DNA of 42,049 nucleotides from Gammaproteobacteria bacterium. Lineage in GTDB: Bacteria; Pseudomonadota; Gammaproteobacteria; Enterobacterales; Psychrobiaceae. The stretch covers positions 1 through 42,049 of the forward strand of contig JABSRU010000036.1 in the NCBI GenBank assembly GCA_013214965.1, written 5' to 3'. Shown here piece after piece: positions 1-42,049 of the stretch; the stretch's first letter is position 1, and each line of letters opens with the position of its first letter. Below the pieces are notes generated by a model. That model searched no databases and was not told where the DNA came from. It was given only the letters and a program-made list of their open reading frames with translations. A program made the translations under genes and the position numbers.

Positions 1-956
1 AAATTTTTGTTGAACGTTGCCCAAACCGCCTCTTTGATGAGCAAGCTTATCTGGATGTCGGTTGTGAATTGGTAGCGAATAATAGCTGGTCTCAAGCGCC
101 TAAAGAAGCATTTATATTAGGTTTAAAAGAATTAGAATTAAAAGATTTTCCAATCATTCACCGCCATATCTACTTTGCTCATGTATTTAAGGGGCAAGAT
201 GAGGCAGCGCAGATCCTCAGTCGCTTTAAAGCCGGTGGTGGTGAAATTTTAGATTTAGAGTTCCTAGAAGATAGTGCCGGTCGTCGTGTTTGTGCCTTTG
301 GTTTCTGGGCTGGTTACGTTGGAGCGGCCATGGCCGTGGCTGGATATTATCACCACGCCAAGACACAAGACCGTTTTCCTGCTCAGGTGAGTTATGAAGA
401 TAAAGAGGATTATCTTAAGCACTTGCGCTCAGAAATGGCCGACGGAGTTGCTAAACCTAAAGCGTTGGTCATCGGTGTCAATGGCCGCAGTGGTAAGGGT
501 GCTGTTGAACTATTTCGCGAGTTGGGAATAGAAGTGACTCGATGGGGCCGAACGGAAACACAAGCGGGTGGTCCTTTTACCGCGATTAATGACTTTGATA
601 TTATGGTTAATTGTGCTTATCTTTCACCTGGCACCTTACCGTTTGTAACGAAACAAAGTTTAGGCTATTCACCTAAAATAACAATTATCAGTGACGTTAG
701 TTGTGATCCTAATAGTTCGGGTAATCCAATTCCAATTTATTCGGCTATCACTAAGCTGCTTAAACCGATGATTGAATCTGATGTTACAGGTCTATACATT
801 CAAGCCGTCGATCATTTGCCGACCGTGTTACCAAAAGAAAGTAGTGAAGATTTTTCCGAACAATTACTGCCTTATCTACAGGAATTAGTCCAAGGAACTG
901 ACAATTCTGGTGTTTGGGCTAAAGTTCGAGATTTCTATCAGCGATCTATTTGTTAA
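1..956 (+). CDS. Saccharopine dehydrogenase (NAD+, L-lysine-forming), C-terminal part
   Basis: Cytoplasmic oxidoreductase of the fungal LYS1 type, interconverting saccharopine with lysine plus 2-oxoglutarate using NAD. The frame is open from base 3, and the codons before the first ATG-like start already encode family sequence (FVERCPNRLF followed by GCELV), so the true start lies upstream of the window. Visible signatures are the ILGLKEL segment, HIYFAHVFKGQ (the conserved His-Tyr-Phe-Ala-His block of this family), GGGEILDLEFLED, and AGRRVCAFGFWAG. A second Rossmann-type stretch, VIGVNGRSGKGAVEL, lies near the middle. The gene ends normally at TAA 954-956. In bacteria the physiological direction is uncertain: lysine breakdown or a simplified biosynthetic step. 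A decayed alcohol dehydrogenase follows directly. Family call is firm; direction is inference. Confidence 0.9.
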   Translation, partial: IFVERCPNRLFDEQAYLDVGCELVANNSWSQAPKEAFILGLKELELKDFPIIHRHIYFAHVFKGQDEAAQILSRFKAGGGEILDLEFLEDSAGRRVCAFGFWAGYVGAAMAVAGYYHHAKTQDRFPAQVSYEDKEDYLKHLRSEMADGVAKPKALVIGVNGRSGKGAVELFRELGIEVTRWGRTETQAGGPFTAINDFDIMVNCAYLSPGTLPFVTKQSLGYSPKITIISDVSCDPNSSGNPIPIYSAITKLLKPMIESDVTGLYIQAVDHLPTVLPKESSEDFSEQLLPYLQELVQGTDNSGVWAKVRDFYQRSIC

Positions 957-1011
957 TAAATAAACTTACGTCAAGCTTACCACCAAGGGCATGAGCCGGC
1001 CAATTGACGCT

Positions 1012-1361
1012 TTTTTTTATGTTTCTCATGGGCTCTCAAACGTGATGTTATTCCCCAGTGTGACCGCTTTTTCTATTCCGGCTGCGCCAGCTCGCTATAC
1101 TGATTGTGCGCGAGCAATGGGCATCGCAACCGAGCAAGATACTAACGAAGTGGCTAACAATAAACTGTTGGTGAGCTGCAAGCGCTTAATGACGAGCTCA
1201 CGGTGCCAACCCTAGAGCAGTTTGGGATTGACCGCGAGCCTTTCTTTAGCGTTTGTCAAACCATGGCACAACAAGCCTTAGTATAGTGGTCGCCGAGTAA
1301 TAATTCGATTGAGCCTTCAGTGAGAGAAATGGTATCAATCTATCAGGGCTTATGGGATTAA
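1012..1361 (+). pseudogene. Remnant of an iron-containing alcohol dehydrogenase (C-terminal third)
   Basis: Reading across frames gives a continuous match to the C-terminal helical domain of group III Fe-dependent alcohol dehydrogenases. It runs VSHGLSNVMLFPSVTAFSIP, RYTDCARAMGIA and EVANNKLL, then after a frame change near 1170 ELQALNDELTVPTLEQFGID and VCQTMAQQAL. A stop at about 1284-1286 is followed in the same frame by SPSNN and EMVSIYQGLWD, ending at 1361. The HGLSN stretch contains the family's metal-ligand His region. The first two thirds (NAD-binding domain) are absent: upstream sequence goes straight to the dehydrogenase at 956. With one frameshift, one stop and a missing front, this is a pseudogene. 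Its last bases overlap the end of the convergent RND gene. Confidence 0.8.
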
Positions 1362-4300
1362 TCAGGCGCAATCGTCAATGACTTATTACGGCTAAGGTAT
1401 TTACGCACCAACACATAAAACAAGGGGGTGAGTATCAACCCAAAAACGGTGACCCCAATCATACCTGAGAACACCGCGACCCCCATTGCTTGACGCATTT
1501 CGGCCCCTGCACCCGTTGCTAATACCATCGGTAGAACCCCCATGATAAAGGCGATAGAGGTCATTAATATTGGCCGTAATCGCTGATGACTAGCTTCAAG
1601 CACCGCTGCAATGGTGTTTAGGCCTTGTTGTTCTTTTTCCCGGGCAAACTCAACAATTAATATCGCATTTTTGGTCGCTAATGCGACCAGCACAATAAAG
1701 CCTATTTGGGTAAAAATATTATTATCGCCGCCGTAGATAATCACGCCAGCAATCGCCGATAACAGGGTCATTGGTACAATTAAAATAATCGCCAGTGGTA
1801 AGCTTAAGCTTTCATACTGCGCCGCTAATACCAAGAACACTAATAACACCACTAACGGGAAAATATACATCGCCGTGTTACCTGCTAGTTCCTGCTGGTA
1901 AGTCAACTCGGTCCATTCATAGCTCATACCTTGCGGTAGTGTTTGTGCGAGAATTCGTTCCATCGCGGCCTGTGCCTGACCTGAGCTATAGCCAGGTGCC
2001 GGTGAAGCATTGACCTCGGCGGTAATAAAGCCGTTGTAATGCATCACCCGATCGGGTCCGGCGGCATGGCTAATGTTAATAAATGAGGCCAAAGGAATCA
2101 TTTCACCGCGATTATTACGTACCTTAAGTTGGCCAATTTGCTCTGGCTCTTGGCGGAAATCATCAGCCGATTGGACATTAACCTGATAGTTGCGACCAAA
2201 TTTATTAAAATCATTAACGTACATTGAGCCAAGATAAATTTGCATCGTTGAGAATATATCGCTAATAGCAACGCCTTGTGCTTTCGCTTTCTCTCGGTCG
2301 ATATCGACATCGATTTGTGGGGTATTTACGGCAAAACTGGTGAACGCGCCCGTGAGTTCAGGAGCTGCCCATGCTTTACCGATCACTTCTTGAGTTTTAG
2401 CCAGTAATGCTTGATACCCGAGATTACCTTGATCTTGAATTTGGAGGCGGAAACCGCCGATATTTCCCATACCGTTGACTGGCGGTGGTGGGAAAATTGC
2501 AATAAAAGCATCTTCAATAGTGGCAAATTTTCCATTAAGCGCTCCAGCGATGGCACCAGCGGATAAGTGCTCTTCTTGTCGCTCACTGAAGGGCTTCAAA
2601 GTCACAAAGACCACGCCAGAACTTGGGCTATTGGTAAAGCCATTGATGTTTAAGCCGGGGAAGGCAACAGACGATTCAACACCAGGATACTCTAGGGCGA
2701 TACGTGACATTTCGCGTATCACCGCATCGGTACGATCAAGTGAGGCAGCACCCGGTAGCTGAGCAAAGGCCACTAAATATTGTTTGTCTTGGCTTGGTAC
2801 ATAACCGGTAGGAGTCGACACAAACAGTTGGGCGGTTAACGCCAACAGGCCAAAATAAAGTACCACGACGATGCCTGCACCGCGGATCACCCGTTTAATA
2901 CCACGGGTGTAAGCATTGCTGCTCCAATCGAAAAATCGATTAAAAGGCTTAAATAACCAGCCAGAAAACAGCCGATCGATGATCCGACTTAATTTGTCTT
3001 TCGGGGCGTTTTTACTGCGTAATAACATGGCCGCAAGTGCTGGGCTAAGTGTTAATGAATTCAGGGCTGATATCACCGTTGAAATAGTAATAGTGAGGGC
3101 AAATTGGCGATAAAATTGACCGGTTAATCCCGACATAAATGCGGTGGGAATAAACACGGCCGCCAGGACCAAAGTGGTGGCAATGATCGGGCCAGTAACT
3201 TCTTTCATCGCTTGTTTAGCAGCGGGCATTGGCGCGAGCCCATTCTCGATATTACGTTCGACGTTTTCGACCACCACAATGGCATCATCGACCACGATAC
3301 CGATGGCTAATACCAAGCCAAATAATGACAAGGCATTGAGTGAAAAACCCAAGCCATGCATAACAGCGAAAGTGCCAATCAATGAAACAGGCACTGCCAC
3401 TAAAGGGATAATAGCGGCGCGCCAATTTTGTAAAAATACCACCACGACAATAACCACTAGTGCCAGCGCTTCGAATAAAGTGCTAATGACGGCTTCGATT
3501 GAACCACGAACAAAAATAGTGGGGTCATACACAATGGAGTAAGCAACGCCCTCTGGAAAATCTTTTTCCAGTTCAGCCATTTTTGCACGCACGCCATCTG
3601 AAATGGCAATGGCATTAGATCCTGGGCGTTGAAAAATGGGGATAGCCACAGCTTCTTTGTTATTAAGTAATGAGCGTAGAGCGTAGTTGTTCGCGCCTAA
3701 TTCGACGCGTGCGACATCAGACAAACGAACGAGCTGTGCTTGCTCACCAACATGAATAATAATATCTTCAAACTCTTGCTCTGTGCTTAAACGGCCCTTG
3801 AGATTAATTAATAATTGGAAATTATTTTTTGCCGACGGTTGAGCGCCAAGGCTGCCTGCCGCGGCTTGTTGGTTTTGTTCTCTAATCGCATTAACTACAT
3901 CCATTGCGGTCATATTTAAGGCCGCGACCTTTTGAGGATCGAGCCAAATCCGCATCGAATAGTCACCAGCACCAAAAATTTTAGCATCGCCCACGCCTTT
4001 GACTCGCGCTAGTTGATCTTTAACATTGAGCTTGGCGTAATTCGATAGATACAACATGTCATAACTATCATCAGGCGAGGTTAAATGCACGACCATGGTT
4101 AAATCTGGCGATGATTTTTCAGTAACAACACCAAGGCGTTGCACTTCCTGTGGCAAACGCGGCAAGGCACGGGCGACTCTGTTTTGGACTAAAACTTGTG
4201 CGGCATCGACATCGGTACCTAATTCAAAAGTCACGGTCAAACTGAGACGGCCATCAGAGGTTGCCTGTGACGACATATAAATCATGCCTTGAGTACCGTT

Positions 4301-4513
4301 AATCGCCTGCTCCAACGGTGTTGCTACTGTATCGCCAATCACGGTTGGGTTGGCTCCAGGGTAGCTAGCACTCACCACAATGGTTGGTGGCACGACTTCA
4401 GGGTATTCGGTAATGGGAAGTTTAAATACTGCAATTGCACCCGCGATCATGATCATTAAGGAGATCACGCCAGCGAATATCGGTCGGGAAATAAAAAATT
4501 GTGAAAAATTCAT
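1358..4513 (-). CDS. RND efflux pump inner-membrane permease (HAE-1 family, MexF/OqxB-like)
   Basis: Proton-driven multidrug exporter of 1,051 residues, the usual length for the family. It forms the inner-membrane trimer of a tripartite pump. The start has the classic amphipathic leader and first helix (FFISRPIFAGVISLM), followed by porter-domain sequence. TM4 carries the proton-relay pair Asp409-Asp410 in GIVVDDAIVVVENVER, and the second half contains ATKNAILIVEFA, where the Lys matches the AcrB relay lysine. The second large loop and the late helices (LFYVLVRKYL) complete the twofold repeat. An AAGGGA ribosome site sits about 6 bases before the ATG, 9 bases after the adaptor stop, so the two genes form an operon. 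No outer-membrane channel gene is nearby; a TolC-type protein elsewhere is presumed. Substrate cannot be read from sequence. Confidence 0.95.
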   Translation of the reverse strand: MNFSQFFISRPIFAGVISLMIMIAGAIAVFKLPITEYPEVVPPTIVVSASYPGANPTVIGDTVATPLEQAINGTQGMIYMSSQATSDGRLSLTVTFELGTDVDAAQVLVQNRVARALPRLPQEVQRLGVVTEKSSPDLTMVVHLTSPDDSYDMLYLSNYAKLNVKDQLARVKGVGDAKIFGAGDYSMRIWLDPQKVAALNMTAMDVVNAIREQNQQAAAGSLGAQPSAKNNFQLLINLKGRLSTEQEFEDIIIHVGEQAQLVRLSDVARVELGANNYALRSLLNNKEAVAIPIFQRPGSNAIAISDGVRAKMAELEKDFPEGVAYSIVYDPTIFVRGSIEAVISTLFEALALVVIVVVVFLQNWRAAIIPLVAVPVSLIGTFAVMHGLGFSLNALSLFGLVLAIGIVVDDAIVVVENVERNIENGLAPMPAAKQAMKEVTGPIIATTLVLAAVFIPTAFMSGLTGQFYRQFALTITISTVISALNSLTLSPALAAMLLRSKNAPKDKLSRIIDRLFSGWLFKPFNRFFDWSSNAYTRGIKRVIRGAGIVVVLYFGLLALTAQLFVSTPTGYVPSQDKQYLVAFAQLPGAASLDRTDAVIREMSRIALEYPGVESSVAFPGLNINGFTNSPSSGVVFVTLKPFSERQEEHLSAGAIAGALNGKFATIEDAFIAIFPPPPVNGMGNIGGFRLQIQDQGNLGYQALLAKTQEVIGKAWAAPELTGAFTSFAVNTPQIDVDIDREKAKAQGVAISDIFSTMQIYLGSMYVNDFNKFGRNYQVNVQSADDFRQEPEQIGQLKVRNNRGEMIPLASFINISHAAGPDRVMHYNGFITAEVNASPAPGYSSGQAQAAMERILAQTLPQGMSYEWTELTYQQELAGNTAMYIFPLVVLLVFLVLAAQYESLSLPLAIILIVPMTLLSAIAGVIIYGGDNNIFTQIGFIVLVALATKNAILIVEFAREKEQQGLNTIAAVLEASHQRLRPILMTSIAFIMGVLPMVLATGAGAEMRQAMGVAVFSGMIGVTVFGLILTPLFYVLVRKYLSRNKSLTIAPD

Positions 4514-4522
4514 GCTAATCCC

Positions 4523-5770
4523 TTAATCATGAGTCGCTGAAGAGCGAGGAGTGCGTACCAATTCGACAGGGGTTTGAATCACATCGACGCGTTGTTGTAA
4601 CTGTTTTAGCTTGGCAATGGTTGTGTCATTGGCCATTGGCACCACCGTAGGATCAACCGTTATCCCAGGGCGAATACGCTGTAGTCCATTAATGACAACA
4701 GTATCTCCTGCCTTAAGGCCTTGGCTAATGAGGCGCAAACTCTGCTGCTTTTGACCTAGAGTCACGGCGCGATATTGCACGGTATTGTGCTGATCTAAGA
4801 TCATCACAAATTTGTTATTAAGATCAGTTCCAACGGCTTTATCGTCAATTAATATTCCTTGATAGCTGGCGCTGCCAATTAATTTAATCCGTGCAAATGA
4901 ACCAGGCGTGAAACGACCATCAAGGTTGTCAAATACTGCTCGAATACCCATGGTGCCGGTCTTCGGATTGATTTGATTGTCGATGAAGTTAATGTGACCA
5001 CTATAAGGAAAACTATTATCAACAGCTAATCCCATGAGCACTGGTGATTTATGCTCACTGGCTTGTGGGCGAGAGCCCTCACGGATCTGCTGACTATATT
5101 TTAAATAGGTGCGTTCATCAACATCAAAATAAGCGTATATTTTATCGGTGGATACCAGCGTCGTGAGCTCGCTTTGTCCTGCCGTCACATAATTACCCTT
5201 GGTGATTAATGCCCGTGATACACGACCGCTAATAGGCGCTTTGACGGTGGTATAACCGAGCTCGATTTGCGCAGCACTCAAGGCGGCTTGACGCGCTTGA
5301 ACACTCGCTAAACTTTGCTGGTAACGTCCTTGTCTGTTATCTAGCTCTTCTTGCGAAATAGCTTGCGTCTTTTTTAACCGCTGACCACGTTTTAGCTCTA
5401 GCTGAGCCAAAACACTGCGGCTTTTGGCGTCAACCACTTCGGCTTGGAGACGGTCAACTTGTGCGATAAAAGCGCTCGAATCAATTTTGAATAACGTTTG
5501 TCCTTGGGTTACTAACTCGCCTTCGGCAAAAACTACTTGCTCAATATAACCTGATACCCGCGGGCGTAGGGCAACGGTTTGTGGGGCTTGTAACCGACCC
5601 GTAAATTCATCCCAAGGAGTAACGCGTTGGCTAATGACTTGCGCTACGCTCACTTTTGGCGCTGGTGGTGCAGCGTGCGTAGTTGGTTGACTATCTGTTG
5701 AATCGCAGGCGCTTAAAAGGATAATCGCTAATAGACTAACAAGTGATGAAGATATAAAGGTTTTATTCAT
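4523..5770 (-). CDS. RND efflux periplasmic adaptor lipoprotein (MexE/OqxA-like)
   Basis: Membrane-fusion subunit linking the RND permease to an outer-membrane channel. The 415-residue protein starts with a lipoprotein signal whose lipobox LLSAC puts the modified cysteine at residue 22, so it is probably anchored to the inner membrane. A first half-lipoyl segment (RPRVSGYIEQVVFAEGELV) leads into a long alpha-helical hairpin rich in Gln, Arg, Ala and Glu (about residues 105-170). The second half-lipoyl motif follows (YTTVKAPISGRVSRALITKG), then beta-barrel and membrane-proximal domains (KPVSP-type GTMGIRAVFDN stretch). It lies upstream of the permease in the same operon and is divergent from the LysR gene, which probably controls it. 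Confidence 0.93.
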   Translation of the reverse strand: MNKTFISSSLVSLLAIILLSACDSTDSQPTTHAAPPAPKVSVAQVISQRVTPWDEFTGRLQAPQTVALRPRVSGYIEQVVFAEGELVTQGQTLFKIDSSAFIAQVDRLQAEVVDAKSRSVLAQLELKRGQRLKKTQAISQEELDNRQGRYQQSLASVQARQAALSAAQIELGYTTVKAPISGRVSRALITKGNYVTAGQSELTTLVSTDKIYAYFDVDERTYLKYSQQIREGSRPQASEHKSPVLMGLAVDNSFPYSGHINFIDNQINPKTGTMGIRAVFDNLDGRFTPGSFARIKLIGSASYQGILIDDKAVGTDLNNKFVMILDQHNTVQYRAVTLGQKQQSLRLISQGLKAGDTVVINGLQRIRPGITVDPTVVPMANDTTIAKLKQLQQRVDVIQTPVELVRTPRSSATHD

Positions 5771-5847
5771 GATGTGCTCTGATCTAATTTCTATGACGGC
5801 ATATTACTGCTGTTAAAACATCAATAATAATCATTAATTGATATCTA

Positions 5848-5870
5848 ATTCATAATAAATAATGATGAAT
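5848..5870. promoter_or_regulatory. LysR-type operator candidate (ATTCAT-N11-ATGAAT)
   Basis: A perfect 6-base inverted repeat, ATTCAT at 5848-5853 and ATGAAT at 5865-5870, with exactly 11 bases between the arms. This has the T-N11-A geometry of LysR-family binding sites. It lies in the 176-base AT-rich gap between the divergent efflux operon and the LysR gene, the expected place for a shared operator. A second, looser inverted repeat (ATCAAT...ATTGAT) lies about 25 bases toward the adaptor gene. Binding is inferred. Confidence 0.5.
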
Positions 5871-5946
5871 AGATAATAACTGGTCACTAAAAGCATAAGA
5901 TACTATGATGTATTGAGTAATTATTGATAACTTAAATGGTGATAAG

Positions 5947-6888
5947 GTGCGTCCACAAGATCTAAATTTGTTGGTGATATTCGATTGTGTCATGACTGAA
6001 AAGTCAATAACACGAACGGCTTCACGCCTATCAATGACCCAACCAGCGGTCTCAAATGCGGTGGCCAGAATGCGGGCTGCATGGAATGATGAGCTATTTA
6101 TTAAAGATGGTCGTAATATTCAGCCAACTAACTATGCGATTAATTTATGGCAACAAATTAAAGAGCCACTTCGTGATCTGTCGCACGCCATCGATCCCGA
6201 CGATTTTAATCCGTTAACCGCTAAGCGAACTTTTCGGATTGCGGTGTCAGATATTATTGTTGATAGTTTGTGGCTAGAAATGCGCCAATTTTTTGAGCAG
6301 CATGCCCCTGGCATTAATCTGCATGCCGTCCCGTATCGAACCGACCATGTACAACAGGTGCTTGATGATGCTGAAGTCGATTTAGTGATTAGCGGTATTA
6401 CGCCGCAAGATCCCAGCATTCGTTCTAGTCATCTATTCGAGACCTGTTTTGTCTGTGCCATGCGAAGCGATCATCCATTGGCGAATCGTGATTTAACCGT
6501 TGAGGAATTTGCGGCTGCAGATCATTTGCTCGTGTCTTTTTCGGGGGACAGTTTTGGCTTAACAGATCGGGCGCTACATCAACATAATTTAACTCGACGA
6601 GTCGCGATGATCGTTAATAATTTCTCATCAGCGGCGCCATTATTGATGGAAACCGATTTAATATCTATCTTACCAGCTGGGGCTATTTATCAACATGTCG
6701 AAAGTGGTAAGTTGGCGGTGAGCCATAGCCCGGTTGATATTCCACAATCGGCCATTTCGATGTTATGGCATAAACGCCAAGATAACGATGCCGGGCTTAG
6801 TTGGCTACGGACGCATATCGAAGATAAATTCGTGCTGCGCTGGCAGAAAAACCTTGAGAAAATATATACCTATGCTTGCAAGCAATGA
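5947..6888 (+). CDS. LysR-family transcriptional regulator, probable controller of the RND pump
   Basis: DNA-binding regulator of 313 residues, the standard length for the family. The N-terminal winged helix-turn-helix is clear: DLNLLVIFDCVMTEKSITRT, then ASRLSMTQPAVSNAVARMR, with the recognition helix in TQPAVSNAV. The substrate-binding-like effector domain follows from about residue 90 (KRTFRIAVSDIIVDSLW). The start is GTG; no in-frame ATG lies just upstream. The sequence type (RPQDLNLL start, ELFIKDGRNIQPT) is that of the NodD/MexT side of the family. It is divergent from the adaptor-permease operon with an operator-like repeat between them, so control of the pump is a reasonable inference. 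The inducer is unknown. Confidence 0.9.
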   Translation: MRPQDLNLLVIFDCVMTEKSITRTASRLSMTQPAVSNAVARMRAAWNDELFIKDGRNIQPTNYAINLWQQIKEPLRDLSHAIDPDDFNPLTAKRTFRIAVSDIIVDSLWLEMRQFFEQHAPGINLHAVPYRTDHVQQVLDDAEVDLVISGITPQDPSIRSSHLFETCFVCAMRSDHPLANRDLTVEEFAAADHLLVSFSGDSFGLTDRALHQHNLTRRVAMIVNNFSSAAPLLMETDLISILPAGAIYQHVESGKLAVSHSPVDIPQSAISMLWHKRQDNDAGLSWLRTHIEDKFVLRWQKNLEKIYTYACKQ

Positions 6889-6969
6889 TGAATACACTGT
6901 TAATAACTTATATTATGTATCTGGATAGGATTTTTTTTGTTCCTGTCTTAGCGCAGGGGGACTAAGTGC

Positions 6970-7107
6970 TAGGCGGTGAATTTGTTGAATCTAATGAACG
7001 AAGAAGCGCTAACCGAAGAGGATCCAAGAAATGTTGATCCGGTTGCAGCGAATGGCTGTTATATTATGCCACGTAGCTCCAGACTCAGTGTTAGCTATGA
7101 ATTTTAA
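6970..7107 (+). pseudogene. Fragment of a TonB-dependent receptor 3' end
   Basis: The frame from 7000 to the TAA at 7105-7107 reads EEALTEEDPRNVDPVAANG, then a Tyr-Ile-Met-Pro-Arg-Ser stretch, and ends RLSVSYEF. The final aromatic-ended beta-strand is typical of the last strand of outer-membrane barrels, and the whole resembles the C-terminus of large TonB-dependent receptors. Just before it, a different frame reads GGEFVESNE, suggesting a frameshift near 6995. There is no start and no upstream gene body, so this is a gene relic. Short length limits certainty. Confidence 0.45.
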
Positions 7108-7115
7108 CCTCCATA

Positions 7116-7149
7116 AAACAAGGCAGGTAATTAATAACCTGCCTTGTTT
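7116..7149. terminator. Bidirectional-type rho-independent terminator hairpin
   Basis: A 13-base perfect stem (7116-7128 pairing with 7137-7149; core ACAAGGCAGGT and ACCTGCCTTGT) with an 8-base AT loop, directly downstream of the TonB receptor stop at 7155. On the minus strand it is followed by a short T-rich run, so it most likely terminates the receptor transcript. Confidence 0.75.
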
Positions 7150-7154
7150 ATTAA

Positions 7155-9290
7155 TTAAAAACTATAAACCAAACCAAGATTAACCGTACGGCCTTTGCCT
7201 TTAATATTCCAGCCGTTGAAAGTATATGATTGACTGGCGTGAGGGTAATAGTTGCTGTTAAACAAATTCTCAATCCCAGCCGATAATTGTACTGCACTGT
7301 TTAGTGCGTAACTGGCCGAAGCATTAACGACGTTATACGAGGAAACTGGCGCGGTCTTTCCTTTGTATTTTCCGTTGACGGGTTCAAAACGTTTACGGCT
7401 TTGCACGCCAAGGTAATTTATCGCTAAACGCAGTGCTTCTGTTGCTTGATAATTAGCATAAGCAGTTAGCTTCGGAGGATTAATTGAACCTGCATCGAGG
7501 TAGCTGTCGGTTTCTTTGTTTTTCCCTTCTGACCAGCTATAGCTAATGCCTGCATCAAGTTGATCGGTTAGTGTGATATCAAGCGCCGCTTCATAGCCCC
7601 AAATCTTTTGTGGTGAGCGTTCGAGACGATAGGTTTCAGTGGCTTCGTCAGCAACCATGTTGCCACCGTAGTTATTGGTTGAATAGAAGACCGCCATTTC
7701 TAACCGGACATTATCAATAACGCTACTAAAACCAATCTCTGAATTTTGGACAATTGACGCTTCAGTATCAAGTTTATTTAACTCAGAAAATTTAGCATTT
7801 CGTAATAAACTACCGATGTTCGCAATATCAAAACCTTCTGAATAGCTAATAAATGGGCTAAAACGCTCGTTATTACTGTAGCGAACGCCAATGTTATAAG
7901 TCGTTGCATTATAATCGAGAGTCCCGCCAGTAACTGCAACAGGCACGGTACACTTTTTGCCTGTTTTACAAATCATTAGGGTGCTAAAATTTGCGACCCC
8001 AATTTCGATCGACTCTTGACGCACGCCAGCTTTTACCACCCAGCTATCGTCGAAGATCAATTTTGCCTGCAAATATCCGGCAATATTGTCCATGTCCATT
8101 TCCGGTGTCCACATCCGGCCATCGACTAACGGTTGAGCGGTAATATCATTTAAAATATCCGCGCCGTAAATAAGTGTTGCAGCGACGTTATCGAAATCAA
8201 AGACGCTATTAAAATTAAGGCGCAGGCCGGTCTTTTCTGAGGTAATCATTGATTGACCACCGGTGAAATTTAAATCTTCGTCTTTAAATTTTGTCGAGTA
8301 GAAAAATACATTTTCAATTTTTTGCCAGTAGGCATCCGCCGTAAAATCGGTGTTGCCGAACACTTCCATGTCACGGTATTGCAGTTTGACGTTATGGTTG
8401 CCACGAGGACCCTGAGGATCACCGGCACTCTCTAGATTGTCGACATTTTTAATCGCATAACTCTTAACGCCTTTATTAACATTACTGTGAACTGCAATGT
8501 AGTCAGAGAGTTGCTGACCTTCGAAATAGTTATAGCTAAACTGCACAGAACGTAAATCGTCGATGTAATAGTTTATCTTAGTGAATAAATTATCTGATTT
8601 GAAATCCGACAGACCATATTGTAGCCCTAAGACATCACCTTGTGCATCGCGTACCACGCCATTTTTGTCACTGACTAAACTGACCACATAATCAAATTTT
8701 CCGAGCGTACCATTTATCGCCACATCAAGGCGACGCCCAGCACTGTCTTTAAATTTTACCGCTGAAAAATTACTACTGATAGCCGCTCGTCCGGCTAATG
8801 CCTTTTCACTGTCGGCTTTTTTTGTAATGTAGTTAATGATCCCGCCTGCAGCGCCATTCCCATAAATTGAAGTGGCACCCTTGATCACTTCAATCCGTTC
8901 AATAACACTCGGATCGAGAGAGCGAATACCTAATTTGCCATTACGTAGTGGTGTCGATTGCGGTACACCATCAATCATCACTAAAATATTACGACCTCGT
9001 AGTGTTTGCCCTGAGTTACTGTTAGAGCCGGTGTTTGGCCCCATACCTGGTACGTGTAGCGCTAGCATTGTTTGTAATTCAGCGCTGGTCAGTAGATCTT
9101 GAGTGATGGTTTTATTATCAATGATCGAGATTGATGCCGGTACTTCATCAAGACTCTCTTGCATCCGGCTACCAGTAATAACAATCCGTTCAATATTAGT
9201 GATATCTGCTGTTTTAACCGTTTGCTGTGCCGTGACAGCAAAACTGGTACTAACAGCAAGTGCGATAAGTGAGTAGTTTCCAATGTTCAT
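7155..9290 (-). CDS. TonB-dependent siderophore receptor, IutA-like
   Basis: Outer-membrane receptor for a ferric siderophore, about 711 residues from the chosen start. The ATG at 9290 is preferred over the in-frame ATG 51 bases upstream because it is followed by a normal signal peptide (NIGNYSLIALAVSTSFAVTA with AQ cleavage) and preceded by AAAGG. The TonB-box-like ERIVITGSR is followed by the plug domain (ASISIIDNKTI, LRGRNILVMIDGVP, IERIEVIKGATSIYGNGAAG). The barrel ends with ENLFNSNYYPHASQSY and KGKGRTVNLGLVYSF. The short signal-to-plug distance and the KG(K/Q)GRT ending resemble the aerobactin receptor IutA; the hydroxamate ligand is inference. A Fur box lies just upstream, so iron repression is expected. 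No siderophore synthesis gene is in the window. Confidence 0.88.
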   Translation of the reverse strand: MNIGNYSLIALAVSTSFAVTAQQTVKTADITNIERIVITGSRMQESLDEVPASISIIDNKTITQDLLTSAELQTMLALHVPGMGPNTGSNSNSGQTLRGRNILVMIDGVPQSTPLRNGKLGIRSLDPSVIERIEVIKGATSIYGNGAAGGIINYITKKADSEKALAGRAAISSNFSAVKFKDSAGRRLDVAINGTLGKFDYVVSLVSDKNGVVRDAQGDVLGLQYGLSDFKSDNLFTKINYYIDDLRSVQFSYNYFEGQQLSDYIAVHSNVNKGVKSYAIKNVDNLESAGDPQGPRGNHNVKLQYRDMEVFGNTDFTADAYWQKIENVFFYSTKFKDEDLNFTGGQSMITSEKTGLRLNFNSVFDFDNVAATLIYGADILNDITAQPLVDGRMWTPEMDMDNIAGYLQAKLIFDDSWVVKAGVRQESIEIGVANFSTLMICKTGKKCTVPVAVTGGTLDYNATTYNIGVRYSNNERFSPFISYSEGFDIANIGSLLRNAKFSELNKLDTEASIVQNSEIGFSSVIDNVRLEMAVFYSTNNYGGNMVADEATETYRLERSPQKIWGYEAALDITLTDQLDAGISYSWSEGKNKETDSYLDAGSINPPKLTAYANYQATEALRLAINYLGVQSRKRFEPVNGKYKGKTAPVSSYNVVNASASYALNSAVQLSAGIENLFNSNYYPHASQSYTFNGWNIKGKGRTVNLGLVYSF

Positions 9291-9326
9291 TAGACAATAA
9301 CCTTTGATAATTAAATTGATGCAAAT

Positions 9327-9345
9327 GATAATGATTTTCATCTTT
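9327..9345 (-). promoter_or_regulatory. Fur box upstream of the IutA-like receptor
   Basis: GATAATGATTTTCATCTTT matches the 19-base Fur consensus (GATAATGATAATCATTATC) at 14 of 19 positions by eye, including the first nine. It sits about 37-55 bases upstream of the receptor start codon, a good place for an iron-dependent repressor to block transcription. Confidence 0.7.
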
Positions 9346-9359
9346 AATTCAAGGGGTAT

Positions 9360-10213
9360 TTGAGTTTTAAAAGGATAAATAACGAACTAAATCAAGTGAA
9401 TACCTTAAAAATATTATGCGATGGTTTAAATGGTATATCATATCCAGATGGTTGCAAAATTAATGGAATGATTTTGAACAAATTAACTCGAATATTTAAA
9501 GCAGTAAAACCTGAGATTATCAATAGTGCATTGAAACAAGAAATTATTTTGATTATGTTTGTTTCAATTGTTTTATTGATTATCGCGCAACAAGTTGATG
9601 CTTTTGAAATGTTGGTTAAGTTTGTGGTTCAGTATGAAACATATGAAATTATTACCTTAGTTTTGGTGTTATCGTTTGCTTTTTTGTTGATTGCGATTCG
9701 AAATGTTAAGTACCTGCAAGCCGAAGTGAAATTACGATTGGCCAGTGAAGCTCAAATCACGCGATTGTTTTTTTTGATCCATTAATAGAGCTACCCAATA
9801 GGACAAATTTGTCAATCATGCTGGCCGCGCCAACCAACTAGGTGCGGTGCTATTTATAGATATTGATAATTTTAAACAAATTAATGATAGCTATGGCCAT
9901 GCACTAGGTGATGAATTACTGCGTTTGTTTACTCAGCAAATACAAAAACAACTCAGAATTGCCGACACTTTAGTTCGAATCGCAAAATGCTGAAAATGTT
10001 ATCACGACCCAAGCTATCATTTCATTGGCCAAAAATTTAAATTTATACATCACTGCCGAAAGAATAGAAACACAGCAGCAGTTTGACTTTATCAAAGGTA
10101 CCCAATGTGATGCGATTCAAGGGTACCTATTAAGCGAACCCTTGAGTGCGACACCATTTGCGATATTACTTGCGGACGAATCAAATTTACAGTTAAGAAT
10201 GATGAGTAGATAA
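9360..10213 (+). pseudogene. Decayed GGDEF/EAL cyclic-di-GMP protein with internal deletion
   Basis: The first part (to 9785) encodes two hydrophobic segments (IILIMFVSIVLLIIAQQV and ITLVLVLSFAFLLIAI) and a linker ending SEAQITRL. A frame change then opens the GGDEF start FDPLIELPNRTNLSIML, a stop follows, and a third frame gives LGAVLFIDIDNFKQINDSYG and GDELLRLFTQQI, ending TLVRIAKC near 9993. The GGDEF motif itself and nearly all of the EAL domain are missing. The sequence jumps to the extreme EAL C-terminus (ISLAKNLNLYITAERIETQQ, CDAIQGYLLSEPLS). At least three lesions plus a deletion of several hundred codons make it non-functional. Its tail overlaps the end of the convergent permease gene. 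Confidence 0.85.
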
Positions 10214-11455
10214 CACCGATTGTCCCTTTAACTGCCAGTATAATAACGGGGTTACCGTCGCCAGTAAAAGGATCGCGTACAGCATGTTTATACCTAACCC
10301 CCAGGCTAGCATCACACAAAAAAGACAGCCCACCATAATTAATGGTCGATTTTTCGATGGTAACAGCTTAAATGCTGCCATCATCGACGCGAAATAAATC
10401 ACCACAAATACCCCATTCGTCCAAGCAATTAATACTTCAATATTAAGATTAAACTGCCAACGAATCACTAATACCATGGCCATAATAGTTAAGACTGTCG
10501 ACAAGGAACGACTGGGAATATTATGTTGATTTAATTTCGAAAAGTACCGTGGAAAAATGCCTTGTTCGCTAAAGTTCCACAATAAACGGGCAACGCTTGC
10601 GGTGTAAACATTAACGGTCGCTAGTCCACCAGCTATACCTAACAGGCCAATCACCGGAGTGCCATAATCACCTAATAGCAAATTGAATAATGTGATCATC
10701 GATAACCCTGAGTGAATTGGATTCTGTAATAGTAACCACGTGCAGATGAGGTAAATACAGCCAACAATTAGAGTGCCGATCATCATCGCCGGAATAAGGT
10801 CTTTTTTAGGATCGCGAAAATCATCCGCCAAATGGGTCATCGCTTCAACGCCTAAAAAACTCCAAAAGGCAATGCCGATAGCACCAATAATGGTCTCAAA
10901 ATTTAAAGTATTATCGTAGTGGATATTGATGGCTGCTAGATGTTGAGGAGATAAATAATTTGCGCCAAATAACAAGCTGATTACGGCTACAATCATCAGT
11001 GTTAAACCCAGTTGCAGCTTGGCTGAGGTTTTGATGCCACGAAAGTTCATGATGTATAATAAGAGCAACATCGATAGTTGACTGACTAATTGCGCCATTG
11101 ACGACATTTCAATCATGGCATCAACGAACTGATAGGTCATTAATATACCTGCGGTTGCTCCTAACGGAACCACCAGTAAAAATATAATGCCAATGGTTCT
11201 TCCTGCAATGCGGCCAAAGGCTTGTTCAACAAAAAAAGCGGGGCCACCCACGTGAGGATAAGCCGACGAGAGTCGACCAAAAATTAATGTCACAGGCACA
11301 ATAGCCAAAATTAATATTACCCAAGCCAACAATGCCCCAGAACCAGCCATATTTAAGGTTATTTGCGGTAAAATGAAGACACTAGTGCCCAGTAAGGTGG
11401 TTGCCATTAGACCAGCACCTTGCCAACGGCCAATTTTTGATTTTAGATGACTCAT
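10193..11455 (-). CDS. yjeH: APC-family amino-acid transporter, YjeH-like exporter
   Basis: Inner-membrane protein of 420 residues with about eleven or twelve hydrophobic helices. The opening (IGRWQGAGLMATTLLGTSVF) matches the helix-1 G-rich substrate motif of YjeH, as do YPHVGGPAFFVEQAFG, AFWSFLGVEAMTHLADDFRDPKKD and IPSRSLSTVLT. In E. coli YjeH exports methionine and branched-chain amino acids. Divergence from an Lrp/AsnC-family gene supports an amino-acid role, since YjeH-type exporters are commonly governed by such regulators. The start is an ATG in good context, with the divergent promoter region upstream. The stop lies inside the tail of the decayed GGDEF/EAL gene. Confidence 0.85.
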   Translation of the reverse strand: MSHLKSKIGRWQGAGLMATTLLGTSVFILPQITLNMAGSGALLAWVILILAIVPVTLIFGRLSSAYPHVGGPAFFVEQAFGRIAGRTIGIIFLLVVPLGATAGILMTYQFVDAMIEMSSMAQLVSQLSMLLLLYIMNFRGIKTSAKLQLGLTLMIVAVISLLFGANYLSPQHLAAINIHYDNTLNFETIIGAIGIAFWSFLGVEAMTHLADDFRDPKKDLIPAMMIGTLIVGCIYLICTWLLLQNPIHSGLSMITLFNLLLGDYGTPVIGLLGIAGGLATVNVYTASVARLLWNFSEQGIFPRYFSKLNQHNIPSRSLSTVLTIMAMVLVIRWQFNLNIEVLIAWTNGVFVVIYFASMMAAFKLLPSKNRPLIMVGCLFCVMLAWGLGINMLYAILLLATVTPLLYWQLKGQSVLSTHHS

Positions 11456-11513
11456 AAATATTGCTCATTAACTATTTGAAGCAGCTATTTTATCTTTATT
11501 AGTGATTTATAAT

Positions 11514-11582
11514 TACCGGAATTGACCTGCAAAACAAGGTAGATAACCGTCATTATGCCGGATATTTGTCTTTTTTCCGGTA
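11514..11582. promoter_or_regulatory. Inverted-repeat operator candidate between yjeH-like and Lrp-like genes
   Basis: TACCGGAA at 11514-11521 and its exact reverse complement TTCCGGTA at 11575-11582 flank a third CCGGA element (TGCCGGATA, about 11556-11564). The spacing of roughly six helical turns and the position in the 193-base divergent gap suggest a multi-site operator for the Lrp-type regulator. The site is unlike the E. coli Lrp consensus, so specificity is unknown. Confidence 0.4.
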
Positions 11583-11648
11583 AAATGTCGGTTTGGTTGC
11601 GCTATGATAGTTAACATCAATAGCACCATTAAGATGAGGACATTACTG

Positions 11649-12065
11649 ATGGATAAATTTGATCAACTAATCATTGCTCAATTGCGAAAAAATGCGCGGG
11701 TGAGCGTGTCATATATCGCAGAATCAGTGAGTTTATCGCGTTCGGCAGTGTCAGATCGGATCAAAAAAATGGAGAAAACTGGGGCCATCCGTGGTTATCA
11801 AGTCTTGCTGAGCGAGTCACAAAAAGATGGCGTGTCAGTTTACTTTGAAGTTCAGCATCAATGCCAGCGTTGTGCAGATGTCGCTCATATTTTTAGAGCA
11901 ATTCCCGAAGTAGTTACCTGTAGTGGAATTACTGGTGATATGGATCTACTGGTGTTTGTTCAAGCTGAATCAATGAGAAGAATCCATCAAATCCGTGAAC
12001 ACTTAGACAGTCAAATAGACATCACCAAAATTAAAACCCATGTTGTAATGAGCGAGTGGATTTAG
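11649..12065 (+). CDS. Lrp/AsnC-family transcriptional regulator
   Basis: Feast/famine regulator of 138 residues from the ATG at 11649, which has GAGGA 8 bases upstream. An in-frame start 45 bases earlier lacks this and adds a non-conserved leader. The N-terminal helix-turn-helix reads LIIAQLRKNARVSVSYIAES, then VSLSRSAVSDRIKKMEKTGA. After the hinge (IRGYQVLL) comes the RAM ligand-sensing domain (VYFEVQ, VVTCSGITGDMDLLVFVQAE, IREHLDSQIDITKIKTHVVM). The Cys-x-x-Cys in QHQCQRCADV is unusual within this fold. It is divergent from the YjeH-like exporter, which it probably controls in response to amino acids. Confidence 0.92.
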   Translation: MDKFDQLIIAQLRKNARVSVSYIAESVSLSRSAVSDRIKKMEKTGAIRGYQVLLSESQKDGVSVYFEVQHQCQRCADVAHIFRAIPEVVTCSGITGDMDLLVFVQAESMRRIHQIREHLDSQIDITKIKTHVVMSEWI

Positions 12066-12075
12066 CATTTCACTG

Positions 12076-13086
12076 TTACCAACGATTATCTTTAATAATG
12101 GTTTTTGCTTGTTGGTGGAACTTTGGCAGTTGTAAAATGGCTTGTTTATCCGCAACCAATTTGCCCCAAGAGCTTAGTAATGGGCTCGGTGACATATCGG
12201 CTCTGATTGGGTATTCATGATTGAGTTCGGCATAGAATTGTTGCGCGATGCTGGTGGTCAAAAATTCAATAAATTTAATCGCATTTTGTTTATTTTTAGC
12301 AGCACTAGTAACGGCAGCACCACTGATATTGACATGGGTGCCGGTATTTTCAGCATTGGGGAATATAATGCCCACTTTTTGATAAACATCGCGATCGTTG
12401 GCCTTTTCACTACTCGATAGCATGCCGTAATAGTAGCTATTGGCAATCGTTACATCACAGCTGCCTTTGGCTATAAGCCGCAGCTGATCACGATCACCAC
12501 CTTGTGGTCGCATCGCTAGATTACTGACAAATTCTTCGGTCCATTGATTAGCCCATGCTTGACCGTGATGATGAATAAAACTTGCGACCATCGAGCGATT
12601 ATAGAAGTGACTGCCCTTACGACTGCAAAGTTTACCCTGCCATTTTTTGTGGGTTAAATCTTGATAGGTTGTCAGTTTGCTCGGATTAACCCGTGATTTT
12701 GAGTAAAAAATTGCCCGAGCTCTAATTGAGGTACCAAACCAGTAATGTTCAGGATCTCGTAAGCTTTTTGGGATGTTATTGATTAATATTTCAGATTGGA
12801 TCGGTTGAATGATTTTTAATTGCTTGGCTTGCTCTAAACGTGCGACATCAGTGGTTAGCAGTACATCGGCAAAGCTATGTTGGCCATCATCAATTAATCG
12901 TTGCATTAAGACATTAGCTTTACCACTAACGACATTAATTTTGATCCCAGTTTGTTGGGTAAATGCATTGATTAAAGGATTTATTAGCTCGGCTTGGCGG
13001 AAGGAGTAGATATTCACTACGTTTTCTACTGCGGCACTTGTATGCATCGGCAATATCAGGCTTAACAACAAAATAAACCTATTCAT
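12076..13086 (-). CDS. Periplasmic Fe(III)-binding protein (FbpA/FutA-type ABC substrate-binding protein)
   Basis: Extracytoplasmic iron-binding lipid-free protein of 336 residues with a cleavable signal (RFILLLSLILPMHTSA). Family marks are VVNIYSFRQAELINPLINAF, FADVLLTTDVARLEQAK, YWFGTSIRARAIFYSK and TYQDLTHKKWQGKLCSRKG. ANSYYYGML carries the tandem tyrosines used as iron ligands in FbpA/FutA, and HVNISGAAVTSAAKN follows. It should deliver ferric iron to an ABC permease, but no permease or ATPase gene is adjacent, so it is an orphan in this window. A Fur box lies 15-33 bases upstream of the start. It is convergent with the Lrp gene with a 10-base gap. Confidence 0.9.
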   Translation of the reverse strand: MNRFILLLSLILPMHTSAAVENVVNIYSFRQAELINPLINAFTQQTGIKINVVSGKANVLMQRLIDDGQHSFADVLLTTDVARLEQAKQLKIIQPIQSEILINNIPKSLRDPEHYWFGTSIRARAIFYSKSRVNPSKLTTYQDLTHKKWQGKLCSRKGSHFYNRSMVASFIHHHGQAWANQWTEEFVSNLAMRPQGGDRDQLRLIAKGSCDVTIANSYYYGMLSSSEKANDRDVYQKVGIIFPNAENTGTHVNISGAAVTSAAKNKQNAIKFIEFLTTSIAQQFYAELNHEYPIRADMSPSPLLSSWGKLVADKQAILQLPKFHQQAKTIIKDNRW

Positions 13087-13100
13087 TTTATATTCTCTCT

Positions 13101-13119
13101 GATAATGATAACCGTTTGC
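13101..13119 (-). promoter_or_regulatory. Fur box upstream of the Fe(III)-binding protein
   Basis: GATAATGATAACCGTTTGC matches the Fur consensus at 15 of 19 positions, with the first eleven exact. It lies between the divergent iron-binding protein gene and the GGDEF-EAL gene (start about 13181), so it could influence both. Confidence 0.7.
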
Positions 13120-13180
13120 ATTTAAGCATTGTTTAACTATAATGTACAGTAGAATTTAGCCTATATATTTGGAAATTTCG

Positions 13181-15529
13181 GTGAAATTACTTGCTCGTTA
13201 CTATGCGGTGTTTTTGGTTTGGTTTTTTGGTTTTATTTTGTCATATGCGATGTTTTCTACTGTTCAATACTATGAATCACAATATAAAAATCACGTTTTC
13301 AAAAGCTCTTTCAATGACAAAGTGACTAGTTTAACCCAAGCGGTTTCCGCGATTGATAAGGTGTTCTTTGCCACACAAAGCCTGCTGACTGTCGTTCCTC
13401 AATTAACTAGTCAGGGCTTCTCCCAGCTAGTGAATAAAGAATTTTTATCTCACACCGGAATGCAAGGGCTGCAATGGGCGCCATTAGTGCTAACGAAGAA
13501 CTTAGCCAGTTTTGAGTTGAAAGTGCGAGCGAGTGGTATTTTTGATTATCGTGTGTATCCAACGCAAGGCAACTGTTATTCTGCTTATCGCAATGCCATT
13601 TTTCCGGTGTTGTTCGCGGAACCTTTCGATACCATTGGCCATAAACTAGGGCATCAACTTAGCAGTGATTGTGACATTGCCAACAGCATGGCGGAGGCCA
13701 TTCGAAGTAAAAAAATCACCACTAGCCAATTTATTACTGAAAATAATGCGTCGGGACTGCGGTTACTTAAACCAGTCTTTTCTGCCGATGGTCAATTACG
13801 AGGTTTTGTTGTTGGTATTGTGATGATCAATCGTCTGGTTGATACCTTATGGGGCGATATGATGGCTGAGGATAATTATCAGATTGTTATTTTTAATGAT
13901 GCCGATAAGAAACAGCAGTTATATCGATCGCAATGGCGGGAAGATTGTGCCGAGGATTGCTCATCGCAAAGTGCCTACCTACAGATTGAAAGCAGCATCC
14001 CATTTGCGAACCAATTATGGCATATAGAATTTAGTCAACGAGTCATTAATTCTCGAGATGTTGTATTACCTTACGCCAGCGCATTACTGATTTTATTACT
14101 GGCACTTGGGCTGAGTGTTTATTTATGGATGAACTCCAATCGGATCCGTTGGGCTCATAAATTGGTTGATGAACGTACCGAATCATTACAATATCAAGCC
14201 AGTCATGATGAATTGACCAAGTTATATAACAAGCAAACACTGACCGATATTTTAACTAAAAAAACTAAACATATCACCAACAAGCCCTTTAGCGTGTTGT
14301 TTATCGACCTTGATCACTTTAAAAAAATAAACGATACAATGGGGCACTTAGTTGGCGATAAGCTACTGAAACAAGTGGCAAAAAGGTTAACCGAAAGCGC
14401 CCGAAGTCACGATGACATATTTCGATTTGGGGGCGATGAATTTGTGGTTATTCTTAATAACAATTCCAATAAAGTGATGGTCGATAATGTTGCGAATCGG
14501 TTGTTAAGTAAATTAATCAAGGAATATAAAATTGATGGTGGTTGCTATCGAATTGGTGCAAGTATCGGGGTCTCGATCATCGACGACCTTAATACAAATT
14601 GCGATACAATTATTCGAAATGCAGATATTGCAATGTACGAAGCCAAAAATAGTGGTAGGGGACGAGTGATCTTTTATCATGACAACATGTACAAAAAAAT
14701 TGTTAACAAACAAGATATCGAAGATTCATTATGCCTAGCAGTGGTTAATAAAGAATTGCGATTACACCTGCAACCTATTTTCTCAAATCAGCAAGTGTTG
14801 ATTGGTTTTGAGGCGCTAAGTCGGTGGCAACATCCGGAAAAAGGGTTGGTGATGCCGGATCGTTTCATTCCGATTGCTGAGGAAAACGGTGTTATTCATC
14901 AAATTGGTCATTGGGTTATTGAGAGTGTTTGCGCCCAACTGAGGGATTGGGTTGATATTTACGGGGTTAATAATTGTCCTTACATCAGCATTAATGTTTC
15001 ACCTTATCAATTGGCAAAATATAATGTTGTTACTGAAGTGAAAACCGCTTTAGCGTTATATAAGATCCCAGCTAAACTGTTAGCAATCGAATTAACTGAA
15101 TCGGCTTTAATTGAGAATAAAGCAACGGTTAAAGCACATTTGATGGAGTTGCGAGAACTTGGTATTCGAATTTTTCTAGATGATTTTGGTACCGGATTTT
15201 CGTCGTTGTCGTTACTGCAAAGTTTTCCGATTGATGTGATCAAAATCGATCGTAGTTTCATCAGTGGGATTAGTGAAAATAACAGAGAGTCCAAAAAGTT
15301 AGTCACCGCAATTATTAGCATGTCTGATGCATTAAATATGGCGATAATTGCCGAAGGGGTTGAAGACAATTTAACCCTTGAATGGTTATCAAGAATAAAT
15401 TGCCAATCAATGCAAGGGTATTACTTCTCCAATCCGCTTGATGCTGAAGAATTGCCGACCTTTTTGAAGCGGCATCTCGTACCAATTATTGGCGCTAGCT
15501 CCATTGTCTCATTTAAACAAAGGGCCTAG
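13181..15529 (+). CDS. Membrane GGDEF-EAL protein with CHASE-type periplasmic sensor
   Basis: Bifunctional cyclic-di-GMP enzyme of about 782 residues. TM1 (YYAVFLVWFFGFILSYAMF) and TM2 (LPYASALLILLLALGLSVYL) bracket a periplasmic region resembling a CHASE ligand-binding domain (FFATQSLLTVVPQL, GMQGLQWAPLV, VYPTQGN). Next come a GGDEF domain with intact FRFGGDEF and an RSHD I-site five residues before it, then an EAL domain. The EAL domain keeps FEALSRW, SINVSP, ELTES, LDDFGTGFSS, IKIDRSF, AEGVED and MQGYYFSNPL, so both activities look possible. The GTG at 13181 is preferred because GGA lies 7 bases upstream; an in-frame TTG at 13169 lacks a ribosome site. Divergent from the Fe-binding gene across a Fur box. 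Confidence 0.9.
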   Translation: MKLLARYYAVFLVWFFGFILSYAMFSTVQYYESQYKNHVFKSSFNDKVTSLTQAVSAIDKVFFATQSLLTVVPQLTSQGFSQLVNKEFLSHTGMQGLQWAPLVLTKNLASFELKVRASGIFDYRVYPTQGNCYSAYRNAIFPVLFAEPFDTIGHKLGHQLSSDCDIANSMAEAIRSKKITTSQFITENNASGLRLLKPVFSADGQLRGFVVGIVMINRLVDTLWGDMMAEDNYQIVIFNDADKKQQLYRSQWREDCAEDCSSQSAYLQIESSIPFANQLWHIEFSQRVINSRDVVLPYASALLILLLALGLSVYLWMNSNRIRWAHKLVDERTESLQYQASHDELTKLYNKQTLTDILTKKTKHITNKPFSVLFIDLDHFKKINDTMGHLVGDKLLKQVAKRLTESARSHDDIFRFGGDEFVVILNNNSNKVMVDNVANRLLSKLIKEYKIDGGCYRIGASIGVSIIDDLNTNCDTIIRNADIAMYEAKNSGRGRVIFYHDNMYKKIVNKQDIEDSLCLAVVNKELRLHLQPIFSNQQVLIGFEALSRWQHPEKGLVMPDRFIPIAEENGVIHQIGHWVIESVCAQLRDWVDIYGVNNCPYISINVSPYQLAKYNVVTEVKTALALYKIPAKLLAIELTESALIENKATVKAHLMELRELGIRIFLDDFGTGFSSLSLLQSFPIDVIKIDRSFISGISENNRESKKLVTAIISMSDALNMAIIAEGVEDNLTLEWLSRINCQSMQGYYFSNPLDAEELPTFLKRHLVPIIGASSIVSFKQRA

Positions 15530-15538
15530 AGATTAATA

Positions 15539-15808
15539 TTAGCGCTTACGTGATTTCCAGCTATTAAACAGTGCGATCAATAAAATATTTAAGGCTAAAA
15601 ATGACAACCAATAAACGCCCATTAATGCCGGAAATTCGCCACTAAGTAAGCTAATAAATGAAATCACTAATGTTAGCCAGCCGCCAATGCTAAAACATTG
15701 CTCCTGGCGTGCTGACAGGCTGCGCTTAAAGCTATGACGAAAATGTTTGGTCATCGCCATCGACAATAACCACAGTGCCACAAGCTGTAATAGATAACTT
15801 AATATCAT
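15539..15808 (-). CDS. DUF3325-type small membrane protein of the iron locus
   Basis: An 89-residue protein with three predicted helices (ILSYLLQLVALWLLSMAM, GGWLTLVISFISLLSG and YWLSFLALNILLIALFNSW) and a basic cytoplasmic loop (KHFRHSFKRSLSARQEQ). The layout and the third position after DUF3649 and PepSY genes match the DUF3325 family found next to ferric-siderophore receptors. Its start is one base after the PepSY stop, so translation is coupled. Function is unknown; a supporting role in reductive iron release with PepSY is inferred. Confidence 0.7.
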   Translation of the reverse strand: MILSYLLQLVALWLLSMAMTKHFRHSFKRSLSARQEQCFSIGGWLTLVISFISLLSGEFPALMGVYWLSFLALNILLIALFNSWKSRKR

Positions 15809-15809
15809 C

Positions 15810-17315
15810 TTAGTTATTTCGTCCCCGTAACCAACAGTAAAAAATTAAACTAATCGATCCCGTGGTAAGCAAGGCGAGATCAACCCCAAGGTAAACCCAG
15901 TTATTGTATTGCCAGGCTTGCAACAGCCACTGCGGATTCAGAATAAAATCGACGAAGGGTAACAGGAGATAAGCAATCGCTGTTATTAATAACAACTCGA
16001 GCCAAGCACGTTGCGCAGGGCGAATAAAGCTGTAAGTTAACGCAGCTAACCAAGTAAGTAAAAACACCGATATTTCTGCGTCTGCCCGTTGTGCTAAATT
16101 AAAATCCAGCAATCGGTTGGCGTAAAAATAGCCAGCAATGGCAAGAATTAATCCGATAATACCCGCTATATTGAGGCGCTCGACTAAATAATGCCCGAGA
16201 TGACGCTGTTTTACTTTGGCTAACCGCTTGTTAAGCCACATAACCATGCCACTAGCAATTAATAAACAGCTCGCACTGCCCATGAAAAATAACAACCAAC
16301 GTAAACCCGCAGAGGCAAACAAAGCCTCATGTAAGCCATAAAATATTCGCCTTAACATTCGTGCGGTACGTTCGGATTCTGCGCCCGTTAATGCATGACC
16401 GTCAACGGATGAAAAAGCCAATACCTGGGTTTTATTAGATAACGACATGCTTTTATGACGGGAGACCACAATGCGACCATTCGCATCAAAAGGCAGTTCG
16501 TAGCTAATGCGTTTTATCGCATTTTGTTCCGGCCACTGTTGCTGCACTTGCGCTAAAATCACCGTAAAATCAGTGATGGGCTTGGCTGCAATATTGGCTG
16601 GGATTAACGCTGGCAATGAAGTGCTGACTAGGGCGTTTAGTTCACGAGATCCTTTGTCATAGTGATGATCCATGCTCCAGGGCATATACATACTGATGTA
16701 GATAAATAGGGCGCTTACGCTTAAAATAAAGCAAAAAGGAATAGTGATAATACCGACTACCGCATGTAAATCCGTTAAGGTTTTAAGTACGTTATTTAAG
16801 CGCACGGTAAAAAAGTCACGGAAAAAACGGCGGTGAGTAAAAATACCACTAAAAATTCCTACCAACATCATCATGGCCGCGATACCAGCAAAGTAACGGC
16901 CACCATAATCACGTAATTGCAATGTATAGTGAAAAGTTCTAAAGAAGTTACCGCCTTGGGTATCTCTCACTTCAATCGGCTGAAATGATTGACTGTCTAG
17001 GGTTTGAGAGTGACGAATATTTTTAGGCTTATTAGCCATGGTCCAAGACAGTTTTAAATGATTATTACGGGAGGTCGCTAAATTGATTCGCCAATTGATG
17101 GCGCCTGAAGCGTCGGTATTCAGTCGTTGTAATGACTGGTTGATTGCCATTGATGACACTGGTTTACTGCCTAACTCAGGTTTCATCCATTGGCTGATCT
17201 CATGATTAAAATAGCTTAAGGTCCCGGTGACAAAAATAGCCAATAATAGCCAACCTAACACCAAGCCGCTGTAAGTATGGAGCCAAATCATGGTTTTTCT
17301 AAAATCAGGTTTCAT
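15810..17315 (-). CDS. PepSY-domain transmembrane protein, probable ferric-siderophore reductase
   Basis: Inner-membrane protein of 501 residues from the ATG at 17315. A longer open frame exists, but this start has GGGGGA 7 bases upstream and overlaps the DUF3649 stop by one base (TAATG), a classic coupled junction. The first helix and conserved His lie in MIWLHTYSGLVLGWLLLAIFVTG. Further PepSY_TM marks are FRTFHYTLQLRDYGG, GIFSGIFTHRRFFRDFF, LTDLHAVVGIITIPFCFILS and FYGLHEALFASAGLRWLLFF. Late helices follow. The repeated membrane histidines fit heme-linked electron transfer. Related proteins (FpvG type) reduce siderophore iron in the periplasm; that role here is inference supported by the locus. 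Confidence 0.85.
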   Translation of the reverse strand: MKPDFRKTMIWLHTYSGLVLGWLLLAIFVTGTLSYFNHEISQWMKPELGSKPVSSMAINQSLQRLNTDASGAINWRINLATSRNNHLKLSWTMANKPKNIRHSQTLDSQSFQPIEVRDTQGGNFFRTFHYTLQLRDYGGRYFAGIAAMMMLVGIFSGIFTHRRFFRDFFTVRLNNVLKTLTDLHAVVGIITIPFCFILSVSALFIYISMYMPWSMDHHYDKGSRELNALVSTSLPALIPANIAAKPITDFTVILAQVQQQWPEQNAIKRISYELPFDANGRIVVSRHKSMSLSNKTQVLAFSSVDGHALTGAESERTARMLRRIFYGLHEALFASAGLRWLLFFMGSASCLLIASGMVMWLNKRLAKVKQRHLGHYLVERLNIAGIIGLILAIAGYFYANRLLDFNLAQRADAEISVFLLTWLAALTYSFIRPAQRAWLELLLITAIAYLLLPFVDFILNPQWLLQAWQYNNWVYLGVDLALLTTGSISLIFYCWLRGRNN

Positions 17316-17608
17316 TAAATAGTCCCCCAAAAATGAAGTGCCATCAAAATCACGCAAGCCATCACAATATCACGCCATGCTAGCAAAGCACTGCGTTGGC
17401 AAAAAGACCAAATAATTGCGATAAAACCAAAGAAATAACTATAAAGTGTCGCGAAGTAAACGGCGTCAGCTTGGAGTGATCCAAACAGATTAATGAATAC
17501 CGGCACCATGCCTAAGCTGCTCGCGATCGCAAAACAATAAGCGCCCACTGTTGCTGCTAAACAACGGGCGGTAATCTCTAATTGATAGTGACTGAAAAGT
17601 TGCAACAC
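17315..17608 (-). CDS. DUF3649-type small membrane protein of the iron locus
   Basis: A 97-residue, three-helix membrane protein starting at a GTG with AGGA upstream. The helices are RCLAATVGAYCFAIASSLGM, YFATLYSYFFGFIAIIWSFC and the C-terminal IVMACVILMALHFW. The LAA-x-GAY opening, LYSYFFGFIAIIWSF and RSALLAW match the DUF3649 iron-uptake family. It is first in the DUF3649-PepSY-DUF3325 set, with a Fur box upstream, and its stop codon overlaps the PepSY start. Molecular role unknown. Confidence 0.7.
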   Translation of the reverse strand: MLQLFSHYQLEITARCLAATVGAYCFAIASSLGMVPVFINLFGSLQADAVYFATLYSYFFGFIAIIWSFCQRSALLAWRDIVMACVILMALHFWGTI

Positions 17609-17633
17609 CTTGATCCTAAATTGTTAACCACAT

Positions 17634-17681
17634 AAAAAAACCGACAATAGTAACGAAATAAATATCATTATCATTATCGGT
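17634..17681 (-). terminator. Possible rho-independent terminator after the STN receptor gene
   Basis: On the minus strand ACCGATAAT (17681-17673) can pair with ATTGTCGGT (17648-17640) with one G-U pair, followed by seven T residues. The 24-base loop is long, which lowers confidence. It would end the receptor transcript just before the DUF3649 gene, and it overlaps the Fur box. Confidence 0.4.
17660..17678 (-). promoter_or_regulatory. Fur box upstream of the DUF3649-PepSY-DUF3325 operon
   Basis: Reading the minus strand, GATAATGATAATGATATTT matches the Fur consensus at 15 of 19 positions, with the first twelve exact. It lies 52-70 bases before the DUF3649 start, giving this three-gene set its own iron control independent of the sigma-factor-driven receptor gene. 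Confidence 0.7.
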
Positions 17682-17719
17682 TGGGTCATTCTAGCAGATT
17701 CTATATTTAGATATACGGC

Positions 17720-20413
17720 TTAAAAGTTATATCTGACGGTTAATTTGGCATTGCGGCTGTCGCCAGGTAAACCACCAATGTAGAGCGCCTTCGAATAGTA
17801 AGTTTCATCGGTTAAATTACGAAGATTTAACTGAATGTTCCATGCTTCAACATCGTAGCTAATACCGGCATCTAGTACCGTGTAAGCGTCGATAGTTGAA
17901 ATCGGCAAACCAAAAGCGGTCGAGTTAATGGTGCGCTCGCCAGTGTAAGTGACGCCAACACTAAACTTAATCGGCTGCTCTAATGGGCTAAACTCTTGAC
18001 TATAGCTGGTCCATAGGCTCGCGAACTTTTTAGGAATACCCTTACGTTGCCCAGAAATCGGAGTCTTACTTTGATTGCGGATTTCGACAGCATCTTGATA
18101 AGTGGCGTTAGCATTCATGGTCCATTGGTCATTAATCGCTAAGTTCAGATCAAATTCATAACCCTTGGTATTATTCTCATTGTCATATTTATATTCTGGA
18201 ACATCAACATTGTACTCAGGATCTTTAATGTCATCGTTAAACAAAGGATTACCACGGCGCAAGTTTGTTTTACGGGTTTCAAAATAAATAAATGATGCTA
18301 ACAGTTCTTCATCAAAGGCGGTAAAACGAATACCAAGATCAAACGACTTTGATTCAGAGTCTGGCTGATTATTTTCTGCATAAATTCCACCCAAAATACT
18401 CGACGCCGTGCGGCCTTTCGAAAAGTTAACAAAGGTCGCAAAATCGTTAGTGATCCGATAATTTAATCCAACATTATAACCAATGCCTGAATCTGAGAAA
18501 TCTTGCAATGGCCGATCTTCAGAGCTCGGGTAATCGTTTTTCTTGTTGGCATAATCTTGAGAAATTTTAGTGTGGGCTAAACCAAAACGTCCGGTCACAA
18601 AGTCAGAGAAGTAAACCACTTCTTGGAAGCTAACACCGTAAGATGTCACTGACTTATCGAAGTTACTCTTGAGGAATGGCTCTAATTCTTCAAAACTTTT
18701 ATCGCTCCAGTTAGGATTGCGAATGTCCAAGATATAGGGCATTTTACCATCGCGATCGGCATCCCATACTGACCAATTTTTTTGTGCCATCTTACGTTTT
18801 TCATAGTTAGCACTTAATAAATGCTCACCTTCAAAATCACCCAAGCTCCAACTGGTGCTGAAATCAGCAAAATATTGCCAGCTGGTTTCATCAAGTTTGC
18901 TGCGACGATACTCTTGGCGACGGGCTGAAAACGGATAAATCACATCATCAATCACCAGTGGTGCGCGCGGGTTAGCATTGGTCACACCACGACGGTTCCA
19001 ATAAACATAGTTATAAGCACCGGTTTGACGAACAAAATCAGATTTATAGTTGCGGAATTGGAATTGCTGACGCAATGAGCTGTTGATATCAAAATTGATT
19101 GTATGATTGACTTTAAAGCGAATTTCTTTGCCTTCGTTAGGTCGTGATACCGGTGAAATTAAGCCTTGGCTGCCCAAATCATAAGGCTTTAAGCCATCGG
19201 TTGCTGCAATGGAATTAGCCAACACAGTCCGTTGTTCTTCCGTTAGCTGCAATCCTTTAAAGTAGCCAGCTTTATCAGCGGTCGGCGCAACCCATGTCGC
19301 ATCATTAGGCAGATCTTGCCAAGTAATATCGGCAGCGGCGACAGCCACACTATCGAGATTAAATATGCGTACTGGGTGACCAATGGAATCGACTTGGTTT
19401 TTATCATCAATATAGGCGGTTGAAACAATAAGCTCTTGATCATGAGTTAAGTTAAATCGTAATGAACCATAAAGTTCGTTACGTGCTGAACTAAGCCCAC
19501 GGTAACCATCGCTTTTTTCACTGTTCGCCACTAAACGGTAGGCGACGGTGTCGTTAATCGCTGATGTTGCATCGAACATAATACCGCGATTGTTCCATTG
19601 ACCTAGCGTCGCTTTGACTTGATAAGCTTCTTTGTCTTGGGGCTTCTTTTCAACCATATTGATCACGCCGCCAGCAGAACCAATACCATAAAGACCCGTT
19701 GCTGGTCCTTTTAAAACTTCAATACTTTCTATATTAGTCGTTGAGCGTGTTGGATTCGCAGAATTGCTGCCTAAGCCAGCGCCGCCATACATACCATCGT
19801 AGGTATAATTGGCTCCTAAACCACGAATTTGTAAATTATCACCAATGCCGTAGTTATTACCGGCTTGTGATAAACCACTGACGTTACGTAAACTGTCTTG
19901 TAACGTTGCCGTGGCTTGTTCGTCAAGTAACAGTTTATCGACCACGACAATAGCCGCAGGAGTTTCCATCAGACTCATGTTCGATTTAGTCGCAGTACCA
20001 GAGCTTAAAACTAGTCGATTGTGACGACCATAAACGGTGATTTTTTCAATTTCTTGTTCAACTAGCACCAAATTATTGGTTGGTTTAACTAATTTTTTAG
20101 CTTCAATTTTTTGTAATTTTTTCTTAATCACGACATCAGTATCTGAGACCCAATGTGCTTCAAGATCAGTATTTAGCAATAATTTAGACAAGATCAGTTG
20201 AACAGATTCTTCGCCATAAATCGCTTTAGCCTGTAAATTTTTTAAAATGCTATTACGCGCAAAAATTTGAATATCGCTTTGCTTGGCTAAACTGGTTAAT
20301 GCCGTAGCCAGTGGCTGTGATTTAATGTTGATAGCTGTTGCAGCCATTGCTGACGTTGATACCGCAATGGCAAAAGCGAGTGCGCTAAGGTTTAGTGAGT
20401 TGTAACGTAACAT
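17720..20413 (-). CDS. STN-domain TonB-dependent siderophore receptor (FecA/FpvA type transducer)
   Basis: Outer-membrane ferric-siderophore receptor of 897 residues that can also signal to FecR. After the signal peptide (AFAIAVSTSAMA) comes an N-terminal STN signalling domain at about residues 27-100 (INIKSQPLATALTSLAKQSD, SVQLILSKLL). A TonB-box stretch (EIEKITVYGRH) leads into the plug (LMETPAAIVVVDKLLLDE, LQIRGLGANYTYDG, IESIEVLKGPATGLYGIGSAGG). The barrel ends NLTDETYYSKALY, then GDSRNAKLTVRYNF with a terminal Phe. Length and the STN domain place it in the signal-transducing class. It lies just downstream of fecI- and fecR-like genes, and GGAG lies about 12 bases before the ATG. Ligand unknown. 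Confidence 0.93.
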   Translation of the reverse strand: MLRYNSLNLSALAFAIAVSTSAMAATAINIKSQPLATALTSLAKQSDIQIFARNSILKNLQAKAIYGEESVQLILSKLLLNTDLEAHWVSDTDVVIKKKLQKIEAKKLVKPTNNLVLVEQEIEKITVYGRHNRLVLSSGTATKSNMSLMETPAAIVVVDKLLLDEQATATLQDSLRNVSGLSQAGNNYGIGDNLQIRGLGANYTYDGMYGGAGLGSNSANPTRSTTNIESIEVLKGPATGLYGIGSAGGVINMVEKKPQDKEAYQVKATLGQWNNRGIMFDATSAINDTVAYRLVANSEKSDGYRGLSSARNELYGSLRFNLTHDQELIVSTAYIDDKNQVDSIGHPVRIFNLDSVAVAAADITWQDLPNDATWVAPTADKAGYFKGLQLTEEQRTVLANSIAATDGLKPYDLGSQGLISPVSRPNEGKEIRFKVNHTINFDINSSLRQQFQFRNYKSDFVRQTGAYNYVYWNRRGVTNANPRAPLVIDDVIYPFSARRQEYRRSKLDETSWQYFADFSTSWSLGDFEGEHLLSANYEKRKMAQKNWSVWDADRDGKMPYILDIRNPNWSDKSFEELEPFLKSNFDKSVTSYGVSFQEVVYFSDFVTGRFGLAHTKISQDYANKKNDYPSSEDRPLQDFSDSGIGYNVGLNYRITNDFATFVNFSKGRTASSILGGIYAENNQPDSESKSFDLGIRFTAFDEELLASFIYFETRKTNLRRGNPLFNDDIKDPEYNVDVPEYKYDNENNTKGYEFDLNLAINDQWTMNANATYQDAVEIRNQSKTPISGQRKGIPKKFASLWTSYSQEFSPLEQPIKFSVGVTYTGERTINSTAFGLPISTIDAYTVLDAGISYDVEAWNIQLNLRNLTDETYYSKALYIGGLPGDSRNAKLTVRYNF

Positions 20414-20468
20414 GGGTTACATTGCTCCATTTATTAAAGGTAATGAGAATTGTATGCATTTACTTTAA

Positions 20469-20474
20469 TAGACG
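20469..20474 (-). promoter_or_regulatory. Possible ECF-sigma -10 element before the STN receptor
   Basis: The 90-base gap between fecR and the receptor gene contains CGTCTA on the minus strand, about 55 bases from the receptor start. CGTC-type -10 elements are common among ECF sigma promoters, and the FecI-family sigma encoded next door is expected to act here. No convincing -35 was identified. Confidence 0.3.
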
Positions 20475-20503
20475 GAACAAGTGATGAAAAACCGTAAAAA
20501 TAT

Positions 20504-21424
20504 TTACATTAATCGTATTAAGTTATTTTTTATGTTTAATTTCAATCCCATACCTTGAGTGATTAATGTCAATGCTTGATAGGGTTTATCCAAATTGACC
20601 GAACCTGAAACGGGTTCATTGGCTAATGAAGGATCCATTAAATAAATTTTTTCTGATAAATAAGGTTGCAGTTGCGCTAATACATCTTTTAAGCGGCGAT
20701 CGTTAAATGTGAGCTTAGCTTGGCGCCAATCGATATTCGATTCATTGATTGTCACGGGTTGCCATTGGCTAGAAAACTCAGTTAGATAACCTTCTCTAAC
20801 GATTTTAGACGTCGCTTGATAATCAATTTTCACTTGGTGTTCCGTTACATTAAGTTGTACAAAAGGGCGAGTGTTGACCGTAAAAGCCGTGCCTAACGCA
20901 GTAAAGGTATGATCCTGATAGTTCACCACAAAAGGGCGTTGATAATCAGAGATCACGTTAAAATGAGCATCACCGGTCACCAGGGTGATGATGCGGTGTT
21001 GATCAGTGATATCAATCGACATTTTACTGTTGGCGTTGAGCAATACTGTGCTGCCGTCACTTAAGGTGAATGACTGCGGCTGAGCGACCGTGGTTTGATA
21101 ATATAATGTTGGATCTAAACTATTAATCGACAGCAAACTAATTGCAACACCACAAATTGCGGCGGCGGCGGCTAATGTTTTTTTTCCAAAGTTAACCGAA
21201 ATAACCGATGATGGCCGTGGTTTTTCCGCTGGCTGATTGGTCGATAGGCTCGATATTTCCCCCAAGGTTTGCCATGATTCTGCTAGCTCATCATAGATAC
21301 GTTGATGTCGCGATGACAGATTAAGCCAGCTAAAAAGATCATCATGATCATTAAAATCCACTTGAGATTGTTTGACTAACCATAGCGCGGCTTGTTGTTT
21401 TATTTGTAGTAAGTTATCGCTCAT
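20504..21424 (-). CDS. FecR-family anti-sigma / signal-relay protein
   Basis: Inner-membrane regulator of about 306 residues. The cytoplasmic N-terminus has the anti-sigma (DUF4880-like) features QAALWLVKQSQVDFNDHDDLFSWLNLS and RHQRIYDELAESWQ. One transmembrane helix follows (KTLAAAAAICGVAISLLSIN). The periplasmic FecR domain contains QSFTLSDGSTVLLNANSKM, GDAHFNVISDYQRPFVV, ALGTAFTV and VTEHQVKI. The C-terminal STN-like segment (LKDVLAQLQPYLSEKIYL) is the part expected to contact the receptor. The ATG at 21424 is favoured because AGGAG lies 10 bases upstream; the ATG at 21433 leaves only one base after that ribosome site. It overlaps the end of the sigma gene in either case, indicating coupled translation. 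Confidence 0.92.
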   Translation of the reverse strand: MSDNLLQIKQQAALWLVKQSQVDFNDHDDLFSWLNLSSRHQRIYDELAESWQTLGEISSLSTNQPAEKPRPSSVISVNFGKKTLAAAAAICGVAISLLSINSLDPTLYYQTTVAQPQSFTLSDGSTVLLNANSKMSIDITDQHRIITLVTGDAHFNVISDYQRPFVVNYQDHTFTALGTAFTVNTRPFVQLNVTEHQVKIDYQATSKIVREGYLTEFSSQWQPVTINESNIDWRQAKLTFNDRRLKDVLAQLQPYLSEKIYLMDPSLANEPVSGSVNLDKPYQALTLITQGMGLKLNIKNNLIRLM

Positions 21425-21425
21425 T

Positions 21426-21932
21426 TCATCCATGCTCCTGAGCTATTTCACTGCACATCACCAATGAAATCGCTAAATTTTTTTCAACCCAACTTAATGA
21501 TTTACCCTTGTGATCGGCAATTTGTTGATTGGTCCAGCCCTGAACGCGACTTAAGGTTAACAGATCTTGTTTTTCTTCAGGAAGTTCAGACAAAGCCTGT
21601 GCCATTAGTTCAATATAATTTGTTTCAATAGTCTGTTGTTCAGGGCTGGCATGATGACATTCAGCTAAGGCAATATGTTCCTCTTGACCTGTTTCAAGTG
21701 CACGGTCGGGCTTGCGGCTGTTATCAATAATCAGGTTACGGGCCATGCTAATGACATAGCTTTTGGGATTAGTCAGCTCTTTACTGTCAGATAGATGATG
21801 TAGTTTTAAATATAAATCTTGCAGTAAATCGACCGTTAAATCTGGGCATTTAACTTTATTTCTGATGTAGTTGAATAGATTTTTATATTCTTTTTGGAAT
21901 AAAATTAATGCATGAGATTTAGAGGCAGGCAT
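21426..21932 (-). CDS. FecI-family ECF RNA polymerase sigma factor
   Basis: Iron-starvation-type sigma factor of 168 residues, the normal size. Region 2 is seen in YKNLFNYIRNKVKCPDLTVD, LLQDLYLKLH and NPKSYVISMARNLIIDNSRK. Region 4 is seen in LSELPEEKQDLLTLSRVQGW and TNQQIADHKGKSLSWVEKNL. It should be held by the FecR-like protein and released when the receptor binds its ferric siderophore, then drive the receptor promoter. It is first in the leftward fecI-fecR-receptor set. A Fur box lies 34-52 bases upstream of the start. Confidence 0.92.
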   Translation of the reverse strand: MPASKSHALILFQKEYKNLFNYIRNKVKCPDLTVDLLQDLYLKLHHLSDSKELTNPKSYVISMARNLIIDNSRKPDRALETGQEEHIALAECHHASPEQQTIETNYIELMAQALSELPEEKQDLLTLSRVQGWTNQQIADHKGKSLSWVEKNLAISLVMCSEIAQEHG

Positions 21933-21965
21933 AAACAGGGCAACCAGATTAAAAAGTATGCTAAT

Positions 21966-21984
21966 AATAATGATTAGTATTATT
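21966..21984 (-). promoter_or_regulatory. Fur box candidate upstream of the FecI-like sigma gene
   Basis: AATAATGATTAGTATTATT matches the Fur consensus at 14 of 19 positions, and the surrounding sequence is a run of AT-rich Fur-like hexamers (TAATAATAATGAT). Its position just before the sigma gene matches the usual iron repression of fecIR. AT-richness lowers specificity. Confidence 0.55.
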
Positions 21985-22147
21985 AAATAAAGTGATGGAG
22001 ATCAAGGTATTGGTTAAAATGATTTAATATTTGTGAATTTGACTAAATAAATTGAATTTAATTATTATTATTGTGTTAAATCAGTTAGTTGAATAGTTGG
22101 TCTATTTTTTGCTGTTTAGGGTGGAACTTACTAAAGGAATAACAATA

Positions 22148-22525
22148 ATGAAAAAAACTGCAGCAGCATTACTTATTTTAGCGCCATTATCACTTGGCTT
22201 AACAGGCTGCGTTGTCGCCATTGGTGATCATGACCGCGATCGTAATGGTGATCATGTTCTGAGTGATCATGATCGTCAATACGAAAATCGTAAGTATATT
22301 GCCAAATTAATGCTAAACACCACCATGTCGACCATTCAAACCGATTTAGGTGTTCCTGATTTTAGCGAAAGCTATGACAAAAATGGCGAAATGGTTCAGG
22401 TATTATTTTATCGTACGCAGCGCGTTCACAAAGATGATTTAACCACTCGTGATGAATGTACGCCACTGATCTTCAAACAACAAAAACTAATGAGTTGGGG
22501 CGACCGAGCGCTGATTCAACTGTAA
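22148..22525 (+). CDS. DUF3192 family lipoprotein
   Basis: Envelope lipoprotein of 125 residues from the ATG at 22148, which has AAAGGA upstream; an in-frame upstream start would bury the signal. The lipobox GLTGC places the acylated cysteine at residue 21. A short Asp/His/Arg-rich spacer follows (GDHDRDRNGDHVLSDHDRQY), encoded by imperfect repeats of GTGATCATGA. The conserved DUF3192 body contains TMSTIQTDLGVPDFSESY, VQVLFYRTQRVHKDDLTT, DECTPL and LMSWGDRAL. These proteins are common in Shewanella and Vibrio relatives; the fold resembles SmpA/BamE-like small lipoproteins, but function is unknown. It is convergent with the reductase gene. Confidence 0.88.
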   Translation: MKKTAAALLILAPLSLGLTGCVVAIGDHDRDRNGDHVLSDHDRQYENRKYIAKLMLNTTMSTIQTDLGVPDFSESYDKNGEMVQVLFYRTQRVHKDDLTTRDECTPLIFKQQKLMSWGDRALIQL

Positions 22526-22546
22526 TTAATTCGTTAGTGAAAAGCG

Positions 22547-23878
22547 TTAAGCACCCATAATATTTTGTCCGCACACGCGAATTAAATTGGCGCTAACACC
22601 TTGTGAATAGGGGCTGGCGAGAAAGGCAATGGTTTCTGCAACATCTTGCGGTAAACCACCTTGTGAAAGTGAACATAATCGTCGCCCTAATTGACGAGGA
22701 ATAAAGGGAACAGCAGCCGTCATCTCTGTCTCTATAAAGCCTGGCGCCACAGCATTGATTGTAATTTGCTTTGGTGCCAATATCGGTGCCATCTGTTCAA
22801 TCATCCCAATGACACCCGCCTTAGATGTCGCATAATTCGTTTGGCCAGCATTACCACCAATCCCACTAATCGATGACACACCAATAATACGGCCGGCTTG
22901 AGCAATGATATTATTATTGAGTAAATACTGATTAATTCGTAAAATACTGGTCAAATTAACATCCATTAACAACTCCCATTGTGAGTCATTCATGCGCGAA
23001 AGCATCTTGTCGCGCGTTACGCCTGCGTTATGAACAATAATATCAAGCTGTTGATTATTATCTTTAACAAATTGAGCAATTTGTTGTCCGGCATCGCTAT
23101 CGGTAACACTTAATGGCAGCGAGCTGCCTTTAATGTTATCCATGGTTTGCTGTAACTGTTGCTGCGAGGCTGGTGTGTCTAAGCCAATAACCGTGGCACC
23201 GTCTCGGGCTAACACCTGAGCAATGGCAGCACCAATACCTCGTGCAGCACCGGTCACTAAAGCGACTTTACCCGCCAATGGTTGCTGCCATGTTAATTTG
23301 TTCTCAATCTGATGTTGCGACACCGAAATAACTTGGGCATTAACATAAGCGCAGCGGTCCGACATTAAAAAACGTAACGGTCCAGCGATTGAATTGCTTT
23401 CTGAGCCCGATGCTAATAATAAATTTGCGGTGATGCCTTTGCGTCCAACTTCTTTCGCCAAAGACTTTACAAAGCCTTGGAGGCTGCGTTGCACAATGGT
23501 GTGCTCGGTTGATACTGTCGCTTGAGCAGTTAAACCAATGACCGCAATTTTTCCATTAGGGTTTAATTGCTTAAGATTAAGATTAAAAAATTGATAAAGG
23601 CTTTTGAGTGCGGTGGTCGTGGTAATCGTCGTCGCATCGAAAATTAAGCCATTATACTTGGCACTTAAATTATCAGCTTGGTGAACATTAGTATCATTGA
23701 GCGCACTTAAAATCGCTGTCGTGGTGGCTGATTGAACGTTAGACACCAAAATGTCTGTTACTGTTTGCTCAGGGGTTTGATTAGCACGACGAAGTAATGG
23801 TGGCACTGGTAGCCCTAACCCTTTACACAATTTTTTACCAAAATAAGAGTTAGAAAATTCTAAATAGCCATCACTCAT
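22547..23878 (-). CDS. Long-form 3-oxoacyl-ACP reductase (FabG-like SDR with extra N-terminal domain)
   Basis: NAD(P)H-dependent ketoreductase of 443 residues. The C-terminal half (about 200-443) is a complete short-chain dehydrogenase: cofactor motif TGAARGIG at 209-216, NAG at 284-286, catalytic Ser336, Tyr349 and Lys353 in YATSK, and a PG-x-IETEM segment. The N-terminal half (about 40-195) is a second, degenerate Rossmann-like domain, typical of the high-molecular-weight FabG4 subfamily, and the first residues (YLEFSNSYFGKKLCKGLGLP) match that subfamily. Likely substrates are acyl-ACP or acyl-CoA 3-oxo intermediates. No thiolase or MaoC gene, its usual partners, lies beside it. The upstream DUF6942 gene is co-directional 56 bases away. 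Confidence 0.87.
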   Translation of the reverse strand: MSDGYLEFSNSYFGKKLCKGLGLPVPPLLRRANQTPEQTVTDILVSNVQSATTTAILSALNDTNVHQADNLSAKYNGLIFDATTITTTTALKSLYQFFNLNLKQLNPNGKIAVIGLTAQATVSTEHTIVQRSLQGFVKSLAKEVGRKGITANLLLASGSESNSIAGPLRFLMSDRCAYVNAQVISVSQHQIENKLTWQQPLAGKVALVTGAARGIGAAIAQVLARDGATVIGLDTPASQQQLQQTMDNIKGSSLPLSVTDSDAGQQIAQFVKDNNQQLDIIVHNAGVTRDKMLSRMNDSQWELLMDVNLTSILRINQYLLNNNIIAQAGRIIGVSSISGIGGNAGQTNYATSKAGVIGMIEQMAPILAPKQITINAVAPGFIETEMTAAVPFIPRQLGRRLCSLSQGGLPQDVAETIAFLASPYSQGVSANLIRVCGQNIMGA

Positions 23879-23934
23879 GTCATTAACCTTATAAATAAAA
23901 CAGGTAAGCAGACTAGCGTGTTTTTACCCTTAGT

Positions 23935-24642
23935 TCAAATGATAAATGGCGTTAAACACTTTCGACAAATACAGTTGTTTTCTCTCACGTTTATTGCATT
24001 TTTTGGCTTTTTGTCCGCCAACTTGATGCCAAAGCACCAACACTGAACTTGCCCCTTTAGCGCGCCGCATTGGTTGTCTTGTTGACATTGAGGGCACAGC
24101 ATTTCTTGATTCTTTAGTTGTTTTATCAGTACCGCTAAACGCGCTATCTTGATATTGGAAAGTTGGCGATAATCAAAATACGGACACACAATAACGCGGT
24201 GTTGCTCATTGATCGCGAACTCGTTATCAAGCCAAGTCAGTGGCACGTTTAATTGATTGGTATTGACAAGTTGCTTGGCATAAGTGCGACCCATAATAAT
24301 ATGAATGGTATTTTCTGAGGTGGTGAGTATCGGTGGCGTAAATAACAACGCGGTTGCAGAGCTTCGCTGTAGCAAATGCTGATCACGGTAGGTTTGCCAA
24401 GTAGAGGCTTGCTGCTGAAATTCGAATAACTGTGGATCTAGCGCAAACAATAATTTACTGTAAACGTTAAACACTTTACGCCAGCCATTGCCACATTGTT
24501 GACCAATAGTACTTAGCTCACCTTGGCTTAACGATGTCATATTGTTTAAAGATAAATACTCAGTAAGCGGCGGCTTATTAGCAATGTACACGACAAAAGA
24601 AGCGTTAGGGCTCCCTAAGCCGATGGGTAAGCAGTTAGTCAT
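23935..24642 (-). CDS. DUF6942-type protein fused to a C-terminal cysteine-rich CWC domain
   Basis: A 235-residue cytoplasmic protein with two parts. Residues 1-175 match what I recall of the DUF6942 family: GLGSPNASFVVYIANKPPL, GELSTIGQQCGNGWRKVFNV, TALLFTPPIL, IHIIMGRTYAKQL and VCPYFDYRQLSN. Residues from about 182 form a compact zinc-binding-like module (LCPQCQQDNQCGA, QCWCFG, NCICRKCLTPF) fitting the cysteine-rich CWC family, with eight Cys in C-x2-C, C-x-C and C-x-C-x2-C spacing. No stop or frame change separates them. Function unknown for both. It precedes the reductase gene and is divergent from the histidine-kinase operon. Confidence 0.75.
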   Translation of the reverse strand: MTNCLPIGLGSPNASFVVYIANKPPLTEYLSLNNMTSLSQGELSTIGQQCGNGWRKVFNVYSKLLFALDPQLFEFQQQASTWQTYRDQHLLQRSSATALLFTPPILTTSENTIHIIMGRTYAKQLVNTNQLNVPLTWLDNEFAINEQHRVIVCPYFDYRQLSNIKIARLAVLIKQLKNQEMLCPQCQQDNQCGALKGQVQCWCFGIKLADKKPKNAINVRENNCICRKCLTPFII

Positions 24643-24723
24643 GTCTATTCGTTCTTGGCTTTAAAACTAAAGTGTACCAATCGCGGTGTTGAAAAAAAAC
24701 AATTCGATTCAATTATTCGTAAC

Positions 24724-24729
24724 TATAAT
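24724..24729 (+). promoter_or_regulatory. Possible -10 element of the kinase operon
   Basis: A consensus TATAAT lies 48 bases before the chosen start of the first kinase, in the AT-rich gap between divergent genes. The best -35-like hexamer at normal spacing (TTCGAT, 15 bases away) is weak, so an activator may be needed. Position and the perfect -10 are the only support. Confidence 0.35.
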
Positions 24730-24776
24730 TGGTCTCAGAGAAGTACCCATTTTTAATTGAAGTGTTAGGCAAACAA

Positions 24777-27700
24777 ATGAAAGCAAAAGTGCTATTCAGT
24801 GTCCTACTTATTGTCTTTACTGCATTGTCAGTAAAAGCTGTCACTATTAATGACGATGTATTGCCCAGTGATGTGGAGCGACATGGTCAAACTCCGGGTA
24901 TCTTACTGACTGATAATAAAGGTAGTATCAGTCATCAGCCAGACTTGTTAAGTCAAGAAGAGCGGTTATGGCTTAATCAGCATCATAAGCTACAAATAGG
25001 CAGTAGGCGTAATAATTATCCACTGAATTATATTGATAATGAGGGTCGGCAGGTTGGTCTTCATGTTGAATTGATCCAATTAATTAATGACAATCTAGAT
25101 GCCGATTTTTCAATCAAACATTATCCGATATGGAGCAAAGCCTTTTCAGCGATGAAAGAAGACCGAGTGGCAGGAATATTTTCATTATCACAGACTAAAA
25201 AAAGAGCTCTATATATTGATTATTCACCAGCTTATTATTATATCCATTTTGAAATTATTACCCAAAATTCTCGCGACGACATTCATCAGTTTAATGACTT
25301 AAACTTCCATCGTATTGCTGTCTTTAAAGGGAATGTTATTGATCAAATGGCTCAAGAAAAGCTATCCTCAGCCCGTTATCGTTACATTGATAACGAGGAG
25401 GATGGTTATCAAAAATTGATGCTAGGTGAGGTCGATGCGCTTATTATACCTGCCGTTGCCGCGAAAAAACTGAGAAAATATCATTTAAAGGTCGCCGGCA
25501 CGGTTTATAACCAAGCCGGGGAATATAGTATTGGCACGTTAAAAAAACACCCAATGCTCGGGCAAATTATAGCCAAAGGAATACATTCAATCCCCTTTGC
25601 TCAACTGAATCAGTTACATCAAAAATACAACCTACAGCACCCAGAACATTCGATTTTTACCGAATCAGAGTTACGTTACATTAGCGAGCATCCGATAGTA
25701 AAACTTGGGCTAGAAGAGTGGCCACCGGTTATCTTTTCAGGACAAAAAAAAATCTTAAAAGGTATTGCCGGCGATTATTTACAGGAGATAACTAAAATTT
25801 CTGGGCTGTCCTTTGAGGTGATAAAAGGCGATTGGGCGGATTTACTGAATAAGTTAAAGCACCAGGAAATCGATTTTATCCCCGACGCCTATTTTAGTAA
25901 AGAGCGTACAGAATATGCGTTATTTGGTGATTCTTATTTTGAGCTGGCTTCATCGATTACCGTTAATAAAAATAGCAACATTACTACCTTTGAGGATTTA
26001 GAGAACAAAAAAATCGCTTTGGTGGATGGCTATACTATGGTCGATATCATTGCACGGCAATATCCAAAAATTAAGATTGTGTTGACCGCTAATCTAGCAG
26101 AATCTTTACTCATACTCAGTAGAGGTGAGGTTGATGCGACATTTGGTGTTGATGTTGCATTACTACATGCGATCAATAATACTTTAATTCACAACGTAAA
26201 ATTTATAAATCAAACCAAATACTCGGCAGAGTCGCTCCATTTTATGTCACGAAAAGACCGCCCTTTATTACATTCCATTTTAAATAAATCTCTGTTTAGC
26301 ATTCCGCAGGCAAAAAAAAATGAAATAATCAAAAAATGGACAGTTGAAACCGAACTCAAAAAAGTCATTGATATTGCGTTTGGCATCGGACGGGAGCCCT
26401 ATAGCATTGATCACAAAAAACAATTACAAGGGATTGAATTTGACTTGCTACGACGTGCTTTTGAAAGTGTCGATGTGCAAATTCGTAGTACTCACAAATT
26501 ACAGTTGGAAGATTTAAATACGGTTTTATCAGAGTATCCGAGTTTAGATGCAGTAATCACGTTGGAGCGCTCCAACAATCAATATTATTATTCAGACTAC
26601 TTAATTGAGTTTGATAATGTCGCCATTACTCGCTCATCCGATAATCTTAAAATAACAAATGTCTCAGATCTTGAAGGAAAATCAATCACAGCATTTGAAG
26701 GCTCATCAAGACTGTTAGGCTCTGAATATCAGCGACTATTTAACCCGAAAGATCGGCCAAGTGATTATTCCGAGGTGGTATTTAAGCATCAGAACTTTAC
26801 CAATCTTGTCAATGGCGTCGTTGATGTGCTAGTGATTGATCGTAATATATTTAAGTGGCATGCAAAAAATGCTAACTATCATTCTTTTTCATCATTTACA
26901 TTCCATAAAATTTTTTCACAACCATCGCGCTTATATGTGGCCTTTCGAGATAAAAAATTACGAGATATTCTTAATGCCGAGTTAAGAAAATTTCGGCTTA
27001 ATGGCGAGTATCAATACATTATTGATGATTACACTCAAGGATTCATTGCGAAGAAAATTGAGTTCAACACTATTATTAGCTCAATTACTGCAGATCTGAT
27101 GGCTAATTATCAGTTGGTCGAATTAAAACGTGTGCTTAATGATGTTGCTGATTTACCTTATATTCATGATATTAAATTTTATGATATTAATGGTCAATTG
27201 ATCCATCGTACTTCTTCCTCTGACAGGCGTTTCTATAATCAAGAAAACAGTATCGATATACTATCAAATACCCCGATTAAAGAAGGAGTACTCAAAGTAT
27301 ATTTTAATGATTTGATGGTTGATAAACAACTGGTTAACTTGTTATTGATTCCTGAGCTCTCTTTTTTTAAAGGGTATTCAAATTACAATTATGTTCGGGC
27401 GCTATATCGGCGATTAAACATCCTCGACCAACAATTAGTTTTTACCTCAGCAGAGCAAGAGTATTTAGATAGTCACCCTATTTTGTCTTATTCAGAAATA
27501 GACTGGCGACCATTATCGGTGATAGAGCCGAGTGGTAACAGTGGGATGATTTTTGATTATATGAGCATTGTAACGGAAGGAACGGGGATAGAATTTGAGT
27601 TTGTCGAGATGACTTCGTGGGCTGAAATGTTAGCGGCATTTAAAGCAAAACGTATCGATTTTTTACCGAGTATTTCAACGTCGCTTAAGTATAACAATTT

Positions 27701-29510
27701 GGGTTCGAAAACCGATGAATACATGAGCTTTAACTTCGCGATTACCATGGATGAAAATGCTCAATACACGGACAAAATTGAAGATTTATATGGCCAAAAA
27801 GTCGCAGTGGTCAAAAATACTAGTGCGTTTCACTATGTGAATAAATTTAAGGATCGGTTAACAATTATTGTGGTGCCGACTTTAAAAACTGCATTAAATT
27901 TGTTGGGTGAGGGGCAAGTTGCTGCGGTTATCGATCATTTCGCTATTATGGTTTATCAGTTAACAAATGTTTATCAAGACTTGAAAATTGTAGGGCTACT
28001 TGATGCCTCATATTCTCATCGAATGTTAGTGCAACCTGACAACCCTATTTTACTGTCAATATTAAATAAGGTGATTGGCTCGATGAGTGTCGAGCAGCAT
28101 CAAATCATCAGAGATCGTTGGATCAAGCTTAAAATCTCGACCGCGACTGATTATCGGCTAATTTATCAATTGGTTGGTATTTTTCTTACTATTCTGATGA
28201 TTTTGATATTAATTCTCAGAAAACGAGCAATTATTAGTCGTGAAATTGCACACACGAACCAAAAATTAAACGTAACAGTGGCGGCATTAAAAGAACAAAA
28301 AAGTGTTTTTGAGACATTATTTTATGATACCGCTGATGGTTTACTTTTAACGGTCGATCAAATGTTTATTGATTGTAATAGTGCGGCATTAAAGATGCTG
28401 GGCTATGGTGCTAAAACTCAATTGTTAAATCAAAGTGTCGTTGAAATTTCGCCTAAATACCAACCTGATGGCGCATTATCAATGGATAAATGCCAACAAA
28501 TACATCAAGAGTGTCTCGTCAATGGCAGTGCGAGATTTGAATGGGTTCACCTTGATATAAATAACCAAGAGCTGTGGCTAGAAATAGTACTGACGCGTAT
28601 CGTCTTAAATAATCAGGATGTTACTCATACGGTGTGGCGTGATATTAATGAGAAGAAGCAGCTTGAACAACAAATCCTCCATCGGAATGAGGCTCTTGAG
28701 GCATCTAATAATGAATTAGAGAATGCGATTAGTGAGCTTAAGGAAACTCAACAGCATTTAGTCGCATCGGAAAAAATGGCCAGTTTAGGCGGCTTGGTGG
28801 CCGGAATTGCTCATGAAATTAACACCCCGGTTGGTATCGGTTTAACCGCGATTACTCATTTTTTAGAAACAACCAAAACGTTAGAAAATAAATACCAAGA
28901 AAAAAAAATGTCACAACGGGATTTTGATCAATATTTAGAGCAAACAGTCGAAGCCGCTAATATTATTAATCGTAATTTGGAGCGCACCGCAGATCTCGTC
29001 AGAAGTTTTAAATTAATTGCGGTAGATCAGTCCTCTGATGAACGAAGAACCTTTAATGTAAATACCTACATTAGTGAAATACTAACCAGTATTCATCATA
29101 TTACTAAAAAATCTAGGATGAAAATTATCGCAAGTTGTGATGCTGGTTTAGTGATCAACAGTTACCCTGGTGCTTTTTCGCAAATTATTTCTAACCTTAT
29201 TATTAACTCATCGATTCATGCTTATCCTAATAATGAGCTCGGTGAAATTTTGATTACGGTTCGCGAGGTAAAAGGGGCTATTCACTTGGTTTATCGTGAT
29301 GATGGGGTTGGTATTTCTGAAGATAATATTGGGAAAATATTTGACCCATTTTTTACCACTAATCGAGAACATGGTGGTAGTGGCTTAGGATTAAATATTA
29401 TTTACAATATTGTGACTAATCAATTAAAAGGAAAAATTGAGTGCACCAGCAAGCAAGGTCGCTACACCCAATTTTTAATTGTCTTTACCTCTAGTGAGGA
29501 TAATCAATGA
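24777..29510 (+). CDS. Giant sensor histidine kinase 1: four periplasmic SBP modules, PAS, kinase
   Basis: Membrane sensor kinase of 1,577 residues from the ATG at 24777 (AGG 7 bases upstream; starts the signal peptide KAKVLFSVLLIVFTALSVKA). Periplasmic part: three SBP_bac_3-like amino-acid-binding modules at about 62-290, 305-522 and 529-754. An unrecognised linker module spans 755-895 (FYDINGQLIHRTSS), and a fourth SBP module spans 899-1121. One helix (about 1127-1147) is followed by a cytoplasmic PAS domain at 1174-1292, a coiled coil and the kinase. The kinase has the H-box AHEINTP (His1346), N-box NLIINSSIHA, DDGVGI, FDPFFTTNRE and GGSGLGLNI, so it looks active. The stop overlaps the next start (ATGA). 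No receiver domain and no partner regulator nearby. Ligands unknown. Confidence 0.9.
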   Translation: MKAKVLFSVLLIVFTALSVKAVTINDDVLPSDVERHGQTPGILLTDNKGSISHQPDLLSQEERLWLNQHHKLQIGSRRNNYPLNYIDNEGRQVGLHVELIQLINDNLDADFSIKHYPIWSKAFSAMKEDRVAGIFSLSQTKKRALYIDYSPAYYYIHFEIITQNSRDDIHQFNDLNFHRIAVFKGNVIDQMAQEKLSSARYRYIDNEEDGYQKLMLGEVDALIIPAVAAKKLRKYHLKVAGTVYNQAGEYSIGTLKKHPMLGQIIAKGIHSIPFAQLNQLHQKYNLQHPEHSIFTESELRYISEHPIVKLGLEEWPPVIFSGQKKILKGIAGDYLQEITKISGLSFEVIKGDWADLLNKLKHQEIDFIPDAYFSKERTEYALFGDSYFELASSITVNKNSNITTFEDLENKKIALVDGYTMVDIIARQYPKIKIVLTANLAESLLILSRGEVDATFGVDVALLHAINNTLIHNVKFINQTKYSAESLHFMSRKDRPLLHSILNKSLFSIPQAKKNEIIKKWTVETELKKVIDIAFGIGREPYSIDHKKQLQGIEFDLLRRAFESVDVQIRSTHKLQLEDLNTVLSEYPSLDAVITLERSNNQYYYSDYLIEFDNVAITRSSDNLKITNVSDLEGKSITAFEGSSRLLGSEYQRLFNPKDRPSDYSEVVFKHQNFTNLVNGVVDVLVIDRNIFKWHAKNANYHSFSSFTFHKIFSQPSRLYVAFRDKKLRDILNAELRKFRLNGEYQYIIDDYTQGFIAKKIEFNTIISSITADLMANYQLVELKRVLNDVADLPYIHDIKFYDINGQLIHRTSSSDRRFYNQENSIDILSNTPIKEGVLKVYFNDLMVDKQLVNLLLIPELSFFKGYSNYNYVRALYRRLNILDQQLVFTSAEQEYLDSHPILSYSEIDWRPLSVIEPSGNSGMIFDYMSIVTEGTGIEFEFVEMTSWAEMLAAFKAKRIDFLPSISTSLKYNNLGSKTDEYMSFNFAITMDENAQYTDKIEDLYGQKVAVVKNTSAFHYVNKFKDRLTIIVVPTLKTALNLLGEGQVAAVIDHFAIMVYQLTNVYQDLKIVGLLDASYSHRMLVQPDNPILLSILNKVIGSMSVEQHQIIRDRWIKLKISTATDYRLIYQLVGIFLTILMILILILRKRAIISREIAHTNQKLNVTVAALKEQKSVFETLFYDTADGLLLTVDQMFIDCNSAALKMLGYGAKTQLLNQSVVEISPKYQPDGALSMDKCQQIHQECLVNGSARFEWVHLDINNQELWLEIVLTRIVLNNQDVTHTVWRDINEKKQLEQQILHRNEALEASNNELENAISELKETQQHLVASEKMASLGGLVAGIAHEINTPVGIGLTAITHFLETTKTLENKYQEKKMSQRDFDQYLEQTVEAANIINRNLERTADLVRSFKLIAVDQSSDERRTFNVNTYISEILTSIHHITKKSRMKIIASCDAGLVINSYPGAFSQIISNLIINSSIHAYPNNELGEILITVREVKGAIHLVYRDDGVGISEDNIGKIFDPFFTTNREHGGSGLGLNIIYNIVTNQLKGKIECTSKQGRYTQFLIVFTSSEDNQ

Positions 29511-32500
29511 TGCGATTGATGTTAATAATAGTTTGGGTATTACTTGCTTTTAATGCAAATGCTCAGGATATCGGCGTTGAGACTAAACAGTCTCCGATTA
29601 AAATTGCCTCATTAAAAGATTTCGCGCCATTAAGTTTTGTTGACCAACAGGGCAATCCTCAGGGTTTTTTACTCGATTATTGGCGCTTATGGGCAAAAAA
29701 AGTAAATCGTAGTATTGTCTTTGTCCCAATGACATTGCATGAAAGTAAATTAGCGTTACAACAAAAGACCGTGGATATGCACATTGGTTTATTCAAATTC
29801 ACAGCGCTACAGGATTATATTGATTTTGTTGCCCCAATTTATCCGACTAAATCCCATATTTTTATTAAAGCCAGTAGGCGGCCTTTAATGACTAGCATGG
29901 ATGATCTCAATGGCAAGAGGCTTGGAATTGTTACCGGATTTCACCTTAATCAATATATGAAACAACATTATCCATTGATTAAGCTTATAAATTATATCAG
30001 CTCTAAAGCGTTGATCGAAGCACTTGATAACGGTGAAATAGACGCCTTTGTAAATGGGTCGGTGCTGACTTGGTTTCAAATGGTGAAAGTAATGAATTTT
30101 CATCAATACACAAAAATTGCAGATTTTGAAGTCATTACCCGGCTACATTCGGTCGTGGTTAAAGGGAATTCATCATTATTAACACTGATTAAACAAGGGA
30201 TGTCTACAATCTCAGTTAATGAAATTACTAAAACTGAAAATAAATGGATCATTAACGAACAATTAAGAGCATCAACGTTAACCAAGAGCGAACAGCGTTG
30301 GCTTAGAGAACACCCAAATGTTGAGATAGCGACTACATTTGATTGGCCGCCTTTTATATTTCTGGACGCGAAGGGCAATGATGCTGGCTACAATGTTGAC
30401 TTGATCGCCACCATCAATAGTAATATTGGTAGTAACTTTAAGGTAAAGCGTTATCGCTACTGGCAAGACGGTTTAAATGATGTAAAAACCAGCAAAATAG
30501 GAGGGATTTTATCATTATCTTGGAGTAAAGAGCGCGCTAAAAATTTCAATTATTCGTCAACCTATTATTTTGACCTTCATAAAATTATCGTCAGAGTTGG
30601 AAACCGTAACATTAAAAACTTTTCCGACCTCAATGGTCAACGAATTGCGGTGATAAAAGACTATATGATCACTAATATGCTTAAGCAGGATATGCCTAGC
30701 GCTAAACTTGTTTATGTTAATAACCCTGAAGGTGCCTATAAAAAAATCGCAAATGGTCAAGCGGATGTTGCATTATTTTCTCACCCCAATCAGAAAGTAC
30801 TCACTCGCTATGGCTTAAAAATAACGGGAAATTTTTACACCAAAGCGGGTGAGTATGCGATTGGTAGCTCGAAAAGCAACCCGATATTGAGTTCTATTTT
30901 CGCTAAAGGTGTTAACTCAATTACCTCACAACAATCTGAGCTATTGTTAAAAGAATGGTTCAATAAGTCACAAACTCAATCATCGATATTCAATGCTGCA
31001 GAATTGCACTATATCAAAGAAAATCCACAAGTGATCGTCGGCGCAGAGCTGTGGCAGCCCATTGTATTTAGTGATGGTCGAGAGGTCTCGGGTATTGTTG
31101 GCGATTTATTACGTCAAGTGTCTAAAATATCAGGACTTAAATTTAAGCCCATCGTTAAGCCTTGGATTGAGCTAGTGACTGACTTTAAAGCGGGGGAGAT
31201 CGATTTACTACCGGCGTCCTATATGAAAAATCGAGAAGAGTATGGTTTGTTTGGTGATGGTTTCATTAATATATCCTCATCAATTTATCGATTAAAAGAC
31301 AATCAAACGATTAGCTCGTTTGAAGACTTACGGGGGCTAAAATTAGGGATAACGGCAGGCGATGCTGCTATTGATTTTGTTAAACAACAATTTCCAACGA
31401 TAAACATAGTCACATTCTCTAGCATTAACGATTCTATCGATTTACTGGTTAAGGGTAAAATTGATGCAATTTTTGAAATTAAAGCCGTGATGGACCATAT
31501 ACTAAGTAGTACGTTGACTGGGCAGATCCAAGAAATAAAACAGTATGAAATATTTGATCGAAAACTCTACTTCTGGTCAGCTAAAAAACAACCATTACTG
31601 CAATCAATTTTAAAAAAATCGATGAATTATATCCCGGAATCCTTAAGAAAAAACATTATTAAAAATTGGCTTGGCGGGGCAGAGCATAAAAAATCAATCA
31701 AGGTTGTTTTTGGGTTGGGTCGAGAGCCATTCACGCTCAATAAAAGTCATTTAAAAGGGATTGAATACGATCTGTTAAAGCGAATATTTGATGCCAAATC
31801 AATCGATATCTCACAAACCAAAAATTTACCACTGGGGATGTTAAATAGCGCACTAAAAGACTATCCAGAATTAGATGCCGCAATAACGGTCAAGAAAAAT
31901 AAAAAGGGTTATTTTTATTCTGATGAATTTGTGCGCTTTAATAATGTGGCGGTGTCGTTGAGGGAAAACAAATTTGAATTTAACAGTTTAAGTGATTTGA
32001 AAAATAAGCAAGTGCTAGCGTTTACAGGGGCGCTGAAATATCTCGGCCCGCAATATAATAAAGTATTTACAGCGAGTCAATATGACGGTTTGTATCAAGA
32101 AATCACGTATCAGCGACAACAACTAGATGCTCTTATTAACGGTAACGTTGATGTCATCATTATTGATAAAACGATTTTTAGTTGGTTTTTATCGCAATTG
32201 GGATATCGAACCATGGATTCATTCCAGCTAGATGATGTATTGGTTAATAGCATCAATAGCTACAGTGTCGCATTTCGTAATCGCCACCTACGGGATACTT
32301 TTAATGAAGGTTTAGCTGAGTTGAAAAAATCAGGTGCATATCAACATATTATTGACGGTTATGCTCAAGGGCTTGTGATACCTAAAATTGAGTTAACCTC
32401 GATAATATCCTCATTAGTCGCTCCCTTTATTTTCGGTGACGAACAAGATCGAGTTAACTTAATTATTAACAAATTCTCTAAATTATCCTATATCGACAAC

Positions 32501-34390
32501 ATCGAAATATTTAATAATCAAGGAGAATTGTTACATCAAACGTCGGTTGAAGCATTTAATTTTTATCAACAGTTTGATAGTTTCTCTTGGCTCAATAATG
32601 TGACCGAAAAAGTGGGTTTTATTCGAGTGTTTTTTAATGATAGTGAAGTGAAAAAACAATTAATTAGTGCGAATTTAATGCCTGATATTGATTATTTTAA
32701 ACAGCACCGAGATTATCAAAGTATTAAAGAAATTTATCAGCGTTATGGTTATTTAGAACAAAAAATCAATTTTAATTTACAAGAGCAAATGTATTTAAAT
32801 CAGCAACCCACATTAACCTTTTCTGAAGTGAACTGGTTTCCGTTAGCGATGATAAAGGATAATAACTTTAGTGGCTTGACCGCTGACTACATGAATATTG
32901 TTGCTAAAAAAACCGGGATAAAATTTAAATTGAAGCCATTAGAAAATTGGATGGAGGTTGTCAAAAATTTCAAGAACAAACAGCTCGATTTTTTACCGGG
33001 AGTCGCAAACCTTGAGCAATATCACGCGATCGGTTTATTATCGGATCAATATGCCTACTTTAAATTTGCGATTGTGATGGAGGCTAAATCAGCCTTTGTC
33101 AGTGACAGTAATGACCTTAAAGGTAAAACGATTGCGCTCTCCAAAGGGAGTAGTGCTTATTACTACATTAAAGAGAGGTATCCCAGTGCCACTGTTATTG
33201 ATGTAACCACGATTGAACAGGCATTGAGTATGGTTCGCAGTGGCAGTGCCGATGCTTTTGTTGAGCACCTAGCCGTGGTGGTTAATCAATTGGAACATGC
33301 TTTTAGCGATCTCCGGATGGTTGGCTTGCTTGATTCTGGCTATTCTCATCGAATGATGGTTCAGCCAGATCAAAAAGTGCTATTGGGCATTATTAATAAA
33401 GTTATCGCTGCTATTCCATTGGCTAAACACCAAGAAATTCATGATCGTTGGATCAAAACTGAAATTAAAACCGCGGTTGATTATCGGATGTTCTATCAAT
33501 TGATTTCTGGTTTTTTATTGATACTACTGTTGATTTCAGTCGTCGTGAGAAAAATAGCCCATGCTAAAAAAGAAGTGGAGCGGGCACATTTAGAGTTAGA
33601 ACGCTCTTTTAGCAACCTACAACAGACCCAGCAGCATCTCGTCGAATCAGAAAAAATGGCCAGTCTTGGCGGTTTAGTCGCTGGGATTGCCCATGAAATT
33701 AATACGCCAGTGGGTATTGGCCTGACCGCAATTACCTATTTTTTAGGGATTACTGAAACATTAGAGCAAAAATACCGTGACAAAAAGATGTCACAATCTG
33801 AGTTTGAAGAATATTTAAAATCGAGTATCGAATCGGCTCAAATAATCAACCGTAATCTTGAGAGAACGGCTCAGTTAGTGCGAAGTTTCAAACAAATATC
33901 GGTTGACCAAAGTTCTGACGAGCGGCGGTTATTTCACGTCAAAAAATATATTGAAGAAATACAATTAAGTATTTTTCATCTCACTAAAAAAACCAATATT
34001 ACAATTAAAGTCGATTGTGACGAAAACTTGATGATTGACAGCTACCCGGGTGCTTTGTCACAAATATTGTCTAATTTTATGATTAACTCTACTATTCATG
34101 CTTATCCTAACAATGAGTACGGCACTATTTCAATTAAAGTAGAAGAGCAAGATGGCGTAATTAAACTAACCTATACTGATGATGGCGCTGGAATTCCGAT
34201 ACAAAATATCAAAAAAATATTTAATCCATTTTTCACCACTAATCGTGAAAATGGTGGTAGTGGATTAGGGTTAAATATTATTTATAATATCGTGACTAAT
34301 CGCTTAAAAGGGAAAATAGAGTGTCGCAGCGACGTTGGAAAATATACCGAGTTTATGATTGTTTTTACTCCATTAAATAGAGGGAGTTAG
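29507..34390 (+). CDS. Giant sensor histidine kinase 2: five periplasmic SBP modules, kinase
   Basis: Paralogue of the preceding gene, 1,627 residues. A signal peptide (1-20) is followed by an extra SBP_bac_3-like module at 30-250 that kinase 1 lacks, then modules at 260-487, 498-723 and 731-955. The unknown linker module lies at 956-1098 (IFNNQGELLHQTS), and a fifth SBP module at 1099-1320. A single helix at about 1329-1349 and a coiled coil lead directly to the kinase with no PAS domain. Catalytic elements: His1396 in AHEINTP, Asn1527 in the N-box, DDGAGI (1558-1563), FNPFFTTNRE and GGSGLGLN (1583-1590). SBP modules at 260-487 and 498-723 keep the Arg of the amino-acid-binding loop (KERAKNF; KNREEYG); the later two do not. 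It starts inside the previous stop codon, so it is translationally coupled. Confidence 0.9.
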   Translation: MMRLMLIIVWVLLAFNANAQDIGVETKQSPIKIASLKDFAPLSFVDQQGNPQGFLLDYWRLWAKKVNRSIVFVPMTLHESKLALQQKTVDMHIGLFKFTALQDYIDFVAPIYPTKSHIFIKASRRPLMTSMDDLNGKRLGIVTGFHLNQYMKQHYPLIKLINYISSKALIEALDNGEIDAFVNGSVLTWFQMVKVMNFHQYTKIADFEVITRLHSVVVKGNSSLLTLIKQGMSTISVNEITKTENKWIINEQLRASTLTKSEQRWLREHPNVEIATTFDWPPFIFLDAKGNDAGYNVDLIATINSNIGSNFKVKRYRYWQDGLNDVKTSKIGGILSLSWSKERAKNFNYSSTYYFDLHKIIVRVGNRNIKNFSDLNGQRIAVIKDYMITNMLKQDMPSAKLVYVNNPEGAYKKIANGQADVALFSHPNQKVLTRYGLKITGNFYTKAGEYAIGSSKSNPILSSIFAKGVNSITSQQSELLLKEWFNKSQTQSSIFNAAELHYIKENPQVIVGAELWQPIVFSDGREVSGIVGDLLRQVSKISGLKFKPIVKPWIELVTDFKAGEIDLLPASYMKNREEYGLFGDGFINISSSIYRLKDNQTISSFEDLRGLKLGITAGDAAIDFVKQQFPTINIVTFSSINDSIDLLVKGKIDAIFEIKAVMDHILSSTLTGQIQEIKQYEIFDRKLYFWSAKKQPLLQSILKKSMNYIPESLRKNIIKNWLGGAEHKKSIKVVFGLGREPFTLNKSHLKGIEYDLLKRIFDAKSIDISQTKNLPLGMLNSALKDYPELDAAITVKKNKKGYFYSDEFVRFNNVAVSLRENKFEFNSLSDLKNKQVLAFTGALKYLGPQYNKVFTASQYDGLYQEITYQRQQLDALINGNVDVIIIDKTIFSWFLSQLGYRTMDSFQLDDVLVNSINSYSVAFRNRHLRDTFNEGLAELKKSGAYQHIIDGYAQGLVIPKIELTSIISSLVAPFIFGDEQDRVNLIINKFSKLSYIDNIEIFNNQGELLHQTSVEAFNFYQQFDSFSWLNNVTEKVGFIRVFFNDSEVKKQLISANLMPDIDYFKQHRDYQSIKEIYQRYGYLEQKINFNLQEQMYLNQQPTLTFSEVNWFPLAMIKDNNFSGLTADYMNIVAKKTGIKFKLKPLENWMEVVKNFKNKQLDFLPGVANLEQYHAIGLLSDQYAYFKFAIVMEAKSAFVSDSNDLKGKTIALSKGSSAYYYIKERYPSATVIDVTTIEQALSMVRSGSADAFVEHLAVVVNQLEHAFSDLRMVGLLDSGYSHRMMVQPDQKVLLGIINKVIAAIPLAKHQEIHDRWIKTEIKTAVDYRMFYQLISGFLLILLLISVVVRKIAHAKKEVERAHLELERSFSNLQQTQQHLVESEKMASLGGLVAGIAHEINTPVGIGLTAITYFLGITETLEQKYRDKKMSQSEFEEYLKSSIESAQIINRNLERTAQLVRSFKQISVDQSSDERRLFHVKKYIEEIQLSIFHLTKKTNITIKVDCDENLMIDSYPGALSQILSNFMINSTIHAYPNNEYGTISIKVEEQDGVIKLTYTDDGAGIPIQNIKKIFNPFFTTNRENGGSGLGLNIIYNIVTNRLKGKIECRSDVGKYTEFMIVFTPLNRGS

Positions 34391-34394
34391 TTTG

Positions 34395-36179
34395 ATGTGG
34401 CCAAGAATGTTGTTGATTGTACTATGGGCTTTTATTGCGCCTGTCCAGAGTAAGCATGTTGAAGATCTGCCGTTAAAAATTGCAATGATAACCAAGGCGG
34501 TCCCATACAGTTACCTTGATCAGAACAATAAACCACAAGGGTTACTCATTGATTATTGGCGACTTTGGGCGAAGAAAGTGCAACGAGAAGTTGAGTTTGT
34601 ACCTTATCGTTGGGCAGAGGCAATACTTGCGCTCAAAAATAATCAAGTGGATATTCACATGGGGTTGCTTGAACGCGGTGTTTTTAGAGAATACATTGAT
34701 ATTCTCGATGCGATCTACACCACTAAATCACATATTTATATTCCCACTAATAATCCCGATAATATCGAAAATATTAATGATCTTAAAGGTAAAAGACTCG
34801 GCGTGTACGATCGATCTTTTTTCGACGCTTTTATCACTGAAAAACATCCTGACATTGAAATTAAGCGTTATCGATTATTAACTGGATTTGAACATGCGGT
34901 TGACAATAAAGAGATAGATGCATTCTTGAGTGAGTCAATGACCACTTGGTTCCATTCGATTTCAGCCTTGAATTTTAATCAGTACGTGAAGTTAAAAGAC
35001 TTTAAAGTGGTGAAAGACTTAAAAGCGGCGATTAGAAAAAATAGACCTTTACTCAAGAACTTAGTGTTACAAGGGATGGCCAGCATTACTGCCGACGAGA
35101 TGCTGAAAATTGAACGAAAATGGATTTTTAGAGAACAAGACCGCACCGTTAGTAGCACCACAGAACGTTTAACGAGTAAAGAGCGACAATGGTTACTCAC
35201 GCAACCGATTATTGAAATTGGCAGTGAGGATAACAGGTTCCCTTTTTCTCATTATAATAAAAATGGAGAACTGGTAGGGTTTAATATCGATTTAATTCAG
35301 TTCATGAATAAGAATTTAAATACAAATTTTGCTTTGAAACGCTATCCAGTTTGGTCCAACGCCTTACTAGAAGTGAAGGCTGGAACGCTGAGCGGAATCT
35401 TTTCTTTATCGTGGAGTGAGGAACGCGCTCAAAAAATTAATTTTTCACCTGTATATTCTCATTCTCCCCACAGTTTAATTGTTAGAGAAAAAGATCAACG
35501 TGTCAAAGAACTCCATGATCTAGCGGGATCTCGAATTGCAGTGCTAGAGCATCATTTGGCCACCGAAATCCTTAAAAGTAAGCTCCCTAACGCAATTTTT
35601 GTGTTTGCCCATTCACCGGAAGAAGCTTACCAGATGATTCAAAACAACGAAGCCGATGCATCTTTATTTGCCTTTCCCAGTGCTGAAATACTGCATCAAT
35701 ACGATTTAAAAGTGGCAGACTTGGTTTATACCAAAGCTGGAGAATTTTCAATAGGGATGCCAAAATCAGTACCTATGCTTAAAATCATCATGACAAAAGC
35801 AATCAATTCGTTAACGACCAAGCAAAAAAACACCTTGTATACCAAATGGTTTCAATTGAAAAAACACTCAATTTTGACCAAGTCAGAATTGCATTACATT
35901 CTACACAACCCGACCGTTGTAGTCGGTATTGAGCATTGGCCTCCTATTATTTTTGATGCGAACATCGGTCAAACATCAGGAATTATCGGTGATTTTTTGA
36001 CTGAAATTGAGCAACTAACAGGGCTTGAATTTATCGGAATTAAAGACAATTGGCAATCGCTGTGGCAGCAATTTAATAAACATAAAATAGATTTACTACC
36101 AGCGACTTTTTTTTCTGAATCTAGAGAGCAGAAAGGCTTATACGGAGATAGCTACTTGCAGTTAGGTCTGTCTTGTTAA
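34395..36179 (+). pseudogene. Giant sensor histidine kinase 3, N-terminal fragment (frameshifted gene)
   Basis: The third paralogue starts at ATG 34395, with AGGGAG 8 bases upstream and 4 bases after the kinase 2 stop. The fragment carries a signal peptide (LLIVLWAFIAPVQS), the extra N-terminal SBP module (about 27-247), the second module (about 259-487, with Arg in EERAQKINFS), and the first lobe of a third (from about 500). It then runs into TAA at 36177-36179 after YGDSYLQLG. In kinases 1 and 2 the matching position continues SSI..., and here that continuation is found in another frame from 36162 onward. One missing base at about 36160 explains the break. The fragment alone would be a secreted protein lacking membrane helix and kinase. 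Confidence 0.85.
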
Positions 36180-39100
36180 TCAATAGTAAAGATAATAATC
36201 TTAAATCATTGGCGGATTTGAAGGGGAAAAAACTGGCCCTTATTGAGGGGCACTATGTGATCGAAAAAATAAAGACTCGCTTTCCTGAGATTGATATCGT
36301 GATGACGTCAGGAGTGTCTGACTCAGTTAGCCGTTTAATTAATCATGAAGTTGATGCTGTGTTTGGAGTGAATTCGGTATTATCTAGCGCTAAAACAACC
36401 AGCTTATCTAAAGGGTTAGAATTAATTACGCAAAATGATATAAAACCACTACCTTTACATTTCTTTACTGAGCCGTCGAAACCGATACTGCACTCAATTT
36501 TAAATAAAGCATTAACTTATATCAGCCAAACGAAAAAAGATAACATCATTCAACATTGGCTGGGAGAGGATGAACTGAAAAAAACAGTGAGCATCGCTTT
36601 TGGTATTGGCAGCGCACCCTATAGTCTTACTCAAGAACCTTGGCGAGGAATTGAATATGACTTAATTAAGAAAATTTTTGGAGTGAGTCAGATCAAAATA
36701 GAAAGCGCCGAAGACATGTCCAAAGAATTATTGCCGCAACAACTACATACACAGTCTCAATTTGATGTTATCTCCTCAGTAGCCATCCAACAGCCTCAAT
36801 ATTATTATTCCGATAAATTTGTCACCATGAGTAACGTAGTTGTTACCAAAAAAGCAGATCACTTTAAGATAAATAGCTTGGTAGATCTGATTGATAAATC
36901 GGTTTATGCATTTTCTGGTGCGCTAAATGAACTCGGGCCTGAATATTTTAATGTATTTAATCCCGAGTCATATAAAGGAAGTTACCAAGAATATCGGGTG
37001 CAAAAAAATCAAGTATCAGATTTCTTATTAGGCGATGTTGATGCAATGATCATTGATCGAAAAATATTTTATTGGTATGCGAGAATTAATGGTTACTCAT
37101 CATTTGAAAATTTTGAATTTCATGAACTTTTTCCGAAAGAAAAAGAGTTTTATGTTGGGTTTAAACAGCTGAAATTAAGAGACATATTTAATAAAAATTT
37201 AGCGGCGATCAAAAAAACAGGTGAATATCAGTACATACTTGACGAGTACAACAATGGTACCGTCGTACCTAAAATAAAATTGACCTCGTTAATTTCAGCG
37301 ATACTCGCCCCTTTTATTTTTAAAAATAATCATCAAGCCATAATATCATTAACCAAGAAGTTAAATAGCTTACCCTACATCAACAAAATTGAAGTTTATA
37401 ACAAGCATGACAAACTAATCCATGCCACGTCAACTCAAGAATATCGCTATTATAAACATGCTGATAGCTATAGCTTTGTCTCTAAAATTTGGACCAAAGT
37501 AGGTAGTATTAAAGTTTATTTTGAGCAGAACTTAGTGGTAGAGAATTTAGGGGGCGATGACTTAATTCCTGACATTAGTTTTTATGATGATCAAAAAGAA
37601 AAATCACATATCACAGAAGTGTATAAAAACTTCAGCTATTTTAGTAATAAAGTTAACTTTAGCACCGAAGAAAAACGTTATATTGCAACTCACCCGGTAC
37701 TAAAATTCTCTGAAGTTAGTTGGCAACCGCTCTCTATTGTTGCAGAAAGCGGAAACATCGGATTGATTTTCGACTACCTTCAAATATTTTCTCAAAAAAC
37801 CGGTATTCAATTTGAACTCGTGCCTGCAGATAATTGGCCTCAAGCCGTTGAAAAATTTAAAGCCAACGAAATAGATTTTTTACCGGGGATCACCAAATTA
37901 AAAAAATATACAGATATTGGTAAAATATCGGATGAATATGCCTATTTTAATTTTTCAATTATCATGAATAGTGATGCATCTTTTGCTGATAGTATTAGTG
38001 ATATCAAAGGAAAGAAGATTGCACTAGTTAATGATACTTCCGCTTATCACTATATAAAAACCTATTACCCAGATGCCTACACGGTAGAAGCACACAACGT
38101 GACAGAGGTACTAAAAATGATTCAACAGGGTGAAGCCGATGTCGCGATAGGCCACCTCGCGGCATCGGTCTACCAACTAGAAAATAAGTTTAGTGATTTA
38201 AAAATAGTTGGCATTCTCGATTCTGGCTATTCTCATCGCGTGTTGGTGCAGCCCAACAATGAACTATTATTGTCGATTTTTAATAAAGTGATTAATGATA
38301 TACCGATAGAACAACACCGAGATATTCGCGAACGCTGGATGAATCAAAAAATATTAACCGCGGTTGATTATCGGTTGGTTTATCAGATAGTGACAGGTTT
38401 TCTATTGCTACTATTTTTGATTTTACTGGTGGTTAAAAAACTGACTAATGCTAAAAAATATGTCGATAAAACCAATTTAGAGTTCCAGCGTACCATTGCC
38501 GACCTAAAAACGACCCAACAGCATCTAGTCGAATCAGAAAAAATGGCCAGCTTAGGAGGTTTAGTTGCTGGTGTTGCCCATGAAATCAACACTCCGGTCG
38601 GCATCGGCCTGACTGCAATTACCCATTTTTTATCGATTAATGACGAATTAAAACTCAAGCATCAACAACAAAAAATTTCCCAAAAATATTTTGAGAAATA
38701 CCTCAAAGACTCAACCGAGTCGGCCAATATCATTAATCGTAACTTAGAGCGTACGGCTCAATTGGTCAGTAGTTTTAAACGAATATCCGTTGATCAAAGT
38801 TCTGATGAATGTCGAACCTTTCCGGTCAAAAAGTATATTGATGAAATATTATTGAGTGTTAATCATGTGATAAAACGTTCAAAAATTGATATCCACATTA
38901 GTTGCAGCGACAGCCTAAAAATAAACAGTCACCCAGGGGCGATGGCGCAAATTTTGACTAATTTAATTATTAATTCCTCGATTCATGGGTTTCCAAATAA
39001 TGCTAAGGGCAATATTTTTATTGATATTACTACCGATCAGCAACACGTAACACTGACTTATCATGACGATGGTTGTGGTATATCGGGCAAGAACTTAAAT

Positions 39101-39277
39101 AAAATATTTGACCCTTTCTTCACCACCAACCGTGAACATGGCGGCAGTGGACTCGGCTTAAATATTGTGTACAACATTGTTCACACTCGTTTAGGCGGAA
39201 CGATCATGTGCACCAGCGAACTTAATGAAGGGGTTAAATTTGTGATTAAATTTGACGTTGATATTGTGAGCCAATAA
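36173..39277 (+). pseudogene. Giant sensor histidine kinase 3, C-terminal fragment (frameshifted gene)
   Basis: Continuation of the third paralogue in a shifted frame (opening LINSKDNNLKSLADLKGKKL). It holds the rest of SBP module 3 (to about 130), module 4 (about 138-360), the unknown linker (361-500, VYNKHDKLIHATS) and SBP module 5 (about 505-727). A transmembrane helix (about 735-757), a coiled coil and a kinase core follow, with AHEINTP (His near 803), NLIINSSIHG, DDGCGI, FDPFFTTNREHGGSGLGLNI. All kinase motifs are intact, so loss is recent or the break is a sequencing error. Rejoined length is about 1,628 residues, equal to kinase 2. The only nearby start in this frame is a TTG overlapping the upstream stop, with no ribosome site; a product from it would lack a signal peptide. 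Confidence 0.85.
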
Positions 39278-39282
39278 GTTGT

Positions 39283-39396
39283 GGGTACAAATTGGTGCAA
39301 ACCTATGGTGCCAATGGTTTGCTTAACTCACCATTTTGTTGATGAACGCTACGAATGATAAGCATAATGATTGATTGAATATCAGGGTACAAATTG
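39283..39396 (+). repeat. 12-base direct repeat in the gap after the kinase operon
   Basis: GGGTACAAATTG occurs at 39283-39294 and again at 39385-39396, 102 bases apart, in the 200-base non-coding gap between kinase 3 and the aldolase. The gap also holds a short hairpin (GCAAACC/GGTTTGC, 39297-39322) without a T-tract. No promoter was confidently recognised. The repeat may be chance or a protein site. Confidence 0.5.
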
Positions 39397-39477
39397 ATAT
39401 AAATGTGCGGCGCTCAGACGGAACTGTAAAATCTGGTTCATGGGCAAATAAATCAACTTTAACCAGAGAGAAATATT

Positions 39478-40371
39478 GTGACAGATTATAACCAGCAACT
39501 ACAAAAAATTAAATCGCAAAACGGTTTTATCGCAGCGCTAGACCAAAGTGGTGGCAGCACCCCAACAGCACTAAAAAGTTACGGCGTTGACAGCAGTGCC
39601 TGGACTAATGATGAAGGCATGTATAGCGTGGTACATCAAATGCGCGCACGGATCATGACCAGTCCAAGCTTTACTGGCGAGCGCGTGATTGGCGCAATCC
39701 TCTTCGAAAACACCATGGACCGTGAAGTGGAAGGTAAATCGACCGCCGAGTATCTGTGGAGCGTCAAGCAAGTTGTGCCATTCTTAAAAGTAGACAAAGG
39801 CCTAAGCGACGAAGCCAACGGCGTGCAATTATTAAAGCCAATGCCACAACTTGACGAATTACTGGCTAAAGCCAAAAGCAAAGGCATTTTCGGCACCAAA
39901 ATGCGCTCGGTAATCAAACTAGCCAACCAAGCAGGCATTGAAGCCGTGGTTAAGCAGCAGTTTGAAGTGGCCAAGCAAATCATTGCCGCTGGTCTCATGC
40001 CAATTATCGAACCAGAAGTGGACATTAACAGCAGCGAAAAAGCGCAAGCAGAAGTGATGCTACAAACAGCAATCCTAGCTGAGTTAGACCAGCTAACAAG
40101 CGACCAACAAGTGATGCTAAAAGTAACCCTACCAGAAGTGGTTAACTCATACGCCGCCTGTATCGCTCACCCGAACACGGCAAAAGTAGTGGCATTATCT
40201 GGCGGTTACGATCGCGATCACGCCAACGAACGCCTAACAGCCAACAAAGGCATCATCGCTAGCTTCTCCCGCGCCTTATCACAGGGCCTATCAGCCCAAC
40301 AAAGCAGCGAAGAATTCGACGCCACCATGAACACCTCAATCGAAGCAATTTATCAGGCATCTAGCACGTAA
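39478..40371 (+). CDS. fda: Fructose-bisphosphate aldolase, class I (bacterial FdaB/Fda type)
   Basis: Cytoplasmic glycolytic/gluconeogenic enzyme splitting fructose 1,6-bisphosphate into dihydroxyacetone phosphate and glyceraldehyde 3-phosphate by a Schiff-base mechanism without metal. The 297-residue length is normal. Motifs: FIAALDQSGGSTPTALKSYG (Asp22), FENTMDRE, VPFLKVDKG, GTKMRSVI, MPIIEPEVDI (Glu178, expected proton acceptor) and MLKVTLPE (Lys215, expected Schiff-base lysine), then ALSGGYDRD. The start is GTG with GAGAG 8 bases upstream. Codon use is visibly more C-rich at third positions than in the kinase genes, consistent with strong expression. It is followed by a strong terminator, so it is a single-gene unit. 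Confidence 0.95.
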   Translation: MTDYNQQLQKIKSQNGFIAALDQSGGSTPTALKSYGVDSSAWTNDEGMYSVVHQMRARIMTSPSFTGERVIGAILFENTMDREVEGKSTAEYLWSVKQVVPFLKVDKGLSDEANGVQLLKPMPQLDELLAKAKSKGIFGTKMRSVIKLANQAGIEAVVKQQFEVAKQIIAAGLMPIIEPEVDINSSEKAQAEVMLQTAILAELDQLTSDQQVMLKVTLPEVVNSYAACIAHPNTAKVVALSGGYDRDHANERLTANKGIIASFSRALSQGLSAQQSSEEFDATMNTSIEAIYQASST

Positions 40372-40394
40372 AGCCGCTGGTGATTGTGAAGTGA

Positions 40395-40424
40395 AAAAGC
40401 CAAGAGGAGACTCTTGGCTTTTTT
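40395..40424 (+). terminator. Rho-independent terminator of the aldolase gene
   Basis: Stem AAGCCAAGAG (40397-40406) with CTCTTGGCTT (40411-40420), GAGA tetraloop, extended by A-T pairs and followed by a run of seven T residues, 24 bases after the aldolase stop. Confidence 0.92.
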
Positions 40425-40499
40425 TGTTAATGATAATTATTTAAACATCTATATTTTTAATATCAATCTGTTAAAGTAGCGCTTTTATTGATTTGCCAC

Positions 40500-40910
40500 A
40501 TGGATGTAAATAATTCAATGTCAGAAAAGTGCCAATGTGCTGAAAATGCAGAAACTCGGGCGACCGTTAAATTTTATTGTAAAACCTGTTCAAGTGTTAT
40601 CGATAAAATTCAAATAAAAAAACCTCTAAAAGCTGGTGCAATAGCAGCAGTTCTTGCTTATGGCGGTAGCCAATTTATCGATTATGCAATTACCGATAAT
40701 CGTTATCCATTAGATGTTGAATATGCGGTGCTCGAAGCTTGCGCCAGCTCGTATAATAAACCAATGGCTTATCGTGATTATGGTGAAAAGAGAGAGCTGT
40801 GTTTATGTGCTATGGAAGATACTATGAACGAAATTTCTTACGTGCGCTTTAAAGTCGATGAAAGTGGTTTCTTAGAAGCATTTGAAAATAATGTTCAAAG
40901 CTGTAAGTAA
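40500..40910 (+). CDS. Hypothetical Cys-rich protein with one transmembrane segment
   Basis: About 136 residues from the ATG at 40500; an in-frame ATG at 40518 is an equally plausible start and neither has a clear ribosome site. The N-terminus has a Cys cluster resembling a small zinc ribbon (CQCAE, then YCKTCSSV). A hydrophobic helix follows (KAGAIAAVLAYGGSQFIDYAI), and a C-terminal region contains ELCLCAMEDTMNEISY and a final Cys. No family recognised. It follows the aldolase terminator, so it needs its own promoter. The gene is convergent with the small minus-strand genes, with a hairpin between. Confidence 0.7.
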   Translation: MDVNNSMSEKCQCAENAETRATVKFYCKTCSSVIDKIQIKKPLKAGAIAAVLAYGGSQFIDYAITDNRYPLDVEYAVLEACASSYNKPMAYRDYGEKRELCLCAMEDTMNEISYVRFKVDESGFLEAFENNVQSCK

Positions 40911-40912
40911 AA

Positions 40913-40940
40913 ATAGCCTAAAGAGTTAACTTTAGGCTAT
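40913..40940. terminator. Hairpin terminator between convergent small genes
   Basis: An 11-base perfect stem (ATAGCCTAAAG at 40913-40923 with CTTTAGGCTAT at 40930-40940) and a 6-base loop. On the minus strand it is followed by TTTTTA, so it best serves the small minus-strand pair; it may also stop the plus-strand gene. Confidence 0.75.
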
Positions 40941-40954
40941 TACATCATGACTTA

Positions 40955-41089
40955 TTAATCTCCTAAATATTCGTCGTTATTAGGATTGTGGGTGTCAGCC
41001 CAATCATCCATATCAGCGTCGTTATTTGGGTTATTAATATCAGACCAAACGTCTAACTCGTCATCGGACATATCAGATGAATCAGGCAT
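40955..41089 (-). CDS. Small very acidic protein (44 residues) with NPNND repeats
   Basis: ATG at 41087-41089, stop at 40955-40957; AGGTGG lies 8-9 bases upstream, inside the end of the preceding gene. The product has roughly fourteen Asp/Glu and no Lys or Arg. It contains a twofold internal repeat: DVWSDINNPNNDAD and DDWADTHNPNNDEY. The NPNN-x-x-Tyr ending recalls short bacterial proteins with an N-x-NPNN-x-x-Y tail, but I cannot name a family. Coding is supported by the repeat at protein level, the ribosome site, the 2-base gap to the upstream gene and the terminator downstream. Function unknown; pairing with the basic SMP-like protein upstream is suggestive. Confidence 0.65.
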   Translation of the reverse strand: MPDSSDMSDDELDVWSDINNPNNDADMDDWADTHNPNNDEYLGD

Positions 41090-41091
41090 AA

Positions 41092-41250
41092 TTATTTACC
41101 ACCTTTGGTGTTATTTGCATTCTTAGCTGCAACTGATTGCGCTTTGGCCGCAAACGAACCTTTTTGCGTTTGACCACCTGTTTTTGCTGCATTTGCAGAT
41201 TGAATACGAGCAGCGGCATCAGAAGTCATCGGAGTTTTAGTATTAGACAT
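41092..41250 (-). CDS. SMP-like small basic protein (52 residues)
   Basis: ATG at 41248-41250 to TAA at 41092-41094. The sequence includes TPMTSDAAARIQSANAAKTG, then GQTQKGSFAAKAQSVAAKNA. The T-x-(E/D)-A-A-(A/S)-R-I-Q-S-A pattern followed by G-G and GSFAA-(R/K)-AQSAA is the signature of the seed-maturation-protein (SMP) type small proteins seen in many proteobacteria, where they are stress-linked and likely disordered. It is first in a two-gene unit with the acidic 44-residue protein, 2 bases apart. Expected to be cytoplasmic. Function in bacteria is not established. Confidence 0.7.
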   Translation of the reverse strand: MSNTKTPMTSDAAARIQSANAAKTGGQTQKGSFAAKAQSVAAKNANNTKGGK

Positions 41251-41285
41251 TTATTATTCCATATATTAATTAAGTTATTTAATGT

Positions 41286-41340
41286 GTCCTCGCTAGGACG
41301 AGATGAATAATAACTGGAGTGTTTGGGACATTTTGGGACA
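41286..41340. promoter_or_regulatory. GGGAC-type repeat cluster between divergent small genes
   Basis: A short palindrome GTCCT-CGCT-AGGAC (41286-41299) is followed by two direct copies of TTTGGGACA (41322-41330 and 41332-41340). All contain a GGAC/GTCC core. They fill the 98-base gap between the SMP-like gene and the plus-strand gene starting near 41349. This looks like an operator region, but no regulator is assigned. Confidence 0.35.
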
Positions 41341-41348
41341 AAAGAATA

Positions 41349-41687
41349 GTGAAGACAAAAGAATTACAAGCAGACATTAAATCTCTTATAAAAAAATTGA
41401 AATGGTCACGTAAAACCCTAGCGTGTGAAATTTTTTATGAACTAAATGAAAATGGAGATAGTACAGATCTTGCACGCTTTGAAGAAAGCTTAAAAAAATC
41501 ACTCACTCGTGAGACAACCAAACCAGAGTTGCTACAACGCTATCTTAATATCATTTCCCAGCATCGTGATTTTAAAAAACTGAAAACTATAGTGCCTCAA
41601 TATCATCAATCAGGGACGTTAAGTAAGGGTATGGAAATAGGGATGAAAAACATTTCAAAATTAATATCTAATATGACTAAAATTTAG
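41349..41687 (+). CDS. Small Lys-rich protein with helix-turn-helix-like N-terminus, unknown function
   Basis: About 112 residues from the GTG at 41349 (GGGA 10 bases upstream); the longer in-frame GTG at 41319 would translate the repeat cluster and lacks a ribosome site. The N-terminus KELQADIKSLIKKLKWSRKT followed by LACEIFYELN looks like a short HTH of the kind where a bacterium-specific protein screens start conditions (W-S-x-K-T-L-A). Then come RFEESLKKSLTRETTKPEL and a basic tail (KNISKLISNM). No family recognised with confidence. It lies at the divergent face of the SMP-like unit. Confidence 0.6.
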   Translation: MKTKELQADIKSLIKKLKWSRKTLACEIFYELNENGDSTDLARFEESLKKSLTRETTKPELLQRYLNIISQHRDFKKLKTIVPQYHQSGTLSKGMEIGMKNISKLISNMTKI

Positions 41688-41730
41688 TTATATTCAATGG
41701 TAGTAGAGTTAACATCTTGATTTTAATTTA

Positions 41731-42049
41731 ATGATCGACTAAGGTGCATTAGCTGAACAAATAAGAGAACAGTTTCCTGACTTTGTAGTTGAGCCTTCGG
41801 CTAAAAAGTTAACATTATCTTTAAATTCATTACATATAGAAGATGAATATTGGCCATGTTACTTAAAGGTGACACGTAATGAACATGATGAATCTAATGT
41901 CGATGCATACGAAATATCGGTAAGTGCTTATAAAAAGTGTCATGAAGACCTTCAATATATTGCTGTTGGGTTTGCAACTGAATATGGCTTTAAAGTACGC
42001 GGTAACTGGCAATATAAAAATGTCATTATTGAAGAAAAAGCATTAGACC
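41731..42049 (+). pseudogene. Unknown protein gene, early stop codon, runs off the window
   Basis: An open frame from 41743 to the end reads ALAEQIREQFPDFVVEPSAK, then LTLSLNSLHIEDEYWPCYLK and, later, ATEYGFKVRGNWQYKNVII. It has no start codon at its front. The codons just upstream in the same frame are ATG ATC GAC TAA (41731-41742), so a stop at codon four interrupts an otherwise plausible gene; a change of TAA to AAA or CAA would restore it. No family recognised. It could instead start at the internal GTG about 135 bases in. The 3' end is outside the window. Confidence 0.45.

Follow-up and report, generated by a model that had tools for sequence, protein, structure and literature searches.

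The locus at positions 24777–39277 of the window (the whole stretch of DNA analysed, 42,049 nucleotides) raises the question of what three adjacent, very large sensor kinases are composed of, whether their architecture is new and which output they might serve. A first-pass annotation had described three co-directional paralogues of 1,580–1,630 residues, and most of that observation holds, i.e., it is partly confirmed. The ORF listing and Pfam searches place three such paralogues, here P1, P2 and P3, on the forward strand; P1 and P2 overlap at an ATGA (29507–29510), as described, and the reported four-base gap (34391–34394) separates P2 from the ATG of P3 at 34395, shrinking to one base with a TTG start at 34392. 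P1 and P2 are intact, being open throughout over 4.7–4.9 kb each with all kinase boxes kept, but the third open gene proved to be two frames, of 595 and 1034 aa. Promoter-like and terminator-like sites occur in the window at chance level (56 versus 57.3 and 12 versus 10.9, respectively), an Rfam search of the window matched no family, and the contig ends at position 42049, 2.8 kb past the array.

P1 (24777–29510, +) encodes 1577 aa, or 1593 aa with an upstream TTG at 24729, and the ORFs, Pfam, a module profile and hydropathy indicate a multi-VFT sensor histidine kinase with four VFT (flytrap) modules, a non-VFT insert, a transmembrane helix, a PAS domain and a kinase. Its first VFT (25005–25631, +; alignment and module profile) corresponds to the VFT2 position of P2; the module profile also delimits the VFTs at the VFT3 (25713–26342, +) and VFT4 (26388–27035, +) positions and the membrane-proximal VFT (27495–28124, +), the insert (27036–27494, +) lying between the last two. 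The helix predicted from hydropathy (28158–28214, +; residues 1128–1146) precedes the Pfam matches to PAS_9 (28335–28652, +) and HATPase_c (29175–29486, +). P1 is without the first VFT position, its alignment to P2 beginning at about residue 240 of P2, and a PAS match (Pfam PAS_9) occurs in this paralogue alone. P2 (29507–34390, +; 1627 aa; the same lines of evidence) contains five VFTs, all on the + strand: VFT1 (29615–30250), VFT2 (30335–30961), VFT3 (31043–31672), VFT4 (31724–32365) and the membrane-proximal VFT5 (32825–33454), each found with the module profile, with a PDB sequence match for VFT2 and VFT5 and a structure model for VFT4 and VFT5. The P2 insert (32366–32824, +) separates VFT4 from VFT5, and the chain continues with a hydropathy-predicted transmembrane helix (33491–33547, +; residues 1329–1347) and HATPase_c (34052–34366, +; Pfam). 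A signal-like hydrophobic segment at the N-terminus is above the hydropathy threshold in P1 and P2 and below it in P3.

The first piece of P3 (34392–36179, +; 595 aa from the TTG at 34392, with an ATG at 34395) holds VFT1, VFT2 and the first part of VFT3, according to the ORFs, Pfam and the module profile; the second piece (36173–39277, +; a 1034-codon frame, delimited by the same evidence and hydropathy) holds the rest of VFT3, VFT4, the insert (37253–37711, +), VFT5, a transmembrane helix (38378–38434, +; residues 736–754 of this piece, hydropathy) and the kinase with its HATPase_c domain (38939–39259, +; Pfam). A weak hydropathy peak (1.63) in the P3 insert was excluded from the helix count. 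With the second frame open from 36152 onwards and the stop codon of the first at 36177–36179, the change of frame falls within those 28 bases (36152–36179, +; frame limits), and since the pieces align consecutively along P2 (residues 3–593, then 595–1620), they represent one gene with one break. The source assembly is a 144-contig draft, and the break could be either a real mutation or an assembly error; if it is real, P3 would give no full receptor. In G003, a genome of the same genus with a two-gene array, the first array gene is also split, with Ns nearby, which is probably an assembly matter. Other interrupted or truncated multi-VFT kinase copies in the genus (G007:C22, G005:C1:995 kb and G008) suggest repeated loss of such genes within it; genes of this kind in other species of the genus were located at L033 7216–10750 (+), L034 9352–12276 (+) and L036 2180–2956 (−).

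The module profile, which started from P2 and was refined with 25 proteins or pieces from the window and its relatives, counts four, five and five VFTs in P1, P2 and P3, with the third P3 module divided across the break; Pfam lists four SBP_bac_3 stretches in P1, five in P2 and three plus two in the pieces of P3. These counts agree with the four or five binding modules per chain initially described, and a single membrane helix, seen as a hydropathy peak after the last VFT, and a kinase, seen as HATPase_c (E 2e-18 to 9e-20), are likewise present in all three chains. The first-pass annotation had missed the P3 break and the non-VFT insert before the last VFT. HisKA is below the Pfam cut-off in P1 and P2 and is unlisted for P3, and the H-box EKMASLG.LVAG..HEINTPVG and the N, G1 and G2 boxes occur in P1, P2 and P3. 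Pfam found no match to Response_reg or Hpt in P1–P3, both of which are present in a relative (G017); the three kinases are of the short, non-hybrid type.

The proposed kinship with EvgS and BvgS is supported by the searches. BvgS (PDB code 4q0c) was the top PDB sequence match for P2 VFT2 and VFT5, and a fold search with a model of the VFT4-insert-VFT5 part of P2 (residues 735–1345; AlphaFold with 18 sequences, pLDDT 86.5, pTM 0.57) returned the tandem-VFT chains of the transporter GlnPQ at the top, then BvgS and EvgS as the top sensor kinases. The window chains share with EvgS of E. coli (PDB code 9ilw) a VFT sensor kinase ectodomain, matching by fold and sequence; EvgS is a hybrid kinase, and its solved ectodomain has two VFTs (two matched stretches) without the insert, whereas the window chains have four or five VFTs and the insert. 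They share with BvgS of Bordetella (PDB codes 4q0c and 3mpk) tandem periplasmic SBP_bac_3 VFTs, one membrane helix and a histidine kinase. BvgS is composed, according to the available parts of PMC3726324 and PMC11841396, of two VFTs, a PAS domain, a kinase, a receiver and an Hpt domain; the window chains have four or five VFTs instead, with an additional domain ahead of the final one, a short kinase of the non-hybrid type and a PAS domain in P1 only. The regulator of BvgS is BvgA, whereas the window contig, up to its end 2.8 kb after the array, shows no response regulator.

The family is large: PMC5829827, in the portion available, reports more than 11,000 VFT kinases, puts the share of the BvgS family without PAS between membrane and kinase at about 30% and names an LLAAA coiled-coil motif in the linker before the DHp as a family feature. 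Four or five modules per chain are not new. Dupré et al. 2015 (PMC4352136, in its accessible text) describe BvgS homologues with one to five VFTs, those with three to five covering the same range of module numbers as the window chains, and ten fetched relative stretches have 2 to 6 VFTs per chain; many VFTs per chain are therefore not unique. Tandem arrays of such genes and a PDC-like domain inside the chain go unmentioned in that text of Dupré et al. The six-VFT chain (L094 in G610:C7, 3122–10012, +) is a 2296-codon hybrid kinase with two receivers that adjoins a REC-HD-GYP gene, and its module number exceeds the maximum of five in the part of PMC4352136 at hand. A search of genome contigs with P2 gave two weak matches (32% identity), one at the kinase end and one in a VFT; in the plasmid collection, 57 records matched, one of them over at least 80% of the query, and the named relatives of the window kinases come from this collection alone. 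The array represents a known sensor family in a rare, extended version, and every chain carries an additional sensor-like domain.

That extra domain comprises approximately 150 non-VFT residues between the last two VFTs and was found in all 19 chains or pieces aligned. It is conserved between kinases of different type, the short non-hybrid kinases of the genus and the hybrid kinases of relatives; insert-less multi-VFT kinases also exist (five of the ten fetched stretches, L094–L098). Pfam searches with the inserts revealed no family at the curated cut-off, the best match being CHASE5 with 18.0 of the required 27 bits. Below the cut-off, CHASE5 and CHASE8, the only families matched by more than one insert, each match three of 30 inserts at E ≤ 1, and LapD_MoxY_N matches one of 30. 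AlphaFold modelling of the insert alone (30 sequences; pLDDT 85.6, pTM 0.75) predicted two helices, four strands and a helix, as did the larger model of P2 residues 735–1345, this core lying at about 32375–32665 in P2. The nearest solved domains in a Foldseek search belong to WalK (PDB code 4ywz; E 9e-4 to 2e-2), the LapD orthologue CdgS9 (4u64; E 1.5e-3) and CitA (1p0z; E 0.2), which are extracytoplasmic PAS-like domains; the matches are weak, with one at E ≤ 0.001 and TM below 0.55 (for 4u64, TM 0.43/0.54 and rmsd 7.8). Given the similar predicted topology and these best matches, we read the insert as a putative LapD/PDC-like domain; this assignment, made from modelling, is not proven. LapD/CHASE/PDC extracytoplasmic domains adjoin membrane helices, unlike the insert, which sits inside the VFT chain. 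The titles and abstract openings of the open-licence literature searched speak neither of VFT kinases with a LapD/PDC-like domain inside the chain nor of tandem arrays of such kinases.

A profile of eight inserts matched 28 of 394 genomes of the order: seven of the genus, six of family f10, two of f20, one of f13 and 12 of f21. Side-by-side copies occur in two of these 28 genomes, three in the present genome and two in G003, and of the six further genus members with the insert, five have unlinked copies only; the tandem arrangement, noted from the start as unusual, is thus rare. In a scan of the class with a 30-insert profile, 13 of 369 genomes matched, and outside the own genome only the match in G610:C3 spans the whole insert, that in G751 covering profile positions 109–170 only. 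Matches at profile positions of about 140–170 were rejected as inserts, being the VFT N-terminal motif; this was seen in five fetched genomes (G610:C7, G698, G470, G571 and G468), and the remainder were judged by the matched range alone. A scan of the phylum gave five matches in 398 genomes, including the window's own, all in the same order. The G610:C3 kinase has three VFTs, plus one at E 0.0016; its locus (L093, 2478–16001, −) contains three consecutive receiver-bearing frames (2267, 1113 and at least 1135 codons), with VFTs and the insert in the first only. A named insert carrier is Vibrio sp. THAF190c, whose three-VFT kinase (L109:6110–11086) shares the order VFT-VFT-insert-VFT with the window chains; unlike the non-hybrid window kinases, it is a hybrid with a receiver, and it adjoins a 347-aa receiver protein.

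The two-gene array of G003 adjoins the same SDR and DUF3192 genes as the window array (the SDR-family gene lies at 22547–23878, −, with 63% identity over 443 aa), which indicates an old locus. The G003 contig ends about 190 bases past the second array gene, and the DUF6942 and aldolase genes of that genome are on separate contigs. The class I aldolase-like gene after the window array (39478–40371, +) shares 92% identity with its G003 counterpart, a conservation far above that of the kinases. Recent duplication was considered and rejected: P1 has no 20-mers in common with P2 or P3, and P2 and P3 share five. In the tree, in which six of the 12 inner branches are weakly supported, P2 groups with G004:C16 (100/99), and P1 and P3 are on long branches; the end branches of the paralogues (0.29–0.72 changes per site) indicate deep divergence. 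The P2 counterpart in G004 is full-length and 59% identical, and the kinase ends of P1 and P2 are 67% identical over 275 residues.

As to the ligands, the 'amino-acid-type' description is apt as a family label. Amino-acid SBPs, we assume, bind their ligand via a conserved pocket Arg and Asp. All three paralogues keep the Arg at VFT2 and VFT3 and the Asp at VFT4, and wherever both sites of a window module aligned, at least one of the two residues is missing (the split VFT3 of P3 being unreadable across the break); VFT4 of G004:C16 has both. Since the two residues never occur together in these window modules, the ligands, judged from the pocket positions, may be other than amino acids. A single receptor may integrate several nutrients, as first suggested.

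The output partner is probably encoded elsewhere: none of the 66 receiver matches lies on the window contig (C80), and no response regulator was found beside the array in the 23 window frames searched with Pfam (28 frames of at least 100 aa are listed). Any partner is, therefore, a guess from relatives. Receiver and kinase pairs near three relatives, which we take to be OmpR/EnvZ-like, were considered as partners and judged unrelated, lying about 5 kb away on the opposite strand. On contig C56 of the own genome, a kinase of the same type is followed by a REC-DUF3369-HD_5 protein (Pfam), one of three DUF3369 proteins of this genome (on G000:C56, C134 and C1). DUF3369 occurs at 28 places in 12 of 20 genomes, five of them within 1.2 kb of a same-type short kinase and 23 not near one; at most nine kinase candidates were scored per genome, so five is a lower bound. 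A further own-genome frame (L074 in G000:C2, about 1989–4166, +; 1064 codons) has SBP_bac_3 and HD_5 matches, i.e., a VFT protein is fused to a c-di-GMP phosphodiesterase domain.

Outside the genus, 13 of the 21 genomes with insert-bearing hybrids have an HD_5 match no more than 4 kb from the kinase, on its contig and strand, as read off by eye, including all 12 of f21 and the single one of f13; in f10 (six) and f20 (two), no HD-GYP was close to an insert-bearing kinase among the matches listed (0/8), and no receiver was found next to the giant kinase in five of these eight (L037–L039, L100 and L102). Pfam was applied to seven of the 11 receiver-bearing neighbour frames (347–374 aa, one per stretch, in seven of the ten stretches), leaving four larger ones (552–1135 codons) in L093, L095 and L096, and all seven are REC-HD-GYP proteins. 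Two stand beside insert-bearing kinases (L099 and L101, the two of the 13 HD_5 neighbours run through Pfam) and five beside insert-less multi-VFT kinases; the link is consequently with multi-VFT hybrids at large and not with the insert. These HD-GYP-linked relatives are hybrid kinases with receivers, unlike the short kinases of the window. Nine HD-GYP proteins of V. cholerae include four, among them the DUF3369-containing VCA0210, that behave as active c-di-GMP phosphodiesterases, and deletions of HD-GYP genes had no effect on motility or biofilm under the conditions tested (PMC4212101, available parts). From this activity and the HD-GYP neighbours in relatives, we infer a c-di-GMP output for the window's own kinases. 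A comparable system, described in the accessible part of PMC11841396, is ArrS/ArrR of Aeromonas veronii, in which a BvgS-like kinase controls a c-di-GMP phosphodiesterase response regulator; ArrS differs in having two VFTs and being a hybrid, and ArrR in having an EAL output, as opposed to the HD-GYP output proposed here. The window itself contains a c-di-GMP enzyme, a CHASE-GGDEF-EAL protein (13169–15529, +), and a row of genes for a PepSY_TM protein, a TonB receptor (STN below cut-off), a FecR protein and an ECF sigma factor (15810–21932, −), i.e., a surface-signalling cluster of iron-uptake type.

The best explanation, to which we give an even chance, is that the array encodes BvgS-type receptors with several inputs, whose signal would go to a regulator encoded at another site, plausibly a c-di-GMP phosphodiesterase. 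The products are sensor histidine kinases whose periplasmic antennae are extended to four or five VFTs, the last of them preceded by the putative LapD/PDC-like domain and followed by the single membrane helix and the short kinase part of non-hybrid type. The distal VFTs, through their ligands or closure states, would change the strain that the membrane-proximal VFT is under; the insert might be a helical dimer spine or an extra sensor coupling the distal stack to the last VFT, and the balance of kinase and phosphatase activities would then shift via the membrane helix, as in BvgS. The best candidate target would be a REC-DUF3369-HD-GYP protein, a c-di-GMP phosphodiesterase, because genes for such proteins lie next to some same-type kinases, both in the own genome and in related ones, and because HD-GYP genes are neighbours of hybrid multi-VFT relatives whether or not these carry the insert.

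The same genes may also be ordinary enlarged BvgS homologues with a transcriptional or other output, to which the c-di-GMP link of the relatives was not carried over because the kinase domain was exchanged. The difference between the short genus kinases and the HD-GYP-linked hybrids fits this, as do the 23 DUF3369 places away from same-type kinases, the lack of HD_5 near a genus giant among the matches listed, and the flanks of the genus giants, which are without a receiver save the OmpR-like gene about 5 kb off in three; the same-type short kinases adjoining DUF3369 genes at five or more places argue against it. This explanation is possible, at a probability well short of even.

The frame break of P3 brings in another explanation, a decaying array: the copies would come from receptor-gene birth and death, the third being already a pseudogene and the tandem arrangement functionless. 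The interrupted and truncated copies in the three other genomes of the genus point the same way, as does the variation of copy number and module number between species, but P1 and P2 are fully open with all kinase boxes, a full-length counterpart of P2 exists in G004, G003 still has a two-gene array at this locus, and P3 has a single break with its kinase boxes kept, which also fits an assembly error; such decay is, therefore, unlikely. The hetero-dimers proposed at the outset, in which the three receptors would mix their ligand specificities, would suit co-directional, nearly overlapping genes with similar kinase ends in P1 and P2; given the deep divergence of the paralogues, the unlinked copies that alone occur in most other insert-bearing genomes of the genus, and the broken P3, we regard them as very improbable.

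The locus and its relatives offer a testable set, in which a conserved domain sits where it could link the distal flytraps with the membrane-proximal module, and in which multi-VFT sensing is connected through gene neighbourhood, in several families, with c-di-GMP phosphodiesterases of the HD-GYP type; sensor kinases of more than two VFTs have so far, in the literature parts available, been counted and not studied. A broader and rather doubtful suggestion is that VFT chains with an embedded LapD/PDC-like domain form a distinct, unnamed class of mixed ectodomains that report several metabolites to c-di-GMP turnover via HD-GYP phosphodiesterases; in this genus, the class would have been transferred to a short orphan kinase and multiplied as a tandem array. 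If so, one locus would provide several many-input receptors with c-di-GMP turnover as their common output.
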